Positions 1 to 64,000 of a stretch of DNA of 64,000 bases are shown here, piece after piece. The notes beneath the pieces were generated by a model, which was given only the letters and a program-made list of their open reading frames with translations, was not told the origin of the DNA and made no database searches. Source of the DNA: Albidovulum sediminis (GTDB lineage: Bacteria > Pseudomonadota > Alphaproteobacteria > Rhodobacterales > Rhodobacteraceae). The translations under genes were made by a program, and so were the position numbers. Location of the stretch: the NCBI RefSeq assembly GCF_025380365.1, contig NZ_JAOCQF010000001.1:248001-312000 (forward strand), in the 5' to 3' direction. Numbering within the stretch: position 1 is the stretch's first letter; each line of letters starts with the position of its first letter.

Positions 1-789
1 AATGATGGAAGGCGCGCATCCGCGTGGCCGACGCCACGGGCGGCGGGATGGCTGGGCTTCTACGCCACCATCCTCGCGGCCTGGGTCGGCGTGGCGCTGA
101 TGGCGCAGGGCCTGCCGGGTGAGGGGTTCGACGGCGTGCCCGCGGCTTTCTGGGACGCGCTCTGCGCCTCGGCGGCAGAGGCGCGGCCGGCCGCGCTCTG
201 GGCGATGTGGGCGATCATGGCCGCGGCGATGATGCTGCCCACCTTCGTGCCGGCGCTCCGGACATTCACCGACCTTTCGGCCACGGGCGCCACCACCGGC
301 GCCGGCGCCGTGGCGCTGGTCGCGGGCTACCTTGCCGTCTGGCTGGCCGCCTCGGCCCTGGGTGCCGCGGCGCAATGGGCACTGGCGCGATGGGGCCTCC
401 TGACCCCGGCGGGGGCCAGCCTGTCGCCCTGGCTTTCGGCCGGACTTCTGCTGTTCGCGGGCGCCTACCAGTTCTCCTCCGTCAAGGCGGCGTGCCTGTC
501 GCGCTGCCGGATGCCGCTGACCTTCTTCCTGCAGCACTGGCGCCCCGGCGCCCCCGCGGCGCTCGCCATGGGGCTGCGCCTGGGCGCGCTCTGTCTTGGC
601 TGCTGCTGGGCGCTGATGGCGCTGGGCTTCCTCGGCGGCACGATGAACCTGGCCTGGATGGGGGCGGCGACGGTCTTCATGACGCTTGAGAAACTGCCCG
701 ACATCGGGCGTCGCCTGACCCGCCCCGCGGGCCTGGCCCTGATCCTTGCGGGGGGCGCGCTGGCCCTTCGCGCCCTGACCCTCGTCTGA
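1..789 (+). CDS. DUF2182 family integral membrane protein (5' end outside window)
   Basis: The frame is open from the first base, so the true start probably lies upstream; the first in-window ATG is at 91. The product is a multi-span membrane protein of the DUF2182 family, described only as a predicted metal-binding membrane protein. The family signature is visible: a YQ-x4-K-x2-CL-x2-CR-x-P segment after a hydrophobic helix, then a GLRLGALCLGCCWALM helix with three cysteines. It is followed 12 bp later by a DUF1326 gene, a frequent partner. The Cys pairs suggest metal or thiol chemistry, but the function is unknown. Family call is firm; role is not. Confidence 0.85.
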   Translation, partial: NDGRRASAWPTPRAAGWLGFYATILAAWVGVALMAQGLPGEGFDGVPAAFWDALCASAAEARPAALWAMWAIMAAAMMLPTFVPALRTFTDLSATGATTGAGAVALVAGYLAVWLAASALGAAAQWALARWGLLTPAGASLSPWLSAGLLLFAGAYQFSSVKAACLSRCRMPLTFFLQHWRPGAPAALAMGLRLGALCLGCCWALMALGFLGGTMNLAWMGAATVFMTLEKLPDIGRRLTRPAGLALILAGGALALRALTLV

Positions 790-801
790 CGGAGAGACGC
801 G

Positions 802-1422
802 ATGGCCGACCACCTGCCCGAATGGACCCTCAAGGGGGAATTGATCCTGAACTGCAACTGCACCGTCTTCTGTCCTTGCGTGATCTCGCTTGGCGATCAC
901 CCGCCGACCGAGGGCTATTGCATGGGCTGGGCGGGCATCCGCATCGACGAAGGGCATTTCGACGGCGAAAGCCTGGCCGGGCTCAATGTCGGGCTGCTGC
1001 TCGAAATCCCCGGCAAGATGGGGCGCGGCAACTGGAAGGCCGCCGCCTATATCGACGAACGCGCCAGCGACAAGGCCTATGAGGGGCTGCTGAAGGTCTT
1101 TACCGGGCAGGCGCGCGGCACCACCGGGCTTTTCAAGGTGCTGGTGAGCGAGTTCCTGGGCGCCGAACGTGCACCCGTGACCTTCGAGACCGAGGGCAAG
1201 ACCCGCCGCCTGACCGTGGGCCGCGCCATCAAGGGCGAAATCGCGCCGGTGCCCGGACACGGCGGCAAGGACATCGTCGTGACCAATTCGGAATACTGGA
1301 TGGGCCCCGACATCACCGTGGCCAAGGCATCGAAGGGCCGCGTGCGCGCCTTCGGCCGGGTCTGGGATTTCGACGGCCGCTCGGCCGAGATCTGCCAGAT
1401 CGACTGGCACGGCCCGAACTGA
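802..1422 (+). CDS. DUF1326 domain-containing protein
   Basis: A 206-aa soluble protein matching DUF1326. The N-terminus has the family's cysteine cluster (LNCNCTVFCPC, residues about 17-27) and a further Cys near residue 40. The rest is a beta-rich domain with a GRAIKGEIAPVPGHGGKDIVVTNSEYWMGP stretch typical of the family. It starts 12 bp after the DUF2182 gene and is almost certainly co-transcribed with it. The Cys cluster suggests a metal-binding or metal-delivery role for the pair; that is inference. No signal peptide is seen. Confidence 0.85.
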   Translation: MADHLPEWTLKGELILNCNCTVFCPCVISLGDHPPTEGYCMGWAGIRIDEGHFDGESLAGLNVGLLLEIPGKMGRGNWKAAAYIDERASDKAYEGLLKVFTGQARGTTGLFKVLVSEFLGAERAPVTFETEGKTRRLTVGRAIKGEIAPVPGHGGKDIVVTNSEYWMGPDITVAKASKGRVRAFGRVWDFDGRSAEICQIDWHGPN

Positions 1423-1464
1423 GCCCCGCGGACCCCTATCGCCACCCAGATCGACGGACACGAC

Positions 1465-2553
1465 ATGGCCACCATATTCCCCTCGCGCCGGGTCAGGCGC
1501 ACGCCGTTCTCCGCAGGCGTCGACGCCGCGGGCATGACCGTCTGCACGGTCTACAATCGCATGATCCTGCCCTCGGTCTTTGCCGGGCAGGAAGAGGACT
1601 ACCGCCACCTCAAGACCCATGTGCAGGTCTGGGACGTGGCCTGCGAGCGGCAGGTGGCCGTGCAGGGCCCCGACGCGCGCCGGCTTCTTGACCTGATCAG
1701 CCCGCGCGACCTTGACCGGATGGCGGCGGACCAGTGCCACTACATGCCCGCGGTCGACCGCGACGGCGGCATGCTGAACGACCCCGTGCTGGTGAAACTG
1801 GCCGAGGATCATTTCTGGATCTCGGTCGCCGACAGCGACTACCTGCACTATGTCCTCGGCATATCGGACGCGCTTGGCCTTGACGTGCGGGTGTGGGAAC
1901 CCGACGTCAGCCCGCTCGCCGTGCAGGGGCCGAAATCCGACGACCTGATGGCCCGCGTCTTTGGGCAGGAGGCGCGCGCGATCCGCTTTTTCCGCTACCG
2001 CCGGCTGGCGTTCCAGGGGCAAAGCTTCGTCGTCGCGCGGTCGGGCTATTCCAAGCAGGGCGGGTTCGAGATCTATGTCGAGGGGGCCGAGAACGGCATG
2101 CCGCTCTGGAACGCGCTGATGGAGGCGGGGGCGGATCTGCAGGTGCGCGCCGGCTGCCCCTCGACCATGGAACGGGTCGAGGGCGGGCTTCTGAGCTACG
2201 GCAACGACATGACGCGGGAAAACACGCCCTACGAATGCGGCCTTGGCAAATACGTCAACTCGCCGCGCGACTACATCGGCAAGGCGGGGCTGCTGGCGCG
2301 GTCGAACCCGGCCCGGCAGATCCGCGCGGTCGAGATCGGGGGGGAGATCCCGCCCATCACCGCGCCCTGGCCGCTTCTGGCCGACGGCCGCAAGGTCGGG
2401 CAGGTGACCACCGCGACCTGGTCGCCCGATTTCCGCACCAACGTCTCGATCGCCATGGTCGATCGGTCGCATTGGGACGTGGGCCGGGTTATGGAGGTGG
2501 AGACGCCGCTCGGGATGCGCCGCGCCGAGGTGAAGGCCGGATTCTGGATTTGA
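1465..2553 (+). CDS. dmdA: Dimethylsulfoniopropionate demethylase DmdA (GcvT-fold)
   Basis: A 362-aa GcvT-fold protein. DmdA transfers a methyl group from DMSP to tetrahydrofolate, giving methylmercaptopropionate. The N-terminal FPSRRVRRTPFSAGVDAAG block, the VQVWDVACERQV segment (about residues 50-61), SPRDLDRMAADQC and the SYGNDMTRENTPYECGLGKY block match my recollection of marine alphaproteobacterial DmdA and differ from the glycine-cleavage T protein. The downstream gene is acuI, the known partner in the Rhodobacterales. A non-DmdA paralogue of the same clade cannot be excluded from sequence alone. No clear ribosome-binding site precedes the ATG. Confidence 0.8.
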   Translation: MATIFPSRRVRRTPFSAGVDAAGMTVCTVYNRMILPSVFAGQEEDYRHLKTHVQVWDVACERQVAVQGPDARRLLDLISPRDLDRMAADQCHYMPAVDRDGGMLNDPVLVKLAEDHFWISVADSDYLHYVLGISDALGLDVRVWEPDVSPLAVQGPKSDDLMARVFGQEARAIRFFRYRRLAFQGQSFVVARSGYSKQGGFEIYVEGAENGMPLWNALMEAGADLQVRAGCPSTMERVEGGLLSYGNDMTRENTPYECGLGKYVNSPRDYIGKAGLLARSNPARQIRAVEIGGEIPPITAPWPLLADGRKVGQVTTATWSPDFRTNVSIAMVDRSHWDVGRVMEVETPLGMRRAEVKAGFWI

Positions 2554-2606
2554 CGCGCCCTGCCGGGCGCTACGACAGCGGGCCGATCCCGCAGGAAGGA
2601 GGCGAG

Positions 2607-3599
2607 ATGGTCAAGGCATTGGTGGTGCGCAAGGAGGGCGAGGAAAAGCCCGTCGCGGCGGTCGAGGACATCGCGCTCGACATGCTGCCCGAGGCGGAGG
2701 TCACGGTCGCGGTGGAATATTCCACCGTGAACTACAAGGACGGGCTCTGCATCGGGCCGGGCGGCGGGCTGGTGCGCAGCTACCCCCACATTCCCGGCAT
2801 CGACTTTGCCGGCACGGTCGAGGCGTCCACGGACGCGCGCTATCGCCCCGGCGACAAGGTGGTGCTGACCGGCTGGCGCGTGGGCGAGGCGCATTGGGGC
2901 GGCTATGCGCAGAAGGCGCGGGTGCGCGCCGACTGGCTGGTGCCGCTGCCCGCTGGGCTTTCGACCCGGCAGGCAATGGCGGTGGGCACGGCCGGACTGA
3001 CCGCGATGCTCGCGGTCATGGCGCTTGAGGATCACGGGCTCAGCCCCGGCCACGGCCCGGTCCTGGTGACGGGCGCCGCCGGGGGCGTCGGCTCGGTCGC
3101 GACCGCGATCCTGGCCCGGCTTGGCCACGAGGTCGCCGCGGTGACCGGCCGGCCGGAGACGGCGGAATACCTGACCGGCCTCGGCGCCAGCCGCATCGTC
3201 GCGCGCGAAGAGTTCGCCGAGGTGACGCGCAAGCCGCTGGAAAGCGAGCTTTGGGCGGGATGCGTGGACGCCGTGGCCGGCGCCATGCTCGGCCGCGTGC
3301 TCAAGCAGATGAAATACGGCACATCGGTTGCCGCCGTGGGTCTGGCCGGGGGCGCCGCGATCGAGGGCGCGCTGATCACGCCCTTCATCCTGCGCGGGGT
3401 CAACCTGCTGGGCATCGACAGCGTCATGCAGCCCTACGCAAGCCGTGTCCGCGCCTGGGAACGGATCGCCCGCGACCTGCCGATGGACCGGCTCGAGGCG
3501 ATGATCCAGCCCGCGACGCTCTCCGATCTGCCGCAGCTTGGCCGCGACATCCTGAAGGGGCAGGTGCGCGGGCGCGTCGTCGTGGACGTGAACGCATGA
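2607..3599 (+). CDS. acuI: Acryloyl-CoA reductase AcuI (YhdH-type MDR oxidoreductase)
   Basis: A 330-aa zinc-free medium-chain dehydrogenase/reductase. AcuI reduces toxic acryloyl-CoA to propionyl-CoA with NADPH, the detoxification step of DMSP catabolism. Visible features are the STVNYKDGL block near residue 40, PGIDFAGTV, the cofactor loop VTGAAGGVGSVA (about residues 153-164), and the C-terminal LLGIDSVM segment typical of YhdH/AcuI. The ATG is chosen because a strong AGGAAGGAGG ribosome site lies just upstream; longer readings run into dmdA. The stop overlaps the next start by 4 bp. Position 53 bp after dmdA supports the call. Confidence 0.87.
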   Translation: MVKALVVRKEGEEKPVAAVEDIALDMLPEAEVTVAVEYSTVNYKDGLCIGPGGGLVRSYPHIPGIDFAGTVEASTDARYRPGDKVVLTGWRVGEAHWGGYAQKARVRADWLVPLPAGLSTRQAMAVGTAGLTAMLAVMALEDHGLSPGHGPVLVTGAAGGVGSVATAILARLGHEVAAVTGRPETAEYLTGLGASRIVAREEFAEVTRKPLESELWAGCVDAVAGAMLGRVLKQMKYGTSVAAVGLAGGAAIEGALITPFILRGVNLLGIDSVMQPYASRVRAWERIARDLPMDRLEAMIQPATLSDLPQLGRDILKGQVRGRVVVDVNA

Positions 3600-3883
3600 C
3601 CCGGCCCGCCGCGCGGGCAACCCTGCTGGTCGAGGATGACGCGGTCCGGGTCACCCGCTTCGACTTCGCGCCCGGGGCGGAGACCGGCTGGCACCGCCAC
3701 GAGCACGACTATGTCATCACCGCGATCACCGAATGCCGGATGCTGCTGGAGGAACCCGGCGGCGCCCGGCGCGAGGTCACGGTGCGGGCGGGGGAGGCCT
3801 ACAAGCGCCCCGAGGGGGTGGAACACAACGTCATCAACGCCGGCAATGTGCCGATGAGCTTCGTCGAGGTCGAGCTGAAATAG
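3596..3883 (+). CDS. Small cupin-domain protein
   Basis: A 95-aa single-domain cupin. The first cupin motif is visible around residues 25-42 (GAETGWHRHEHDYV, with metal-ligand-type histidines) and a second shorter motif near residue 75 (RPEGVEHNVINAG). Its ATG overlaps the acuI stop (ATGA), so it belongs to the dmdA-acuI operon. DMSP lyases DddL/Q/W are also cupins but are clearly larger and have a different metal motif, so I do not call it a lyase. It may bind a small pathway metabolite; the function is unknown. Confidence 0.8.
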   Translation: MTRPAARATLLVEDDAVRVTRFDFAPGAETGWHRHEHDYVITAITECRMLLEEPGGARREVTVRAGEAYKRPEGVEHNVINAGNVPMSFVEVELK

Positions 3884-3887
3884 CCGC

Positions 3888-4679
3888 TCAGATCGATTCG
3901 CCGCCGTCGATCACCAGCGCGTGCCCGGTCATGAACGAGGACGCGTCGGAGGCGAGGAAAACGATCGCCTCCGCGATCTCGCGCACCTCGCCCCAGCGGC
4001 CCATCGGGATCGCGGAGGCGACGTAACGCTCCAGCGCCTGCCGCCCGCCCATCTGCACCTCGAAGCCCGCGTTGAAGGGGGTGTCCACGAAGCCGGGGCA
4101 CAGCGCGTTGATGCGGATGTTGAAGCGCGCGTGGTCGGCCGCCATCTGCCGGGTCATGGCGACGGCGGCGTGCTTGGTCGTCGCATAGGCGATCATCCCG
4201 CGGTCGAACTGCACGCCCGAGTTCGAGGCGGTGATGATGATGCTGCCGCCGCCCTGACGGCGCATCTGGCCGACCACCGCGCGGGCTGCGACGAAATGGG
4301 CGCGCACGTTGAGCGCCCAGGACAGGTCCATGTCCGCCACCGTCACCTGCTCCAGCGCGCCGTGGATCTGCACGCCCGCGTGCGAATGAAGGATGTCGAG
4401 CCGTCCGTGCCGCGCGACGGTATCGCCGATGGCCGCCTCGACCGCCCCATCCTCGGTGACGTCAAGCGCAAGCGGCGTTGCCGCGCCGCCCGCCTCTGCG
4501 ATCGCCGTCGCCGCCTCGGACGCGCGGGCGCCGTCGCGGTCGGTCAGGACGACATGCGCGCCTGCCTCTGCCAAGGCGATGGCCCCGGCACGGCCGATGC
4601 CGGAGCCCGCCCCGGTGACGAACGCGACCCGCCCGGCCAGCGGCAGAGGTGCTGCTGCGGTCGCGGCCAGCCCGCTCAT
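3888..4679 (-). CDS. SDR-family dehydrogenase linked to polyamine-type ABC transporter
   Basis: A 263-aa classical short-chain dehydrogenase/reductase. The TGAGSGIG cofactor motif is at residues 22-29, a variant of the NNAG motif (HSHAG) near residue 100, catalytic Ser in TASNSG near 152-154, and Tyr165/Lys169 in YATTK. The Asp in VVLTDRD after the second strand suggests NAD preference. The start overlaps the upstream permease stop by 4 bp, making it the last gene of the five-gene transporter operon. It probably oxidises the imported compound or a derived alcohol; substrate unknown. Confidence 0.85.
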   Translation of the reverse strand: MSGLAATAAAPLPLAGRVAFVTGAGSGIGRAGAIALAEAGAHVVLTDRDGARASEAATAIAEAGGAATPLALDVTEDGAVEAAIGDTVARHGRLDILHSHAGVQIHGALEQVTVADMDLSWALNVRAHFVAARAVVGQMRRQGGGSIIITASNSGVQFDRGMIAYATTKHAAVAMTRQMAADHARFNIRINALCPGFVDTPFNAGFEVQMGGRQALERYVASAIPMGRWGEVREIAEAIVFLASDASSFMTGHALVIDGGESI

Positions 4680-5488
4680 CCCCGCCTCCGCCCGGTGCGC
4701 AGCAGCACCTGCGCGGTCACCAGAAGGATCAGCGAGGCCGCCAGCACCATGGTGCCGATGGCGTTGATCTCGGGCGTGACCCCGCGCCGGATCGAGGAGA
4801 AGACGTAGATCGGCAGCGTGGTTTCAGACCCCGCGACGAAGAAGGCGATGATGAAGTCGTCGAAGCTGAAGGTGAAACTCAGCAGGAACCCGGCCAGGAT
4901 CGCCGGGAAGATCAGCGGCAGCGTCACCTGCCGGAAGGTGCCCATCGGCGTGGCGTAGAGGTCCGACGACGCCTCGGTCAGCGCGCGGTCCATGCCAGCG
5001 AGGCGCGCGCGGATGATGATGATCACCAGCGCCATGGTGAAAAGCGTATGCGCCGCGATCAGCGAGCCATAGCCCATCGCCAGTTGCGGCGGCGCCGCGC
5101 CGGGCCAGAGTGCCGCCAGGATCGGGTTCAGCTGGCCGAAGATGGTGACAAGGCCGATCAGCGTGGCGATGCCGATGACGATGCCGGGAACCATCACCGC
5201 GACGTAGATCAGGAGGTCGAAGGCGGCGCGCACGGGCCCCCGGATGCCCTGCAGCGCGACCGCCGCCATGGTGCCGAAGACGCTGGCGCACAGTGCGGAG
5301 ACGAAGGCGACCACAAGGCTCGTCTGCAGCGCGTCCATGACGAAGGGATTGGCCAGCGCCTTGCCGTACCACTGGACGGAAAATCCCTGGAACTGGCTGG
5401 CGTGGCGCCCGGCGTTGAAGCTGAAAAGGGCGATCACCCCGATCGGGATGTAAAGGAAGAGATAGACGAAGGTGGCGTAGATGCGCAT
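4676..5488 (-). CDS. ABC transporter permease, PotC type
   Basis: A 270-aa inner-membrane permease with about six hydrophobic segments. The N-terminal helix (TFVYLFLYIPIGVIALFSFN) and the cytoplasmic EAA loop (EASSDLYATPMGTFRQVTLPLIFPAILAG, near residues 165-195) mark it as a binding-protein-dependent permease. The FSFDDFIIAFFVAG segment is typical of PotC/YdcV polyamine permeases. It overlaps the SDR gene downstream and follows the PotB-type permease after 7 bp. Confidence 0.88.
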   Translation of the reverse strand: MRIYATFVYLFLYIPIGVIALFSFNAGRHASQFQGFSVQWYGKALANPFVMDALQTSLVVAFVSALCASVFGTMAAVALQGIRGPVRAAFDLLIYVAVMVPGIVIGIATLIGLVTIFGQLNPILAALWPGAAPPQLAMGYGSLIAAHTLFTMALVIIIIRARLAGMDRALTEASSDLYATPMGTFRQVTLPLIFPAILAGFLLSFTFSFDDFIIAFFVAGSETTLPIYVFSSIRRGVTPEINAIGTMVLAASLILLVTAQVLLRTGRRRG

Positions 5489-5495
5489 CGGCCCC

Positions 5496-6347
5496 TCACA
5501 TCAGCGCGACGTCTTCGCGCTGCGCACCAAGCCGCCGGATCAGCCGCATGTAGGCGGTCACCGAAACCAGCATCAGAAGCACGAGCGTCGCCGCGACGGC
5601 CGAGCCGAAGGCCCAGTTGCGCGATTGCAGGAACAGGTCGACCAGCGCGTTGCCGACGAAGAAGACCTTGCCGCCGCCAAGGATCGCCGGGATCAGGAAT
5701 TCGCCCATCAGCAGGATGAACACGAGAAGGCAGCCGGTCGCGATCCCCGGAAGCGACATCGGCAGCGTCACCTGCAGGAAGGTCCGCCAGGGCGAGGCGC
5801 CGAGGTCGGCCGACGCCTCAAGCAGGCGCTTGTCGAGCCGGTCGAGGTTCACGAAGATCGGAAACACCATAAGCGGCAGATAGCCGTAGACGATGCCGAT
5901 CAGGACGGCGAAGGGGGTGTTGATCAGGCGCACGTTGTCGATCCCGATCAGGTCGAGCAGGGCAGGGATGCCGCGCCCGCCCAGAAGGAAGATCCAGGCG
6001 TAGCTGCGGATCAGGATCGAGGTCCAGAACGGCACGATGACAAGGACAAGCAGCACCGTCTTCCAGCGCGGATCGGCGCGCACCGCCAGGTAGTAGGCGA
6101 GCGGATAGGCGATGAGGAGCGAGGCGAGCGTGCCCGCCGGCGCCAGCATCAGCGTGTTCTTGAACGCCGCCCACCGCGCCGGCAGGTTCGCGTATTGCTC
6201 CAGCGTGAAGGCGGGGACATAGCCGCCGGCCGGCCCCCGCTCTCCGAAGCTGAAGATGATGACGACGGCCAGCGGAATGACGAGCATGACCAGGAACCAC
6301 GCCCCCGCGGGTGCAAGAAGCAGCAGGTTCCGGCCGCGCTGTGTCAT
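5496..6347 (-). CDS. ABC transporter permease, PotB type
   Basis: A 283-aa permease with six predicted membrane segments. The EAA loop reads EASADLGASPWRTFLQVTLPMSLPGIATG around residues 185-213. The VPFWTSILIRSYAWIFLLG block is a hallmark of the PotB/YdcU polyamine and opine permease group. It pairs with the following PotC-type permease to form the channel. It sits 17 bp after the solute-binding protein gene in the same minus-strand operon. Confidence 0.88.
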   Translation of the reverse strand: MTQRGRNLLLLAPAGAWFLVMLVIPLAVVIIFSFGERGPAGGYVPAFTLEQYANLPARWAAFKNTLMLAPAGTLASLLIAYPLAYYLAVRADPRWKTVLLVLVIVPFWTSILIRSYAWIFLLGGRGIPALLDLIGIDNVRLINTPFAVLIGIVYGYLPLMVFPIFVNLDRLDKRLLEASADLGASPWRTFLQVTLPMSLPGIATGCLLVFILLMGEFLIPAILGGGKVFFVGNALVDLFLQSRNWAFGSAVAATLVLLMLVSVTAYMRLIRRLGAQREDVALM

Positions 6348-6364
6348 TCCGCCCGGTCTTTCGC

Positions 6365-7528
6365 TCAGGCCGACTTGAAGCGCGCCATCAGTTCGGCGCG
6401 GTTCGGGTCGGTCAGGGTGACGGCCGCGCCGAATTCGAGCGCGTCGAGAAGTTCCGCCGCCGGGTAGAGGATCGGATCGTTCAGGACCTCGGCCGGCATC
6501 AGCGCGTCCACCCGCTTGTCCGGCGTCGGATAGCCGTGGAAGAGCGATTCCTTGGCGTTCACCGCCGGGTCGAGCAGGAAGTCGATCAGCGCATAGGCGG
6601 CGTCGAGGTGCGGCGCCCCCTTCGGGATGGCGTAGAAGTCCGACCAGAGCTCGCCACCCTCCTTGCCGAGGACATATTCGATCTCGGGCATGTCGCGGTT
6701 CATCTGCTTGCCGTCACCGGTCCAGCAGATCGTCATCCAGGCATCGCCAGAGCGCATCGAGGGCTGGTAGTCGGAGTTGATCGCGAAGAGATGCGGCTTG
6801 GCGTCGAGCAGCAGTTTCTCCGCCTCGGCCAGTTCGGCGGTATCGACCGAGTTGAAGGAATAGCCGAAGTATTTCAGCGCGTTGCCGATGGTGGTCAGCT
6901 GGTAGTCATGCACCATCGTGCGGCCCGAGAAGGCATCGCGCGTGATGTCCCAGAATTCCTTCCAGGTGGTGGGCTTGGGCAGGCCGCCCAGGTTGGCGGT
7001 GTTGACGGCAAATCCGGTCGTGCCCCAGTTCTTTGGCACCGCGTAGACGGTTCCGTCCACGGTGCCCGGCCCGGCAAAGCGCGGGTCGAAGGCGGCGGCG
7101 TCGTAGTTCGGGATCCGCGCCAGGTCCAAGGGCTCGATCAGGCTTTCGCCGACATAGGTGGTGATAGTGTAGTTCGTCGGCACGAAGACGTCCCAGCCGG
7201 AACCGCCGGCCTGAAGCTTGGCCAGCATTTCCTCGTTCGAGCCGAAGACGTTCATGTCCACCGCCGCGCCGGTCGCCGCGGTGAAGGCCTCGAAGTTGGC
7301 GGGGTCGTGGTAGTTGGGCCAGGTCGCGAGCACGACGCGGTCGCCGATGTTGCCCTGTGCCCAGGACCGGCGCGGGCGCAGCGCGGGCACGCTTGCGGCC
7401 AGGACCGCGGTCGCGGTGCCAAGCCCTGTGACGCCCAGGAAGTGGCGGCGCGTGACCGAGCCGCGTCTGTAGCGATCAAGCTCTTCCATGAACGCGCGCT
7501 TGGAGATGTAGTCTTTGTCCTTGGTCAT
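6365..7528 (-). CDS. Periplasmic solute-binding protein, PotD/spermidine-putrescine type
   Basis: A 387-aa extracellular solute-binding protein. A long cytoplasmic N-region is followed by a twin-arginine export signal (TRRHFLGVTGLGTATAVLAAS near residues 26-47) ending around SWA-Q. The mature part has family-1/PotD features such as VVLATWPNYHDP, VPTNYTITTYV and YAVPKNWGTTGFAVN. The use of Tat rather than Sec export fits PotD-like proteins of this group. The ligand is a polyamine or similar cationic amine by family; the exact substrate cannot be read from sequence. Confidence 0.87.
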   Translation of the reverse strand: MTKDKDYISKRAFMEELDRYRRGSVTRRHFLGVTGLGTATAVLAASVPALRPRRSWAQGNIGDRVVLATWPNYHDPANFEAFTAATGAAVDMNVFGSNEEMLAKLQAGGSGWDVFVPTNYTITTYVGESLIEPLDLARIPNYDAAAFDPRFAGPGTVDGTVYAVPKNWGTTGFAVNTANLGGLPKPTTWKEFWDITRDAFSGRTMVHDYQLTTIGNALKYFGYSFNSVDTAELAEAEKLLLDAKPHLFAINSDYQPSMRSGDAWMTICWTGDGKQMNRDMPEIEYVLGKEGGELWSDFYAIPKGAPHLDAAYALIDFLLDPAVNAKESLFHGYPTPDKRVDALMPAEVLNDPILYPAAELLDALEFGAAVTLTDPNRAELMARFKSA

Positions 7529-7539
7529 GGCTTTCCCCG

Positions 7540-8691
7540 TCAGTTGGCTTGCGGTGCCTGATCGTTGTCGAGGACGAGCGCGCTTGTGGCCTCCCAGGAG
7601 GCCGTCAGACGCTCGCCGGCATTGAACGGTCCGTCGCTCAATTCCGCCTGTCTTGGCGTCAGCACCATGAATTCGCCAAGACCGTCGTGCTTCACCAGAT
7701 ACTCGGTATGCTCACCCAGGAAGATCCGGTTCAGGATCGTCACCTCCCAGCCGGTCTCGCCGCCGGTCGCGGTGCGGGCGAGGCGGATCTGCTCCGGTCG
7801 GACACTGACCGAAACCGCCTGTCCGGCCGCGACCGGGGCGAGCACGCGACCCTCGAGTGCGATGCCGCAGCCGAGCGTCACGCGTGCGCGGTAGGCATCG
7901 GCGCGCTCCACCACACCGTCGAAGAAGTTCGAGGTGCCGACGAACCCCGCGACATAGCGGTTGCGCGGCTGGTCATAAAGCTCGCGCGGGGTTCCGGTCT
8001 GGACGATGCGGCCGTCCCGCATGATGCAGATCCGGTCGCTCATCGACAGCGCCTCTTCCTGGTCGTGGGTGACGAGGATGAAGGTGATGCCGAGGCGGCG
8101 CTGGATGTTTTGCAACTCGATCTGCATTTCCTTGCGCAGCTTGCGGTCGAGTGCCGCCATCGGTTCGTCCAGAAGCAGCAGCTTCGGTTCGTTCACGATG
8201 GCGCGGGCGAGCGCCACGCGCTGCTGCTGGCCACCCGACATTTCCCAGATGCGGCGGTTCTCGAACCCCTCCAGTCGCACGATCTCCAGCGCGGCGCGGA
8301 CCTTGCGCGCGATCTCGTCGCGGGGCGGCTTCGGGCGACGCTGACGCAGGCCGTAGCCGATGTTCTGCGCGACGGTCAGGTGGGGGAACAGGGCGTAGTG
8401 CTGAAACACCATGTTGACCGGGCGGCGGTAGGGGGCCAGGTCGTTCACCACCTCGCCATCCAGGAACACCTCGCCCGAGGTCGGGCTCTCGAACCCCGCC
8501 AGCATGCGCAGCGCGGTGGTCTTGCCGCAGCCCGAGGGGCCGAGGAAGGACAGGAATTCCCCGGTCCGGATCGACAGGTTCAGGTCATCGGCGGCAAGGA
8601 CCTCGCCGAATCGCTTCGACACGCCCCGGAATTCCGCGATGGGATGCGCGGCGGGTTCGGCGGATGGCGGTGCGTATGCCGCTTCGCTCAT
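7540..8691 (-). CDS. ABC transporter ATP-binding protein, PotA type
   Basis: A 383-aa ATPase, first gene of the operon. Walker A is GPSGCGKTTALRMLAG, the signature is MSGGQQQRVALARAI, Walker B is LLLLDEPMAALD, and the switch His is in LVTHDQEEALS. A C-terminal TOBE domain (about residues 290-370) is typical of PotA/UgpC ATPases. I start it at the ATG at 8691 because translation from 8721 would read through the palindromic promoter region and begins with an atypical leader. Order is ATPase, binding protein, two permeases, SDR. Confidence 0.9.
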   Translation of the reverse strand: MSEAAYAPPSAEPAAHPIAEFRGVSKRFGEVLAADDLNLSIRTGEFLSFLGPSGCGKTTALRMLAGFESPTSGEVFLDGEVVNDLAPYRRPVNMVFQHYALFPHLTVAQNIGYGLRQRRPKPPRDEIARKVRAALEIVRLEGFENRRIWEMSGGQQQRVALARAIVNEPKLLLLDEPMAALDRKLRKEMQIELQNIQRRLGITFILVTHDQEEALSMSDRICIMRDGRIVQTGTPRELYDQPRNRYVAGFVGTSNFFDGVVERADAYRARVTLGCGIALEGRVLAPVAAGQAVSVSVRPEQIRLARTATGGETGWEVTILNRIFLGEHTEYLVKHDGLGEFMVLTPRQAELSDGPFNAGERLTASWEATSALVLDNDQAPQAN

Positions 8692-8712
8692 TATTTGACT
8701 TCTTTTCCCTGT

Positions 8713-8759
8713 CGGGTACATACACCCGTTATCGCAAAAACTGTAAGAAATTTGCGATA
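8713..8759. promoter_or_regulatory. Divergent promoter with two inverted repeats
   Basis: The gap between the PotA-type gene and the LuxR-type regulator contains a perfect 9-bp inverted repeat, TATCGCAAA at 8730-8738 and TTTGCGATA at 8751-8759, with centres 21 bp (two helical turns) apart. Just before it, CGGGT at 8713-8717 and ACCCG at 8724-8728 form a 16-bp dyad. The region is AT-rich compared with its surroundings. The likely reader is the divergently encoded LuxR-type protein, but this is inference. Confidence 0.6.
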
Positions 8760-8813
8760 TCCTGTATATATCCCGAATTGGGTATTTCCTGATCCGTGCG
8801 ACGGGGGGAAGGC

Positions 8814-9611
8814 GTGAAGGACTGGCTCGAACCGACCGGCCACGTGGTCGCCGCCATCGGGCGTGCGGAGTTTCCGCGCCGCCTGTCCGAGGCGCTGCGG
8901 GGGATCGCCGCCTATGACTACACGGTCATCTTCGGCTATCGGGGGTCTGCACGGCCGCTTGACCTTTTCGACGATTTTCCAAAGGGAAAGCGGCGTGTCT
9001 TCGTGCAGGATTACCAGGAAGGGCCCTATCTTCTCGACCCGTTCTACCTGGCCAGCACCCAGTCCGTCGCGGCCGGGTTCTACCGCATGCGCGATCTGGC
9101 GCCTGACCGGTTCTACCAGGGCGAGTACTTCCGCAACTACTACGTCCAGACCGGCCTGGCGGAGGAGGCGGGCTATTTCGTCGATGTGGCCGGCGGGGCG
9201 ACGGTGGTGGTATCCCTGATGCGGGCGAAGAAGGCGTTCTCGGCCCGCGAGATCCGAGATTTCCGCCAGTACCTGCCGATCGTCAGCGCCGCCTGCCGTC
9301 AGCACTGGCACGACCTGCACCCCCCGTCCGAGGCGCGCACGGATGCGGCGCCGGGGCCGCGCATGCACGACAGCGTCGAGGCGGCGTTCCTGAACTTCGG
9401 CGAAGGCACGCTGACCCCGCGCGAACGGGCGGTCGCGGAGTACACGCTCAAGGGCCACTCGGCGGACGCGGTGGGCCGCATCCTCGGCATCTCGCCGGGG
9501 ACGGTGCGCATCCACCGGCGCAACCTTTACGCCAAGCTGCGAATCCGATCCCAGGGGGAGCTGTTCTCGCGCTTCATCGGGACGCTGTCGGAGACGGGCG
9601 AGGGGCGGTGA
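8814..9611 (+). CDS. LuxR-family HTH transcriptional regulator
   Basis: About 265 aa. The C-terminus carries a LuxR/FixJ helix-turn-helix: LTPRERAVAEYTLKGHSADAVGRILGISPGTVRIHRRNLYAKL, roughly residues 197-240. The N-terminal half is a sensor-like alpha/beta domain not clearly the acyl-homoserine-lactone domain and without a receiver Asp. A GTG start at 8814 is preferred over GTG 8796 because GGGGGGAAGG sits directly upstream. It is divergent from the transporter-SDR operon and probably controls it in response to the imported compound. Confidence 0.82.
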   Translation: MKDWLEPTGHVVAAIGRAEFPRRLSEALRGIAAYDYTVIFGYRGSARPLDLFDDFPKGKRRVFVQDYQEGPYLLDPFYLASTQSVAAGFYRMRDLAPDRFYQGEYFRNYYVQTGLAEEAGYFVDVAGGATVVVSLMRAKKAFSAREIRDFRQYLPIVSAACRQHWHDLHPPSEARTDAAPGPRMHDSVEAAFLNFGEGTLTPRERAVAEYTLKGHSADAVGRILGISPGTVRIHRRNLYAKLRIRSQGELFSRFIGTLSETGEGR

Positions 9612-9636
9612 GCACGCCCCTCAGGCTGCACGCCTC

Positions 9637-10794
9637 TCAGGCTGCGGGGGGCTTGTGGTAAAGCGCGCCGTAGGCGCTGGGGCGGAAGCTGTCCAGCGCG
9701 GCTTCGGTGCGGGTTGCACGCTCCAGCCAGGCCGGGTTGATCTCCACTCCCCAGCCCGGCGCGTCGGGCACGGTCACATGCCCGTCCGTCACCGCGAAGG
9801 GCCGGCCCAAGAACAGGTCGCGCTGCCAGGGATAGTAGTCATCGCCCTCGATCGACAGTTCCAGATACTTGCCCGCGTTCGGGATCGCGGCCAGAAGGTG
9901 CATGGTGCAGATCGTCACCAGCGACAGGTTTGCCGCGTGCGGCGTGCAGGGAAGGCCGGCAGCAGCGGCCATGCGCGCCACCTCCAGCGTGCGGGCAAGG
10001 CCGCCCATGTACATCACGTCGGGCTGGACGATGTCGACCGCGCGCATGTCGATCATGCGGCGCCAGGTGCCCATGTCCCAGTCCTGCTCGCCCCCGGTCA
10101 CGTCGATGGCCACAGCCTCGGTCACCGCGCGGGTTGCCTCGAGATCCCAGTAGGGCACGGGTTCCTCGTAGTGCCCGATCCCGTTGTCGGCGAGCATCCG
10201 GCCGACCTCGATCGCGCGCGGGACGGAAAAGCCGGAATTGGCGTCCACCAGCTTGTCGATCCCGTCACCAAGCGCGCGGGCGAGGGTGGGGATGATCTCT
10301 TCCGTCCGGCCGGGCCATTCGTCCACATCAGCGCCACATTCCGCGCCGATGCGCCACTTGGCGGCGGTGAAGCCCTGTTCGGCGCAAAGCCGCACCAGCC
10401 GTTCGGCCTCGTCCTTCGGGGTGATGTCGCGCTTCATCGAACTGGCGTAGGCGCGCACGCGGCCCGGCCCGCCGCCGATCAGGCTGGCGACCGGCTTTCC
10501 CGCCCGCCGTCCCGCCATGTCCCAGAGCGCGGTATCGAGGCCCGCCAGCGCGCGGCAACGGTAGCTGCCCGGATACTTGTGTTCGCGCCGTTCGATCAGG
10601 CCGACCAGCCCGGCGATGTCGCCCGCCTCCGCGCCCAGCGCCCAGGGCACCACCTGGCGGTGGAAGACCTGCGCGGTGATGTCGGCGTTGTAGGTCGAGG
10701 TCTGACCCCAGCCGAAGGCGCCATCGTCGGCGGTGACGCGGACGAAGCAGACGAACTCGTCATGGAAGGTTTCGATGCGGGCGATGCGCGGCAT
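9637..10794 (-). CDS. Mandelate racemase/muconate lactonizing enzyme family protein
   Basis: A 385-aa enolase-superfamily enzyme. Metal ligands are visible as Asp in LVDANSG, Glu in HYEEP and Glu in TGGEQDWD; a catalytic-type His appears in CTPHAANLS. The usual KxK acid/base motif reads KWR after TAA. Such enzymes abstract a proton alpha to a carboxylate, most often dehydrating sugar acids or racemizing. The gene is downstream of the minus-strand GntR/aldo-keto-reductase unit but separated by a 24-bp palindrome next to its start codon. Substrate not assignable. Confidence 0.87.
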   Translation of the reverse strand: MPRIARIETFHDEFVCFVRVTADDGAFGWGQTSTYNADITAQVFHRQVVPWALGAEAGDIAGLVGLIERREHKYPGSYRCRALAGLDTALWDMAGRRAGKPVASLIGGGPGRVRAYASSMKRDITPKDEAERLVRLCAEQGFTAAKWRIGAECGADVDEWPGRTEEIIPTLARALGDGIDKLVDANSGFSVPRAIEVGRMLADNGIGHYEEPVPYWDLEATRAVTEAVAIDVTGGEQDWDMGTWRRMIDMRAVDIVQPDVMYMGGLARTLEVARMAAAAGLPCTPHAANLSLVTICTMHLLAAIPNAGKYLELSIEGDDYYPWQRDLFLGRPFAVTDGHVTVPDAPGWGVEINPAWLERATRTEAALDSFRPSAYGALYHKPPAA

Positions 10795-10801
10795 GGGCGG
10801 A

Positions 10802-10825
10802 CCTTGGCGGACTCATCCGCCAAGG
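10802..10825. promoter_or_regulatory. 24-bp perfect palindrome next to the dehydratase start codon
   Basis: CCTTGGCGGA at 10802-10811 and TCCGCCAAGG at 10816-10825 form a perfect 10-bp inverted repeat around CTCA. It ends 8 bp upstream of the minus-strand ATG at 10794 and covers the position of the ribosome-binding site. No U-tract follows on the minus strand, so an operator or a translation-controlling hairpin is more likely than a terminator. Confidence 0.6.
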
Positions 10826-10863
10826 CATAGCGGGGCTGCGCGGGGGCGGCAATGCCCGGCGTC

Positions 10864-12345
10864 TCAGGAGGGCGCGCGCAGCAGCGCCTCGGCCTCGATC
10901 TCCACCTTGTAGTCGCCGATCAGGCCCGCGATGACGACCAGCGTGTTGGCGGGTTTGATGGCGCCGAAGACGCGGCCATGGGCGCGCGACACCGCCAGCG
11001 CGTCGGCCGCGTCGGTCACGAAGATGCGGGTGCGGATCACGTCCTCGGCGCCGGCGCCAAGCGCCATCAGGGCGGCGAGGATCTTGTCGAGGATGAAGGT
11101 GGTCTGTGCCGCCGCGTCGCCCGGCGCGACCGGGCGGCTGGCACCCGCCGTCGCCGTGGTGCCCGAGACCAGGATGCGGTCGCCGATGCGCTGTGCGCGG
11201 CAGTAGCCGGCGATCTCCTCCCACTCCGACCCCGAGGCGACGCGGGTGGCGTCTTCGCGGTGCGGCACCGGCGCGGTCTGGCAGGCCAGCGGCATGGTGT
11301 CGAGGTGGTGGCTGAGATCGCCCGAGGCGGTCAGGAACGGCGGCTTGCGGTATTCGTCGCCGCAGTCGCCGGGGATGGGCCGGGTCGCGGCAAAGGCCTC
11401 GTCCAGGCGCGCGGTATCCTCGGCGTCGAGCGCGAAGGAGAACGGGCGCAGGTTGTCGGCCCGGTGCTCGCTTTCGCCAAGCCGCGCGCCGACGATCGTG
11501 CCGGCCACTCCGGTCTGCTCCAGCACCCAGCGCGTCGCCACGTTGGAGAGCGAGACGCCATGCTTGCGCGCAATCTGGGCCGCCGCCGAAAGTATGCCCT
11601 GGAAAGGCGCCCAGCCGCCCGCCGCGTCGATGAAGCGCTTGTATTTCATCTTCGACCAGTCGGCGATGTCCTTCGGCTCCGGCTGGCCGAGCCAGCGTTC
11701 CGAGAGGAACCCGCCGCAAAGCGTGCCATAGGCCAGAAGCCGCACGCCCGTGCGCGCGCAGAGATCGGCGAGCGGCCCCGCCGCGCGGCGGTCCACCAGC
11801 GAGAAGGAGACCTGGTTGGTGCAGATCGGCACGCCGTCCGCGAGCGCGAGGTGCAGGTGCGCGGCGTCGAAATTGGTCACGCCGATTTCCCCGATCAGCC
11901 CCTCGGCGCGCAGTGCCGCCAGTTCGTGCAGCGCGTCGAGCCAGCCGGGGTGTTCATAGGCCCACCAGTGGAACTGCAGCAGGTCGACCCGGGCGACGCC
12001 CAGCCGGTCAAGCCGGTCCTGCACGCCCGCGCGCACGACCTCGGCCGTCATCGGGCCGGGGGCGGGGCACCACTTGGTGAAGGCGAGCGGGCGGCCCTCG
12101 CCGCCACCGTAGCGCGCCAGAAGCCGCCCGGCGATGATCTCGGACGTGCCGTAGTGATCGGCCATGTCGAAGGTGGTAAATCCCGCCTCGACATAGGCGG
12201 CCAGCGCATCGGCGCCACGGTCGGGGTCGATGGCGGGGCCGTTCCGCTCGATGTCGGCGACCTGCCAGAGGCCGGTCAGCACGCGCGAAATCTCCAGCCC
12301 CGGCGCAAGCCGGTAGCGGTCCGGCCGTTCGATCGTCCCGTTCAT
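10864..12345 (-). CDS. Aldo/keto reductase fused to a C-terminal Rid-family domain
   Basis: A 493-aa two-domain protein. Residues about 1-330 are an aldo/keto reductase with the tetrad visible: Asp and Tyr in FDMADHYG, Lys in FTKWCP, His in LLQFHWW. After a linker, the last ~120 residues are a Rid/YjgF-like domain (GDRILVSGTTAT, TTFILDKILAALMALGAGAEDVIRTRIFVTD, ANTLVVIAGL). Rid proteins hydrolyse reactive enamines/imines or related compounds. The start at 12345 overlaps the GntR stop (ATGA). The fusion suggests reduction plus clean-up of an unstable intermediate; substrate unknown. Confidence 0.85.
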   Translation of the reverse strand: MNGTIERPDRYRLAPGLEISRVLTGLWQVADIERNGPAIDPDRGADALAAYVEAGFTTFDMADHYGTSEIIAGRLLARYGGGEGRPLAFTKWCPAPGPMTAEVVRAGVQDRLDRLGVARVDLLQFHWWAYEHPGWLDALHELAALRAEGLIGEIGVTNFDAAHLHLALADGVPICTNQVSFSLVDRRAAGPLADLCARTGVRLLAYGTLCGGFLSERWLGQPEPKDIADWSKMKYKRFIDAAGGWAPFQGILSAAAQIARKHGVSLSNVATRWVLEQTGVAGTIVGARLGESEHRADNLRPFSFALDAEDTARLDEAFAATRPIPGDCGDEYRKPPFLTASGDLSHHLDTMPLACQTAPVPHREDATRVASGSEWEEIAGYCRAQRIGDRILVSGTTATAGASRPVAPGDAAAQTTFILDKILAALMALGAGAEDVIRTRIFVTDAADALAVSRAHGRVFGAIKPANTLVVIAGLIGDYKVEIEAEALLRAPS

Positions 12346-13013
12346 GCGCGTGTCCTGTCCTTCTGGTCGGCGGCGATGACCTGGAAGCTGCGTTCCACGT
12401 CGGCGGCAAGGGCCCGGTGGGCCGCGGCCCCGTCGCCGCGCCTGAGGGCGGCGATGATCTCGTGGTGGTGCTTGTGCTGGTCGATCCGGGTAGCGTCCCG
12501 GTGGTGGATGATCAGGTTCAGATAGGCGCCGTATTGCAGCCACAGCGCCTCGACCAGCGGCAGAAGCACCTCCGACCCGCTCTGGCGGTAGAGGGCGAAG
12601 TGGAAGTCGTAGTTCTGCTGCAGGTCGGGCATGGCATCGCCGCCACGCGGTTCGGTGGCCAGGATCGCCTCCATCCCGTCGAGGCAGGCATCGGTCATGC
12701 GCGCCATCGCCTGGTCGAGCACCAGTGCCTCGAGCGCGAGGCGCGCGGCCTTCAGATCCTCCATCCGGCGCCCGTCGAACGGGGGCACCATCAGCGTGCG
12801 GCTGGGGGTATCGACCAGTGCGCCTTCGGCGACAAGGCGGCGCACCGCCTCGCGCACCGGCGTCATCGAGGTGCCAAGCTGGTCGGCCAGTACCCGCAGG
12901 CTGACGATGTCGCCGGGCGCGAATTCGCCGCGCGTGAAGGCGTCGCGCAGCGCGAAATACGCGTTCTCGCGCAATTTCGACTGGTCGATCCGGGCGATGC
13001 GGGGGGCGGTCAT
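12342..13013 (-). CDS. GntR-family regulator (FCD/FadR subfamily)
   Basis: A 223-aa regulator. The N-terminal winged helix contains the GntR signature LRVLADQLGTSMTPVREAVRRLVAEGAL (about residues 42-69). The helical C-terminal FCD domain has the expected metal-binding-type residues, including the Asp-x3-His region (YDFHFALYRQSG) and an HHHEII segment. The ATG at 13013 is used; upstream in-frame codons lie inside the divergent promoter. Its stop overlaps the aldo-keto reductase/Rid start. It likely represses both this operon and the divergent transporter operon. Confidence 0.87.
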   Translation of the reverse strand: MTAPRIARIDQSKLRENAYFALRDAFTRGEFAPGDIVSLRVLADQLGTSMTPVREAVRRLVAEGALVDTPSRTLMVPPFDGRRMEDLKAARLALEALVLDQAMARMTDACLDGMEAILATEPRGGDAMPDLQQNYDFHFALYRQSGSEVLLPLVEALWLQYGAYLNLIIHHRDATRIDQHKHHHEIIAALRRGDGAAAHRALAADVERSFQVIAADQKDRTRA

Positions 13014-13066
13014 GGCGGTTCGCTCATCGGGGGCGGTTGGGGGACAGTCTAGCCGCAAGAAGCGGA

Positions 13067-13110
13067 TTGACAAGTCACAGATCACATACCTACGATCAAA
13101 TATCACAGAT
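13067..13110 (+). promoter_or_regulatory. Plus-strand promoter with direct repeats in divergent gap
   Basis: TTGACA at 13067-13072 and TACGAT at 13091-13096 form a -35/-10 pair with an 18-bp spacer, facing the operon starting at 13115. TCACAGAT occurs twice, at 13075-13082 and 13103-13110, 28 bp apart and flanking the -10 region. They are candidate regulator sites, perhaps for the adjacent GntR protein. If the ATG at 13115 is used, the leader is very short. Confidence 0.5.
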
Positions 13111-13114
13111 AACA

Positions 13115-13504
13115 ATGGGGGCGCCTGTGACCGCCGCAGGGGAAAACGGCTTCTGGCTTTACGACCTGAAGGTGGAAACCGTGCTCGACGGCCGCACGCC
13201 GGTCTGCCGCCATGTCGAGGGCGAAAGCTTCCGGGTCGAGGGCGAGGCGCTGGTGTTCGAGGCGGGGCAGCGCGTGTCGATGTATGCGCTGGCCGCACTC
13301 CTGCCGCTGCTGCCCGCCAAGCAGCGCGCGACGGACGCGCACGACTGGATGACGACGGATGCCGAGATCGCCTGTCCCGATCCCCATTGTGGCGGCCGTT
13401 TCCGGGTGACGCGGCAGGGCCGGCGCTGGTTCGGCCATGCCGAGACCACGGGCCTGCCGGAGGCGCGCGCGACACCCTACTGGCAGAAGGAGGGCGGCGA
13501 ATGA
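13115..13504 (+). CDS. TIGR04076-like small conserved protein
   Basis: A 129-aa protein (126 aa if GTG 13127 is the start). The FWLYDLKVETV N-terminus, central GQRVSMYALAALLPLLPAKQR block and C-terminal CPDPHCGGRFRV motif resemble the TIGR04076 family of unknown function; the two cysteines could bind metal. It overlaps the following aldo/keto reductase by 4 bp and opens the transporter operon. Confidence 0.65.
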   Translation: MGAPVTAAGENGFWLYDLKVETVLDGRTPVCRHVEGESFRVEGEALVFEAGQRVSMYALAALLPLLPAKQRATDAHDWMTTDAEIACPDPHCGGRFRVTRQGRRWFGHAETTGLPEARATPYWQKEGGE

Positions 13505-14586
13505 CCGTGGTGGAAACCGCCGGGCTGCGTCCGGGCTACGAGATTTCCCGTGTCATCAAGGGGGGCTGGCAGCTCGCCGGCGACCATGGCGCGGTGGACC
13601 GCGAGGCCGCCATCGCCGACATGGAGGCGTTTCTGGACGCCGGCATAACCACCTTCGACTGCGCCGACATCTACAAGGGTGTCGAGGAGATGATCGGCAG
13701 CTTCATCGCCGATGTCCGCCGCCGCCGCGGCGCCGCCATCGCGAACCGGGTGCAGGTCCACACCAAGCTTGTCCCCGACCTCGGCCGGCTTGCCGACCTG
13801 CGTGCCGACGAGGTGGAGGCCATCGTCGACCGCTCACTCAACCGCCTCGGGATCGAGCGGCTGCATCTGGTGCAGTTCTTTTGGTGGGATCTTTCGGTCG
13901 GCGACCCGCTCGCGGCACTTCAGGTGCTGCGGCGGTGCCAAGACAAGGGCAAGATCGCCCATCTCGGCATCACCAACTGGGACGCGCCCGCCATCGCCCC
14001 CTTCGTCGCGGCGGGCAGCGACATCGTGTCGGCGCAGGTGCAGTATTCGCTGCTGGACCGCCGCCCTGCGAACGGCCTTGCCGACTGGGCGCGGGGGCAT
14101 GACATGCACCTTCTGTGCTACGGTACGCTCGCGGGCGGGTTCCTGACCGAAGGCTGGCTGGGCCAGCCTGATCCGGGCTTTGCCTTCGAGAACCGGTCGC
14201 TGGTGAAATACCGGCTCATCATCGACGAATTCGGGCCATGGAGCCTGTTCCAGGAGCTTTTGTCGGCGCTGAAGGCCGTGGGCGAGCGTCATGGTGTGTC
14301 GCTGAGCGCGGTCGCGACGCGCTGGGTGCTGGACCAGCCGCAGGTGGCCGCGGCCATCGTCGGCGCGCGCTATGCCCGCCACCTGCCCAAGACGCTGCAG
14401 GTCTTCGACGTCGCGCTCGACGCGGAGGACCGCGCCCTGATCGGCGCGGTGCTGGCGCAGGCGGCGGGGCCGAACGGGCCGGTCTACGGGCTGGAATCCG
14501 ACCGCGGCGGGCGTCACGGGCGAATCATGAAATACAACCTCAACACACGGCCCGACGACCGTATCCACGGCGCCACCCATGGCTGA
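13501..14586 (+). CDS. Aldo/keto reductase paralogue lacking the catalytic His
   Basis: A 361-aa aldo/keto reductase homologous to the N-terminal domain of the divergent fusion protein (shared GYEISRV, TTFD-ADxY, QF-WW, LDRRPA, AYGTL/CYGTL-GGFL and VATRWVL blocks). Asp, Tyr and Lys of the tetrad are present (FDCADIY, VHTKL), but the His position reads Phe (LVQFFWW). An additional ~30-residue C-terminal tail (residues ~330-361) follows. Its stop overlaps the LivG-type gene start. It may use a modified mechanism or be a binding/sensing protein; a metabolic role tied to the transporter ligand is inferred. Confidence 0.82.
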   Translation: MTVVETAGLRPGYEISRVIKGGWQLAGDHGAVDREAAIADMEAFLDAGITTFDCADIYKGVEEMIGSFIADVRRRRGAAIANRVQVHTKLVPDLGRLADLRADEVEAIVDRSLNRLGIERLHLVQFFWWDLSVGDPLAALQVLRRCQDKGKIAHLGITNWDAPAIAPFVAAGSDIVSAQVQYSLLDRRPANGLADWARGHDMHLLCYGTLAGGFLTEGWLGQPDPGFAFENRSLVKYRLIIDEFGPWSLFQELLSALKAVGERHGVSLSAVATRWVLDQPQVAAAIVGARYARHLPKTLQVFDVALDAEDRALIGAVLAQAAGPNGPVYGLESDRGGRHGRIMKYNLNTRPDDRIHGATHG

Positions 14587-15352
14587 GCCGATCCTGTCCA
14601 TCCGAGGCCTGACCCGCGATTTCGGCCCGTTCCGGGCGGTCGACGGGGTTTCGCTCGACATCCGCGCGGGGTCGATCACCGGCCTGATCGGGCCGAACGG
14701 GGCAGGAAAGTCGACGCTTTTCAACCTGTTGACGGGTATGCTCAAGCCCACGTCCGGAACCGTCCGGCTGAACGGGCAGGACGTGACGGGCCTCCCGCCC
14801 GACCGGCTGTTCGCGATGGGTCTTGGCCGCACCTTCCAGATCCCGCGCCCCTTCGCGCGAATGAGCGTTCTGGAAAACGTCATGCTTGCGCCGCAGGGGC
14901 AGCGGGGCGAGGGGATCCTCGGCCCCTTCCTCGCCCCCGCCCGCGTGCGCGATCAAGAGGCGCGGATCCGCCGCCGCGCGCTGGAGGTGCTGGATTTCGT
15001 CACGCTCGCGCCCCTTGCCGATCATCCGGCGGGCAAGATCTCGGGCGGGCAGATGAAACTGCTGGAGCTCGCCCGCGTGCTTATGGGCGCGCCTTCGGTG
15101 ATCCTGCTCGACGAACCGGCGGCCGGGGTGAACCCCGCGCTCACGCGTATCCTGATCGACAAGATCGAGGAGTTGAACCGGGGTGGCACGACCTTTGTCA
15201 TCATCGAGCACGACATGGACTTCGTCATGAGCCATTGCGACCCGGTGATCGCGCTGGCCGAGGGGCGCGTGGTGTTCCAGGGCACGGCGGACGAGGCCAG
15301 GGCCAACCCGGTGCTGCTCGACGCCTATCTGGGGGCGATGGCCGATGGATGA
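14579..15352 (+). CDS. Branched-chain-type ABC transporter ATP-binding protein, LivG type
   Basis: A 257-aa ATPase of the hydrophobic-amino-acid-type uptake family. Walker A GPNGAGKSTLFN (about residues 38-49), the LivG-specific LGRTFQIPRPFARMSVLENV Q-loop region, signature ISGGQMKLLELAR, Walker B VILLDEPAAGVNP and switch IIEHDMDFVM are all present. The start overlaps the reductase end and the stop overlaps the LivF-type gene. These transporters carry amino acids, amides or urea; the ligand here is unknown. Confidence 0.9.
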   Translation: MAEPILSIRGLTRDFGPFRAVDGVSLDIRAGSITGLIGPNGAGKSTLFNLLTGMLKPTSGTVRLNGQDVTGLPPDRLFAMGLGRTFQIPRPFARMSVLENVMLAPQGQRGEGILGPFLAPARVRDQEARIRRRALEVLDFVTLAPLADHPAGKISGGQMKLLELARVLMGAPSVILLDEPAAGVNPALTRILIDKIEELNRGGTTFVIIEHDMDFVMSHCDPVIALAEGRVVFQGTADEARANPVLLDAYLGAMADG

Positions 15353-16076
15353 GGTCGCGCTGAGGGTCGAAGGGGTCGTGTCGGGCTATGTCCCCGACCT
15401 GCCGATCCTGAGGGGCGTCGACATGACGGTGCGCCGCGCCTCGGTGACGGTGATCATCGGGCCGAACGGGGCGGGGAAATCCACGCTGATCAAGACCATC
15501 GCGGGGCTGGTGCCGATGTCGGCGGGGCGCATCGCCCATGACGGGGCGGACATCGGCGGCATCCGGCCTGACCGGCTGGGGGCCAAGGGCATCGCCTATG
15601 TCCCGCAGATGGACAACATCTTCCGCACGCTGACGATCCGGCAGAACCTCGACCTTGCCCTGCGCCATGCCGGCGCCGAGGCCCCCGCCCGGCTTGAGGA
15701 GCTTTACACCCGCTTCCCCCCGCTCGCCGCCAAGCGCCACGACAGGGCCGGCGCGCTGTCGGGCGGCCAGCGGCAGTTCCTGGCGGTGGCGATGGCGCTG
15801 GCATCGCGGCCCTCGCTCATCCTCATGGACGAGCCTTCGGCAGGCCTCTCGCCCAAGGCCGCGCAGGAGGTGCTGGAATGCGCCCGCGGCCTGACCGCGC
15901 AGGGGGTGACGATTCTTCTGGTGGAACAGAACGTCAAGCAGGCGCTGCGGCTTGCCGATCACTGCTACATCCTGGCCGAAGGGCGGAACCAGATCGACGG
16001 CACCGCGGCCGACCTTCTGAACGACCCGGTGGTGGGGGAGATCTACCTTGGCGCGCGGCGCAAGGGGGCGGCATGA
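15345..16076 (+). CDS. Branched-chain-type ABC transporter ATP-binding protein, LivF type
   Basis: A 243-aa second ATPase. Walker A GPNGAGKSTLIK, signature LSGGQRQFLAVAMAL, Walker B LILMDEPSAGLSP and the LVEQNVKQALRLADHCYILAEG switch region mark it as LivF type. It overlaps its neighbours on both sides by a few bases, as expected for a co-translated transporter operon. Confidence 0.9.
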   Translation: MDEVALRVEGVVSGYVPDLPILRGVDMTVRRASVTVIIGPNGAGKSTLIKTIAGLVPMSAGRIAHDGADIGGIRPDRLGAKGIAYVPQMDNIFRTLTIRQNLDLALRHAGAEAPARLEELYTRFPPLAAKRHDRAGALSGGQRQFLAVAMALASRPSLILMDEPSAGLSPKAAQEVLECARGLTAQGVTILLVEQNVKQALRLADHCYILAEGRNQIDGTAADLLNDPVVGEIYLGARRKGAA

Positions 16077-16987
16077 TCCAGAACCTTGTCGACGGCATCC
16101 TCGTGGGTTCGGTCCTGTCGCTGGGCGCGATCGGGCTCACGCTGGTCATGCACATGCTGCGGTTCGCCAATTTCAGCCATGCGGAACTGCTCTCGATCGG
16201 GGCCTATGCGGCGCTGGTGTTCGACGCGGTGTTTTCGGCGCTCCTGCCGCCCTTGGCCGCCAGCATCGGGCCCTTGTCTATGACCTGGGCGCTGGTTCTG
16301 GCGCTGGTGGCCGCAGTGGGCGTCACCGGCGCCTCGGCGCTCGCGATCGACCGGCTGGTGTTCCGGCGGGTGAGGGCGAAGGGGTCGGAACTCTCGATGG
16401 TCTTCGCCTCGTTCGGGGTGGCGATGATCATCCGCAACGTCATGGGCCTCGTCTTCGGGCTGGGTACGCATCTCTATTCCAAGGACATCGTCTTTGCCGT
16501 GGTGGTCAGCCGCGACCCGATGCTGCTGATCAAGCCCGATCAGGTCTTCGTCCTGGGCGCGGCGCTGCTGGTGATGGTGGCGCTGCACCTGATGCTGTCG
16601 CGCACGACGCTGGGCTTCGCGCTCCGCGCGGTGGCGGAGAACCCGACGCTCGCGCAGGTGAACGGTGTCAACCTCGGGCGCATGATCGCGCTTGTCTGGG
16701 TGCTGGGCGGCGGGCTTGCCGCCATCGCCGGGGTCTTCTACGGGCTGACCAACCAGATCAGCCCGATGATCGGGCGCGACCTGGTCCTGCCGGTCTTCGC
16801 CGCCACCATCGTCGGCGGCATCGGCAGCGTCTACGGCGCGGTCCTCGGCGGCTTCGTCGTCGGCATCGCGGCGAACCTGGCGCTGGCGGTGCTGCCTTCG
16901 GGCTACAGCCCCTCGGTCCCCTTCCTCATCATCCTTGCGGTGCTTCTGGTGCGGCCCAACGGACTTTTCGGCGAGGCGCGGGCATGA
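16073..16987 (+). CDS. Branched-chain-type ABC permease, LivH type
   Basis: A 304-aa multi-span permease. Typical LivH elements: LGAIGLTLVMHMLRFANFSHAELLSIGAYA at the N-terminus, the RTTLGFALRAVAENPTLAQVNGVN cytoplasmic loop near residue 180-205 and GGIGSVYGAVLGGFVVGI near the C-terminus. The ATG at 16073 overlaps the LivF-type stop (ATGA). Confidence 0.9.
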   Translation: MIQNLVDGILVGSVLSLGAIGLTLVMHMLRFANFSHAELLSIGAYAALVFDAVFSALLPPLAASIGPLSMTWALVLALVAAVGVTGASALAIDRLVFRRVRAKGSELSMVFASFGVAMIIRNVMGLVFGLGTHLYSKDIVFAVVVSRDPMLLIKPDQVFVLGAALLVMVALHLMLSRTTLGFALRAVAENPTLAQVNGVNLGRMIALVWVLGGGLAAIAGVFYGLTNQISPMIGRDLVLPVFAATIVGGIGSVYGAVLGGFVVGIAANLALAVLPSGYSPSVPFLIILAVLLVRPNGLFGEARA

Positions 16988-17955
16988 TCGGCCTTCTCTC
17001 CTACGCGGTCTTCTTTTCCACCGTGGCCTCGATCCTGGCCATCGCGGTCCTCGGGCTCAACCTGCAATGGGGGTTCACCGGGCTTTTCAACGGCGGTGTC
17101 GTGGCCTTCTTCGGCGCCGGCGCCTATGGCACGCTGATTCTCGGCGGCACGCCGCAGGCCGATCACCTCGGCGGCTTCGGCCTGGCCTATCCGCTGGCGC
17201 TTGCGGGCGGGGCGGTGGCGGCGGGCGCGCTGGCCTGGGTCGTGGGGATTCTGACGCTCCGCCTCAGGCACGACTACCTGGCCATCGCCACCTTCGGCAT
17301 CGCGGTGACGTTCGAGAACGTGATGCGCAACGCCGAGGCGCTGTCGGGCGGCGCCAAGGGGTTCCGCGGGTTCGAGCGCCCGCTGCGCGATCTTTTCGGC
17401 GACGGCTTTGCCTACAACCTCTTCTTCTTCTCCCTCGTCCTGACGCTGCTGGTCGCGGTCTACCTCTTCCTCGAACGCCTGGTCCGGTCGCCCTTCGGCC
17501 GGCTCCTGCGCGCCATTCGCGAGGATGAGGACGCGGCCCGGTCGCTGGGCAAGGCGCCCGCGCGGGTGCGGCTGACCTCGTTCGTGACCGGATCGGTCAT
17601 CATCGGGCTGGCGGGCGGGCTTTACGCCACCTTCTACGCCTTCATCAGCCCGCAGGACGTGCTGCCGACGCTGACCTTCCAGATCTGGGCCATGCTGATC
17701 GTGGGCGGCGCGGGCAACAACCGTGGCGCGGCCCTGGGCGCATTCCTTATCTGGGGCGCCTGGACGGCAAGCGGCTGGGCGCTGTCGCGCTTCGCCCCGG
17801 TCGAGGCGCAGCTTTACACCGGCTCGATTCAGTACATCCTGATCGGGTCGATCATCGTCGCCATGCTGCTCTGGCGTCCCCAGGGTCTTCTGCCAGAGCG
17901 GCTGGTCCTATCGCAATCGGGTCAACCCGTGAAACCACGACAACAGGGAGCATGA
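16984..17955 (+). CDS. Branched-chain-type ABC permease, LivM type
   Basis: A 323-aa permease with LivM features: LGLNLQWGFTGLFNGGVVAFFGAGAY near residues 23-48, the TLRLRHDYLAIATFGIAVTFEN block, and the RSPFGRLLRAIREDEDAARSLG loop. WGFTG replaces the more usual YAG/ WGY-G pattern, a variation common in amide/urea-type relatives. The start overlaps the LivH-type stop by 4 bp. Confidence 0.9.
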   Translation: MIGLLSYAVFFSTVASILAIAVLGLNLQWGFTGLFNGGVVAFFGAGAYGTLILGGTPQADHLGGFGLAYPLALAGGAVAAGALAWVVGILTLRLRHDYLAIATFGIAVTFENVMRNAEALSGGAKGFRGFERPLRDLFGDGFAYNLFFFSLVLTLLVAVYLFLERLVRSPFGRLLRAIREDEDAARSLGKAPARVRLTSFVTGSVIIGLAGGLYATFYAFISPQDVLPTLTFQIWAMLIVGGAGNNRGAALGAFLIWGAWTASGWALSRFAPVEAQLYTGSIQYILIGSIIVAMLLWRPQGLLPERLVLSQSGQPVKPRQQGA

Positions 17956-17956
17956 C

Positions 17957-19228
17957 ATGACAGACCACACCATCAGACGCGCCGGCCGCTTCGCGCTGGC
18001 CATGGCGCTTGCCACCACGGCGCTGACGGGCGCCGCCTTTGCGCAGGACTGCACCACCAAGATCGGCGCGGTGCTGCCCACCTCGGTCGACTGGGGCAAG
18101 CCCATCGCCGAAACGGCGCAGTTCGTCGTCGACCAGGTGAACGAGGCCGGCGGCGTGCAGGGCTGCAAGATCGAGATGATCCTGCGCGACACGCAGGTCG
18201 ATCCCAAGGTCGGCGTCGACGCGGCCAAGGCGCTGGTCGACCTCGACGGCGTGCAGGTGCTGATCGGCGCGGTGTCGAGCGGCGTTTCCATGCCGATCCT
18301 GACCTCGGTCACCGTGCCCGCGGGCGTGGCGCAGTTCTCCTGCTGCTCCTCCTCGGGGGCGTTCACGGCGCTGGCCAAGGAAGGCAAGACCAAGGGTCTG
18401 TGGTTCCGCACCTTCGCCACCTCGAACGTGCAGGCCGTGGTTGGCGCCAAGGTGGCGAAGGACAAGGGCTACAAGTCCGTCGCCGTCCTCTACAAGAACG
18501 ACGACTGGGGCCAGGACATCGGCAAATTGGTGGCCGAACACCTTCAGGCGCAGGGCATCACCGTGACCGCCTCGGTTGCGATCAACGATGCCCAGCCCTC
18601 CTACCGGGCCGAGGTGACCGAGGCGCTCGCCGGCCAGCCGGAGGCGGTCTACCTCGCGCTTTACCCGACCGAAGGGATTTCGGCGGTGCGGGAGTGGCTG
18701 TCGCTCGGCGGCACGCAGAACATGATCCTCGCCAATTCGCTCAAGTCCGACGAGTTCCGCGATGCCGTCGGGCTTCAGTATCTGGGATCGACGCAGGGCA
18801 CCGACACCTCCTCGCCGCGGGTCGCGTCGGCGGATGCGTTCGTCGCCAGCTACAAGGCGCGCTTCAACGCCGAGCCGAACGGGCCGGGGCTTGCCAACAG
18901 CTATGACGCCACGATGATCGCGCTTCTGGCGATGGAGGCGGCGGGCAAGGACGCCAAGGGCGCCGACATCGCCGCCGCGGTGGCGCGCGTCACCGACCCG
19001 GCGGGCACGCCGGTGACCGCCGATGCCGCGGGCTTTGCCGCCGCGCGCGATGTCCTCGCCGGGGGCGGGACGGTGCTTTACCGGGGCGCGACCGGCAACG
19101 TCCGCTTCGACGAGAACGGCGACGTCTCCGCCCCCGCGGTGATCTGGAGCTTCACCGAGACCGGCACGCAGGAAGACACCTACATCACGCTCGAGGAGGT
19201 GGACGCGCTCGTCGGCGGGTCCAACTAG
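17957..19228 (+). CDS. Periplasmic branched-chain-type substrate-binding protein
   Basis: A 423-aa type-I periplasmic binding protein. A Sec signal peptide (FALAMALATTALTGAAFAQ) is cleaved near residue 30. The mature protein begins with IGAVLPTSVDWGKP and contains the LivJ/K-type GGVQGCKIEMILRDTQVDPKVGVDAAKALV stretch. It begins 1 bp after the LivM-type stop. A binding protein last in the operon, after both permeases, is unusual but seen. Ligand unknown; neighbours hint at an amino or amide compound. Confidence 0.88.
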   Translation: MTDHTIRRAGRFALAMALATTALTGAAFAQDCTTKIGAVLPTSVDWGKPIAETAQFVVDQVNEAGGVQGCKIEMILRDTQVDPKVGVDAAKALVDLDGVQVLIGAVSSGVSMPILTSVTVPAGVAQFSCCSSSGAFTALAKEGKTKGLWFRTFATSNVQAVVGAKVAKDKGYKSVAVLYKNDDWGQDIGKLVAEHLQAQGITVTASVAINDAQPSYRAEVTEALAGQPEAVYLALYPTEGISAVREWLSLGGTQNMILANSLKSDEFRDAVGLQYLGSTQGTDTSSPRVASADAFVASYKARFNAEPNGPGLANSYDATMIALLAMEAAGKDAKGADIAAAVARVTDPAGTPVTADAAGFAAARDVLAGGGTVLYRGATGNVRFDENGDVSAPAVIWSFTETGTQEDTYITLEEVDALVGGSN

Positions 19229-19232
19229 GCCG

Positions 19233-19934
19233 ATGGCGGCCGGGGCGCGGACCGTCAGCGTCATCGGCGCCGGACGGATCGGCCGGGCGGTGGCGGAGTT
19301 CGTCCGCGCCTCGCCCGGCCTGACGCTCGGCCGGGTGCTGAGCCGCTCGGGCGCGCCCGACACGGCTGACGCCGGGGCCTTCCTCGCGGCCCCCGCCGAA
19401 CTTGTCATCGACACGGCCGGCCCGGGGGCGCTCCGCGCCTTCGGGCCGCGCGCGCTGGAACGCTGCGACCTCTGGACGGTCGGCGCCGTGGCGCTGGCCG
19501 ACGCGGGGCTCCGGGATGAGATGATGGCCGCGGCGCGCGACCATGGCACCACGATCACGCTCTTTTCCCCCTGGGTCGCGGGACTTGGCCACGGGCGGCC
19601 GGAGGATGCGCGCCACCTGCACATCCGCGCCGAACGGCCCGGCATCGGCGCTGCCTGGGCTGGCCCCCTGGCTGAGGCGGTCCTGCGGTTCCCCGACGAT
19701 CTGAACTCCGCCGTCGCCGCCGCGCTCTGCGGGCCGGGGATCGCCGCCACGACGGTCGAGATGGCCGACAGCGGCCCCCGCGGGGCGCACCGGATCGAGG
19801 CGCGGCTGGTCACCGCCTTTGCCACCTTTACCTCGGTCGCGGAGTTTCACGACACGCCGGGCACCCTCCACCCGACCGCCGCCGCGATCATCGGGGCGCT
19901 CAGGCGCCGCACCGCGCCCCTGCGCTACGGCTGA
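19233..19934 (+). CDS. Aspartate-dehydrogenase-like protein (DUF108 fold)
   Basis: A 233-aa NAD(P)-binding protein. VSVIGAGRIGRAVAEF at residues 8-23 is the Rossmann loop. The C-terminal part has the aspartate dehydrogenase pattern: LRFPDDLNSAVAAALCGPG, then a segment with conserved His (RGAHRIEARL). It is somewhat shorter than typical NadX-type L-aspartate dehydrogenases and the usual Asn before the His is Ala. It starts 4 bp after the binding-protein stop, suggesting it acts on the imported amino compound by reversible oxidative deamination. The exact substrate is uncertain. Confidence 0.65.
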   Translation: MAAGARTVSVIGAGRIGRAVAEFVRASPGLTLGRVLSRSGAPDTADAGAFLAAPAELVIDTAGPGALRAFGPRALERCDLWTVGAVALADAGLRDEMMAAARDHGTTITLFSPWVAGLGHGRPEDARHLHIRAERPGIGAAWAGPLAEAVLRFPDDLNSAVAAALCGPGIAATTVEMADSGPRGAHRIEARLVTAFATFTSVAEFHDTPGTLHPTAAAIIGALRRRTAPLRYG

Positions 19935-19950
19935 GTTCCGCAGATCCTCT

Positions 19951-19997
19951 TTGACATCGGGGGGCGCTGAATTATGGTACAGGTAGGAACAGGTACC
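19951..19997 (+). promoter_or_regulatory. Promoter and probable GntR operator
   Basis: TTGACA at 19951-19956 and TATGGT at 19973-19978 form a -35/-10 pair with a 16-bp spacer. GGTAC at 19976-19980 and GTACC at 19993-19997 form an inverted repeat that starts on the -10 element, and ACAGGTA is repeated directly within it. This layout fits repression by the GntR/UTRA protein encoded immediately downstream, whose GTG start is at 20011 without a clear ribosome-binding site. Confidence 0.55.
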
Positions 19998-20010
19998 AAG
20001 GCTGCCCCCC

Positions 20011-20721
20011 GTGTCCACGCGAATCGGACTGCCGAAATCGGAGCTTGTCGCGCGCACGCTCGAACGCGAGATCCGCGATGGCCGCCTTCTTCACGGCGAC
20101 CAGCTCGACAGCGAAGGCGGGCTGATGCGGCGCTTCTCGGTCAGCCGCAACACCGTGCGCCGGGGGCTTGAGATCCTTGCGCGGCAGGGACTGATCACCA
20201 CCCGCACCGGCATCGGCTCGTTCGTCACCTACGACGGCACGACGATCGATTCGAACCTCGGCTGGACCGTCGCGCTGTCGCATGGCGAGGGCGCGGTCGA
20301 GACCCGGCTTCTGGGCATCGCGCGCGGCAGCAGCCAGCGCGCCGAGGCGCGGCTCGGGGCCGGCGGCAGCTATCTCAGGATCGACCGCCTGCGGGTCTGC
20401 CGCAAGGCCGGCTGGGGCATCTCGCTCGAACGCAGCCGCCTGCCCTGGCGCGACGGTTTCGCGCCGATCCTGACCGGCGGGCTGCAGGGCGGCTCGCTCA
20501 ACGCCACACTCGCCGCGATCGGCCTTGCCGCCGCCAGCGGGCAGGAGGTGGTGGGCGTGATCCCCGCGCTTTCGCCCGTCGATGCCGGCATCATGGCACG
20601 GCCGGCCGGCGCGCCGATGCTGCGGCTGGAACGGGTGACCCGCACGGCCGAGGGCGACACGCTCGAATATGTCGAAAGCATCCTCGACCCAACCCGCTTC
20701 GGCCTCAGGATCGACTTCTGA
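20011..20721 (+). CDS. GntR-family regulator with UTRA domain (YegW-like)
   Basis: A 236-aa HutC-subfamily regulator. The winged helix contains SEGGLMRRFSVSRNTVRRGLEILARQGLITTRTGIGSFV (about residues 34-72); the remaining part is a UTRA ligand-binding domain ending with a strand motif typical of the family. The GTG start follows a probable autoregulatory operator. It overlaps the ADP-ribosylglycohydrolase gene by 1 bp. Together with the next two genes it resembles E. coli yegW, yegU, yegV, so the effector may be a ribosylated compound; this is inference. Confidence 0.85.
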   Translation: MSTRIGLPKSELVARTLEREIRDGRLLHGDQLDSEGGLMRRFSVSRNTVRRGLEILARQGLITTRTGIGSFVTYDGTTIDSNLGWTVALSHGEGAVETRLLGIARGSSQRAEARLGAGGSYLRIDRLRVCRKAGWGISLERSRLPWRDGFAPILTGGLQGGSLNATLAAIGLAAASGQEVVGVIPALSPVDAGIMARPAGAPMLRLERVTRTAEGDTLEYVESILDPTRFGLRIDF

Positions 20722-21734
20722 TGGCGGGCGGGGCCGACATGCGCGACCGGGCGATGGGGGCGCTGGCGGGGGTGGCGGTGGGCGATGCGCTGGGCATGCC
20801 CGCGCAGACCTTCACCCGCGCCGAGATCGCGGCGACCTACGGCCGCGTCACCGATTTCGTGGCGCCCTGCCGCGATCATCCCGTCTCGCACGGGCTTGGG
20901 GCGGCGATGGTGACCGACGACACCGAACAGACGCTTCTGCTGGCCGACCACCTGTTGCGGGGCGAGGGCCAATTCGACGACCGCGCCTGGGCCGCCGCGC
21001 TTCTGGAGTGGGAGGCGGGGGTGCGCGCGCGCGGGTTGCGCGACCTTCTGGGGCCCTCGTCGCGGCGCGCGCTCGACGCGCTGATGGCCGGGACGCCGGC
21101 GGAGGAGACGGGCCGGACCGGCACCACCAACGGCGCGGCGATGCGGATCGCGCCGGTGGGGATCGCGACGCCGCCGGGCGCCCCCGCCCGCCTTGTCGCG
21201 CGCGTGGCCGAGGCCTGCCGCGTCACCCACAACACGCGCGAGGCGATCGCGGCGGCGGCGGCGGTGGCGATGGTGATCAGCCAGGGCGTGGAGGGGGCGA
21301 CGTTCGAGGCGGCGCTTCCCGCGGCGATGGAAGCCGCGCGGCTGGGCGCCACCTGCGGCGCGGCGGTGGGCGAGGCGGACATGGCCGGGCGCATCGCGCT
21401 GGCGCTTGAGGTCGCCCTGCGGGGGGACGAGGCGGCGCTTGCCGCGGAAATCGGCACCTCGGTCGCCAGCCGCGCCTCGGTCGCGGCGGCTTTCGGGGTG
21501 GTGCGGCTGGCCGCGGGCGACCCTTGGCGCGCGGCGGTGATCGCGGCGAACATCGGCGACGATACCGACACGATCGGCGCCATCGCCTGTGCCATGGCGG
21601 GGGCCTGTGCCGGCATCGGCGCCTTTCCGGCCGAACGCCTCGCGCGGGTGGTCGCGGCAAGCCGGCTCGACCTTGACCCGGTCGTCGACGGCTTGCTGGC
21701 TCTCCGCATGCAGCAGGGCGGGGAGCAGCCATGA
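20721..21734 (+). CDS. ADP-ribosylglycohydrolase family protein (YegU-like)
   Basis: A 337-aa all-helical hydrolase. The two magnesium-binding motifs are visible: VTDDTEQTLL near residues 64-73 and GDDTDTIGAIACAMAGA near residues 276-292, plus GALAGVAVGDALGMPAQ at the N-terminus. The family cleaves N- or O-glycosidic bonds to ADP-ribose or related ribosides. The start overlaps the regulator stop and the stop overlaps the PfkB gene. In this context it more likely cleaves a small imported riboside than protein ADP-ribosylation; that is inference. Confidence 0.87.
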   Translation: MAGGADMRDRAMGALAGVAVGDALGMPAQTFTRAEIAATYGRVTDFVAPCRDHPVSHGLGAAMVTDDTEQTLLLADHLLRGEGQFDDRAWAAALLEWEAGVRARGLRDLLGPSSRRALDALMAGTPAEETGRTGTTNGAAMRIAPVGIATPPGAPARLVARVAEACRVTHNTREAIAAAAAVAMVISQGVEGATFEAALPAAMEAARLGATCGAAVGEADMAGRIALALEVALRGDEAALAAEIGTSVASRASVAAAFGVVRLAAGDPWRAAVIAANIGDDTDTIGAIACAMAGACAGIGAFPAERLARVVAASRLDLDPVVDGLLALRMQQGGEQP

Positions 21735-22708
21735 CCGGGCGGCTGATCCAGGTTTCCGGTGTCATCGTCGATCTGGTCTACCGGGTCGATGCCGTGCCGG
21801 CGCCGGGCACCGAGGCCATCGTTCACGGCTTTGCCATCGCGGCGGGCGGCGGCTTCAACGCGATGGTCGCGGCGCGGCGCATGGGGGCCGCGGTCGCGCA
21901 TGCCGGGACGCTGGGCACCGGCCCCTTCGCCGACATCGCCGCGGCGGCCCTTGCGCGCGAGGGGATCGCGCAGATCGGCGCCCGGCTTTCCGGGTGCGAC
22001 CAGGGGCTTTGCACGGTGCTGATCGACAGGGGCGGTGAGCGCAGCTTCATCGCCGCCGAGGGGGCAGACGGGGTGCTGACCGACGCCGACCTGGCGCGAG
22101 TCACGCCGGGGGCGGAGGACTGGCTCCTGCTGTCGGGCTACGCGCTCCACTATGCCGGCAGCCGTGCGGCGCTGGTCCGCTGGCTTGCCACGCGGCCGCC
22201 GCGGCTGGTCTTCGACCCGAGCCCGGTGATCGCGGCGATCCCCGAGGCGGCGCGGCAGGCGGCGCTTTCGGCGGCGCACTGGATCACCGCGAACCGGGAG
22301 GAGGGGGCTGCGCTGACCGGCCTTATCGATCCCGGCGCCATGGCTGCCGCGCTGGCACAGGGCCGCCCGGCGGGGGGAGGCGCGATCCTGCGCGATGGCG
22401 CCAACGGTTGCCACATCGCGCTGGCGGGCGCACCGGCCCGCCATCTGCCCGGTTTCCCCGTCCGGGCCATCGACACCAACGGCGCGGGCGACGCCCACAC
22501 CGGCGCCTTCATCGCCCGCCTGCTGGTCGGGGACACCCCGGAGCGGGCCGCGCATCTCGCCAATATCTGCGCGGCGCTTTCGACAACGACAGAAGGGCCG
22601 TCCACGGCCCCCGACCTGACCACGGTCCTGGCGGCGACGGGCACCCCGCCCGCAGCGCCCGCGACCACCCCCAGACAAGCCACCGCAACGACAAGGAGGA
22701 ACACATGA
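21731..22708 (+). CDS. PfkB-family carbohydrate/nucleoside kinase (YegV-like)
   Basis: A 325-aa kinase. The N-terminal GG motif (AAGGGFNAMVAARRMGA, about residues 37-53) and the C-terminal active-site motif AIDTNGAGDAHTGAF near residue 250-264, containing the catalytic Asp and anion hole, are present. The His in GDAHTGAF replaces the usual Phe. A Pro/Thr-rich tail of about 25 residues is not part of the fold. It probably phosphorylates the sugar released by the preceding glycohydrolase. Confidence 0.87.
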   Translation: MTGRLIQVSGVIVDLVYRVDAVPAPGTEAIVHGFAIAAGGGFNAMVAARRMGAAVAHAGTLGTGPFADIAAAALAREGIAQIGARLSGCDQGLCTVLIDRGGERSFIAAEGADGVLTDADLARVTPGAEDWLLLSGYALHYAGSRAALVRWLATRPPRLVFDPSPVIAAIPEAARQAALSAAHWITANREEGAALTGLIDPGAMAAALAQGRPAGGGAILRDGANGCHIALAGAPARHLPGFPVRAIDTNGAGDAHTGAFIARLLVGDTPERAAHLANICAALSTTTEGPSTAPDLTTVLAATGTPPAAPATTPRQATATTRRNT

Positions 22709-23736
22709 GAAAGCTGCTTTTGACATCCGCCCTGATCCTGGCCGCGCAGGGCGCGAGCGCCGACGAGATCCGGGTGCTGAACTGGCAAGGCTACGGCACC
22801 GACCTCGACTGGGCGCTCGCGGCCTTTACCGAGCAGACCGGGCACACGGTCGTGCACGAATACTTCACCTCCGAACAGGAGATGCTGACCAAGCTCAGGA
22901 CCAACCCCGGCGCCTATGACGTGGTGCTGATCAACTCCGCCTATACCGCGCAGGCCCAGGCCGAGGGGCTGATCGCCCCGATCGACACCGCGAAGATCAC
23001 CAACTTCGCCGATCTCGACCCCGGCCTGACCGGCAACGCGGATCTCAATCCGGCCGGCGCGCTCCACGGCGTGCCCTGGACCTGGGGCCTGACCTCCATC
23101 GCCGTCAACACCAACGATTTCGCCGAATTGCCGACCTCTCTCTCGGTGCTCTGGGACCCGGCCTGGACCGGGCGCGTCTCGATCCGCGACGACGGGCTGG
23201 AGGCGGTGCAGTTCGCCGCGATGGCGACCGGGCAGAACATCAACGCGATCACCGACATGGAGGCGGTGAAGGAAAAGCTGGCCGCCCTGATGCCGCAGAT
23301 CACCACCTTCTGGAGTTCGGAGAACGACTGGAACCAGTTCATGTCGGCGGGCGATTTCGCGGTTGCCACCTATTGGTCGGGCTCGGCCGCGCGGTCGCAG
23401 GCGGCGGGCCTGCCGGTCGCCTTCGTGGTGCCCGAGGAAGGCGCGATCGGCTGGCTCGACGGGCTGTCGATCCCGGCCAGTTCGACCCATCAGGACGCCG
23501 CGCATGCCTTCATCGACTGGATGGTGGACCCGGAGTTCTACGTGAAATGGGAACCCGACGGGGCGCCCGCCACCTCGAACACCAAGGCTGCGGCGGCGCT
23601 GCCGGAAACCAGCTTCAACCGCGCGGTCCTGGGCGACCCGGCGGTTGTCGCCAAGGTCCAGTTCATGCAGCCCGTCTCCGACGCCGACCGGGAGGCGTAT
23701 CTGAAGCTCTGGCAGGACCTGAAGGCGGCGCAGTAG
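22705..23736 (+). CDS. Periplasmic solute-binding protein, PotD-like
   Basis: A 343-aa binding protein with a Sec signal (LLLTSALILAAQGASA, cleavage near residue 20). The mature start DEIRVLNWQGYGTDLDWALAAFTEQTG, with Trp and Gly near the start, and YDVVLINSAYTAQAQAEGLIAP are PotD/family-1 features. A strong AAGGAGG site precedes the ATG, which overlaps the kinase stop. Being locked in the yegUVW-like operon suggests it binds a riboside or sugar conjugate rather than a plain polyamine; ligand unproven. Confidence 0.87.
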   Translation: MRKLLLTSALILAAQGASADEIRVLNWQGYGTDLDWALAAFTEQTGHTVVHEYFTSEQEMLTKLRTNPGAYDVVLINSAYTAQAQAEGLIAPIDTAKITNFADLDPGLTGNADLNPAGALHGVPWTWGLTSIAVNTNDFAELPTSLSVLWDPAWTGRVSIRDDGLEAVQFAAMATGQNINAITDMEAVKEKLAALMPQITTFWSSENDWNQFMSAGDFAVATYWSGSAARSQAAGLPVAFVVPEEGAIGWLDGLSIPASSTHQDAAHAFIDWMVDPEFYVKWEPDGAPATSNTKAAAALPETSFNRAVLGDPAVVAKVQFMQPVSDADREAYLKLWQDLKAAQ

Positions 23737-23755
23737 GGCAAAGGGGGGAAGCGGC

Positions 23756-24619
23756 ATGGGCGGCAGCCTTGCCCGCAAGGATCGGACGCGCGCAGCCCTG
23801 CTGCTTGCCCCCGCCTATCTGTGGCTGACGCTGGCGGTTTTCCTGCCGCTGTCGGCGATGGCCTTCTTCAGCCTGCTTTCGGACGTGCCGTTCGGGGATC
23901 GCGAATGGCACGTCACGCTCGACAACTACCGCGCCTTCCTCGAGACGGGAACCTACGCGGCGCTCCTGTGGAAGTCGGTCAAGCTGGGCGTGACCGTCAC
24001 CGCGCTTTCGGTGCTGGCGGGCTTTCCCTGCGCCCTTGTCCTGGCCAAGGTGATCCGCGGCCGCGCGCGCGAGGCGATGTTCCTTCTGGTGATCCTGCCG
24101 TTCTGGTCAAACTCGCTCGTCCGCATCTTCTCCTGGGCGATCGTGCTGCGCGGCAATGGCGTGCTGTCGGCCGCCATCGACGCGGTCCTGCCCTGGGACG
24201 TGCGGGTGAACCTGATGTTCAGCCCCACCGCGATCGTGATCGGCCTTGTCCATTCCTACCTGCCCTACGTGATCCTGACCTCCTACCTGGCACTTCAGGC
24301 CATCGACGACAGCCTGATCGAGGCGGCCCGCGCGCTCGGCGCGCCGCGCCGGACGATCCTGATGCGGATCATCCTGCCGCTTGCCGCCCCCGGCATCGTC
24401 GCCGGCGCGGTCCTGATCTTCGTCCCCGTCGTCGGCTCCTTCATGGAGCCGCGGCTGCTGGGCGGACGGCTCGGCACCTATTACGGCACGGTGATCGAGG
24501 ATCAGTTCGTCGCTGTCTTCAACTGGCCGCTCGGCGCGGCGCTGTCGTTCATCCTGCTTGCGGTCGTGCTTGCCATCCTCGCCGCGGCCAGCCCCGCGCT
24601 GCGGAGGGCGCTGCGATGA
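23756..24619 (+). CDS. ABC transporter permease, PotB type
   Basis: A 287-aa permease with six hydrophobic segments; VILPFWSNSLVRIFSWAIVL near residue 113-132 and the EAA loop EAARALGAPRRTILMRIILPLAAPGIVAG near 188-216 are diagnostic. It lies 19 bp after the binding-protein gene and overlaps the next permease by 4 bp. Confidence 0.88.
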   Translation: MGGSLARKDRTRAALLLAPAYLWLTLAVFLPLSAMAFFSLLSDVPFGDREWHVTLDNYRAFLETGTYAALLWKSVKLGVTVTALSVLAGFPCALVLAKVIRGRAREAMFLLVILPFWSNSLVRIFSWAIVLRGNGVLSAAIDAVLPWDVRVNLMFSPTAIVIGLVHSYLPYVILTSYLALQAIDDSLIEAARALGAPRRTILMRIILPLAAPGIVAGAVLIFVPVVGSFMEPRLLGGRLGTYYGTVIEDQFVAVFNWPLGAALSFILLAVVLAILAAASPALRRALR

Positions 24620-25401
24620 CGCACCGCACGCTGGCCCGCCTGGGGCGCGCCTATCTGGGCCTGATCCTCGTCTTCCTCTACGCGCCGATCCTGGTGATGG
24701 CGGCGATGTCGTTCAACGCCTCGGCCTTCTACCAGTTGCCCTTCAGCTTCTCGACCGAGTGGTACCAGAAGCTCTGGCACAACCGCGAGATCCTCGCCGC
24801 CGCCTGGCGGTCGGTCTGGATCGCCTGCGTGGTCACGGTGCTGGCCACGGCGACCGGCACCGCCGCCTCGATCGCGCTTTACCGCCACGACATTCCGGGC
24901 AAGCGCCTGTTGCAGGCGCTGCTCTTCCCGCCGATCGCGATTCCCTGGCTGATCACCGGCACGGCGATGCTGATCTTCTTCTTCGGCATCGGCATCGACC
25001 GCGGCACCCCGGCCGTTATCCTCGGCCATGTGGCGCTGGCGCTGCCGTATGTCATCGTCGTTGTCACCGCGCGGCTTGCCACCTTCGACCCCGCGCTGGA
25101 GGAGGCGGCACGGTCGCTCGGCGCGCGGCCCTGGACGGTGACGATGCGGGTGACGGTGCCCTGGATCCTGCCCGGCATCGTCGCGGGCGGGCTGTTCGCC
25201 TTCGCGGTCAGTTTCGACCAGTTCGTCGTGTCCTACTTCCTGTCGGAACCGGGCGACACGACGCTGCCCGTCCTCATCTACACCTCGATCCGCAAGGGCT
25301 TCACGCCCGAGATCAACGCCGTCTCGACCGTGATCATCGCGGTGTCGATGGGGGTGATGCTGCTGGCCGCGCGCTATTCGAAGTTCGGGGGGGACCGCTG
25401 A
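24616..25401 (+). CDS. ABC transporter permease, PotC type
   Basis: A 261-aa permease. LILVFLYAPILVMAAMSFN at the N-terminus, the EAA loop EEAARSLGARPWTVTMRVTVPWILPGIVAGG near 158-187 and FAVSFDQFVVSYFLSEPG match PotC. The start overlaps the PotB-type stop (ATGA) and the stop shares a base with the following ATPase start. Confidence 0.88.
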   Translation: MTHRTLARLGRAYLGLILVFLYAPILVMAAMSFNASAFYQLPFSFSTEWYQKLWHNREILAAAWRSVWIACVVTVLATATGTAASIALYRHDIPGKRLLQALLFPPIAIPWLITGTAMLIFFFGIGIDRGTPAVILGHVALALPYVIVVVTARLATFDPALEEAARSLGARPWTVTMRVTVPWILPGIVAGGLFAFAVSFDQFVVSYFLSEPGDTTLPVLIYTSIRKGFTPEINAVSTVIIAVSMGVMLLAARYSKFGGDR

Positions 25402-26429
25402 TGGCAGAGGTGCGGGTCGAGGGGCTGACAAAGACCTACGGAACGGCCCGCGCGCTCGACGCGGTCACGCTCGCCTTCCCCGACGGCGGGTTCTTCGGGC
25501 TACTGGGGCCGTCGGGTTCGGGCAAGACCACGCTCCTGCGCGCCATCGCGGGCTTTGTCGAACCCGAGGCGGGCCGCGTCCTGATCGGGGACGCGCCGGT
25601 GGAAAACGTGCCGGTGGAGGCGCGCGAGATCGGCATGGTGTTCCAGTCCTACGCGCTGTTTCCGAACATGACGGTGGCCCAGAACGTCGCCTTCGGGCTT
25701 GAGGTGCGCAAGGTGCCCGCAGCCGAGCGCGCCCGCCGCGTGGCCGAGGTGCTGGAGCTTGTCCGCCTGGGCCCCTACGGCGCGCGCAAGCCGCACGAGC
25801 TTTCCGGCGGCCAGCGCCAGCGGGTCGCGATGGCGCGCGCCATCGTCACCCGCCCGCGCGTCCTCCTGCTCGACGAACCGCTCTCGGCGCTCGACAAGGC
25901 CCTGCGCGTCGAGATGCAGATCGAGCTGAAGCGGATCCAGCGCGAGGTCGGCATCACCACGATCTTCGTCACCCACGACCAGGAAGAGGCGCTGACGCTG
26001 TCGGACCGCATCGGCATCTTGCGGGACGGCCGGCTGGTGCGCGAAGGCCCGCCGCGCGCGGTCTACGACGACCCGCGCGACGCCTTCACCGCGCGCTTTC
26101 TGGGTGAGGCGAACCTGTTTTCCGGGGTGCTGGAGCCGGGCGGGCTGCGCCTGGGCGACGGGGTGCTGGTTGCCGGCGCGCGCACCGCGACGGTGGCGGT
26201 GCGGCCGGAAAACCTGCGCATCTCGCTTACCGAGCCGCCGGCGCCGATCCGGTTGCGCGCGCGCCTTCGTCAGCGCATCTTCGCGGGCGCGATGGGCACC
26301 TGCGTGCTCGACTGGCAGGGAGAGACGCTGAAGGCGGTGGGACGGGACCGCGACTTTGCCGATCTTCCGGCCGAGGGCGAGGTCTGGCTGTCCTGGGACG
26401 CGGCCGACACGATCCCGCTGGAGGGGTAG
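25401..26429 (+). CDS. ABC transporter ATP-binding protein, PotA type
   Basis: A 342-aa ATPase. Walker A GPSGSGKTTLLRAIAG, signature LSGGQRQRVAMARAI, Walker B LLLDEPLSALD, switch VTHDQEEALTLSD and a C-terminal TOBE domain (about residues 260-340) are present. It is the last gene of the seven-gene operon starting at 20011. ATPase-last order differs from the 4.7-8.7 kb operon, so the two polyamine-type importers are not simple tandem copies. Confidence 0.9.
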   Translation: MAEVRVEGLTKTYGTARALDAVTLAFPDGGFFGLLGPSGSGKTTLLRAIAGFVEPEAGRVLIGDAPVENVPVEAREIGMVFQSYALFPNMTVAQNVAFGLEVRKVPAAERARRVAEVLELVRLGPYGARKPHELSGGQRQRVAMARAIVTRPRVLLLDEPLSALDKALRVEMQIELKRIQREVGITTIFVTHDQEEALTLSDRIGILRDGRLVREGPPRAVYDDPRDAFTARFLGEANLFSGVLEPGGLRLGDGVLVAGARTATVAVRPENLRISLTEPPAPIRLRARLRQRIFAGAMGTCVLDWQGETLKAVGRDRDFADLPAEGEVWLSWDAADTIPLEG

Positions 26430-26717
26430 CGGCCCGGCCGGGTCTTTCTGGACCTGGTCTGCGGTTCTTCCGTCGGGTTCCGACAGCCAGACCCTGCAAT
26501 GGCATTCGCTGGGCGTGAGGTCCGCGGCCGTCCGCGCCTGCGGGCAAGGCCCTGTGCGATCCAGAGGTGCGCAATATACATGCGTAACCGGCCGTGCCCT
26601 TCATGGCGGAACCCCATCTTGCAACAGTTGCGCCAATGTCGCATGTCAGCGGCAGACTCGCCCCGGAATAGCGTATGGGGCGTTGCACGCCCGGTCTCGG
26701 GAAGAAGGGCCACTGCG
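26430..26717. other. Intergenic stretch, no gene seen
   Basis: 288 bp between the ATPase and the acetyltransferase. No convincing coding frame or strong terminator was found. From about 26560 onwards the base composition becomes less GC-rich than the surroundings, continuing into the acetyltransferase gene. A short dyad GCAAC-A-GTTGC occurs near 26623. Confidence 0.4.
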
Positions 26718-27143
26718 GTGTCGATAGATCACATACGGTTCGAGGAGCGGCCACCAAGCCCCGAAGATTTCGTTCGTCTGCGGGCGGAATGTGGCTGGGG
26801 CGAGATAGGCTTGGAGACCGCCAGAAAGGCACTGGGCGGAAGCATCTTCGATCTGACTTGCTTCGATGGAACGGAATTGATCGGTTTTGGCCGGGTCGTC
26901 GGCGACGGCGCGCTCTACTTCTATCTCCAGGATGTCATTGTGCGACCCTCCTATCGGGGGCGCTCGATCGGCAGACAGATCGTCTCAAGGCTAACAGAGG
27001 CGGCCCTTGCACGCGCCGAAATCGGGGCCACCATTGGACTTATGTCAGCGAAGGGCAAAGAAGAACTCTACCGGCGATCGGGCTTTCAGGAACGACCGAC
27101 AGAAAACCTTGGGGCTGGCATGACACGCTTCGTTCTGACCTAG
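26718..27143 (+). CDS. GNAT-family N-acetyltransferase
   Basis: A 141-aa GNAT protein. The acetyl-CoA-binding motif A is visible as LQDVIVRPSYRGRSIGRQIVSRL (about residues 74-96), and YRRSGF near residue 122 is the usual motif B. The GTG at 26718 is chosen because GAAGAAGG lies about 10 bp upstream; an ATG at 26643 would add residues unlike the family. Codon use is less GC-biased than its neighbours, suggesting recent acquisition. It converges on, and overlaps by 4 bp, the HAD gene. Substrate unknown. Confidence 0.8.
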   Translation: MSIDHIRFEERPPSPEDFVRLRAECGWGEIGLETARKALGGSIFDLTCFDGTELIGFGRVVGDGALYFYLQDVIVRPSYRGRSIGRQIVSRLTEAALARAEIGATIGLMSAKGKEELYRRSGFQERPTENLGAGMTRFVLT

Positions 27144-27838
27144 CGGTTCACTCCGGGCGCCGGGCGCGGTGCGGGGTGATGCAGCCCGGCGTAGCTTTCG
27201 GCGCGCAGGTGGCAGAAGTCGTAGGCAGGCCCGGTGCAGCCCGGACCGATGGCCAGCGTGAACAGCCCCGCCCCCGTCGCCGCCCGCGCGCCCGGCACCG
27301 AATCCTCGATGGCGAAGGCATCGGCCGCGGCCAGCCCCAGCCGGTCGAGCGTGGTCAGGAACGGCAGGGGATCGGGCTTGCCCACCGGCAGTTCCGCCCC
27401 CGACACCGCCAGTTCCACCACATCCGTCACGTCGAGCATCTCGAGCGCGCCCTCGATGTGGCGGCGGGGGGAGGAGGAGCAGATCGCGATCCTCAGCCCC
27501 GCCTCGGCGAGCGAGACCAGCCATTCGCGCGCCCCCGGCACCGGCTCGCGCAGCTTGTCGAGCCAGAGGTCCGCCTCGGCCCCGATCTGCTCGCCGATGG
27601 CGCGGCGCATGTCCGGCGTCAGCGGCATCCCGAACAGCTCGTCGAGAAAGTCCTTCAGCCCGCGCCCGACATGGGCATCGAGCAGCGCCTGCGAGGGCCG
27701 CTTGCCGTAGCGCGCCGTCACCTCGACCTTCGCACGCTCCCAGACGTGTTCGCTGTGCACCAGCGTTCCGTCGAGGTCGAAGATCGCCGCGCGGAAGCGC
27801 GTGGGCTCGAACATCGTCTCTCGCGCCGCTCCGGTCAT
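27140..27838 (-). CDS. HAD-superfamily hydrolase, subfamily IA
   Basis: A 232-aa phosphatase-like protein. Motif I FDLDGTLVHSEHVWE (nucleophile and acid/base Asp at about residues 20 and 22), motif II CSSSPR, motif III Lys in VGKPDP and motif IV AIEDSVPGARAA are all present, with a helical cap between motifs I and II. The pattern fits phosphoglycolate phosphatase / beta-phosphoglucomutase relatives. It is divergent from the inositol-phosphatase-like gene. Substrate uncertain. Confidence 0.85.
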   Translation of the reverse strand: MTGAARETMFEPTRFRAAIFDLDGTLVHSEHVWERAKVEVTARYGKRPSQALLDAHVGRGLKDFLDELFGMPLTPDMRRAIGEQIGAEADLWLDKLREPVPGAREWLVSLAEAGLRIAICSSSPRRHIEGALEMLDVTDVVELAVSGAELPVGKPDPLPFLTTLDRLGLAAADAFAIEDSVPGARAATGAGLFTLAIGPGCTGPAYDFCHLRAESYAGLHHPAPRPAPGVNR

Positions 27839-27888
27839 GCTGCTAACCTCGGCCCCGACAGGGCTATTTTGCCCGCAGGGGAAAGGAC

Positions 27889-28695
27889 ATGCAGGACAGC
27901 GAGATCGACCGGAGATATGCCGAGGCCCGCCGTATCGCGGCGGAGGCGGGGGCGCTCGCGCTCGATTATTTTCGCCGCTTCGACGGGCTGAACGTGGAAG
28001 TGAAGGGTCATCAGGACTTCGTGTCCGAAGCCGACAAGAATGTCGAGAGCTTCGTGCGAAAAGCCATCGCCGCCGCCTTCCCCGAGGACGGCATCGTGGG
28101 CGAGGAAGAGGCGCCGAAACCGGGCGCCAGCGGGATGGTCTGGGTGATCGACCCGATCGACGGCACCACGAACTTCATCCACGGCATTCCCGGCTGGACG
28201 GTCGTGCTTGCGGGTGCTGTCGGCCGCAACACCGAGTTCGGCGTCATCCATGACCCCAACCATGGCGAGATGTATCACGCCCGCCGGGGCCGGGGCGCCT
28301 TCTGCAACGACCGGCGGCTTGCCGTGCTCAGCGGCCGCGACCTCAGGCGCGGGTCGCTGGGCGTCGGCTTTTCGGGCCGCACCAGCGCGGGCGGGATCAA
28401 GCGCCTTGTCCCCGCGATCATCGACGCGGGCGGCATCTTCTACCGCAACGCCTCGGGTGCGCTGTCCCTGGCCTATGTCGCGGCCGGCAAGCTTCTGGGT
28501 TATGTCGAGGAACACATGAACGCCTGGGACTGCATCGCGGGCCAGCTTCTGGTGGCCGAGGCGGGCGGCGTGGTCGAGGATCAGGACGCAGGCGACATGA
28601 TCGCGCGGGGCGGCCGCGTCATCGTCGCCACGCCCGAGGCCTGGGACGAGGTGCTGGCAATCGCCGAGGCCGCCTACGCGCCCGGACAGGACTGA
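27889..28695 (+). CDS. Inositol monophosphatase family protein
   Basis: A 268-aa lithium-sensitive-phosphatase-family protein. Metal ligands are visible in GEEEAPK (about residues 72-78), WVIDPIDGTTNFIHG (about 84-98) and WDCIAGQLLVAEAGG (about 213-227). The family dephosphorylates inositol phosphates, histidinol phosphate, fructose bisphosphate or PAPS. The gene sits beside a HAD phosphatase and an Afu/Fbp-type importer, so an organophosphate substrate is possible. Confidence 0.86.
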   Translation: MQDSEIDRRYAEARRIAAEAGALALDYFRRFDGLNVEVKGHQDFVSEADKNVESFVRKAIAAAFPEDGIVGEEEAPKPGASGMVWVIDPIDGTTNFIHGIPGWTVVLAGAVGRNTEFGVIHDPNHGEMYHARRGRGAFCNDRRLAVLSGRDLRRGSLGVGFSGRTSAGGIKRLVPAIIDAGGIFYRNASGALSLAYVAAGKLLGYVEEHMNAWDCIAGQLLVAEAGGVVEDQDAGDMIARGGRVIVATPEAWDEVLAIAEAAYAPGQD

Positions 28696-28725
28696 GGCGG
28701 CAGGACTGACCGGCGGGGCAGGCGC

Positions 28726-29796
28726 CTACCGGGCGTCGGGCACGAGGACCGGGCCCGATGCCGCGAGCCCGACGGTGACCGCGTCGCCCGCGCGATAGGG
28801 CGTGTCGACATTGTCGCTGACCGCGAAGATGCGGCCGAAATCGCCGGCAAGCGTGTATTCCATGCGCGGGCCGACATAGGTGACCTTTTCCACCGTCGCC
28901 GCCAGCCCTTCGCCCTCGACCAAGCGGATGCGCGAGGGGCGCAGCGCCAGCGTCGCGCGGCCCGGCTTCAGCCCCCGCGCGGGCAGGCGATGGCGCACGC
29001 CCGCGACCGCGACCTCCGCCATCTCGCCGGCGACCGACAGCACCTCGCAGCCGATCAGGTTCGCCTCGCCGATGAAATCGGCCACGAAGGTGTCGGCGGG
29101 CGCGTCGTAAAGCGCGCGTGGCGGGCCGATCTGGGCGATGGCCGCGTTCTTCATCACCACGATCTCGTCCGAGACGGCCAGCGCCTCTTCCTGGTCGTGG
29201 GTGACATAGACGACTGTCAGGCCCAGCTTCTGCTGGATCTCGCGGATCTCCTCGCGCACATGGCGGCGCAGCTTGGCGTCGAGGTTCGACAGGGGTTCGT
29301 CGAACAAGAGCACCTCCGGCTCCAGCACCAGCGCGCGCGCCACGGCGACCCGCTGCTGCTGGCCGCCCGAAAGTTCCGACGGCAGCCGCCCGCCGTAGCC
29401 GTCAAGCCCGACCAGCGACAGCCCCGCCATCGCCCGGTCCCGCGTCTCGGTGCGGGAGTAGCCCGAGAACTTCAGCCCGTAGCTGACGTTTTCCAGCACC
29501 GTCATGTGCGGGAATAGCGCGTAGGACTGGAACACCATCGACACGTCGCGGTCGGTCGCGGGCAGGGTGGTCACGTCCTTGTCGCCGATCAGGATGCGCC
29601 CCTTCGAGGCCATTTCCAGCCCCGCGATCATCCTCAGCGTCGTGGTCTTGCCGCAGCCAGAGGGGCCAAGCAGCGTGACCAGACGCCCCGGCTCGATCCT
29701 CAGGCTGACGTCGTTCACGGCGACGACATTGCGCCCGTAGATCTTCGTCACGTTCTCGAAGACGACGGATGCCGCCCTTGACCCAACCCCGGCCAT
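28726..29796 (-). CDS. ABC transporter ATP-binding protein, FbpC/AfuC type
   Basis: A 356-aa ATPase with Walker A GPSGCGKTTTLRMIAG, signature LSGGQQQRVAVARAL, Walker B VLLFDEPLSNLDAKLR and switch VTHDQEEALAVSD. A TOBE-type C-terminal domain (about residues 280-350) follows. It is the last gene of a three-gene minus-strand operon and overlaps the permease stop by 1 bp. Confidence 0.88.
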   Translation of the reverse strand: MAGVGSRAASVVFENVTKIYGRNVVAVNDVSLRIEPGRLVTLLGPSGCGKTTTLRMIAGLEMASKGRILIGDKDVTTLPATDRDVSMVFQSYALFPHMTVLENVSYGLKFSGYSRTETRDRAMAGLSLVGLDGYGGRLPSELSGGQQQRVAVARALVLEPEVLLFDEPLSNLDAKLRRHVREEIREIQQKLGLTVVYVTHDQEEALAVSDEIVVMKNAAIAQIGPPRALYDAPADTFVADFIGEANLIGCEVLSVAGEMAEVAVAGVRHRLPARGLKPGRATLALRPSRIRLVEGEGLAATVEKVTYVGPRMEYTLAGDFGRIFAVSDNVDTPYRAGDAVTVGLAASGPVLVPDAR

Positions 29797-32009
29797 CAGC
29801 CGCCCCCCTGTTCATGCGACATCCTGCGCCCGATCCGGGTGCGGCCCACCATCAGCTGCAAAAGCCCCACCGCCGCCAGCATCACGAAGATCAGCGCGGT
29901 CGAATAGGCGATCGCCAGCCCGTAGTCGTTGTTTTCCACCCGCCCGATGATGTAGCTCGTCGCCATGTCGTAGCGGGCGGAGACAAGGAAGATCACCGCC
30001 GAAATGGCCGTCATCGCGCGCACGAAGCTGTAGACCAGGGCGGCCAGGATCGCGGGGCGCAGAAGCGGCAGGATCACCGCGCGGAAGGTCTGCCAGCTGT
30101 TCGCGCCCAGCGTCAGCGAGCTTTCGTCGAGCGAGCGGTCAAGCTGGCTCATCGAGGCGATACCCGCGCGCACGCCCACCGGCATGTTGCGGAAGATGAA
30201 GCTGATGACGAGGATCAGGCCCGTCCCGGTGATCTCGATCGGCGGCACGTTGAAGGCGAGGATGTAGCTGACCCCGATCACCGTGCCGGGGATGGCGAAG
30301 GACAGCATGGTGCCGAACTCGAACGACCGCTTGCCGGCGAAGTCCTGCCGCGTCAGCAGGTAGGCGGTGATCAGCCCGACCGCCGCCGTCAGGGGGGCCG
30401 CGACCGTGGCGATCATCATCGTCGTCCAGAAGCTGTCCCAGGCCGAGCCGGTCCAGCGGATGCCGCCATCCTCGATCCGGACCGCGAAGGCGGTGAGGTA
30501 GTGCTTGAAGGTCAGCGTGTTGTCCACGCCCCAAAGCTGCACGAGAGAGCCGTAAAGGATCATGCCGTAGATCACCAGGGTGAAGGCGCCCCAGATCGCG
30601 GCGATGGCATAGACCGGGATGGCAAGGCCGCGCGGCATTTCCGGGTGCACGCCCGCGTCGCCCTTGCCTGTGACGGTGGTGTAGCTTTTCCGCCCCAGCC
30701 AGAAGCGTTGCAGGTAGAAGGCCGCAAGCGTGAAGGCCAGAAGCACGATCGCCAGCACCGCCGCCCGGCCCTGGTCGTACTGCGCGCCGACGATGGCAAA
30801 GAAGATCTCGGTCGACAGCACGTCGTAGTTGCCGCCAAGGACCAGCGGGTTGCCGAAATCGGCCATGCTCTCGATGAAGCCCAAAAGGAAGGCGTTGGCG
30901 AGCCCCGGCCGCATCAGCGGCAGCGATACGGTGCGGAAGGTCTGCCAGCGGTTGGCGCGGAGCGTCTGCGCCGCCTCCTCCATCGAGGGGCTGACGCCCT
31001 CGACCACGCCGATCAGGACGAGGAAGGCGATGGGCGTGAAGGCCAGCACCTGCGCGATCAGGATGCCGGGCAGGCCGTAGACCCAGCGCGTCGGCCGGAT
31101 GCCGAAGAGGTCCGCAACCCAGGTGGTGACGCCGCCGGACAGCCCGAACAGAAGGATGATGGCAAGGCCGATGACGAAGGGGGGCGTGATGATCGGCAGC
31201 ACCGTGATCGCACGCAGGCTGCGCTTGAAGCGGAAGCCCGACCGCGTCAGCACCAGCGCGAAGACAAGGCCGAGCGCGGTGGTCAGAACGCCGACGAGAA
31301 CGGCAAGGAAGAGCGAGTTCCACGCCACCCCGCAGCGTGATCCCGTCAGGCAGCCAAGGCCCCAGATGCGGTCGTCGAAGAACTTCGACAGGAAGACCAT
31401 GACGGAATGCCCGCCCTCCTCGGTGACGAAGGCCGCGAGCAGCATCTTGGCGATGGGGAAGAAGACGAAGATGGTGACGACGGCGATGACCCCGCCGATG
31501 GCGCCGGTCACGAAGACGTCGCCGTTGATCGCGCCGCGCGCGGCAATCCCCTGCGTCAGGATGAAAAGGAAGGCCGAGGCGACGACAAGCGCGCCATAGC
31601 CCATGCCGAACTGCCGGTCGTCGAGCGGCCCGAACAGCGCCTGAAGCCAGTCCGCGTTCCAGCCGCGCAGGCCGATCCCCATGCCTTGCGCGATCAGCCA
31701 GGCAAAGCCGAAGCCGCCCGCCGCCAGAAGGACGCGCGCGAAGGCCGGGTCGGTCTTGCGCCGCCCCGCCACCAGAAGCGGCGCCGCTAGTGCTGGCAGA
31801 AGCGGCCAGAGCCAGGGCCTTTCACCCTGCATCAGCAGGAACAGCGCGGGCGCATAGTCGCTGTCGGTCGGCCAGCCGTCGGTCAGCCAGCCGAAAAACC
31901 AGAACTCCTCCACCCCGTACCAGGGCAGAAGGGCGAACCCGACCCACCCGGCAACGATCCAGAGGATCAGTGCCGGGTGGGTGGTCTTGTCGGTCGTGGA
32001 CTGTCGCAC
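29796..32009 (-). CDS. Duplicated ABC permease, FbpB/AfuB type
   Basis: A 737-aa permease containing two permease units in tandem, each with an EAA loop (EEAAQTLRANRWQTFRTVSLPLMRPG near residue 340-365; DESSLTLGANSWQTFRAVILPLLRPA near 635-660), so one chain can form the whole channel. An extra ~150-residue hydrophobic N-terminal part precedes the first unit. I use the GTG at 32009, 5 bp after the binding-protein stop, because upstream codons lie inside that gene. Confidence 0.83.
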   Translation of the reverse strand: MRQSTTDKTTHPALILWIVAGWVGFALLPWYGVEEFWFFGWLTDGWPTDSDYAPALFLLMQGERPWLWPLLPALAAPLLVAGRRKTDPAFARVLLAAGGFGFAWLIAQGMGIGLRGWNADWLQALFGPLDDRQFGMGYGALVVASAFLFILTQGIAARGAINGDVFVTGAIGGVIAVVTIFVFFPIAKMLLAAFVTEEGGHSVMVFLSKFFDDRIWGLGCLTGSRCGVAWNSLFLAVLVGVLTTALGLVFALVLTRSGFRFKRSLRAITVLPIITPPFVIGLAIILLFGLSGGVTTWVADLFGIRPTRWVYGLPGILIAQVLAFTPIAFLVLIGVVEGVSPSMEEAAQTLRANRWQTFRTVSLPLMRPGLANAFLLGFIESMADFGNPLVLGGNYDVLSTEIFFAIVGAQYDQGRAAVLAIVLLAFTLAAFYLQRFWLGRKSYTTVTGKGDAGVHPEMPRGLAIPVYAIAAIWGAFTLVIYGMILYGSLVQLWGVDNTLTFKHYLTAFAVRIEDGGIRWTGSAWDSFWTTMMIATVAAPLTAAVGLITAYLLTRQDFAGKRSFEFGTMLSFAIPGTVIGVSYILAFNVPPIEITGTGLILVISFIFRNMPVGVRAGIASMSQLDRSLDESSLTLGANSWQTFRAVILPLLRPAILAALVYSFVRAMTAISAVIFLVSARYDMATSYIIGRVENNDYGLAIAYSTALIFVMLAAVGLLQLMVGRTRIGRRMSHEQGGG

Positions 32010-32014
32010 CAAGC

Positions 32015-33031
32015 TTACTGGGGCAGGGTGGACACGTCGCTGTCCCACTTGGACAGAAGCCGCTTGCGCTCATCGCTCGACCCGTACTTCTTGAAGTCGT
32101 AGTCGATGAGCTTGATGGCGGCGAAGTCGGGCGCCTTGTCCGAGGTCTCCGCGTTCATGTTCGAGGGCACCTGGAAGGCATTGACCTGAAGCGCGAGGTT
32201 CTGCGCCTCGACCGACAGCGCCCAGTCGTAGAACTGCTTGGCCTCGTCCATGTTGCGCGCGCCGGCGATGATCGACATCGACCCGATCTCATAGCCGGTG
32301 CCCTCGCAGGGGGCGACCGTCACGATGGGAAAGCCCGCCACCGTCTGCGCCACCGCGTCATGCATGAAGACGATGCCGACCGTGGTTTCGCCCTGCGCCG
32401 CGGCCTTGATCGGGGCGGAGCCGGACTTGGTGTACTGGTTCACGTTCGCATGCAGCCGCTTCATGTAGTCGAAGCCGCCGTCCTCGCCGAACAACTGCAC
32501 CATTGTGGCGAGCGTGGTGTAGGCGGTGCCGGAGGAATTGGGGTTCGCGATCTGGATATGGCCCTTGAACTCGGGCTTGGTCAGGTCTTCCCAGCACTTC
32601 GGCTCCGGCAGCCCGTTCGCGGCCAGCAGGTCGGAGTTGTAGCCGAAGCCGAGCGCGCCCGAGTAGATGCCGATGGTGCGGTCGCCGGCGCTTGCCGCCT
32701 GCGCAAGCGACCAGGGGTGAAGCTGGTCGCGCATGGGCGAGACGTAGGCTTCCGTCAGACCTTCCTCGGCGGCCTGAAGGTGCGGGTCGCCGGTGCCGCC
32801 CCACCAGATGTCGCCCTTTGGGTTGGTGGCCTCGGCCTTCACTTGCGCGAAGGTCTCGCCCGAGGACTTGCGCGTCATGTCGACGTCGATGCCGGTGGCC
32901 TCCTCGAAGCCGCGCGCCATGATCTGGCACCATTCCTCCTGCGCGGAGCAGTAGAAATTGAGTTTGCCGGCGGCGCTGGCCGCGCCGGCCGACAGGGCAA
33001 AGAGCGATGCCCCGACGAGAATTGTCCGCAT
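32015..33031 (-). CDS. Periplasmic binding protein, FbpA/AfuA-like
   Basis: A 338-aa binding protein with a Sec signal (ILVGASLFALSAGAASA, cleavage near residue 20). Mature part: KLNFYCSAQEEWCQIM, then SSGETFAQVKAEATNPKGDIWWGG typical of the iron/sugar-phosphate cluster. The adjacent Tyr-Tyr pair used for ferric iron in FbpA is not evident, so an organic anion such as a sugar phosphate (as for AfuA) is at least as likely. A GGGAGG ribosome site precedes the ATG. First gene of the operon. Confidence 0.83.
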   Translation of the reverse strand: MRTILVGASLFALSAGAASAAGKLNFYCSAQEEWCQIMARGFEEATGIDVDMTRKSSGETFAQVKAEATNPKGDIWWGGTGDPHLQAAEEGLTEAYVSPMRDQLHPWSLAQAASAGDRTIGIYSGALGFGYNSDLLAANGLPEPKCWEDLTKPEFKGHIQIANPNSSGTAYTTLATMVQLFGEDGGFDYMKRLHANVNQYTKSGSAPIKAAAQGETTVGIVFMHDAVAQTVAGFPIVTVAPCEGTGYEIGSMSIIAGARNMDEAKQFYDWALSVEAQNLALQVNAFQVPSNMNAETSDKAPDFAAIKLIDYDFKKYGSSDERKRLLSKWDSDVSTLPQ

Positions 33032-33346
33032 GGTGTCCTCCCATTGTGAAGTTTTTGTAACAGTTTTCAGACAGGCTATTCACGACCCTTGATCCGGGCA
33101 AGCGCCTTCTGTCCCGGACCGGGCGAAAATGTTCGTGGGCCAACGGTTCCCCGGATCGGGGCAGGGATAATTCGGAAAGATCGAAATTAAGGTCGCGAAA
33201 TATTCAATTTCTTCCGCTTTCGGATTTTGCAAGACTGCCCCCCGAAGGCGGACAAGGGCGGCCCCTTCCCGATACGGCACCCGATGCGGCGCCCGATCCG
33301 GGCCCGGTCGCGCGACCGGAAGCAGCCCGGCAGAACCAGAGGTGCC
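33032..33346. other. Divergent intergenic region (binding protein / luciferase-like gene)
   Basis: 315 bp without a gene. It holds the promoters of two divergent units. The 33040-33065 and 33160-33230 parts are clearly AT-richer. GAAATT at 33183-33188 and AATTTC at 33206-33211 form a 6-bp inverted repeat in the latter. No confident -35/-10 pair or terminator was identified. Confidence 0.45.
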
Positions 33347-34375
33347 ATGGAGTTTTCCCACTTCCTCAACAGCCATCTCCTCGATCCGGCGCTGGGCGGC
33401 CGGCAGCTTTACCGCAACATGGTCGCGCAGGCGGTGCAGGCGGAGGCCTGCGGCTATCGCGGCGTCTCGATCCCCGAGCATCACCTGCTCAACATCCTGC
33501 TCGTGCCCTCGCCCCTGCAACTGGCCGTCAAGGTGGCCGCGCACACCAGCCGGGTCGAGATCGCGACCTCGATCTGCCAGCTTCCGCTCCGGGACATGCG
33601 CGTCTTCGCGGGCGAGGTCGTGCAGGCGCAGGCGCTGTGCGACGGCCGCCTGATCCTGGGCGTCGGCAAGGGCGCCTTCGGCTACGAGACGGGGCGCATC
33701 GGCGTGCCGATGGAGGAGACGAAGGCCCGGTTCGAGGAAAGCCTTGCCGTGCTCGAAGCCCTGCTCGCGCGCGACGAGGTGTCGTGGGACGGCGCCCTTT
33801 ACCGCTTCGAGGCGCTGACGGTGATGCCGCGCCCCGAGGCGCCGATCCCGATCGCGCTTGCCATCATGGCCCCGCCGGGGATCGAGGCGGCGGCGGCGCG
33901 CGGCTATCACATCCAGACGACACCCCTGGGTGCCAGCCACGGCGTCCTGCAGGAACAGGTGAATGCCTTCCATCGCGGCAAGGCGCTGGCGGGGCCGGGC
34001 TGCACCTCGCGGCTGTCGCTGCAACGGGGGCTTTACCTCGCGCGCGACGATGCCGACGCCCGCGACAAGATCGCGCGCGCTCATCGCTATTACAAAAGCT
34101 TCGACAACGTCTTCGGCGGGCCCGGTATCGTCGAGCACGGCATCATCCGGCCCCTGCCGCGCAAGCAGACGGTCGAGGAACTGGGGCAGAACGTGCTGAT
34201 CTGCGGCGCCTCGGAGATGATCGACCGGCTGTCGGGCTATGCGGAGCTCGGCATCGACGAGGTCATCGCATCCTCGAACTTTGGCCAGCCGCAGGACGAG
34301 ACGCTCGACATGATGGCCCGCCTCGGCGCGGAGGTTCTGCCGCACCTGCGCGCCGCCGGCCGCAAGGTTGCCTGA
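33347..34375 (+). CDS. LLM-class (luciferase-like) flavin-dependent oxidoreductase
   Basis: A 342-aa TIM-barrel monooxygenase. FSHFLNSHLLDPALG at the N-terminus, ISxPEHH-type IPEHHLLNILLVPSP and the GRLILGVGKGAFGYE block (about residues 99-113) match bacterial luciferase-like flavoproteins that use reduced FMN. The ATG at 33347 gives the normal N-terminus; an earlier frame extension is Arg/Pro rich and noncoding in character. It leads a three-gene operon with a tautomerase and an alpha/beta hydrolase, suggesting oxygenative breakdown of a small carbonyl or ring compound. Confidence 0.84.
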   Translation: MEFSHFLNSHLLDPALGGRQLYRNMVAQAVQAEACGYRGVSIPEHHLLNILLVPSPLQLAVKVAAHTSRVEIATSICQLPLRDMRVFAGEVVQAQALCDGRLILGVGKGAFGYETGRIGVPMEETKARFEESLAVLEALLARDEVSWDGALYRFEALTVMPRPEAPIPIALAIMAPPGIEAAAARGYHIQTTPLGASHGVLQEQVNAFHRGKALAGPGCTSRLSLQRGLYLARDDADARDKIARAHRYYKSFDNVFGGPGIVEHGIIRPLPRKQTVEELGQNVLICGASEMIDRLSGYAELGIDEVIASSNFGQPQDETLDMMARLGAEVLPHLRAAGRKVA

Positions 34376-34404
34376 AACATCGCAAACGAAAAGGGAAACC
34401 CCGA

Positions 34405-34599
34405 ATGCCCGTCATCCGCATCGAAATGTTCGAAGGTCGGAGCGTCGACCAGAAACGCGCCTGCGCCGAGGCCGTCACCCGTGCCTTCCTCGACACCTGC
34501 GGGGGCACGCCGCAGTCGGTCCATGTCGTCTTTCAGGACGTGGCAAAGCACGACTGGGCCGTGGCCGGGCGGCTGGCCAGCGACCCGAAGCCGGAGTGA
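34405..34599 (+). CDS. 4-oxalocrotonate tautomerase family protein
   Basis: A 64-aa protein of the size usual for 4-OT. The catalytic N-terminal proline (Pro1 after Met removal) is present: MPVIRIEMFEGRSVDQKR. The arginine-rich first helix and the SVHVVFQDV strand also fit. It is 29 bp after the luciferase-like gene and 3 bp before the hydrolase gene, so it likely converts an enol/keto intermediate between them. Confidence 0.85.
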   Translation: MPVIRIEMFEGRSVDQKRACAEAVTRAFLDTCGGTPQSVHVVFQDVAKHDWAVAGRLASDPKPE

Positions 34600-34602
34600 G
34601 CC

Positions 34603-35373
34603 ATGCCGATCGACTGCGCCTACACGGTCGAGGGCACTGGCCCGGCCCTTTTCCTCATCCACGGTATCGGCGCGCGCCGGGCCACCTTTGCGGGGCTGGT
34701 CGAGGGGTTGAAGGACCGCTTCACCTGCATCCGCTACGATCTGCGCGGCCATGGCGAAAGCCCGCTGCCGGGCGGGCGCTTCGGCCTTGACGATCTGGTT
34801 GACGACCTTGAGGCGCTCAGGGCGCGTCTGGGCATCGAGAAGGCCCATTTCGCCGGCCATTCGCTGGGTGGCATGATCGGCCCGGCCTATGCGCGGCGCC
34901 ATCCGGCCCGTGTGCTGTCGCTGGGTCTCTGGTCCACCGCCGCGTTCCGCACCGAGGACGACAGCGCCAAGGTCAGGGCGGTAGTGGCCGCCATGCGCGA
35001 GAAGGGCATCGGCCAGGTGCTCGACACGCTGACCGCACGCTGGTTCACCGACGATTTCGCCGCCGCCCACCCCGAGGTGATCGAGCGGCGCAAGAGGCAG
35101 GTGATGGACACCGACGCCGAGGTGTTCCTGAACGTCTTCGACATCTACGCCGAGACCGAAATGGGCCCCTGGCTGCACGAGATCGCGGCACCCGCGCAGG
35201 TTCTGACCGGGGAACTCGACGGCGGCTGCAACCCGCGTCTCAACCGGCTGATCGCGGCGGCGATGCCGGAGGCGGAACTGGTGATCCTCGACGGTCTCAA
35301 GCACGCGATCTTCATCGAGGCGACCGATCGCGTCCTGCCGCCGGTGCGCGACTTCCTGATCAGGCGGGGCTAG
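34603..35373 (+). CDS. Alpha/beta hydrolase (enol-lactonase-like)
   Basis: A 256-aa hydrolase. Nucleophile elbow GHSLGG near residues 86-91, acid Asp in LTGELDGGCNP near 206, and base His in GLKHAIFIE near 231-239 form the triad; HGIGARRATF near residue 23 supplies the oxyanion region. Overall pattern resembles 3-oxoadipate enol-lactonase PcaD. It ends the luciferase-like/tautomerase operon and overlaps the convergent LysR gene by 14 bp. Confidence 0.84.
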   Translation: MPIDCAYTVEGTGPALFLIHGIGARRATFAGLVEGLKDRFTCIRYDLRGHGESPLPGGRFGLDDLVDDLEALRARLGIEKAHFAGHSLGGMIGPAYARRHPARVLSLGLWSTAAFRTEDDSAKVRAVVAAMREKGIGQVLDTLTARWFTDDFAAAHPEVIERRKRQVMDTDAEVFLNVFDIYAETEMGPWLHEIAAPAQVLTGELDGGCNPRLNRLIAAAMPEAELVILDGLKHAIFIEATDRVLPPVRDFLIRRG

Positions 35374-36226
35374 GGCCGGCGGCGGCGATCGTCTCCCTCA
35401 GCGCCTCGACCGAGGGTCTGAACCAGGCCCAGCCCGCCGCCAGGTTCGGCCGCGCGACCAGATAGGCGGTGCGGCGGAAGACGGGCGCGCCCTCGACCCG
35501 GTGGAGCCTGCCCGCCGCGATGTCATCCGCGACCATACGTTCGGGCAGGAAGGCCGATCCGCCCCAGGTCGCCAGGTAGTCGCGCGCCCAGTCGCTCGAC
35601 CCGAGCGTGACGACCGGGGTGCGCGCCACCGCGAAGGTTTCGGCATGCAGGCGGCGGAACTCGCGCCCGAGATCGACATAGACGTAATCCGGGTCCCACT
35701 CCATGTAGCCGCGCCGCACCGTCGCGACCTGGATCAGCCGGTCCTGGAACAACGGCACCACGTCAAGCTCGCCCGACACCGCCGCATCGAACATCAGCGC
35801 CACGTCGATCAGCCCGGTGGACAGCCAGTTCTCGATGTCGTCGGTGCTTCCCGGCCAGAACGACAGCGCGACGCCGGGATGGTCGCCGCGCAGGCGGTCC
35901 GCCCAGGTCTTGGCGACCCCGTGCCAGAGGTCGAACTGGCAGCCGACGTTGCACACGCTCTCGAAACCCGCGCTGAGCGACAGGGTCTGGCGGGCCTGGC
36001 TCCAGGCGCGGGTCATCACCTCGGCATAGCGCAGGAACTGGAACCCGGCCGAGGTCAGCTCCGCCCCCGCACGGCTGCGGATCAGGAGCTTCTGGCCGAG
36101 AAGATCCTCAAGCCCGTTCAGCCGCGCCGTGACGGTCGATTCGGTGACGTTCAGCCGCTCTGCCGCGCGGTTGAGGTTGCCGGTCTTCACGACCTCCAGG
36201 AAGGTCTGGACAAAGGCGATGTTCAT
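35360..36226 (-). CDS. LysR-family transcriptional regulator
   Basis: A 288-aa regulator. The N-terminal winged helix is clear: FLEVVKTGNLNRAAERLNVTESTVTARLNGLEDLLGQKLLIR (about residues 9-50). The rest is a periplasmic-binding-like effector domain. It converges with the hydrolase gene and may regulate the 33.3-35.4 kb operon. Confidence 0.88.
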   Translation of the reverse strand: MNIAFVQTFLEVVKTGNLNRAAERLNVTESTVTARLNGLEDLLGQKLLIRSRAGAELTSAGFQFLRYAEVMTRAWSQARQTLSLSAGFESVCNVGCQFDLWHGVAKTWADRLRGDHPGVALSFWPGSTDDIENWLSTGLIDVALMFDAAVSGELDVVPLFQDRLIQVATVRRGYMEWDPDYVYVDLGREFRRLHAETFAVARTPVVTLGSSDWARDYLATWGGSAFLPERMVADDIAAGRLHRVEGAPVFRRTAYLVARPNLAAGWAWFRPSVEALRETIAAAGPSPA

Positions 36227-36327
36227 GGACGCCGTTCCTGCCGCCGGTACGCGCCGGCCGATGGGCCGCCTGCACGGTCATACGTCAGGGGCCGGGCCTT
36301 GGCCACCCGCAACGCCCCTCCAAGGGG

Positions 36328-37401
36328 TCAAAGCGCGACGATGTGGTTATCCCAGGCGCGGGGGGCGCGGGTGTGGGCCACGGGCCGGCCCCCCTCGGTC
36401 ACGACGAAGGCGCCGAAGCCGTCGGTCATCACCAGCCGCGCGCCCGCAGCGGCAATCCCGCAGACATCGGCGCGCAGGATCTCGTGCGCAAAGCGGCCGT
36501 CGCTGCCGAAGACCTGCACCCGCCCGCCCTTGGGGGAGGAGATGGCGACCTGCCGGCCCGCGTCGAAGACCGCGATCGACCCGGCATAGCCCCGCATCGC
36601 GCGGTGCAGATCGTCCGGGGCCTTCGCCAGCCGGGGCGCGCCGCCGTTCAGGCGGTGAAAGCCCAGAAGCGCCGGCGCCTGATCCTCCGCGCCTTCCCAC
36701 TGCATCGCGAAGGCAACGGTGCCGAGGGCGTCGATCGCCAGGTGGCGGATCGAGGCCCGGTGCAGGTCCGGCGCCAGCCGCGCCTGATCCTCCACCCGGC
36801 CATCGGGGGAGAGGTAGGTGAGGTTCGGCGCCATCGTGTCGAGGTTCAGCTTGTCGCGGTCGCCGGGGCCGGTGCGGATGCCGCCGTTCGCGACCGCCAG
36901 CACCTCGGACCCCGGCAGGCGGCGGATCTCGTGCGGGCCGATCCCGCCCGAGGCGATCTCTCCTATGAGGCGGTAGCCGTCGGGCCGCGACCAGAGCGCG
37001 ATGCGCCCTTCGCCGGTCGCGGCCTCCACCTCGGAGGTGTAAAGCACCGCGCCGTCCATCGAAAAGGCGCCGTGGCCGTTGAACGCGCGCCCCGGCGCCG
37101 CGGCCAGCCGCGCCGTCACCGCGCCGGTCGCGCAGTTCAGGACCAGCGCATAGGTGCCGGGGCGGCGGGCGAAGGCCACAGCCTCGGGCGCCTCGGGGTG
37201 GGCGGCGGCGGCATGGCCGCGCGCGGGCAGGGGCACGCGGAAGAGGTCCGCCCCCTCCTCCGTCAGGCCGAAGAGCGCATGGGTGCCGTCGGGTTCCTGC
37301 GCCGCCGCCAGGAAAGCGGGGCTGCCGGCATCGGCCCAGCCCAGCCGGGGCAGCGCCGCCGCGGCAAGGACGGTGCCGAGGAAGCGGCGGCGGCTTGTCA
37401 T
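36328..37401 (-). CDS. DUF1513 beta-propeller-like protein, Tat-exported
   Basis: A 357-aa protein with a twin-arginine signal at the very start (SRRRFLGTVLAAAALPRLGWADA). The mature part is a repeat-rich beta-propeller-like DUF1513 domain with LRxxATxG-like blocks such as HAAAAHPEAPEAVAFARRPG, NGHGAFSMDGAVLYTSE and IGPHEIRRLPGSEVLAVANGG. DUF1513 proteins commonly accompany imelysins and di-haem oxidoreductases, as here, in clusters thought to be linked to iron. It is the last gene of the four-gene operon. Confidence 0.85.
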   Translation of the reverse strand: MTSRRRFLGTVLAAAALPRLGWADAGSPAFLAAAQEPDGTHALFGLTEEGADLFRVPLPARGHAAAAHPEAPEAVAFARRPGTYALVLNCATGAVTARLAAAPGRAFNGHGAFSMDGAVLYTSEVEAATGEGRIALWSRPDGYRLIGEIASGGIGPHEIRRLPGSEVLAVANGGIRTGPGDRDKLNLDTMAPNLTYLSPDGRVEDQARLAPDLHRASIRHLAIDALGTVAFAMQWEGAEDQAPALLGFHRLNGGAPRLAKAPDDLHRAMRGYAGSIAVFDAGRQVAISSPKGGRVQVFGSDGRFAHEILRADVCGIAAAGARLVMTDGFGAFVVTEGGRPVAHTRAPRAWDNHIVAL

Positions 37402-37403
37402 GC

Positions 37404-38402
37404 TCAGTCCCCGTCCAGCGCGTTCAGGCCCATGGTCACGCCGAGTGCTGCCGAAAGCTCCTCGTTCGCGACGGTCCTGAGAAGCGTCAGCGCGGTCTGC
37501 ACCGCCTCGAGCCGGAAGCGGCCGGTCGGGTCCGCGACGCCGGAAAAGTCAGGGTCATCAAGCCGCGCGGCCATCCAGCGGACGCGCTCGAAATCCTCCC
37601 CGGTCAGGGTCGCCCCCTCGGGGACAAGGGCGCGGGCCAAGGCCTCATGCGCCGCAAGTGACAGCTCCAGGTTGCGCTGCGACCGGCCCGACAGCCGCCC
37701 CTCGGCGCGCGTCGGGCGCGGGGTTTCGACGGTGCCGAGGGGCAGGCCGATCCGCTCGACGATGTCGAACTGAAGCGAGGTGAGAAGCGCGGTGAAGACC
37801 GCCTGCCGCGCCTCGATCGCATCGAGGAAGCGCGCGTTGCCGGCATCGCCCGCCGTCCGCAGCACCGTGGCGAAGTCCTCCTCCCAGGCGGTGGCCACCT
37901 CATGCGCCGTCGCGCTCAGGTCGGCTGTGGCAAGCCGGACCAGCGCGCAGCCCGCGTCCGACTTCGTGTAGGTGTTGAAGCGCGGGTCGTATAACATTGA
38001 TTCCATAGCATAAAGACCGCGAACGGAGACCGGCTGCGTCCGGAACGCCGCGGCATCTTCCGCCCCCGGCTGCCAGCCCGCCAGCCACCGCGCCAGCGCC
38101 TTCGGCCGGTGGCCACCATTGTCCGGCCAGTAGGCGATGATCTGGCGTTGCGCGCCATCCTCGAGCGGGCCGAAGCGCAAGTCGGCGATGCCGAACCAGG
38201 CGTCCATCGCGCCCGCCCAGGCCGCGCGCAGGTCTTCGGACGTGGCCCGGCAGTCGGCGACCGCGGCGGCCTCCAGCGCCCCGGTCGCGGTGGTGAAGAC
38301 GGCAAGGCCGGGGCTCACGACCTCGTCCAGCACCCGGTCGATGACCGGATCGGCGCGAAGCGGCAAGGGCAGCAGGCAGAGGGCGGCGATCAGCAGGCGC
38401 AT
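37404..38402 (-). CDS. Imelysin-family protein (M75), variant motif
   Basis: A 332-aa exported protein with a short Sec signal (LLIAALCLLPLPLRA). It matches the smaller imelysin-type proteins of this cluster, but the family GxHxxE motif reads GLYAME (about residues 135-140), His replaced by Tyr. The ATG at 38402 gives a proper signal peptide; the longer open frame upstream overlaps the di-haem protein gene. Imelysins bind iron or act in periplasmic iron uptake; this paralogue may be structural. Confidence 0.8.
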   Translation of the reverse strand: MRLLIAALCLLPLPLRADPVIDRVLDEVVSPGLAVFTTATGALEAAAVADCRATSEDLRAAWAGAMDAWFGIADLRFGPLEDGAQRQIIAYWPDNGGHRPKALARWLAGWQPGAEDAAAFRTQPVSVRGLYAMESMLYDPRFNTYTKSDAGCALVRLATADLSATAHEVATAWEEDFATVLRTAGDAGNARFLDAIEARQAVFTALLTSLQFDIVERIGLPLGTVETPRPTRAEGRLSGRSQRNLELSLAAHEALARALVPEGATLTGEDFERVRWMAARLDDPDFSGVADPTGRFRLEAVQTALTLLRTVANEELSAALGVTMGLNALDGD

Positions 38403-38403
38403 G

Positions 38404-39939
38404 TCACAGGCTCCCCAGGAAGCTGACCAGGGCGTCGCGGTCCTCTTTCGGCAGGTGGTAGACGGCATCGCGCGCGGCCTTCCCCTCGCCCCCGTGCCAC
38501 ATCACCGCCTCGAGGAACGTGGTGGCGCGTCCGTCGTGCAGGTAGCTTTCGCGCCCCGACACCTGCGCCGTCAAGCCGATCCCCCACAAGGGCGGCGTGC
38601 GCCATTCGGTCCCCGTGGCGCGGCCCTCGGGGCGGTGGTCGGCCAGCCCCGCGCCCATGTCGTGGAGCAAGAGGTCGCTGTAGGGCCAGATCAGCTGGAA
38701 CGACTGCGCGACCGCCCCCTCCATCCGGCCGGTCACGTATTTCGGCACGTGGCAGCCGATGCAGCCGGCCGTGTAGAAGATCTCCTTGCCGCGCAGGACC
38801 GCCGGGTCGGCCACGTCGCGCCGCTCCGGCACGCCGAGGTTGCGGGCGTAGAAGGTGACGAGGTCGAGGTTTACCTGCGACACTTCCAACCCGTCGGCGG
38901 GGTCGGCGCCGGTCTCGGCGTCCAGGCAGGCGGCTTGCGCGGCCGTGCAGTCGCCGTGGCCCGAAGGGTGCAGCGGCGTCGACAGCCCCATGTCGCCGGA
39001 AAAGGCGCCGGCACTTTGCTCCTCCACCGTGGGCTGGCCGGCCTTGTGGCCGAAGCGCCCCAGCATCGGCACCCCGTGGCGGGCCGAGAGGACGATGCTC
39101 GCCCGCCCCGAGATGCCGTCGCCGTCGGCGTCGTCGGGGTCGGCATGGGCCAGGATGTCGGCCGCCGGGATCGCCTCCAGCAGGCCGAGCCCGATCATCT
39201 GAGGCGCGACACGGGGTGACAGCATCAGGTCGGGTGCGGGCGGCCCGTAGCCCGGATCGGCAAGGCGGTAGCTGGGCGCGTGCATGGTGATCGCCTCGCC
39301 GTCGGGGAAGGTCAGCGGGGTTTCCTCCGTCTCGACCTCCATCCGCCCCTCGGCGGGGAGGCCGGCCAGCGTGAAGTTCTGCAACTGCCCGCCGTAGACC
39401 GGGTCGGGGCTGGTCGCGATCCAGTCCGGGATCAGCGCGGTTTCCGCCGCCGCGCCGCCGGGGACCGACAGGCGCAGGAACAGCGCCACCGCATCCTCGT
39501 CCGGGCGTGCGGGGGGCAGGCCGCGGCCGTCCTTCAGGTGGCAAAGCTGGCAGGCGCGCGCGTTGAACAGCGGCCCGAGGCCATCGGAGGACTGCGTGGA
39601 GGAGGGCGCGGAAACCCAGGCCTTGGTGAACAGACCGTTGCCGAGGTTGAAGGTCATCCGCCCCTCGAGCCCGATGTTGGCCGAGGGGTCGGAGAAGGCA
39701 TCTGCCGTCGCCCGCGCCCGCACCGTCGCCGCGCCGGCGGGCTTCGCCTCGAACCGCTCGGGGGCGGTGAAATCGCGGGTCGGGGCGGTGACGGCGGCGA
39801 TGCGCGCGTCCTCCTCCGCGGTGCGGGGCAGGAGCGGCAGGTGCAGGTCCCTCAGGTCTCCGGTGTGGCCAGGGGCCGGGTGCGCGGACGCGGCGAGAAG
39901 CGCCAGTGCCGCCAGCGGAAACCCGAGGGCCCGCGTCAT
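38404..39939 (-). CDS. Di-haem oxidoreductase (putative thiol oxidoreductase)
   Basis: A 511-aa periplasmic c-type cytochrome-like protein. Signal peptide LGFPLAALALLAASAHPAPG, then CQLCH (about residue 137) and CIGCH (about residue 393) haem-binding motifs, in the pattern of the di-haem thiol-oxidoreductase family. It lies between two imelysin genes, overlapping the upstream one by 4 bp. In such clusters it is proposed to work with imelysin in iron handling; direct evidence is lacking. Confidence 0.87.
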   Translation of the reverse strand: MTRALGFPLAALALLAASAHPAPGHTGDLRDLHLPLLPRTAEEDARIAAVTAPTRDFTAPERFEAKPAGAATVRARATADAFSDPSANIGLEGRMTFNLGNGLFTKAWVSAPSSTQSSDGLGPLFNARACQLCHLKDGRGLPPARPDEDAVALFLRLSVPGGAAAETALIPDWIATSPDPVYGGQLQNFTLAGLPAEGRMEVETEETPLTFPDGEAITMHAPSYRLADPGYGPPAPDLMLSPRVAPQMIGLGLLEAIPAADILAHADPDDADGDGISGRASIVLSARHGVPMLGRFGHKAGQPTVEEQSAGAFSGDMGLSTPLHPSGHGDCTAAQAACLDAETGADPADGLEVSQVNLDLVTFYARNLGVPERRDVADPAVLRGKEIFYTAGCIGCHVPKYVTGRMEGAVAQSFQLIWPYSDLLLHDMGAGLADHRPEGRATGTEWRTPPLWGIGLTAQVSGRESYLHDGRATTFLEAVMWHGGEGKAARDAVYHLPKEDRDALVSFLGSL

Positions 39940-41201
39940 TGGAACACGTCCCCCGCGCCTTCGAGCGTCTCGTCGCCCTCGACGACCACGCCTGCGAGGC
40001 CGAGCGCGGTCGAGGCCCGCTCGATCGAGCGTGACTGCGCCACCAGCGCCTCGACCAGCGCGGTGATTGCGGCCTCGCCCCCGGCATTGCCGACCTGAAG
40101 CAGCATGTCGTAGCTCTGCCCCTCGTCCGCCAGCGTGCGGAGCGCGTCCGCGGCCGCGAGGCTTTGGCCGATCTCGCCGCCAAGCGCCCCGGCCAGCGCG
40201 GGATCGGCCGCCGCCAGCGCGTCCTTCAGCGCGGGTCCGGTAACCTCGGTCCCGTCGATCCGGGTGTAGCGGCCGAGATAGACGTTCTCCACCCCCTTGA
40301 TGTCGAAGTAATGGCTCTCAGGCGTGTTGTCGGAAAAGCAGTCGTGCTCCTCCTCCGGGTCGTTCAGGATCAGCCCCAGCTTGACCCGCTGCCCGGCCAT
40401 CTCGCCGTAGGAGAGGTTGCCCATGCCGGTCAGGATCGCGGCGAGGCCCGCGTCGGCATCGGCGGCAACGGCGGCGCGCGCATCGCCCCCCTCGGCCCAT
40501 TGCGCGGCCATCCAGGCGAGGTCGGAAACCAGAAGGTCGGTCGCGACCTTGAGGTATTGCGCGCGCCGGTCGCAATTGCCGCCGGTGCAATCGGCGCCCT
40601 GCGCATAGTCGGTCCAGGGGCGGCCGCCCGCCTGCGGCGCGTCGCTGACCAGATCCTGCCCCCAGAGCAGGAATTCGATCGCGTGATAGCCGGTGGCCAC
40701 GTTCGCCTCGTTCTCGCCCGCCTCCTGCAGCACGTCGGTGAGCAGCGCGGGGGTGATCGTGGTGGCATCGACCGTCGCGCCCGACAGGGTGAAACTCGGG
40801 TTGGCGATGACGTTCAGTTGCGCCAGCGCGTTTTCCTCGGAACCGAAATAGGCGGCATCGACATAGTCGATCAGCCCCTCGTCCAGCGGCCAGGCGTTCA
40901 CCCGGCCTTCCCAGTCGTCGACGATGGGGTTGCCGAAGCGGAAGACCTCGGTCTGCATGTAGGGGTCGCGCGCGGCGCGCCAGGCGGCGCGGGCGGTGTC
41001 AAGCGCCTCGGGCGAGGGTGCTGAGATCAGCGCGTCGACCGCGACCTGAAGATCGCGCGCCAGCGTCAGGCTGTCCTCGTAGCCCGCCTCGGCGATGTCG
41101 GCATAGGTCGCCACGATCGCCGGCCCGTCCGCGGCCGACGCACCGGGGACGAAGGCGAGAAGGGCGAGGGGGGCGCAGCAGAGAAGCCTGTGGGCGCGCA
41201 T
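39936..41201 (-). CDS. Imelysin-family protein (M75, iron-binding type)
   Basis: A 421-aa exported protein with a Sec signal (LLCCAPLALLAFVPGASA). The conserved GxHxxE motif is intact in GYHAIEFLLWGQD near residues 168-180, and a second conserved block FSDNTPESHYFDIKGVENVYLGRY is typical of IrpA-like imelysins. It is the first gene of the operon, with an AT-rich upstream region. Family members bind iron or cleave insulin B in vitro; an iron-uptake role is most likely. Confidence 0.86.
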   Translation of the reverse strand: MRAHRLLCCAPLALLAFVPGASAADGPAIVATYADIAEAGYEDSLTLARDLQVAVDALISAPSPEALDTARAAWRAARDPYMQTEVFRFGNPIVDDWEGRVNAWPLDEGLIDYVDAAYFGSEENALAQLNVIANPSFTLSGATVDATTITPALLTDVLQEAGENEANVATGYHAIEFLLWGQDLVSDAPQAGGRPWTDYAQGADCTGGNCDRRAQYLKVATDLLVSDLAWMAAQWAEGGDARAAVAADADAGLAAILTGMGNLSYGEMAGQRVKLGLILNDPEEEHDCFSDNTPESHYFDIKGVENVYLGRYTRIDGTEVTGPALKDALAAADPALAGALGGEIGQSLAAADALRTLADEGQSYDMLLQVGNAGGEAAITALVEALVAQSRSIERASTALGLAGVVVEGDETLEGAGDVFQ

Positions 41202-41431
41202 GGTGTCGTTCTTCCGAATCTGTCCTGGTCGCGGCTAAAACCAACAGAAGTTGTCAGAATTGTAAATCCGATAAAAATAGTAATCTAATGCACGGCCCGA
41301 TGACCTGCCGCAACAGCCTGCGCGTTTCCCGAATGGCAGGCCAACATCGGCAATTCGCGGATTGGTTGAGCATCAAGAAACGCCTCGCGTTAAAAGTGGT
41401 CGCATCGCGGATCTTGCCGCATAGTATCACG
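41202..41431. other. AT-rich divergent promoter region
   Basis: About 230 bp between the imelysin operon (minus) and the acetyltransferase (plus). The stretch 41235-41290 is notably AT-rich for this genome and should hold the imelysin promoter. I could not match it confidently to a Fur, Irr or RirA box by eye. Confidence 0.4.
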
Positions 41432-42712
41432 ATGAATCGAAGCAGCGTCCTGCGCACCGACATTCTTGCCGCGGCCGGTGCCGGGGCGATTGCGCAGGCA
41501 TGTGCCGACGCCGTGTCGGCGCGGCTTGTCGGTTGCGGGCATGCGGATACCGCGCATCCCGACGCCCGGACCGGGGCCGGTCTCCTGCAGGAGTGGGAGG
41601 ACTTCCTTGCCGAAACCCGGCAATCCACCCGCTACAACGGTGCCCGCCGTTTCCAGGCCCGGGCGGCGGCTGTCGCGGCCGGCGCCAAGGACAACTGGGG
41701 AGAGCCCGTGGCGGCGCTTTTCTCGGACACCGGGGTCCGGGCGCTGATCACGGGTGCGGCGCGGGCGCGCGGCCCTTGGTACGGGGCGCGCCGCCTCTCG
41801 GGCCTGCTGCCGCCGCTGCGATGCCTCTCGATCCCCGAAAGCGGCATCGTCCTTGGCGATCAGGCCGCAGCCCTCGACGCGGTCCGACGCCACCTCGGGG
41901 CGCTGCTGGACCGCGGCGCGGTGGATCGGATCGACATTCTGAACGTGCCGACCGACAGCGCCCTTCACGCCGCACTAGCCCGCGACCTCGGCGGGCGGTT
42001 CCGGGTGATGTCGAACGACCATGTGCGCCACCTCCGGCAACTGCGCGAACCGGGGAGCGGGGCGCCGATCCAGCAGAACTCGGCCAAGACGCGCCAGAGC
42101 CTGCGCCGAAAGCTCAGGAACCTTTCGGACGCGTTCGGCGGCGCGTTCGAGTTCCTGCGCTTCGATGCGCCCGAATCCACGGACCGTTTTGTCGCGCTGG
42201 CGGCCGAGGTCACGGCGCACACCTATCAGGTGGCACTGAACGTCGGGGTCAAGGATGACGCGCCAACCCGCGCCCTGGCACGCGAACTGGCGGCCGAGGG
42301 TCTGTTCCGCGGCTATGTCTTCCTGGGTGCGGGCCGGCCCATTGCCCATGTCATGGGCGATCTGGAATGCGGCACCTTTCGCCTGTGGGCGACCTCGTTC
42401 CTGCCCGAGTGGGGCCGGTTCTCGCCGGGGATACTCCTTCTCGACCGGGTCTTCGATGACCTGACCGAAGAGGGGGCAGAACGTTTCGACTTCGGCCACG
42501 GGGACGCCGCCTACAAGCGGCTCTTGTCCACCGGATCGCAAACCGAGGCGGACCTGACCCTCTACGGGCCGGGAAAGGCGGCGGCGCTGGCCTGGGCCGT
42601 CCACTGCGTCACCGTCAGGTGCAAGTCGCTGCTGCGGCAGGCGGCGGCACGGTGGGGCGTGCTCGACTGGCTGCGGAAGGCGGGACGCGGGGCGCTTCGC
42701 CGCATGGGCTGA
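41432..42712 (+). CDS. GNAT-fold acetyltransferase, CelD/BcsL-like
   Basis: A 426-aa protein with a C-terminal FemAB/GNAT-like domain. The PF13480-type pattern is seen: KTRQSLRRKLRNL (about residue 220), LFRGYVFLGAGRPIAHVMG (about 290-310) and FDFGHGDAAYKRLL near 353-366, the ending block typical of CelD/BcsL proteins. These proteins acylate or build cell-surface polysaccharides. ATG 41432 is used; ATG 41333 is an alternative with no better ribosome site. It stands alone; function inferred from family only. Confidence 0.72.
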   Translation: MNRSSVLRTDILAAAGAGAIAQACADAVSARLVGCGHADTAHPDARTGAGLLQEWEDFLAETRQSTRYNGARRFQARAAAVAAGAKDNWGEPVAALFSDTGVRALITGAARARGPWYGARRLSGLLPPLRCLSIPESGIVLGDQAAALDAVRRHLGALLDRGAVDRIDILNVPTDSALHAALARDLGGRFRVMSNDHVRHLRQLREPGSGAPIQQNSAKTRQSLRRKLRNLSDAFGGAFEFLRFDAPESTDRFVALAAEVTAHTYQVALNVGVKDDAPTRALARELAAEGLFRGYVFLGAGRPIAHVMGDLECGTFRLWATSFLPEWGRFSPGILLLDRVFDDLTEEGAERFDFGHGDAAYKRLLSTGSQTEADLTLYGPGKAAALAWAVHCVTVRCKSLLRQAAARWGVLDWLRKAGRGALRRMG

Positions 42713-42823
42713 GGCGGGCGGGGGCTTGTCGTCCCGTTCGAGCGCCGCGGCCCGCCTCCCCGCGCGGGGGCTGGATCGGCGGCTGAAGCAGCGGCTGAAT
42801 CGGGCAGTCGCGCACCGTTGCCG

Positions 42824-42851
42824 GTTGCCAATGCGATGTGCATGAGGCAAC
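42824..42851. promoter_or_regulatory. Nested palindrome upstream of soxBDAG
   Basis: GTTGCC at 42824-42829 and GGCAAC at 42846-42851 enclose a second dyad, ATGC at 42831-42834 and GCAT at 42840-42843. The 28-bp element ends 12 bp before the soxB ATG and is a strong operator candidate for control of sarcosine oxidase. Confidence 0.5.
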
Positions 42852-42863
42852 ATCATTATCAGC

Positions 42864-44114
42864 ATGCAACGATATTCCTTCCTTTCCCTCTGTCGCCACG
42901 CGCTCGGTCAGCATCGGGGCTGGGCGCCGGTGTGGCGGACGCGGCCGCTGCGCGACCGCTACAGCGCCATCATCGTGGGCGCCGGCGGGCACGGGCTGGC
43001 GGCGGCCTACCACCTGGCGAAGGATCACGGCATCACCGATGTCGCGGTGCTCGAGGCGGGCTGGCTGGGCGGCGGCAATGTCGCGCGCAACACGGTCACG
43101 ATCCGGTCGAACTACATGCGCGACGAATCGATCCCGTTCTACGTGAAGTCGGTCGCGATGTACGAGGCGCTGACCCGCGACCTCAACTTCAACCTGATGC
43201 ATTCGCGGCGCACGATGATCGACGTGCTGCAGACCTGGGGCATGGTGCGCGACCGCCGCCGCCGCCGTCTGATCATGGACATCTACGGCTCCACCTATCG
43301 GGACATCGACGTGGCCGAACTGCGCCGCCGCATCCCGGCGCTGACCGGCGGCGGGCCCGGGAGCCGCCTGCCCATCCTGGGCGCCGCCGTCCACACCGAC
43401 GCCGCGGTGAACCGGCATGACGCGGTGGCCTGGGGATACGCGCGCGCCGCCGACGCGATGGGGGTGGAGATCCACCAGCAGACCCCGGTCCGGACGCTTT
43501 TGCGCGGGGCGGACGGCGCCATCGCCGGGGTCGAGACGGCCCGCGGGCCCGTGCGGGCGCCGGTCGTCGCGCTTGCGGTCTCGGGCCACACGACGACGCT
43601 GACAGAGACGGTGGGCCTGCGCCTGCCGCTTCGCACGATCAACCTCACCGCCTTCGTCTCCGAACCCGTGAAGCCGGTCGTCGACGTGGTGGTGAACTGC
43701 CCCGACCTCGGCGTCTACCTGTCGCAGTCCGACAAGGGCGAACTGGTGATCGGGGGCGCGACCGACCTGGGCCAGTCGTTCCGGCGCGACATCAAGCAGT
43801 CGGTGTTCGAGGACACGGTCGCCGCGATGCTGGAGCTTTTCCCGGCGTTCCGGCGGCTGAAGCTGATGCGGCAGTGGGGCGGGCATCTCGACATGGCGCA
43901 TGATGCGAGCCCCATCGTCTCGGCCACCGACATTGCGGGGCTGATCGTCAGCGCGGGCTGGTGGGGCGGCTACAAGGCCATTCCCGCCGGCGGCGCCGGT
44001 CTGGCCCACCTGATCGCCACCGGCCGCCCGGACGCGCTGACGGCGCCCTTCGGGCTGAACCGTTTCCGCCATCTCGACTACGTGATCGAGACCGGCACGA
44101 CCACGGCGAGGTAG
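42864..44114 (+). CDS. soxB: Sarcosine oxidase subunit beta
   Basis: A 416-aa flavoprotein subunit. IIVGAGGHGLAAAYHLAKDHG (about residues 35-55) is the FAD-binding loop; LEAGWLGGGNVARNTVTIRSNY is diagnostic of heterotetrameric SoxB, which oxidatively demethylates sarcosine and also carries the covalent FMN. The C-terminal AGWWGGYKAIPAGG block is conserved. First gene of the canonical soxBDAG order. Confidence 0.95.
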   Translation: MQRYSFLSLCRHALGQHRGWAPVWRTRPLRDRYSAIIVGAGGHGLAAAYHLAKDHGITDVAVLEAGWLGGGNVARNTVTIRSNYMRDESIPFYVKSVAMYEALTRDLNFNLMHSRRTMIDVLQTWGMVRDRRRRRLIMDIYGSTYRDIDVAELRRRIPALTGGGPGSRLPILGAAVHTDAAVNRHDAVAWGYARAADAMGVEIHQQTPVRTLLRGADGAIAGVETARGPVRAPVVALAVSGHTTTLTETVGLRLPLRTINLTAFVSEPVKPVVDVVVNCPDLGVYLSQSDKGELVIGGATDLGQSFRRDIKQSVFEDTVAAMLELFPAFRRLKLMRQWGGHLDMAHDASPIVSATDIAGLIVSAGWWGGYKAIPAGGAGLAHLIATGRPDALTAPFGLNRFRHLDYVIETGTTTAR

Positions 44115-44118
44115 GGCG

Positions 44119-44376
44119 ATGCTGGTGCTCGACTGTCCCTTCTGCGGGCCCCGGAACGAAAGCGAGTTCGCCTATGGCGGGCCCGCCCTGGCGCCGCGCC
44201 CCGCCGATCCTTCGGCCGTCAGCGACGCGGACTGGGTCGACTGGCTGACGGTACCGCCGAACCCGATGGGCGAGGTCGAGGAGCGCTGGTGGCATCTGCG
44301 CGGCTGCGGCGCGTGGCTGACCGTGCGCCGCCACACCGTGACCCATGCGGTGACGGAGGTGCGCCTTGGGCGGTAA
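44119..44376 (+). CDS. soxD: Sarcosine oxidase subunit delta
   Basis: An 85-aa zinc subunit. CPFCGPRNESEF near the start gives Cys6 and Cys9, and HLRGCGAWLTVRRHTVTH supplies the further His and Cys ligands. Length and order (between soxB and soxA) are typical. It overlaps soxA by 11 bp. Confidence 0.95.
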   Translation: MLVLDCPFCGPRNESEFAYGGPALAPRPADPSAVSDADWVDWLTVPPNPMGEVEERWWHLRGCGAWLTVRRHTVTHAVTEVRLGR

Positions 44377-47299
44377 CGGGTGGCGGCTGGCGGAGGGGGG
44401 GCGCATAGACCGGTCGCGGCCGCTCCGGTTCCGCTTCGACGGGCGCGACCATGTCGGGTTCCACGGCGACACGCTGGCCTCCGCGCTGCTGGCCAACGGG
44501 GTGCGGCTGAGCGCGCGCAGCTTCAAGTATCACCGCCCGCGCGGGATCATGGGGGCGGGCGTGGAAGAGCCCGCGACGCTTGTCCATCTCGCGGGTGAGC
44601 TTGCCTCGGGCAACCGGCCGGCGACGACGCTGAGGCTGAGCGACGGGCTGGAGGCCTGGCCGGTGAATGCCTGGCCCTCGGCGCGGCTCGATATTGGCGC
44701 GGTCAACCAGATGATCGCGCGGCTGATCCCGGCGGGGTTCTACTACAAGACATTCAAATGGCCTGACTGGCACCTTTACGAACCGGCGATCCGGCGCGCC
44801 GCAGGGCTTGCGCCGGCCCCCGCGACGCCGCCCGACGGCGCCTGGGAGGCGCGCCACGCCCATGCCGACATCCTGATTGCCGGGGCGGGGCCGGCAGGCC
44901 TGATGGCCGCGCTGGTCGCGGGCCGGGCGGGCGCGCGGGTGATCCTGGCCGACGAGGGGATCGAGGCGGGCGGATCGCTGCTGACGCGCCGGCTCTCCAT
45001 TGCCGGCGCGCCGGCCTTGGACTGGGTCACGGCGGCGGTCGCGGAGCTTGCCGCCCTGCCGAACGTCATGCACCTGCAGGATGCGGCCGTCTGGGCCTGC
45101 CGCGAGCACAACCTTGTCATGGTCGAGGAGCGCGCGCCCTCCCGTCCCGCGATCCTGGGGCGAAGCTGGCGCGTCCGGGCGGGGCGGGTGATCACCGCGA
45201 CCGGCGCCATCGAGCGGCTCATGGTCTTCGAGGGGAACGACCAGCCGGGGGTCATGCTCGCCTCGGCCGCGCAGGCTTATGTCAACCGCTGGGCGGTCCG
45301 GCCGGGCCGGCGCGCGGTGGTCTTCACCAACAACGACAGCGCCTATGCCGCCGCGGCCGACCTGGCGCGCGCGGGCGTCGAGGTCGCGGCCATTGTCGAC
45401 AGCCGCGACCCGGTGCCGGAGCATGCCCGCGCGGCGTCAGCGGGCCTGCCCGTGCTGGCGGGCCACGTCGTGCGTTCGACGCAGGGCGGCCGGGCGCTGC
45501 GTGCGGTGACCGTGGCCCCCCTGGCGGGCGGCGGCGCGCGGCGGATCGACTGCGACCTGCTCGCCGTGTCGGGGGGCTGGAGCCCGGCGGTTCACCTCTA
45601 TTCGCAGTCGCGCGCGCCGATCGCCTGGGACGACCGGCTGGCCGCCTTCCTTCCGGCCGGACCCGCGGGGCCGGTCGCGGCGGCGGGGGCGGCCGACGGC
45701 GCGCTGGAGCTTGGCGTGGCCCTTGCCGACGGTGCAGCGAAGGCGCGGGCCGCCCTTGCGGACCTGGGGTTCGCCCCGCCCGATGCCGCCCTGCCGGAGG
45801 CGGAGGATCTGCCCTATGGCATCACCCCGCTCTGGACCGTGCCGGGCGCGGGGGCGAAGGCCTTCCTCGACATCCAGAACGACGTCACCGTGGCCGACAT
45901 CGAACTGGCCCTGCGCGAGGGCTATTCCAGCATCGAGCATGTCAAGCGCTACACCACCGGCGGCATGGGGCTCGATCAGGGCAAGACCGGCAACGTCAAC
46001 ATCATCGGCGCGGTGGCCGAGCGTCTGGGCAAGACCCCCGGCGAGGTCGGCGTGACCACCTTCCGACCGCCCTGGACGCCGGTCGAATTCGGCGCCATCG
46101 CCGGGCGGCGGTCGGGGCCGGTCGTCCTGCCCTATCGCCACACGCCGCTGACGGACTGGCACATGGACCAAGGCGCGGTGATCTACGAGGCGGGCGCGCG
46201 CTGGCGCCGGCCCGGCTACTACCCCCGCCTCGGCGAGGCGTTCCAGGACACCGTCAACCGTGAGGCGCGGACCGTGCGCGAGGGCGTCGGCATCTACGAC
46301 GGCGCCCCCTTGGGCAAGTACGAGATCAAGGGCCGGGACGCGGCCCGCTTCCTCGACTGGATCTACACCAATGTCTTTTCGTCCCTGACGGTCGGGAATG
46401 GCCGCTACGGGCTGATGCTGACCGACGACGGGCTGATCCTTGACGATGGCGTGTCGTTCCGGCTGGCCGAGGATCGTTTCGTCATGTCGACCTCTACCGG
46501 CAACGCCGATGCCGTCGGACAGCATATGGAGAAGTTGCTCCAGATCGAACGGCCGGACTGGCAGGTCATGATCACCAATGTCACCAGCCAGTGGGCGAAC
46601 GCGACGATCTGCGGCCCGAAGGCGCGTGCGGTGCTTCAGGCGATGGGCACCGACATCGACATGTCGCCCGCGGCCTTTCCGTTCATGTCCGTCCGCGACG
46701 GCCGGGTGGCGGGATTGCCCGCACGGGTCGCCCGCGTCTCCTTCACCGGCGAGTTGTCGTTCGAGGTCAACGTGCGCCCCCGCGACCTGCCCGCCCTTTG
46801 GGCCGCGGCGATGACGGCCGGCGCGCCCTTCGGCATCACGCCGATCGGGTCCGAGGCCAACCATGTGCTGCGGGTGGAAAAGGGCTTTCTCTCGCTCGGG
46901 CATGAGGTCGACGGCACCGCCGATCCCCATGACCTCGGCATGTCCTGGGTGATGGCGGCGGCCAAGCCCGACTTCATCGGCAAGCGGTCGGTGGACCTGC
47001 GCCGCGCCTCGGGCCGGCCACGCCGGGAACTGGTGGGCTTCCGCCCGCTCGACCCCGACCGGCAGGTTCCGGAAGGCGCGCCGCTGACCCCCGGCGGCCG
47101 GACCGAGGCGACCGAGGGCTTCGTCACCGCCTGCGTCTGGTCCGTGGTCGAGGGGCGCTGGCTGGGGCTGGCGCTGTTGCAGGACGGCCGTGCCCGGATC
47201 GGCACGCGGGCGCATGTGCGCCTGCCCGGTGGCGTGATCGAGGTGGAGCTTTGCCCGCCGGTCTTCCACGACCCGAAGGGGGAAAGGCTGCGGTCATGA
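44366..47299 (+). CDS. soxA: Sarcosine oxidase subunit alpha
   Basis: A 977-aa subunit. An N-terminal 2Fe2S-ferredoxin-like fold (FDGRDHVGFHGDTLASALLANG) without the cluster Cys pattern is followed by an NAD-binding domain (ADILIAGAGPAGLMAALVAGRAGARVIL, about residues 167-195) and, in the last ~380 residues, a GcvT-fold tetrahydrofolate domain. The released methylene group is passed to folate. Overlaps soxD and, by ATGA, soxG. Confidence 0.95.
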   Translation: MGGNGWRLAEGGRIDRSRPLRFRFDGRDHVGFHGDTLASALLANGVRLSARSFKYHRPRGIMGAGVEEPATLVHLAGELASGNRPATTLRLSDGLEAWPVNAWPSARLDIGAVNQMIARLIPAGFYYKTFKWPDWHLYEPAIRRAAGLAPAPATPPDGAWEARHAHADILIAGAGPAGLMAALVAGRAGARVILADEGIEAGGSLLTRRLSIAGAPALDWVTAAVAELAALPNVMHLQDAAVWACREHNLVMVEERAPSRPAILGRSWRVRAGRVITATGAIERLMVFEGNDQPGVMLASAAQAYVNRWAVRPGRRAVVFTNNDSAYAAAADLARAGVEVAAIVDSRDPVPEHARAASAGLPVLAGHVVRSTQGGRALRAVTVAPLAGGGARRIDCDLLAVSGGWSPAVHLYSQSRAPIAWDDRLAAFLPAGPAGPVAAAGAADGALELGVALADGAAKARAALADLGFAPPDAALPEAEDLPYGITPLWTVPGAGAKAFLDIQNDVTVADIELALREGYSSIEHVKRYTTGGMGLDQGKTGNVNIIGAVAERLGKTPGEVGVTTFRPPWTPVEFGAIAGRRSGPVVLPYRHTPLTDWHMDQGAVIYEAGARWRRPGYYPRLGEAFQDTVNREARTVREGVGIYDGAPLGKYEIKGRDAARFLDWIYTNVFSSLTVGNGRYGLMLTDDGLILDDGVSFRLAEDRFVMSTSTGNADAVGQHMEKLLQIERPDWQVMITNVTSQWANATICGPKARAVLQAMGTDIDMSPAAFPFMSVRDGRVAGLPARVARVSFTGELSFEVNVRPRDLPALWAAAMTAGAPFGITPIGSEANHVLRVEKGFLSLGHEVDGTADPHDLGMSWVMAAAKPDFIGKRSVDLRRASGRPRRELVGFRPLDPDRQVPEGAPLTPGGRTEATEGFVTACVWSVVEGRWLGLALLQDGRARIGTRAHVRLPGGVIEVELCPPVFHDPKGERLRS

Positions 47300-47796
47300 C
47301 AGGCTACGATGTCGCGATCGAAAGCCTGCCGATGCAGGCGGTCATCGACCTGAAGGGCGAGGCGGCGGCACTGGCGGGCTGGTGCGGCGACGTCCTGCCG
47401 CAGTTTCCGGCGCGGCCGAACAGCCTGACCCGCGCCTCGGGCCGCGCGCTTCTGCACATCGGGCCCGGCCACTGGCTCCTCTGCGCCGACCTCGCCGACG
47501 AAGACAGCCTGATCGCGGCCCTGCGGCCCGACGCGGCCCCGCCGCAGGTATCGGTCGTTCCGGTCTCCGACTCGCTTGCCCATTTCGCGGTGACAGGCCC
47601 CGACGCGGCCGAGGTGATGGCCGTGGCCACGCCGCTTGACCTGCATCCGACCGTCTTCGCCGAGGATGCGGCGAGCTTCACCGAGGCCTTCGGCCTCCGC
47701 GCGCTGGTTCGCCGCCACCCCGGCGGGTTCGCGCTGTCGGTCGACCGCAGCTTTGCCCCGATGATCCTTCAGGCGCTGAGCCTCTCCGCCGGTTGA
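47296..47796 (+). CDS. soxG: Sarcosine oxidase subunit gamma
   Basis: A 166-aa subunit; GcvT-like small fold with LLHIGPGHWLLCAD near residues 51-64 and VSVVPVSDSLAHFAVTGPDAAEVM. It overlaps soxA by 4 bp. It completes the four-subunit oxidase. An earlier open frame to 47251 lies inside soxA and is rejected. Confidence 0.92.
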   Translation: MTGYDVAIESLPMQAVIDLKGEAAALAGWCGDVLPQFPARPNSLTRASGRALLHIGPGHWLLCADLADEDSLIAALRPDAAPPQVSVVPVSDSLAHFAVTGPDAAEVMAVATPLDLHPTVFAEDAASFTEAFGLRALVRRHPGGFALSVDRSFAPMILQALSLSAG

Positions 47797-47871
47797 GGAC
47801 GCCGGGCCTGATCCCCCTTGCCGACGGTGCGCAGGGTGCCGGCGTGACCGCCCTTCGCGGCCCCGGGCGGC

Positions 47872-47908
47872 GAAACCATTGAAACACTCCGGGCAATTCG
47901 ACTGAAAC
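47872..47908 (+). promoter_or_regulatory. Three-box GAAAC array, site A (ahead of osmC)
   Basis: GAAAC occurs at 47872-47876, 47881-47885 and 47904-47908: two boxes 9 bp apart, the third 23 bp further. After box 2 comes ACTCCGGGC, almost identical to site C. The third box ends 80 bp before the OsmC start. This is the one site whose outer spacing is 10 bp shorter than in the other three, keeping the same helical face. Confidence 0.65.
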
Positions 47909-47988
47909 GCGGCGCCTCTAGGTCTTCGCCCCATCGGTCCGGACGGATCGAGCGAAACCAGACACACCGTCAATCCAGGAGAGATGAC

Positions 47989-48570
47989 ATGACCACCGCA
48001 ACCATCGAGAAACCCGCCCGCGTCGCCATGAACGGCGTCGACATCCCGACCTTCGTCGCCACGCTCGGCGTCGTGGGCCAAAACCCCGAGATCGCGCACT
48101 TCACCTTCCGCGCGAGCGGCGAATGGCTTTCGGGAACGCATTCGCGGACCAGCTTCGAGGGTTTCTTCGGCGCCATGGGCGAACAGAAGCACCGCCAGAG
48201 CTACGCGATCGAGGGCGACCATCCGCAGGTGCTCTGCGGGGCCGACAACGGCGTGACCCCGGTCGAGATGCTGCTGGCGGCGCTGTCGGCCTGCCTGACC
48301 GCGGGCATCGGCAACATCGCCGCGATGCGGCAGGTGAAGCTCCATTCGGTCGAGACCTCGATCGAGGGCGACATCGACCTCAACGGCATCCTCGGCCTCG
48401 ACAAGTCCGTGCGCAACGGCTTCTCGGGCATCCGCGCGACCTTCCGCATCAAGGGCGAGGCGTCCGACGAGGTGCTGGAGGCCATCGTTCACCAGTCCGT
48501 CGCGCGTTCAGCGGTGTTCGACGTGCTGACCAACGGCGTTCCCGTCACCGTCGCGGCCATCGCCGCGTGA
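47989..48570 (+). CDS. OsmC-family protein
   Basis: A 193-aa OsmC/Ohr-fold protein. The two family cysteines are visible in LCGADNGVTPVEMLLAALSACLTAGI (about residues 83 and 103), as are the HRQSYAIEGDHP and GIRATFRIKGEASDE blocks. OsmC proteins reduce organic hydroperoxides or handle reactive thiols. A CAGGAGAG ribosome site precedes the ATG. It is preceded by GAAAC array A and followed by a 58-aa gene. Confidence 0.88.
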   Translation: MTTATIEKPARVAMNGVDIPTFVATLGVVGQNPEIAHFTFRASGEWLSGTHSRTSFEGFFGAMGEQKHRQSYAIEGDHPQVLCGADNGVTPVEMLLAALSACLTAGIGNIAAMRQVKLHSVETSIEGDIDLNGILGLDKSVRNGFSGIRATFRIKGEASDEVLEAIVHQSVARSAVFDVLTNGVPVTVAAIAA

Positions 48571-48621
48571 CCGACCCGCAGGGGCCGCGCCGGCCCCTGC
48601 CGCAAAAGGAGCAGGACAGAG

Positions 48622-48798
48622 ATGAAACGGAAATTCGACACGCCCATGGGCAAGACCTACGGCCACGGCTTCGACGCCGTGACCGACCGCGCCGACATCC
48701 GCGCCTTCGTCACCTGGTGGAACGACAGGTCGGCCTTTCCCGTCGGCGGGCAGGCGCCGGAGCCGCTGGACCTTCCGGCCCCGCGCATGGCGGCCTGA
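48622..48798 (+). CDS. Small hypothetical protein (58 aa)
   Basis: A 58-aa basic-to-neutral protein beginning MKRKFDTPMGKTYGHGFDAV and ending in a Pro/Ala tail. A clear AAAGGAG site lies about 10 bp before the ATG and the spacing of 51 bp from osmC suggests co-transcription. I do not recognise a family. Two Trp and a His-rich start are the only notable features. Confidence 0.62.
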   Translation: MKRKFDTPMGKTYGHGFDAVTDRADIRAFVTWWNDRSAFPVGGQAPEPLDLPAPRMAA

Positions 48799-48901
48799 AA
48801 CCCCCCGCCATTCCACCCGAAGCGCCCGCGGCACCCTGCTGCGGGCGTCTTCGTTTCCGCGCGCCCCGGAGGTTTCCCCGGACGCGCCCCGGACCCACCG
48901 C

Positions 48902-48948
48902 GAAACAACTGAAACCGGAACCCCCGCCGCGCGCCATCGGCCTGAAAC
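48902..48948 (+). promoter_or_regulatory. Three-box GAAAC array, site B
   Basis: GAAAC at 48902-48906, 48911-48915 and 48944-48948; spacing 9 then 33 bp. It lies in the 197-bp gap before the flavin monooxygenase gene, the third box ending 47 bp before its ATG. Confidence 0.65.
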
Positions 48949-48995
48949 CTGGCGCTGGCATCCCGTGCCGAAAGCACAGGATCCCGGAGAAAACC

Positions 48996-50243
48996 ATGCC
49001 ATTGCACATTGATGTCGTCGTCATCGGCGCGGGCCAGGCCGGCCTTGCGCTCAGCCATTGCCTGACCGCCCGCGGCATCGAGCACGTGGTTCTGGACCGC
49101 GGCCGGGTCGGCGAACGCTGGCGGTCGGAGCGCTGGCCGGGCCTGCGGCTCCTGACGCCGAACTGGATGACGCAGCTGCCCGGACTGGCGCCCGACGTCG
49201 AGCCCGACGGCTTCATGCCGGCGGGGGAGTTCGCGGGCCTTCTCGACCGCTATGCGGAAAGCTTCCGCGCGCCTCTGGTCACGGGGTGCGAGGTGCTGTC
49301 GCTGGAACGCGGCGCGCGCGGCTTCGTCCTGCGCACGACTCTGAGCGGCTGGAGCGCGAACCAGGTGGTAATCGCGACCGGGGCCTGCGACAGGCCCGCC
49401 GTGCCCGACTGGGCGCGCGCGCTGCCCGCGGGGGTGCGCCAGGTGACGCCCGCCGCCTACCGCGGCCCCGACGATCTGGCGCCGGGCGGCGTGCTCGTCG
49501 TCGGCGCCTCCGCGACCGGCATCCAGATCGCCGGCGAAATCCGGCGCTCGGGGCGGCCGGTGACCCTTGCGGTCGGCCGCCATGTCAGGACGCCACGCCG
49601 CTATCGCGGGCGCGACATCTTCTGCTGGCTCGACGAAAGCGGCTTCCTGCGCCAGCCCCGCGACCCGGCTGCCGACAATGGCCGTCTGCTGGCGATGCCG
49701 TCGCTGCAACTGGCGGGCAACGCCGATGGCGGCGACATCGGGCTCGATCCGCTGGCGGCGCTTGGCGTCACCATCACCGGGCGCGCGACCGGGGTGCGGG
49801 ACGGGCGGGTGGAGTTCGCCGCGACCCTTGCGCGCGAACGGGCCGCGGCCGAGGCGCGGCGGCAGGGGCTCCTGGCCGGCATCGACCTGCATGTTTCACG
49901 GCACGCGCCTTATGCGCCGGAAGATCCCGCCGCCTGGGCAGCGCCCGCGCCGATGGCCGAAGGTCCGCGCACGCTCGACCTTTGCGGCGGCGCCGTCCGC
50001 ACGGTCGTCTGGGCCACCGGGTTCCGCCGCCGCTATCCGTGGCTGCGGCTCCCCGTCCTCGACGCGGCGGGAGAGATCGAGACGCGCGGCGGCAGGACGC
50101 GGATTCCGGGGCTTTTCGTCCTTGGCCTGCCGTTCCTGCGCCATCGCAGTTCGGCCTTCATCTACGGAGTCGGCCGCGATGCCGAATGGATCGCCGCCGC
50201 GATCGAGGCCGGACGCAGACATCCCCATCTGATTGCAGCCTGA
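48996..50243 (+). CDS. Flavin-containing monooxygenase-like NAD(P)/FAD oxidoreductase
   Basis: A 415-aa class-B-monooxygenase-like flavoprotein. FAD motif VVVIGAGQAGLALSH (residues 7-21), GERWRSERWPGLRLLTPN region and a second dinucleotide motif VLVVGASATGIQIAGEI near residue 167-183 are present, with WATGFRRRY near 344. Such enzymes oxygenate amines, sulfides or ketones with NADPH. It forms a two-gene unit with the next FAD gene (11-bp gap), under array B. Substrate unknown; a sulfur compound would fit the neighbouring thiol genes. Confidence 0.84.
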   Translation: MPLHIDVVVIGAGQAGLALSHCLTARGIEHVVLDRGRVGERWRSERWPGLRLLTPNWMTQLPGLAPDVEPDGFMPAGEFAGLLDRYAESFRAPLVTGCEVLSLERGARGFVLRTTLSGWSANQVVIATGACDRPAVPDWARALPAGVRQVTPAAYRGPDDLAPGGVLVVGASATGIQIAGEIRRSGRPVTLAVGRHVRTPRRYRGRDIFCWLDESGFLRQPRDPAADNGRLLAMPSLQLAGNADGGDIGLDPLAALGVTITGRATGVRDGRVEFAATLARERAAAEARRQGLLAGIDLHVSRHAPYAPEDPAAWAAPAPMAEGPRTLDLCGGAVRTVVWATGFRRRYPWLRLPVLDAAGEIETRGGRTRIPGLFVLGLPFLRHRSSAFIYGVGRDAEWIAAAIEAGRRHPHLIAA

Positions 50244-50254
50244 AGGAGAAGGCC

Positions 50255-51400
50255 ATGACCGGATCACAGACCCCGAACACCTACGATGCCATCGTCGTCG
50301 GCGCCCGCTGCGCCGGGGCGGCGGTGGCCATGCTCCTGGCGCGCCAGGGCGCGCGCGTGCTGGCGGTCGATCACGACCAGCCCGGCACCGACACGATGTC
50401 CACCCACGCGCTGATGCGCGGCGCGGTGTTCCAGCTGCGCAAGTGGGGCGTTCTGGCCGAAATGGAGGTCAGGGGAACGCCGGCCATCCGCCGCACCAGT
50501 TTCCTTTACGGCGACGAGGCCATCGACATTGACCTGAGGATGGAGCACGGCATCGACGCGCTGCTTGCCCCGCGCCGTGCCATTCTTGACGCCGCACTGG
50601 CTGGTGCGGCCGCAGCGGCAGGGGCGGAACTGCGCTATGGCACCGGGCTTGCCGGTCTCGTCCGCGACGCGGCGGGGCGGGTCTGTGGCGCCGAACTGCG
50701 CCTGCCCTCGGGCGGCATCGAAACGGTCCGCGCGCCCATCGTCATCGGCGCCGACGGCCGCCGCTCGGCGGTGGCGCGCCTGGCCGGGGCCGGCATCCTG
50801 CACCGGGGCCGCCACGCCGCCGCCTGCGCCTACCGCTATGTCGAGGGGCTGCCCAACCGCGGCTATCGCTGGCATTACGCGGCCGGGGCGGCAGGCGGGG
50901 TCATCCCCACGAACGAGGGGCTGAGCTGCGTCTTCGTCGCGCTGCCGCCGCCGGTCCTTGCCGAGGCCCGCGCCGCCGGGTGGGAGGCGCTTCTGCGCCA
51001 CGTCCCGACCCTGGGCGATGATCTTGCCTCTGCCCGCCCGGTCACCGCGCCGGTGGTGTTTCCCGGCCTGCCGGGCTACTTCCGCCAGTCCGCCGGCCCG
51101 GGCTGGGCGCTGGTCGGGGATGCGGGCTATTTCCGCGACCCGATCACCGCCCACGGGATCACTGACGCGTTCCGCGACGCCGAGATCCTGGCCGGGGCGG
51201 TGGTCCATGGCCGGGTTGCGGACTATCCGCTGACCCGCGATGCCCTGTCGCGCGACTTCTTCGAGCTGACCGACCGGCTCGCCTCGTTCGACTGGACGCT
51301 GGCCGAGGCGAAGGTGCTGCACCAGGCGCTCAACAAGACGATGAAGGCCAACCAGAACTGGATCGCCGGCATGGGAGACGGGCGGGCCGAGGCGGCCTGA
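50255..51400 (+). CDS. FAD-dependent oxidoreductase (geranylgeranyl-reductase/PHBH-like)
   Basis: A 381-aa flavoprotein. The N-terminal FAD loop is VVGARCAGAAVAMLLARQGARVLAVDHD (about residues 14-41), with GADGRRSAVARLAG near 164-177 and the third flavin motif GDAGYFRDPITAHGI near 288-302. This is the p-hydroxybenzoate-hydroxylase fold, found in aromatic hydroxylases and geranylgeranyl reductases. TGAAGGAGAAGG gives a strong ribosome site. Followed by a good terminator at 51420. Function unknown. Confidence 0.83.
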   Translation: MTGSQTPNTYDAIVVGARCAGAAVAMLLARQGARVLAVDHDQPGTDTMSTHALMRGAVFQLRKWGVLAEMEVRGTPAIRRTSFLYGDEAIDIDLRMEHGIDALLAPRRAILDAALAGAAAAAGAELRYGTGLAGLVRDAAGRVCGAELRLPSGGIETVRAPIVIGADGRRSAVARLAGAGILHRGRHAAACAYRYVEGLPNRGYRWHYAAGAAGGVIPTNEGLSCVFVALPPPVLAEARAAGWEALLRHVPTLGDDLASARPVTAPVVFPGLPGYFRQSAGPGWALVGDAGYFRDPITAHGITDAFRDAEILAGAVVHGRVADYPLTRDALSRDFFELTDRLASFDWTLAEAKVLHQALNKTMKANQNWIAGMGDGRAEAA

Positions 51401-51419
51401 TCCATCCGCCCGAACGCGC

Positions 51420-51445
51420 AAGACCCGCCTTCGGGCGGGTCTTTT
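51420..51445 (+). terminator. Rho-independent terminator of the two-flavoprotein operon
   Basis: A perfect 10-bp stem, AAGACCCGCC (51420-51429) with GGCGGGTCTT (51434-51443), closed by a TTCG tetraloop and followed by further T. It lies 19 bp after the FAD oxidoreductase stop. Confidence 0.85.
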
Positions 51446-51468
51446 CGCGTTCCGGGCCGGCCAACGGC

Positions 51469-51497
51469 AAAAAGGCCCGCCGGGTGTGGCGGGCCTT
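51469..51497 (-). terminator. Rho-independent terminator of the small minus-strand gene
   Basis: AAGGCCCGCC (51472-51481) pairs perfectly with GGCGGGCCTT (51488-51497) over a 6-nt loop; on the minus strand the stem is followed by a T-run (A-run 51469-51473 on plus). It ends the DUF1127-like gene and faces the plus-strand terminator at 51420, insulating both units. Confidence 0.8.
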
Positions 51498-51522
51498 CAG
51501 GCGCTTGCGCGCGGGCAAGGGG

Positions 51523-51672
51523 TCAGGCGCGGCGGGCGCGGGCGTTCACGTCGTCCACGAACAGGCCGATGTCGCGGCACAGGGACGGGGAAAGGTGGCG
51601 CACCGCGAAGTAGGCCCGGCGCTCCTCACGCCGTTTGCGCAGGGCATCGTAAAGGTCGTTGATCGCTTTCAT
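51523..51672 (-). CDS. DUF1127-like small basic protein (49 aa)
   Basis: A 49-aa, Arg-rich protein: MKAINDLYDALRKRREERRA near the start and HLSPSLCRDIGLFVDDV at the end. The L-x-D/R-DIGL ending resembles DUF1127 (YjiS-like) small proteins, which in alphaproteobacteria affect RNA turnover and phosphate/stress physiology. It has its own terminator. Two GAAAC boxes on the minus strand (51695-51691 and 51725-51721) lie upstream, hinting at shared control. Confidence 0.65.
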   Translation of the reverse strand: MKAINDLYDALRKRREERRAYFAVRHLSPSLCRDIGLFVDDVNARARRA

Positions 51673-51785
51673 CTCAGGGTTCCTTCCGGGGTTTCGATGC
51701 CCCTCTTTTCCACCCGCAGGGTTTCAGGGCGATGTCGCGGCGCGCCCGAATGCGCTTCAATTCCTTCGGCCGCGGCGGGCTGGCT

Positions 51786-51832
51786 GAAACAGTTGAAACA
51801 TTCCGGGCGGGGCGGCGACACACGTCTGAAAC
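51786..51832 (+). promoter_or_regulatory. Three-box GAAAC array, site C
   Basis: GAAAC at 51786-51790, 51795-51799 and 51828-51832; spacing 9 then 33 bp. Box 2 is followed by ATTCCGGGC, nearly the same as in site A. It lies between the DUF1127-like gene and the globin gene, 134 bp before the globin ATG. Confidence 0.65.
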
Positions 51833-51966
51833 AGCGGGCGGGGAGCATGGAGCCCCTCGAAGGCCGGAAATGCTTGCCACGCGGAGCCCGATTGCCCATG
51901 CTTGACGCTTACCAGTTCCTGTCGGCCGCCTGTTCCGGAGGCCCCGAGCATCAGGGAGGTGAACGC

Positions 51967-52323
51967 ATGCAGAAAACGCTGTTCGAGAAGTACGGCGGCT
52001 TCTCCTTTGTCAGCAAGATCGTGCTCGATCTCTACGACCGCCTGCTCGACGACGACGATATCGGACCGTTCTTCGACGATATCGAAATGGCGCGGATCGT
52101 GGACCATCAGACCAAGTTCATCTCCTCGCTCATGGGGGGGCCGGCCTCCTACACCGACGACCAGATCGAGAAGATGCACGCCCGGCTGTCGGTGACGCAC
52201 GCGCATTTCGACCGCCTGCAGGACATCTTGCGCGAAACGCTGGCCGATCACGGGATCGAACAGGCCGATGTCGATGCCATCGCCGCCTCGTTCGAGGGCC
52301 GGCGCGGTCGGGTCGTGGGATAG
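51967..52323 (+). CDS. Group-I truncated haemoglobin
   Basis: A 118-aa 2-over-2 globin. LFEKYGGFSFVSKIVLDLYDRLLDDDDIGPFFDDI and the conserved His-x2-Leu-x-Val-x3-HFD block (KMHARLSVTHAHFDRLQ), with the proximal His, are family hallmarks. It should bind haem and O2 or NO. ATG 51967 follows a strong GGGAGGTGA site; an ATG at 51898 would add unrelated residues. It is the first gene of a four-gene signalling operon, suggesting it supplies or scavenges the sensed gas. Confidence 0.87.
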   Translation: MQKTLFEKYGGFSFVSKIVLDLYDRLLDDDDIGPFFDDIEMARIVDHQTKFISSLMGGPASYTDDQIEKMHARLSVTHAHFDRLQDILRETLADHGIEQADVDAIAASFEGRRGRVVG

Positions 52324-52326
52324 GCC

Positions 52327-53376
52327 ATGTCCATCGCCGCGATCAACGAGCAGCTGCTGCGGGCGATCGGGGTGGGCGTCGCGCTCCTCGACCTCGATAC
52401 GATGCGGCTGCGCTTCTGCAACGACACCTTCCGCGAATGGTTCGGCGAGATCGAGGCGGGGCAGCATCTGGCCGACCTGTTCTCCGGTCTCGAGATCGAC
52501 GCGCTGAAGGCCGCCCTGCACGGCGAGGGGCGCTACAGCTCGGAAACGACCTTTCGCGTGCGCCGCCGCACCATGACGGTGGCGATGGCCTTCAACCGCG
52601 CGCTGGACGGCGAGGAACGCATCGTCGTCCTCGTCTGCCAGAACATCTCGCGGATCAAGGAGCTGGAATCGATGATCGATTCCTACTCGATGATGGTCGA
52701 GCGCAACACCCGCGAGATCCGGCGCGAGAAGGAGCAGGTCGAGAAGCTGCTGCTCAACATGATGCCGCGGTCGGTCTACGAGGAATACAAGACCTTCGGC
52801 ATCGTCACCCCGCGCCTCTACGATCCGGTCGCGGCACTCTGCCTCGACTTCGTGGGCTTTGCCGAGACGGTGGTCGAACATGACCCCGGCGTGATCGTCT
52901 CGGAGCTCAACGACATCTACACCGCGTTCGACCGCATCGGCGAACAGTTCGGCTGCGCCCGCATCCGCGCGGTGGGGGATTTCTACATCGCCGTCGCGGG
53001 CATGCCCGACCCGTCGGAGGACTACGCCCGGTCGGCGGCAAGTGCCGCCGTGCGCTACCTGCGCTATCTCCACCAGCGCAACGAAAGCCACCCGATCAAG
53101 TGGACCTGCCGCATCGGCATCGCCGCCGGCCCGGTGGTGGGGTCGGTCGTCGGCGTGCAGAAATACATCTACGACGTGTTCGGCCCGGCGGTCGTCCACG
53201 CCAGCCGCATGCGCGCCGCCGCGCGTCCCATGCAGATCGTCGGCAACCGCGACTTCGTCGACCGTCTCGACGACCGTTTCGCCACAGCCCCCGCAGGCCG
53301 CCTCGACCCCGGCGCGGAGTGCCGGGACGAGGCCTTCGCGATCACGGCCGAGGTTCACGCCGGCCAGGACGGCTGA
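52327..53376 (+). CDS. PAS-linked class III adenylate/guanylate cyclase-like protein
   Basis: A 349-aa protein. Residues ~5-115 are a PAS-like domain; ~115-155 form a coiled coil (KELESMIDSYSMMVERNTREI, then KEQVEKLLLNMMP) like soluble guanylate cyclases; the rest is a class III cyclase fold. Metal Asp174 (CLDFVGF) and Asp218 (AVGDFY) are present, as is YDVFG with its Asp. The transition-state Asn of the NxASRM motif is His (VVHASRM), and the purine-recognition Lys reads Arg. It may be weak or altered. Starts 3 bp after the globin gene. Confidence 0.82.
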   Translation: MSIAAINEQLLRAIGVGVALLDLDTMRLRFCNDTFREWFGEIEAGQHLADLFSGLEIDALKAALHGEGRYSSETTFRVRRRTMTVAMAFNRALDGEERIVVLVCQNISRIKELESMIDSYSMMVERNTREIRREKEQVEKLLLNMMPRSVYEEYKTFGIVTPRLYDPVAALCLDFVGFAETVVEHDPGVIVSELNDIYTAFDRIGEQFGCARIRAVGDFYIAVAGMPDPSEDYARSAASAAVRYLRYLHQRNESHPIKWTCRIGIAAGPVVGSVVGVQKYIYDVFGPAVVHASRMRAAARPMQIVGNRDFVDRLDDRFATAPAGRLDPGAECRDEAFAITAEVHAGQDG

Positions 53377-53377
53377 C

Positions 53378-55306
53378 ATGGCCGCCGGGCTCGAACCTTC
53401 CGTTCCGGACGGCGTCGGCATCGGGGAGGACGCGGAGGCGCAGAGCGCGGATCTTCTGGTGGAGGTGATCGACGCGCTGTCGGTGGGGCTTGCGATCTTC
53501 GACGAGGACGCCCTTCTGCAACGCTGCAATGCCGGGTTCCGCAGGATGAACCCGGTGCTGGCCGATCTGCTCGAGATCGGCATGGGCTGGGATATCATCC
53601 TGCGGGAATGGGCCCTTCGCGGCGGTATCCCCGCCCCGGCGCGCGACCGTCTCGAAAGGGCCGAGGCGCGGCTGGCCGATGGCGAGGCGACGGTCGCCCC
53701 GCTCGAATTCGGGATCGGCGGCTCGGTCTTCGAGATCGCCATGCGCGCGACGGCAGCCGGCGGTTTCGTCCTGGTCCAGAACGACATCACCGAGCGGCGC
53801 AACCTGGAGCAGAGCGAGCGCGAGGCCGACCTTCTGCTGCGCAAGGTGCTGGAGGCCTGCCCGGCCAACATCGTCATGTCGCGCGTGGGCGACGGCGAGG
53901 TGATCTACCGCACTCCGGCGGCAACGGAACTTCTCGGGACGGCGAAGCGGACCCACGGCATCTTCGCCTCGCGCGAGGAGCGGGCGGATTTCATCACCGC
54001 CCTTCTGCCCGACGGGCGCGTGGACAACATGACGGTGACCGGCCTGCGCGCCGACGGCACACGCTTTCCCTGCGTCATCTCGGCCCGGCTGATCGACTAC
54101 CGGGGCGAGGATGTGATGGTCTCGACGACGGTCGACATCAGCCGGGAAATCCAGTTGCGCCGCACCCTGGCCGAGCAGCGCGAACAGATCTTCCAGGCCG
54201 AGAAGATGTCGGCGCTGGGCGAGTTGCTGGCTGGCGTGGCGCACGAGCTGAACAACCCGCTGTCGGTCGTCGTGGGCCATGCGCTGATGCTGCGCGACGA
54301 GGATATCGACCCCGAGACGCTGAGGCGGGTGGAAAAGATCAGCGATGCCGCCGAACGCTGCGCGCGGATCGTGAAGTCGTTCCTGGCGATGGCGCGCCAG
54401 CAGCCGGCGCGGCTGGTTCCCGTCGATCTGGGCGAGACGCTGGAAATGGCGATCGAGGCGCTGCGCAACGGCGCCGATGGCCTTCAGACCGCGATCGACC
54501 TCGACATCGCGGACGCCCTGCCGCCGGTGCGCGGCGACGCCCACCAGATCGCCCAGGTCGTCATCAACCTTGTCACCAACGCCGATCAGGCGATCCGCGA
54601 CAGCGGCACGGGCGACCGCGTGCGTATCTCGGTGCGCCTCGACGACCGGCAGGGCATGGTCGAGATCACCGTGGCCGACAACGGCCCCGGCATCCCCGAC
54701 GCGATCCAGGGCCGCATCTTCGACCCGCTCTACACGACCAAGCCCGTGGGCAGCGGCACCGGCATCGGGCTGGCGCTTTGCCACCGCATCGTGACGGCAC
54801 ACTCCGGCCAGATCCGGGTGCTGCCCGACCGCGGCACGGGTGCGGTCTTCGTCGTCCGCCTGCCGGTGACGCGCGGCGATGTCCTGCCCGAGGGGACCGG
54901 CGGGCTGGCCCGCGCGGGCGGGTCGCGCGGCCGCATCCTCGTCGTCGACGACGAGGAGGACGTCGTCGACCTGATCCGCGAGGTGCTGGTCCGGGCGGGC
55001 TTCGACGTCGATACCGCGGCCTCGGCGGAAGCCGCGCTTGCGATGGTGGAGGAGGGCGACTATGCGCTGATCCTGACCGACCTCAACATGCCGGGGATGG
55101 GCGGGCGCGGCCTTTACGAGCGCCTTCTGCGCGAACGCCCGGCGCTGGCCCGGCGCACCGGCTTCGTCACCGGCGACACGATGAGCCCGCAGGCGCGCGG
55201 CTTTCTCGACGGCGCCGGGCGGCCGTGCCTTGAAAAGCCGATCGCGCCGGCGGAACTGAGGAAGCTCGCCGAAACCATGCTGGGAAGCCGGGGGGCGCCG
55301 GGATGA
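53378..55306 (+). CDS. Hybrid sensor histidine kinase (PAS-PAS-HisKA-HATPase-REC)
   Basis: A 642-aa soluble hybrid kinase with no membrane segments. Two PAS-like domains (about residues 25-140 and 150-265) are followed by HisKA with phospho-His289 in AHELNNP, HATPase motifs NLVTNADQAI, DNGPGIP and GSGTGIGLALC, and a C-terminal receiver with phospho-Asp568 (LTDLNMPG). Sensing is therefore cytoplasmic; PAS domains could carry haem, FAD or another ligand. It begins 1 bp after the cyclase stop and overlaps the response-regulator gene by 4 bp. Confidence 0.9.
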   Translation: MAAGLEPSVPDGVGIGEDAEAQSADLLVEVIDALSVGLAIFDEDALLQRCNAGFRRMNPVLADLLEIGMGWDIILREWALRGGIPAPARDRLERAEARLADGEATVAPLEFGIGGSVFEIAMRATAAGGFVLVQNDITERRNLEQSEREADLLLRKVLEACPANIVMSRVGDGEVIYRTPAATELLGTAKRTHGIFASREERADFITALLPDGRVDNMTVTGLRADGTRFPCVISARLIDYRGEDVMVSTTVDISREIQLRRTLAEQREQIFQAEKMSALGELLAGVAHELNNPLSVVVGHALMLRDEDIDPETLRRVEKISDAAERCARIVKSFLAMARQQPARLVPVDLGETLEMAIEALRNGADGLQTAIDLDIADALPPVRGDAHQIAQVVINLVTNADQAIRDSGTGDRVRISVRLDDRQGMVEITVADNGPGIPDAIQGRIFDPLYTTKPVGSGTGIGLALCHRIVTAHSGQIRVLPDRGTGAVFVVRLPVTRGDVLPEGTGGLARAGGSRGRILVVDDEEDVVDLIREVLVRAGFDVDTAASAEAALAMVEEGDYALILTDLNMPGMGGRGLYERLLRERPALARRTGFVTGDTMSPQARGFLDGAGRPCLEKPIAPAELRKLAETMLGSRGAPG

Positions 55307-56001
55307 GCGACCATGTCCTGATCTGCGACGACGAGGCCGACCTGCGCGAGATGCTGGCCGAATACCTGGGCAAGCGGGGGTTCCGCACCACGCTGGCCGC
55401 GGGGGCCGCGGACCTGCGCGCCGCCCTTCAGCGCGAAAGGCCCGACGTCATCCTGCTCGACATCGCCATGCCGGGCGAGGACGGGCTGTCGGTCCTGCGC
55501 AGCCTTCAGGGCCCGGATGCGCCGCTGGTCATCATGCTGACGGCGGCGGGCGAGGTCGTCGACCGGATCGTCGGGCTCGAGATGGGGGCGGACGACTATC
55601 TGGCCAAGCCGGTGGACCTGCGGGAGCTTGTCTCGCGCATCAAGGCGGTGCTGCGCCGGCGCACCGCCCCCGCCCCGCAGCCCGAGACCGAGCGGACGCG
55701 GTTCCGCTTCGGCAAGACCTGGCTCGACCTCGCCGGGGCGCGGCTGATCGACGAGGACGGTCAGGAGATTCCGCTGACCTCGATGGAGTTCAACCTGCTG
55801 AAGCTTTTCGCGAAGAACCGGGGCAGGGTGCTCAACCGCGACCAGATCCTCGAGGGCGCGCACGACCGGTCCTGGGACCCGTTCGACCGGTCAATCGACA
55901 TCCGCATCTCGCGCATCCGCAAGAAGATCGAGGCCAATCCCGCCAAGCCCGAGGTCATCCGCACGGTGCGCGGCGTGGGCTACATCTACGACCCCTCCTG
56001 A
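55303..56001 (+). CDS. OmpR-family response regulator
   Basis: A 232-aa regulator. Receiver with acidic pair DDEADLRE and phospho-Asp53 (LLDIAMPG), LTA and Lys (AKPVDLREL); C-terminal winged helix (LTSMEFNLLKLFAKNRGRVLNRDQIL, then SIDIRISRIRKKI and the TVRGVGY wing). OmpR-type proteins bind tandem direct repeats, so it is the natural candidate to read the GAAAC arrays. Its stop codon overlaps the first box of array D. Confidence 0.92.
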   Translation: MSDHVLICDDEADLREMLAEYLGKRGFRTTLAAGAADLRAALQRERPDVILLDIAMPGEDGLSVLRSLQGPDAPLVIMLTAAGEVVDRIVGLEMGADDYLAKPVDLRELVSRIKAVLRRRTAPAPQPETERTRFRFGKTWLDLAGARLIDEDGQEIPLTSMEFNLLKLFAKNRGRVLNRDQILEGAHDRSWDPFDRSIDIRISRIRKKIEANPAKPEVIRTVRGVGYIYDPS

Positions 56002-56046
56002 AACATTTGAAACCGCGAAGCACCGGGGGCGCAATCGCGCCGAAAC
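56000..56046 (+). promoter_or_regulatory. Three-box GAAAC array, site D
   Basis: GAAAC at 56000-56004, 56009-56013 and 56042-56046; spacing 9 then 33 bp as in sites B and C. The first box begins inside the TGA stop of the response-regulator gene. It precedes the 57-aa gene and the cysteine synthase-glutaredoxin gene. Confidence 0.65.
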
Positions 56047-56188
56047 GGTCGCGCCGCATGTTCGCGCCATCCACCCCGACCGTGGATGCCGGCAGGACAC
56101 CCCCGCCTTTCATCGTGGCTGCGGTCCCCGGCGTGGCACGGCCGGCCCCGTCAACCCACCCCGTCACTCCAACCGGAAGGTTACCGAA

Positions 56189-56362
56189 ATGCACGTCTCC
56201 GATCACCCTCGCAAGCACGCGCCTGCCGCGACCGCCGACATTCTCGGCCCCTTCAGCCCCTGGCCCCGCCGGACGGGCAAGCCCCGGCGCCGACTGCTGG
56301 CAGGCGGGGCCGCCGCCGCTGCGGCCGCGGTCTTCGTCCATTGCATCGCCCCCCTGCCGTGA
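56189..56362 (+). CDS. Small single-span membrane protein (57 aa)
   Basis: A 57-aa protein with a strong GGAAGG site upstream. The N-half is His/Pro/Arg-rich (MHVSDHPRKHAPAATADILG), followed by an Arg-rich stretch and a C-terminal hydrophobic Ala-rich helix (LLAGGAAAAAAAVFVHCIAP). Its stop is 11 bp before the cysteine synthase-glutaredoxin start, so it is co-transcribed with it. No family recognised. Confidence 0.6.
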   Translation: MHVSDHPRKHAPAATADILGPFSPWPRRTGKPRRRLLAGGAAAAAAAVFVHCIAPLP

Positions 56363-56373
56363 GGGCCGCCCCG

Positions 56374-57876
56374 ATGACACGCACCCTGAACAGCCTTCTC
56401 GACACCATCGGCAACACACCCGTCGTCCGCCTTTCGCGTATGGCGCCGGAGGGCGTCGAGGTCTTCGTCAAGCTCGAAGCCTTCAACCCGATGGGTTCGG
56501 TCAAGGACCGCCTGGCGATGGGCATCATCGAGGCAGCCGAGCGTGACGGCTCGCTGCGCCCCGGTCAGACGGTGATCGAGGCGACCAGCGGCAACACCGG
56601 CATCGGGCTGGCGATGGTCTGCGCGGCCCGGGGCTATCCCCTCGTCGTCACCATGGCCGAGAACTTCAGCGTCGAGCGGCGCCGGCTGATGCGGTTCCTG
56701 GGCGCGAAGGTGATCCTGACGCCGGCCTCCGAAAAGGGCTCCGGCATGGTCGCGAAGGCGCGCGAACTGGCCGAGCGGCATGGCTGGTTCCTCTGCCGCC
56801 AGTTCGAGAACGAGGCCGGACCCGACATCCATTCCCGCACCACGGCGGAGGAGATCCTGCGCGATTTCGCCGGGGCGCCGCTCGACTGCTTCGTCTCGGG
56901 CCTCGGCACCGGCGGCACGATGAAGGGCGTCGCGCGGGTGCTGAAGGCGCAGAGCCCCGCGACCCGCATCATCGCGGCCGAACCCGACAACGCGCCCCTG
57001 CTGGGATCGGGCCGCGCGCAATCCTATGCGCCCGACGGCGGCCCTGCGGCCAGCCATCCGGCGTTCCGGCCGCACCTGATGCAGGGCTGGACTCCGGATT
57101 TCATCCCCCGGCTGGCCGCCGATGTCGTCGCGGCGGGCCACATCGACGAAATCTGCCCCGTCGCGGGGGCCGAGGCGCTGGCCGTGGCGCGGGATCTGGC
57201 GCGGAAAGAGGGGATCCTCTGCGGCATCACCGGCGGGGCGACGCTGGCCGCGGCGCTGACGGTCGCACGCCGCGCACCGAAGGGCGCGCGCATCCTCGCG
57301 ATGCTGCCCGACACCGGGGAACGCTACCTCTCCACCCCGCTTTTTGCCGACATCGACGCGGCGATGGACGCGGAGGAACAGGCCATCGCCGCCTCCACGC
57401 CGCGGTTCCGCTTCGACACCGCCGCCGCGCCGGCCCCGGCTGCAGCGGCGGCCCCCGAAGCGCCGGCCCCCGACGCAATCGCCCACATGGAGGCGCTGAT
57501 CGCGGACCCGGATCATCCGGTCGTGCTGTTCGCGCTGGAATGGTGCGAATTCTGCTGGTCGGTGCGCAAGCTGCTGGCCGCCGCCGGCGTCCCGTTCCGA
57601 TCTATCGATCTCGACGGCGCGGCCTACCGCGAGGGCGACCTCGGCGGGGCGGTCCGCAAGGCGCTTGCCGCCCGGACCGGTGCCGCGACGATCCCGCAGG
57701 TCTTTGTCGGCGGGCGCCACGTCGGCGGCGCGACCGAGACGTTCGAGGCCTTCAACGACGGCAGCCTGGGGCGGATGCTGGCCGCGCTCGGCCACGAGGT
57801 CCGCGGCGCGGAGGTGGGCAATGCCTACCGCTTCCTGCCGGCCTGGCTTCACCCGCGCACGCCGAAGGCGGCCTGA
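56374..57876 (+). CDS. Cysteine synthase fused to a C-terminal glutaredoxin domain
   Basis: A 500-aa fusion. Residues 1-~315 are a PLP-dependent O-acetylserine sulfhydrylase/cystathionine-beta-synthase-type domain: GNTPVVRLSR, PLP-Lys in GSVKDRLA (about residue 43), TSGNTGIGLA and SGLGTGGTMKGVA. An Ala/Pro linker (about 345-367) leads to a glutaredoxin domain with CEFC active site (WCEFCWSVRKLL, about residue 391) and TIPQVFVGGRHVGG. It could link sulfide/persulfide incorporation with glutathione-dependent reduction. Short tail of ~30 residues. Start at 56374; spacing 11 bp from the upstream small gene. Confidence 0.86.
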   Translation: MTRTLNSLLDTIGNTPVVRLSRMAPEGVEVFVKLEAFNPMGSVKDRLAMGIIEAAERDGSLRPGQTVIEATSGNTGIGLAMVCAARGYPLVVTMAENFSVERRRLMRFLGAKVILTPASEKGSGMVAKARELAERHGWFLCRQFENEAGPDIHSRTTAEEILRDFAGAPLDCFVSGLGTGGTMKGVARVLKAQSPATRIIAAEPDNAPLLGSGRAQSYAPDGGPAASHPAFRPHLMQGWTPDFIPRLAADVVAAGHIDEICPVAGAEALAVARDLARKEGILCGITGGATLAAALTVARRAPKGARILAMLPDTGERYLSTPLFADIDAAMDAEEQAIAASTPRFRFDTAAAPAPAAAAAPEAPAPDAIAHMEALIADPDHPVVLFALEWCEFCWSVRKLLAAAGVPFRSIDLDGAAYREGDLGGAVRKALAARTGAATIPQVFVGGRHVGGATETFEAFNDGSLGRMLAALGHEVRGAEVGNAYRFLPAWLHPRTPKAA

Positions 57877-57909
57877 ACGGCCGTGCCCGACGCCCCGAAA
57901 GGATATACG

Positions 57910-59169
57910 ATGACACCGTCCCGCACCCCAGAACCCGCCTTCCGCTGGGTGATCGTCGCCGCCGCCGCGGCGATGCTCGCCATCGCGATGGGGCAGCTTG
58001 TCAACGGCCTGTCGGCCTTCCTCGCGCCGCTCGAGCGGGAATTCGGCGCGACACGGGGGCAGGTCGCGCTGGTCAACACGATGGGGCTTGTCGGTCTGGC
58101 GATCGGCGGGATCGTCATGGGCGCGCTCGCCGACCGCGTCAGCATCCGGGCCGTCGTCCTTGCCGGGGCGGTGATGACCGGCCTTTGCATCGCCACCGCA
58201 TCGCAGGTGACGGCACTCTGGCAGCTTCACCTGCTGTTCCTCGTCGCCGGCGCGCTCGGGGGCGGCGCGCTCTTCGCCCCGCTCTTTGCGCTGGTCGGCA
58301 CCTGGTTCCGCACCGGCGCCGGTCTGGCCATCGGCATCGTCTCGGCCGGGCAGGCGATCGGGCAGGGGGGCGTTCCGCTGGCCAACGCGCTCCTGATCGA
58401 GAGCCTGGGGTGGCGCGGGGCCTTCCTGGCGGTCGGGCTGGCATCGCTTGCGCTGCTCGTCCCGCTTGCCCTGCTAGCCCGGCGGCCCGGCGCACGGCCC
58501 GGTCCGGCCGCCGCCGCCCAGCCGGGACAGGCGGCCGGGGGCGCCGCTGCCATGCGCCCCGCGACCGTCATCGCGACGCTCAGCCTGGCGGTGCTCTGCT
58601 GCTGCAGCCTGATGTCGGTGCCGCTGATGCACCTGGCCCCGCTGGTCCAGCTTTGCGCCATCCCCGCACCGGAGGCCGCGGGCGTGGTGATGGTGATGAT
58701 GCTGGCCGCGATCGCGGGCCGCGTGGCCTTCGGCCGGCTGGCCGACATGATCGGCGCGCTGCCGGCCTATTTCGCCGCCTCCGCCTGGCAGACCGCGCTG
58801 GTGGTCATGTTCACCTGGATCGACGATCTTGGCCTGTTCTACATCTTCTCGCCGATCTACGGCTTCGGCTATGCGGGCGTGATGACCGGCGTGCTGACCA
58901 CGATCCGCGCCCTGACGCCCCTGAACCGGCGCGCCGGCGCCACGGGGATCATCCTGGCCTTCGCCTGGATCGGCCACGGGCTTGGCGGTTTTCTCGGCGG
59001 TGTCTTCTTCGACCTGACGGGAAGCTACGACCTCAGCTTTGCCGCCGCCATGGCCGCGGGGTTGGTGAACCTGATCACGATCGGCGCCCTTGCCTGGTGG
59101 GTGCTGCGCGGACCGGCCGGGCGGGCAACGGTCAACGGGTCTTTTGCCGCGGGCTCTGGCCGGATATGA
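57910..59169 (+). CDS. MFS transporter (monocarboxylate/OFA-like)
   Basis: A 419-aa major facilitator with 12 hydrophobic segments. FRWVIVAAAAAMLAIAMGQLVNGLSAFLAPLEREFG and the GALADRVSIR loop (motif A) between helices 2 and 3 are present; the central loop is Ala/Pro-rich. The ATG at 57910 is preferred over GTG 57883 because AAAGGA lies 8 bp upstream. It sits 33 bp after the cysteine synthase-glutaredoxin gene and may move its substrate or product. Direction and substrate unknown. Confidence 0.83.
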   Translation: MTPSRTPEPAFRWVIVAAAAAMLAIAMGQLVNGLSAFLAPLEREFGATRGQVALVNTMGLVGLAIGGIVMGALADRVSIRAVVLAGAVMTGLCIATASQVTALWQLHLLFLVAGALGGGALFAPLFALVGTWFRTGAGLAIGIVSAGQAIGQGGVPLANALLIESLGWRGAFLAVGLASLALLVPLALLARRPGARPGPAAAAQPGQAAGGAAAMRPATVIATLSLAVLCCCSLMSVPLMHLAPLVQLCAIPAPEAAGVVMVMMLAAIAGRVAFGRLADMIGALPAYFAASAWQTALVVMFTWIDDLGLFYIFSPIYGFGYAGVMTGVLTTIRALTPLNRRAGATGIILAFAWIGHGLGGFLGGVFFDLTGSYDLSFAAAMAAGLVNLITIGALAWWVLRGPAGRATVNGSFAAGSGRI

Positions 59170-59180
59170 CTTGCGGGCAA

Positions 59181-59213
59181 GGGGCCCGGCCGCTTCGGAT
59201 GACCGGAAGCCCC
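59181..59213 (+). terminator. Hairpin after the MFS gene
   Basis: GGGGC at 59181-59185 and GCCCC at 59209-59213 close a GC-rich hairpin with inner complementary bases, 12 bp after the MFS stop. There is no clear U-tract, so termination is only probable. Confidence 0.35.
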
Positions 59214-59241
59214 TGTCCGAAACGGCGGGAAGAGATCGGCG

Positions 59242-61692
59242 ATGACGAACCCTGATGCGAAGCTGAAATCCCATGCGCAGGCGGTCGTCATCGGCGGCGG
59301 GCTGGTCGGCTGCTCAATCCTGTACCACCTGACCAAGCTTGGCTGGACCGACGTGGTGCTGCTGGAGCGGGCGGAGCTGACCTCCGGCTCCACCTGGCAC
59401 GCGGCGGCGAACATCCACGGCCTGCACGACAGCACCAACATCAGCCGCCTGCAGCACTACACGATGGGCCTTTACAAGGATCTGGAGGCCGAGACGGGGC
59501 AGGGCTGCGGCATCTTCCAGCCGGGCAGCCTCTATCTGGCGCAGACCGAGGCGCGCGAACACCAGCTGCGGCTTCAGGCCGCCAAGGCGCGCTACTACGG
59601 GATGAACTTCCACGAGGTCAGCCGGGACGAGGCGGAGCGGCTGCACCCGCTGGTCAATTTCGACGGCATCCGCTGCATCATGTACGAACCCCAGGGCGGC
59701 AACGTCGACCCTTCGGGCGTGACCATGGCCTATGCGGCCGGCGCGCGGGCGCGGGGGGCGCAGATCCACCGCAACTGCCCGGTCACGGCGACGGTGCCGC
59801 AAGCGGACGGGACGTGGATTGTCGAAACCCCGCTCGGCAGCATCCGCGCGGGCTGGGTGGTGAACGCGGCCGGGCTCTGGGCGCGCGAGGTCGCCGCCCT
59901 GGCGGGGATCGCGCTCCCGCTGATCCCGACCGAGCATCAGTATTTCGTCACCGAGACCATCCCCGAGATCGCCGCGATGGACCGCCGCCTGCCTTCGGTT
60001 GCGGACCGGGACGGCGAGTATTACCTGCGGCAGGAGGGCAAGGGCCTTCTGGTCGGCGCCTATGAGCGCGACATGAGGTTCTGGGCCGAGGATGGCACGC
60101 CGCAGGGCTTCGGGCACGAGCTTTTCGCCGATGAACTGGAGCGGATCGAGCCCAACATGCTGCGCGCCATCGACCGGGTGCCGGTGGTGGGCAGCGCTGG
60201 GATCAAGCGGGTAATCAACGGGCCGATGATCTGGTCGCCCGATTCATCGGCACTGTTCGGGCCCGTGCCGGAGCTGCGCAACTATTTCTGCTGCAACGGG
60301 ATCATCCCCGGCTTCTCGCAATCCGGCGGACTTGGCCTTCTGTCAGCGGAATGGATCGTGGAGGGCGAGCCGAAGCTCGATATGTTCGGCTGGGACCTCG
60401 CCAGGTTCGGGGCTTGGGCGGGCAAGGACTTCACCAAGGCCCGCGTCCGCGACCAGTACGCGAACCGCTTCAAAATCCACTTCCCGAATGAGGAACGCGC
60501 CGCCGGTCGCCCGGTGCGGGTGCGGCCGATCTACGAGACCCAGAAGGCCATGGGGGCGGTCTTCGGGCTGAACTACGGCTGGGAACATCCGCTGTGGTTC
60601 GCAGCCGAGGGCGAGCCCCGCGAGGAGACGATCGGCTTCGACCGCCAGAACTGGTGGGGTCCCGTGGGCCGCGAGGCACGGATGCTGCGGGACCGCGCCG
60701 GGATCATCGACATCTCAAACTTCGCCCGCTACCGGATCACCGGGCCGGGGGCCAAGGCGTGGCTGGACGCGCTGTTGGCCAACCGCATTCCCGGCCTGCC
60801 GGGCCGCTCCTGCCTTGCCCCGCTGATCGGCAAGCGCGGCGGGATCGCGGGCGATTTCACCGTCACCTGTCTGGGCGAGGGCGACTATTTCATGGTCGGC
60901 TCGGGCATGGCGGAACGCTATCACAAGCGGTTCTTCGATGCCGTTCCCTTGCCTGCTGGAACCCGTTGGGACAGCGTGACCGAGGCCATGGCCGGCTTCA
61001 ACGTGGCAGGCCCCTTGGCGCGGGAGCTGCTGATGCGGCTGACGAATGCGGACCTGTCAAACGACGCCTTCCCCTTCCTGCGATCGGCACGGATCGAGGT
61101 GGCGGGGGTGCCCTGCATCGCGCTGCGGGTCAGTTTCACCGGCGACCTGGGGTGGGAGCTGCACTGCGCCGAGGCCGATCAGGCGCGGCTTTACGCGGCG
61201 CTCCTGAAGGCGGGCGAACCGCTTGGTGCCGGCCCCGTCGGCAGCCGGGCGCTGATGAGCCTGCGGGTGGAAAAGGGCTATGGGTCCTGGGGGCGCGACT
61301 ATAGCCCGGAATACTGGCCGCAGGAGACGGGGCTTGCGGGGCTGATCAAGCTGGACAAGCCCTTCCTGAACCGGGATGCCTGCGCTGAAGTTATGGCGCG
61401 ACCCCCGCGAGAGATGCTGCGCAGCCTGGTGATCGAGGCAACAGGGGCAGAGGCGACGGGGGCAGACGCGACGGGGAACGAGCCGATCTTCGATCTGGAC
61501 GGCAGGCCGGCAGGGAAGGTGTCGTCCGGCGCCTACGGCTATCACGTCGAACAGTCGCTGGCGCTGGCCTACCTGCGCCCCGACATCGCGGCGGGAACCG
61601 CGCTGGACGTCATGGTGCTGGGAAAGCCGCATCGCGCCAGGGTGTTGCCCGGCCCCGCGTTCGACCCGGAAGGAAGGCGGCTCAGGGCCTAG
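59242..61692 (+). CDS. Dimethylglycine/sarcosine dehydrogenase-like FAD protein
   Basis: An 816-aa two-part flavoprotein. FAD loop AVVIGGGLVGCSILYHL (residues 14-30), STWHAAANIHGLHDS with the His used for covalent flavin in relatives, and GIIPGFSQSGGLGLLSAEW near 355 define the oxidase half. From about residue 420 a GcvT-like folate domain follows (GVDISNFARYRITGPGAKAWL-type block at ~490-515, LRVEKGYGSWGRDY near 675). Such enzymes demethylate N-methylglycines and pass formaldehyde to tetrahydrofolate. It complements the soxBDAG operon 12 kb away. Confidence 0.86.
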   Translation: MTNPDAKLKSHAQAVVIGGGLVGCSILYHLTKLGWTDVVLLERAELTSGSTWHAAANIHGLHDSTNISRLQHYTMGLYKDLEAETGQGCGIFQPGSLYLAQTEAREHQLRLQAAKARYYGMNFHEVSRDEAERLHPLVNFDGIRCIMYEPQGGNVDPSGVTMAYAAGARARGAQIHRNCPVTATVPQADGTWIVETPLGSIRAGWVVNAAGLWAREVAALAGIALPLIPTEHQYFVTETIPEIAAMDRRLPSVADRDGEYYLRQEGKGLLVGAYERDMRFWAEDGTPQGFGHELFADELERIEPNMLRAIDRVPVVGSAGIKRVINGPMIWSPDSSALFGPVPELRNYFCCNGIIPGFSQSGGLGLLSAEWIVEGEPKLDMFGWDLARFGAWAGKDFTKARVRDQYANRFKIHFPNEERAAGRPVRVRPIYETQKAMGAVFGLNYGWEHPLWFAAEGEPREETIGFDRQNWWGPVGREARMLRDRAGIIDISNFARYRITGPGAKAWLDALLANRIPGLPGRSCLAPLIGKRGGIAGDFTVTCLGEGDYFMVGSGMAERYHKRFFDAVPLPAGTRWDSVTEAMAGFNVAGPLARELLMRLTNADLSNDAFPFLRSARIEVAGVPCIALRVSFTGDLGWELHCAEADQARLYAALLKAGEPLGAGPVGSRALMSLRVEKGYGSWGRDYSPEYWPQETGLAGLIKLDKPFLNRDACAEVMARPPREMLRSLVIEATGAEATGADATGNEPIFDLDGRPAGKVSSGAYGYHVEQSLALAYLRPDIAAGTALDVMVLGKPHRARVLPGPAFDPEGRRLRA

Positions 61693-61752
61693 CGGGACGG
61701 ACGGGGCAACCGGAAAACCACCACCGTCGCCGTTCCCGGCATCGGCTCCGGC

Positions 61753-61793
61753 GCCTGCGCGATGGCGGCCCTGCGGCCGCCTTGTGCGCAGGC
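61753..61793 (+). terminator. Two-tier 41-nt hairpin downstream of the dehydrogenase
   Basis: Outer arms GCCTGCGC (61753-61760) and GCGCAGGC (61786-61793) and inner arms GGCGGCC (61764-61770) and GGCCGCC (61775-61781) are perfectly complementary, with a small internal loop and a CTGC tip. It lies 60 bp after the dehydrogenase stop. It lacks a U-tract; it may be a structured 3' end or a factor-dependent terminator. Confidence 0.5.
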
Positions 61794-62027
61794 GGCCCTT
61801 CAGCCGGGTCAGGGTCGCGAAGGCAGCCGTCCACGGGCGGCAGCGTAGCGCGCCCGATGGCTCCCGCATCAATTCCTCACCCTCGGTCGGAACCTGTCGG
61901 CATGCATCCGCCGGATCGGTCCCCGCATCCCCGGCGGTCGCACGCCTGCATCCCCTGGCCACGGCCCCCCGGATCGACGGCCAGATCCCGTCCCGGCGGC
62001 ACGAGCGAAACTTGCGGTCGCTGTCTG

Positions 62028-62056
62028 TCGTCAAAGCCCCGCAAAGGGCGCATAAT
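62028..62056 (+). promoter_or_regulatory. Probable promoter of the small membrane protein
   Basis: TCGTCA (62028-62033) and CATAAT (62051-62056) with a 17-bp spacer lie about 27 bp before the ATG at 62083, with a GAGGAGG ribosome site between them. Confidence 0.4.
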
Positions 62057-62082
62057 CCCGATGAAGGCGAGGAGGTGCGACG

Positions 62083-62208
62083 ATGAACTGGAGTGACATG
62101 GGAAACGGAATGGGTTTCGGGATGGGGTTTGGCTGGCTGTTCGGCCTGCTGATCCTCGTGCTCGTGGTCTTGGCGATTGCGGCGCTGATCAAGTATCTTC
62201 GGAAATAG
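62083..62208 (+). CDS. Small Gly/Met-rich membrane protein (41 aa)
   Basis: A 41-aa protein: Met/Gly-rich N-terminus (GNGMGFGMGFGW) followed by one transmembrane helix (LFGLLILVLVVLAIAALI) and a basic end (KYLRK). A strong GAGGAGG site precedes the ATG. Small Met-rich membrane proteins are common in copper-resistance loci, and this one precedes a copper-type ATPase by 0.8 kb. Confidence 0.75.
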   Translation: MNWSDMGNGMGFGMGFGWLFGLLILVLVVLAIAALIKYLRK

Positions 62209-62269
62209 GGGAAGGAGGGCGCGTTGACCTGCACGATGATCCGGATGATCGCTTGCGCCGCGGTCTGAG

Positions 62270-62953
62270 ATGAGCCTGCGCGCCGCCATACTCGCAGCCC
62301 TGGCGATCCTCGCGATCGTCCTCATCGGCGTCTGGCAGTTTGCGCCCTCGGCCTTCGCCGAGGCCTGCGCACTTGTGGACCGCGAGCGTCTGGAGGCAAT
62401 CGTTGCGCGTGCGGGTCTCTGGGGGCCGGTCCTGATCGTCACGCTCATGACAATCGCGGTCGTGGCCAGCCCGATCCCGAGCGCGCCGATCGCGCTGGCG
62501 GCCGGGGCGGCCTACGGGCACGTCTGGGGCACGGTTCAGGTCGTCATCGGCGCCGAGCTTGGCGCGCTGATCGCCTTCGGCCTCGCACGGGTCCTGGGGC
62601 ACGATATCCTGCGGCGCGTGTTCGGCGCCTCGGTCGATGCCGGGCTCCTCGGTTCGCAGGCCGCGTTGACGGCGACGGTCTTTGCCAGCCGCCTCATGCC
62701 GTTCGTGTCCTTCGACATGATCAGCTACGCGGCCGGGCTCAGCCGCCTTCAGGCCTGGCGGTTCGCCCTCGCGACGCTTGCCGGCATCATCCCGGCAAGC
62801 TTCCTGCTGGCGCATGTCGGGGGCGAGGCGGCCAGCGGAGACCTTGGCCGGGCCGGCTGGGCGGTGCTCGGCCTCGGGTTCGTGACGGGGCTGCCGCTGA
62901 TCTGGGCGGCGATGCGGGGAAAGGGACGCCCCTCGGCTGACGATCGCCGGTGA
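62270..62953 (+). CDS. TVP38/TMEM64 (DedA-like) family membrane protein
   Basis: A 227-aa multi-span protein of the TVP38/TMEM64 (SNARE-associated Golgi, VTT) family. The signature IPSAPIALAAGAAYGHVWGTVQVVIGAELGALIAFGLAR (about residues 65-104) and the SRLMPFVSFDMISYAAGLS block (about 139-157) are present. Family members are proposed lipid scramblase-like or exclude solutes; here the copper context may mean envelope stress, which is inference. No clear ribosome site before the ATG. Confidence 0.84.
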   Translation: MSLRAAILAALAILAIVLIGVWQFAPSAFAEACALVDRERLEAIVARAGLWGPVLIVTLMTIAVVASPIPSAPIALAAGAAYGHVWGTVQVVIGAELGALIAFGLARVLGHDILRRVFGASVDAGLLGSQAALTATVFASRLMPFVSFDMISYAAGLSRLQAWRFALATLAGIIPASFLLAHVGGEAASGDLGRAGWAVLGLGFVTGLPLIWAAMRGKGRPSADDRR

Positions 62954-62959
62954 TTCCTC

Positions 62960-62990
62960 TTGAGCCTCCCAGCGTTGGAGGCTTCAGGCA
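62960..62990 (+). promoter_or_regulatory. CueR/HmrR-type operator-promoter ahead of copper ATPase
   Basis: TTGAGC (62960-62965) serves as -35 and overlaps the left arm of a GCCTCC-N7-GGAGGC dyad (62964-62969, 62977-62982). A 6-7-6 dyad within the spacer is the layout of copper-responsive MerR-family promoters. The -10 element expected about 19-20 bp after the -35 is weak. No MerR gene is inside the window. Confidence 0.55.
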
Positions 62991-63020
62991 TGAGTCGACA
63001 GGATGAAAGGTTGGCATGTC

Positions 63021-64000
63021 ATGGACCACGATCACCACCACGAGAAGGCCGACCTTCCGGCCGGAACGAAGACGGCAACGGACCCGGTCTGCGGCATGAC
63101 GGTGGCCGTCAGGCCGGACGGGCGCCAGGCCGAGTTCGCTGGCGGGACCTTTCACTTCTGCTCGGAGTCGTGCCGGACGAAGTTCAGGGCCGACCCGTAT
63201 TTCTACGCCTCCGGCAACGCGGGGAAGGCAGGGCAGCGCGCGCGGCCCGGAACGCAGTACACCTGTCCGATGCACCCCCAGATCGTTCGCGACGAACCGG
63301 GAAGCTGCCCGATCTGCGGCATGGCGCTGGAACCCATGGTCCCATCGGACGAACCCAGCCCTGAGCTTGTGGACTTCACGCGGCGGATGTGGATATCGGC
63401 GGCGGCGGCGGTGCCGCTTGTCATCATCACCATGGGCGAGCTTGTCGGGCTCGACGTGCGCGGATGGATGGGGCATCGCCTGTCCGTCCATGCCGAGTTC
63501 ATTCTGGCGACCCCGGTGATCCTCTGGGCGGCGCTGCCGTTCTTCCGGCGCGGGATCGACTCGATCCGCAACGCTTCGCCCAACATGTGGACGCTGATTT
63601 CTCTCGGCGTCGGCGCGGCCTACCTCTATTCACTGGTCGCGACCTTCGCGCCAGGTCTGTTTCCTGCCGAGTACCGGATGGGCCACGGTGTCGGCACCTA
63701 TTACGAGGCCGCCGTGGTGATCGTGGCGCTTGTATTCCTGGGCCAGGTGCTGGAGTTGCGCGCGCGGGAACGGACGGGCGATGCGATCCGCGCGCTCCTG
63801 GACCTCGCGCCCAAGACCGCGCGGCGGATCCTGGCGGACGGCTCGGAATACGACGCGCCGCTCGAGAACATCGTGGAGGGCGACCTTCTCCGGGTCCGGC
63901 CCGGCGACAGCGTGCCGGTTGACGGCGAGGTGGTCGAGGGTCGGTCCTCGGTCGACGAGAGCATGATCACGGGCGAACCGGTGCCGGTCGAGAAGGTCGA
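63021..64000 (+). CDS. Copper-type P1B ATPase, N-terminal part (cut by window end)
   Basis: A heavy-metal P-type ATPase of which ~326 residues are visible. It opens with a His-rich stretch (DHDHHHE), then a YHS domain ([18 protein letters not shown]) and a heavy-metal-binding domain CPMHPQ-x-CPICGMAL, followed by membrane segments and the actuator-domain DESMITGEP motif at the very end. It exports copper or a similar ion. The phosphorylation and nucleotide domains lie beyond 64000. ATG 63021 is preferred (GAAAGG site); ATG 63003 is an alternative. Confidence 0.9.

Follow-up and report, generated by a model that had tools for sequence, protein, structure and literature searches.

In the pho box of PhoB, tandem half-sites lie 11 bp apart and some 10 bp ahead of the -10 element, and there is no -35. 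Half-sites in the OmpR/PhoB family of response regulators are reported to follow a pitch of 10–11 bp (PMC3798270, PMC4832192, PMC9275681), the ompC C1 site of Escherichia coli OmpR contains TTTTGAAACATC (PMC2586830), and CenR of Rhodobacter sphaeroides, an OmpR-family protein, recognizes a TGA-N8-TGA direct repeat, which CenR-activated operons carry upstream of the -35 (PMC9275681). Here we describe, in the window—the whole 64,000-nucleotide stretch of DNA that was analysed—an island whose four operons are each preceded by an array of GAAAC boxes and which may form a small, apparently undescribed regulon. We recognised no paper describing the array, the regulon or the globin-cyclase-kinase operon; since only open-licence papers were covered, and the search results only in part, this is weak evidence of novelty.

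Each array comprises two GAAAC boxes separated by four nucleotides (boxes 1 and 2) and a third GAAAC (box 3) further downstream, preceded by a less obvious half-site (3a); arrays are classed by the gap between boxes 2 and 3.

47872..47908, plus strand: array A, ahead of osmC, 18-bp class (box 1 47872-47876, box 2 47881-47885, half-site 3a GCAAT 47893-47897, box 3 47904-47908)
48902..48948, plus strand: array B, preceding the flavoprotein pair, 28-bp class (box 1 from 48902, box 2 from 48911, half-site 3a GCCAT from 48933, box 3 48944-48948)
51786..51832, plus strand: array C, preceding the signalling operon, 28-bp class (box 1 from 51786, box 2 from 51795, half-site 3a GACAC from 51817, box 3 51828-51832)
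56000..56046, plus strand: array D, ahead of cysK-grx, 28-bp class (box 1 from 56000, box 2 from 56009, half-site 3a GCAAT from 56031, box 3 56042-56046)

A sequence-only reading of this DNA had laid out boxes 1 to 3 of all four arrays correctly, in coordinates, order and distance from the start of box 2 to that of box 3 (23 bp in A; 33 bp in B, C and D). Its claim that the window holds no others was confirmed: GAAAC-N4-GAAAC occurs exactly four times, against a mean of 0.03 and a maximum of 1 in 100 dinucleotide shuffles. Gene annotation bore out the placement of one array before each island operon, these encoding OsmC, two flavoproteins, globin-cyclase-kinase-response regulator, and CysK-glutaredoxin, respectively; box 1 of array D overlaps the stop codon of the response regulator gene. 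Between the boxes, the sequence differs among all four arrays, and the boxes of array A are identical in five aligned same-genus osmC promoters. What did not hold up was TCCGGGC as an element common to A and C: it is absent from the orthologous promoters checked (five of osmC, two of the globin gene), so the match is probably due to chance. Near its position, GCAATT is conserved in aligned osmC promoters.

The island encodes the following products.

47989..48570, plus strand: OsmC-family protein (PF02566, 3.4e-18)
48622..48798, plus strand: small 58-aa ORF between osmC and array B, no Pfam or NCBIfam match
48996..50243, plus strand: flavin-dependent oxidoreductase related to the MSMEG_0569 family (PF13738; TIGR04046 at 304.6 bits, below the cut-off of 498.35)
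50255..51400, plus strand: FAD-binding monooxygenase/reductase-like protein (PF01494, 9.6e-18)
51967..52323, plus strand: truncated globin (PF01152, 2.1e-15)
52327..53376, plus strand: PAS-coiled-coil-class III cyclase, soluble-guanylate-cyclase-like (PF00211, PF13188, PF07701)
53378..55306, plus strand: PAS hybrid histidine kinase with receiver domain (PF12860, PF00512, PF02518, PF00072)
55303..56001, plus strand: OmpR/PhoB-family response regulator (RR), proposed array binder (PF00072, 6.8e-27; PF00486, 2.1e-24)
56374..57876, plus strand: cysteine synthase-glutaredoxin fusion (PF00291, PF00462; TIGR01139 at 362.6 bits, above the cut-off of 350.95)
57883..59169, plus strand: MFS transporter (PF07690)

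Small ORFs similar to that at 48622 occupy the same place in five same-genus loci (L099-L101, L103 and L104; tblastn). The MFS transporter gene starts 6 bp after cysK-grx and therefore probably belongs to the same operon.

Searching the whole 4.29-Mb genome returned 17 two-box matches, against 4 for the reversed pattern used as control. Only the four island sites are three-box arrays with a gap of 17–28 bp between boxes 2 and 3; the remaining 13 have no box 3 within that range. Mismatch searches added nothing above control: up to three mismatches in the 28-bp form yielded two extra sites, both with three, against one reversed-control match, up to two in the 18-bp form returned array A only, and the 27-bp form gave no match in the genome with mismatches allowed, while the 17-bp form was searched by exact match only. 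No other convincing array was found in this genome. A coding-overlap check of the other 13 sites was uninformative, since the four island sites also lie within long stop-free frames of this GC-rich genome.

To relatives we turned with 80 loci fetched via their OmpR-type RR, nine of which repeat already sampled genomes and were not removed from the counts. GAAAC-N4-GAAAC occurred 128 times, in 70 of the 80 loci (20 dinucleotide shuffles: mean 3.35, maximum 7), and 105 arrays had box 3 at a distance of 17/18 or 27/28 bp, against none in the shuffles. Among all 1024 pentamers GAAAC ranked first in these loci, followed by two of its own shifts, TGAAA and AAACA. Whereas the 4-bp gap between boxes 1 and 2 was seen 128 times, each of the gaps 0–3 and 5–15 bp was seen 2–16 times; between boxes 2 and 3, gaps of 17, 18, 27 and 28 bp were counted 6, 11, 32 and 59 times, defining two spacing classes whose means differ by 10.0 bp. 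A single array of the 105 overlaps a homologue of an island gene, and downstream-gene calling took spurious frames at several GC-rich sites. Ten of the 80 loci lack any two-box site, four of these on stretches shorter than 13 kb. With the gap left free, three-box matches occurred in 15 of 101 relatives, ten of them island-type; single matches in five genomes (G026, G030, G033, G064 and G075) were treated as chance, of which only that in G033 was inspected (26-bp gap, locus L105, no island homologue). The named array-bearing genomes span what we take to be several alphaproteobacterial orders. Array and island regulator gene are conserved together in many alphaproteobacteria. Two outcomes had been named in advance as refuting a common regulon—occurrence at chance frequency, and lack of conservation in the same promoters of relatives—and neither came about, as arrays were far above shuffles (105 versus 0) and are kept in the same promoters.

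Alignment of 120 distinct arrays, merging only identical array sequences, brought out features beyond the sequence-only reading, which had also not recognised how widely the arrays are distributed or what kind of sensor is involved. One is the hidden fourth half-site, 3a, which lies 11 bp ahead of box 3. Within the 28-bp class, position -11 is G in 65/65 and position +16 is A in 64/65 arrays; in the 27-bp class, G stands at -11 in 33/33, T at +15 in 32/33, A at +16 in 32/33, and T at -12 of the proximal pair (3a and box 3) in 24/33. The other is a -10-like element opening with a YA dinucleotide that lies 10 bp beyond box 3.

47919..47924, plus strand: putative -10 of A, TAGGTC; has YA but lacks the final T
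48959..48964, plus strand: putative -10 of B, CATCCC; has YA but lacks the final T
51843..51848, plus strand: putative -10 of C, GAGCAT; a weak match in which A and the final T fit but the first base is not a pyrimidine (Y)
56057..56062, plus strand: putative -10 of D, CATGTT; fits YANNNT

Only D fits YANNNT in full; the TAG of A is conserved in 6/6 aligned promoters. Preference for the final T of the hexamer is confined to the 28-bp class (34/65, versus 7/33 and 2/21 in the others). The array alignment revealed no TTGACA-like -35 that is conserved where one would be expected, which makes the promoters look dependent on an activator.

The arrays also track the RR gene, which 12 of the 394 family genomes carry at E <1e-85. 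Strict arrays—requiring T before box 2, a requirement picked after seeing the sites—were counted by hand from the scan listing in 7/12 RR-positive genomes versus 6/382 others (one-sided Fisher p 4.6e-9); with C also allowed there, the figures are 9/12 versus 18/382 (p 1.6e-9). Because genomes and genes are related, these counts and p-values overstate independence. A two-box site was found at 9/9 cyclase loci in close-RR genomes and at 0/14 other cyclase loci. Five RR-positive genomes have no strict array (G185, G211, G254, G270 and G300), with relaxed sites present in the first three. One of the six strict-array genomes outside the RR-positive set carries, close to its arrays, an RR relative without a receiver, four (G187, G133, G162 and G288) have one strict match each and no regulator domain at the search threshold, and G291 has a strict match and a weaker RR homologue on different contigs. 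Three same-genus genomes keep arrays next to a protein that shares the DNA-binding domain of the RR but in which Pfam shows no receiver domain, and a fourth such protein, 87% identical in the DNA-binding domain, was found in G304 via its arrays. Co-location of arrays and RR could also be explained by inheritance of the island as a unit.

The RR has the receiver domain and the Trans_reg_C winged helix of the family, and scores below the curated cut-offs of both the PhoB equivalog (TIGR02154, 164.4 bits; cut-off 296.2) and the OmpR equivalog (232 bits; cut-off 331). The closest PDB structures to its DNA-binding domain are a small group including OmpR, with recognition helices aligning as DRSIDIRISRIRKKIE / ERSIDVQISRLRRMVE; the next-best paralogue in the genome is 45% identical. 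D53 is present in all 11 aligned receiver-bearing proteins; phosphorylation-dependent binding is an inference. Like family operators, the arrays are built from head-to-tail direct repeats; that the RR binds them is likewise an inference. The 11-bp pitch of the proximal pair fits the family's 10–11 bp and the 9-bp pitch of the distal pair (boxes 1 and 2) does not, so the distal pair is perhaps read differently or by another protein. With no binding, expression or phosphorylation data, we nonetheless consider it highly probable that the island's own RR uses the arrays as its operators. The original proposal of one regulon whose operators are direct repeats is supported by array frequency and promoter conservation, and that of the RR as its regulator by array co-occurrence and the OmpR-like recognition helix.

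Another regulator could bind the arrays with the RR as a mere passenger, for instance CenR or a neighbouring LysR or TetR protein. In the 27-bp class, though not in A–D, the proximal pair looks like the TGA-N8-TGA bound by CenR in R. sphaeroides (PMC9275681), a LysR gene lies next to osmC in L104 and, by sequence, in L102, and array-bearing genes in L099 and L154 have TetR genes as neighbours. Yet no LysR or TetR gene was found among the scanned genes of the window island's four operons, and strict arrays occur in few genomes, mostly ones with this RR or its DNA-binding domain; we regard a passenger RR as quite improbable. The RR might instead mainly repress, blocking RNA polymerase up to the -10 until a signal comes. 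Box 3 and half-site 3a do sit where polymerase would contact the -35 region, but the want of a conserved -35 points to activator dependence, and 10 bp from last box to -10 is the spacing known for PhoB activation. Repression is accordingly unlikely, if a good deal harder to dismiss, and we infer that the RR probably acts as an activator.

Some ECF sigma factors use GGAAC/GAAAC-like -35 elements, and the boxes might be promoter elements of such a factor rather than operators. At ECF promoters, -35 and -10 are about 16–18 bp apart, whereas box 3 lies only 10 bp from the conserved YA, and the arrays comprise three boxes plus a fourth half-site; we give this idea very little credence. Finally, chance or recent duplication of one promoter inside the island might account for the presence of four similar sites in an 8-kb stretch of a single genome. 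The inter-box sequences of these sites differ, however, and the array recurs with exact spacing classes in several alphaproteobacterial orders, as we assign them; array counts against shuffles in the RR loci rule this origin out for practical purposes.

The globin gene directly precedes that of the soluble-guanylate-cyclase-like protein in 84/84 loci (nine loci repeating sampled genomes left out). The window protein has the catalytic set D-R-D-D-V-R, versus D-K-D-D-N-R in active class III cyclases (K to R, N to V), and so lacks the full set expected of an active nucleotide cyclase. Catalytic residues are intact in 0/38 proteins with a kinase directly following versus 44/45 otherwise. In a tree of 83 cyclases (the nine repeat loci and L098 left out), all 38 kinase-neighbour proteins fall in one clade of 39, pointing to one evolutionary event; many independent cases of decay with a kinase neighbour were rejected in favour of one event plus the long-branch L092. 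The AlphaFold2 model (pLDDT 80.2, pTM 0.55) retrieved soluble guanylate cyclases at ranks 1-15 of a PDB search (TM-score by query length 0.51-0.67), and the PAS-coiled coil-catalytic fold of that enzyme is present. A domain search found no H-NOX heme domain in the cyclase chain; the globin is encoded separately. The regulon may be fed by a heme-type sensor, and a diatomic gas, sulfide or cyanide as its signal, like thiol/redox enzymes and flavoproteins as its output chemistry, are guesses. Gene content (a flavoprotein related to the MSMEG_0569 type, CysK, globins, DsrE, rhodanese) led us to consider a possible cyanide, sulfide or nitric-oxide role; DsrE and rhodanese are encoded in L099.

In the mechanism we propose, the truncated globin and the pseudocyclase would, probably through a heme-based input, control the hybrid kinase, which would phosphorylate the RR. 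The proximal pair, 10 bp upstream of the -10-like element, would replace the -35 box; the distal pair lies some two or three helical turns upstream of it and hence on the same DNA face. Phosphorylated RR probably occupies both pairs as tandem dimers in mutual contact and activates from the proximal pair, as PhoB does; its regulon in this genome would be the four island operons, its own included, implying feedback. In its complete form—a self-contained heme-sensing regulon with globin replacing H-NOX in a split receptor, a pseudoenzyme signalling by contact to the kinase, and an OmpR-like regulator reading a four-half-site operator with an addable or removable helical turn, two tandem dimers cooperating across two or three turns—this scheme is tentative, and we stop somewhat short of believing it; globin-to-kinase signalling in particular is inferred. 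A regulator of unknown function in many alphaproteobacteria nevertheless gains a sharply defined putative operator and a target list, and two spacing classes one helical turn apart offer a natural test of tandem response-regulator dimer cooperation along DNA.

Among known systems, PhoB shares the geometry of the proximal pair, though its box sequence differs and the island arrays add a distal pair. OmpR is among the closest solved DNA-binding domains, and the TTTTGAAACATC in its ompC C1 site is a further point of likeness, but its targets differ, and the island kinase is a PAS hybrid kinase, not of the EnvZ type. E. coli ArcA, likewise of the OmpR/PhoB family, often uses at least three direct repeats, with further elements placed one or two helical turns away from its core pair and an architecture that varies within one regulon, all as in the island arrays; ArcA sites are degenerate, with an 11-bp pitch in the core (PMC3798270), whereas the island's distal pair has a 9-bp pitch and rigid GAAAC, and nearly all island-type arrays keep one of two distances (17/18 or 27/28). 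CenR, from a related bacterium, is essential and governs a cell-envelope regulon (PMC9275681), while the island RR was found in 12/394 family genomes at the threshold given above and its arrays serve one island here. The CTATW repeats of PMC7755780 are unrelated to the GAAAC arrays. Soluble guanylate cyclase shares with the island protein the PAS-coiled coil-cyclase order and, as proposed, input from a heme protein; the island differs in its separate truncated globin instead of H-NOX, its lost catalytic residues and the kinase that follows. If true, the chain from globin through pseudocyclase to kinase would represent a bacterial equivalent of soluble guanylate cyclase, with a nucleotide cyclase converted from an enzyme into a signal adaptor.

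The four GAAAC box arrays of the island (A–D, each comprising boxes 1, 2 and 3) all lie where the sequence-only reading had placed them. In the window, the two-box pattern GAAAC-N4-GAAAC has four occurrences where 0.03 would be expected. Across the 20 contigs of the 4.29-Mb genome it has 17 matches, and the same pattern read backwards has 4. Within the whole genome, no three-box array with a box 2–box 3 gap of 17–28 bp was found beyond sites A–D. Mismatch-tolerant genome searches added nothing convincing for the 28-bp form (up to three mismatches: B, C, D and two three-mismatch matches; reversed control, 1), returned A alone for the 18-bp form (up to two mismatches) and gave no match for the 27-bp form.

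The genes of the island were identified with Pfam and NCBIfam.

Island genes, assigned by Pfam and NCBIfam
47989–48570, OsmC-like protein
Protein of 58 aa, unknown
Flavin oxidoreductase, related to the MSMEG_0569 family with a score below that family's cut-off
FAD monooxygenase-like protein
Truncated globin
PAS-cyclase
PAS hybrid kinase
OmpR/PhoB-family response regulator (RR)
Cysteine synthase-glutaredoxin fusion
MFS transporter

The OsmC-like protein (47989–48570) carries a Cys in CGADNG and is related to NF041052, a family with selenoproteins among its members, at 49.7 bits (under the cut-off of 95). Between the flavoprotein genes and array C lies a small minus-strand ORF (51523–51672, 49 aa), which was without a match in a Pfam scan and whose product resembles a DUF1127/YjiS-type protein. 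Pfam domains were found in both proteins flanking the island (44366–47299 and 59242–61692); as these are sarcosine-oxidase-alpha-like and dimethylglycine-dehydrogenase-like, the island may be an insertion within a cluster of methylated-amine genes.

To survey the arrays more widely, we drew on an alignment of RR orthologues and took the best 80 of 264 relatives in named genomes (1.54 Mb), spanning Defluviimonas, Salipiger, Ruegeria, Roseovarius and Shimia to Qipengyuania, Novosphingobium, Nitratireductor, Hoeflea and Kiloniellaceae. Across the 80 loci, the two-box motif occurred 128 times in 70 loci (reversed control, 6) and the three-box motif 106 times in 63 loci (control, 0). The observed 128 two-box, 106 three-box and 105 spacing-restricted three-box matches compare with averages of 3.35, 0.05 and 0 over twenty dinucleotide shuffles. 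Overlap with an island-gene homologue is seen for a single one of the 105 arrays. Box 2–box 3 gaps in the same sample measured 17 (6 counts), 18 (11), 27 (32) or 28 bp (59), with gaps of 5, 26, 29, 35, 43, 44 and 53 bp seen once or twice each. The means of the two spacing classes, 17/18 and 27/28 bp, are 10.0 bp apart; the earlier remark that the gaps within the island differ by one helical turn therefore applies to the operator in general.

A condition set for the proposed regulon, that close relatives keep the boxes at the corresponding promoters, is satisfied as well: same-genus arrays precede orthologous operons. A free-gap three-box search matched 15 of 101 relatives, including 7 of 22 same-genus genomes (own genome counted). 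Three same-genus loci contain the whole island (L099, L100, L101) and three a part of it (L102, L103, L104), and a perfect array is missing at some promoters in some genomes of the genus. Across six aligned osmC promoters, CGAAACCATTGAAACA is identical in all six and is followed by GCAATT, CTGAAAC and TAG, kept amid divergent surroundings.

The arrays also follow the regulator. Among 23 fetched loci with a cyclase orthologue, a two-box site was present in the fetched stretch of 9/9 from genomes with a close RR and 0/14 from the remaining genomes, one of which (G415) encodes a 57%-identical RR on a different contig. An RR at E < 1e-85 was found in 12 of 394 family genomes. Under a strict definition of the array, requiring T before box 2 and a gap of 17, 18, 27 or 28 bp, arrays occurred in 7 of these 12 vs 6 of the 382 others (hand count; Fisher p 4.6e-9), and allowing C before box 2 as well gave 9/12 vs 18/382 (p 1.6e-9); these, like all our counts, are uncorrected for relatedness. 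G304, one of the six genomes with a strict array but no close RR, has two arrays, one with osmC-type sequence. A search prompted by these arrays identified, within 4 kb of them, a protein with 87% identity in its DNA-binding domain and an N-terminus that resembles the one in L104's receiver-less protein. Proteins with the DNA-binding domain and, by Pfam, no receiver are encoded in G006 (L104), G017 (L102) and G019 (L103, where the reading frame runs to the contig end).

Receiver-less proteins with the same DNA-binding domain, near arrays
L104:2764–3396, plus strand, by Pfam
L102:2595–3248, minus strand, by Pfam
L103:6682–7320, minus strand, by Pfam
L215:1168–1821, plus strand, by reading

The fetched stretches of L102–L104 yielded no kinase and no full RR. 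With arrays near receiver-less relatives in G304, G006, G017 and G019, the arrays therefore track the DNA-binding domain even without a receiver.

Genes following 105 arrays could be counted only as minima, as the ORF caller picked spurious frames at several sites: kinase (at least 30), OsmC (at least 14), globin (at least 12), alpha/beta hydrolase (at least 11), flavoprotein (at least 7), EamA transporter (at least 4) and classical globin (at least 3). The domain scan covered one EamA transporter, one classical globin and one hydrolase (beside an array in L166). A second, classical globin (PF00042 in the one member scanned) follows the array after the RR in L109, L114 and L117. A YgjV-type membrane protein gene follows a two-box site in L099 (2048–3517) and a 17-bp-class array in L154 (11480–12247); DsrE and rhodanese-like genes come next in L099, suggesting a link to sulfur chemistry.

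On the sensor side, a truncated globin gene lies directly upstream of the cyclase gene in 84/84 distinct loci (window 51967–53376). The cyclase is sGC-like (PAS-coiled coil-cyclase), and the 15 best PDB matches to a model of the window protein (14 sequences, mean pLDDT 80.2, pTM 0.55) were soluble guanylate cyclases. Where no kinase gene immediately follows that of the cyclase, the catalytic D-K-D-D-N-R set is intact in 44 of 45 loci; where a hybrid kinase does follow, it is intact in 0 of 38. One further cyclase, cut short by the end of its contig, is also degenerate. A quick tree (no bootstrap) placed all kinase-neighbour rows inside one clade of 39 (SH-aLRT 100). Decay beside the kinase is therefore a single event, after which the degenerate protein was long maintained. 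We infer, from sequence data alone, that the globin and the pseudocyclase regulate the kinase through direct contact.

Fine structure was resolved in 120 distinct arrays, where boxes 1–2 follow the consensus TGAAACAATTGAAACA. A fourth half-site, 3a, is marked by a G 11 bp before box 3 in 65/65 arrays of the 28-bp class (local consensus GACA), 33/33 of the 27-bp class (GAAA(A/T)) and all four window sites, and is weaker in the 17/18-bp class (16/21). A -10-like element begins with YA at positions +15 and +16, numbered from where box 3 starts: A is present in 64/65 (28-bp class), T in 32/33 and A in 32/33 (27-bp class), and A in 15/21 (17/18-bp class). The T at +20 that would complete YANNNT is favoured in the 28-bp class (34/65) but not in the others (7/33 and 2/21); among window sites, D alone fits YANNNT in full. 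The 120 arrays share no conserved -35. PhoB-activated promoters are laid out alike, with tandem half-sites, then a -10 element, and no -35. Activation of transcription by the RR is inferred from this promoter geometry, with no experiment behind it.

The DNA-binding domain of the RR shares 45% identity with its next paralogue in the genome and is most similar to a few PDB structures, OmpR and an RstA among them, its recognition helix DRSIDIRISRIRKKIE aligning to ERSIDVQISRLRRMVE. The OmpR C1 site contains TTTTGAAACATC (PMC2586830). The operator architecture nearest to that of the arrays is that of ArcA (PMC3798270).
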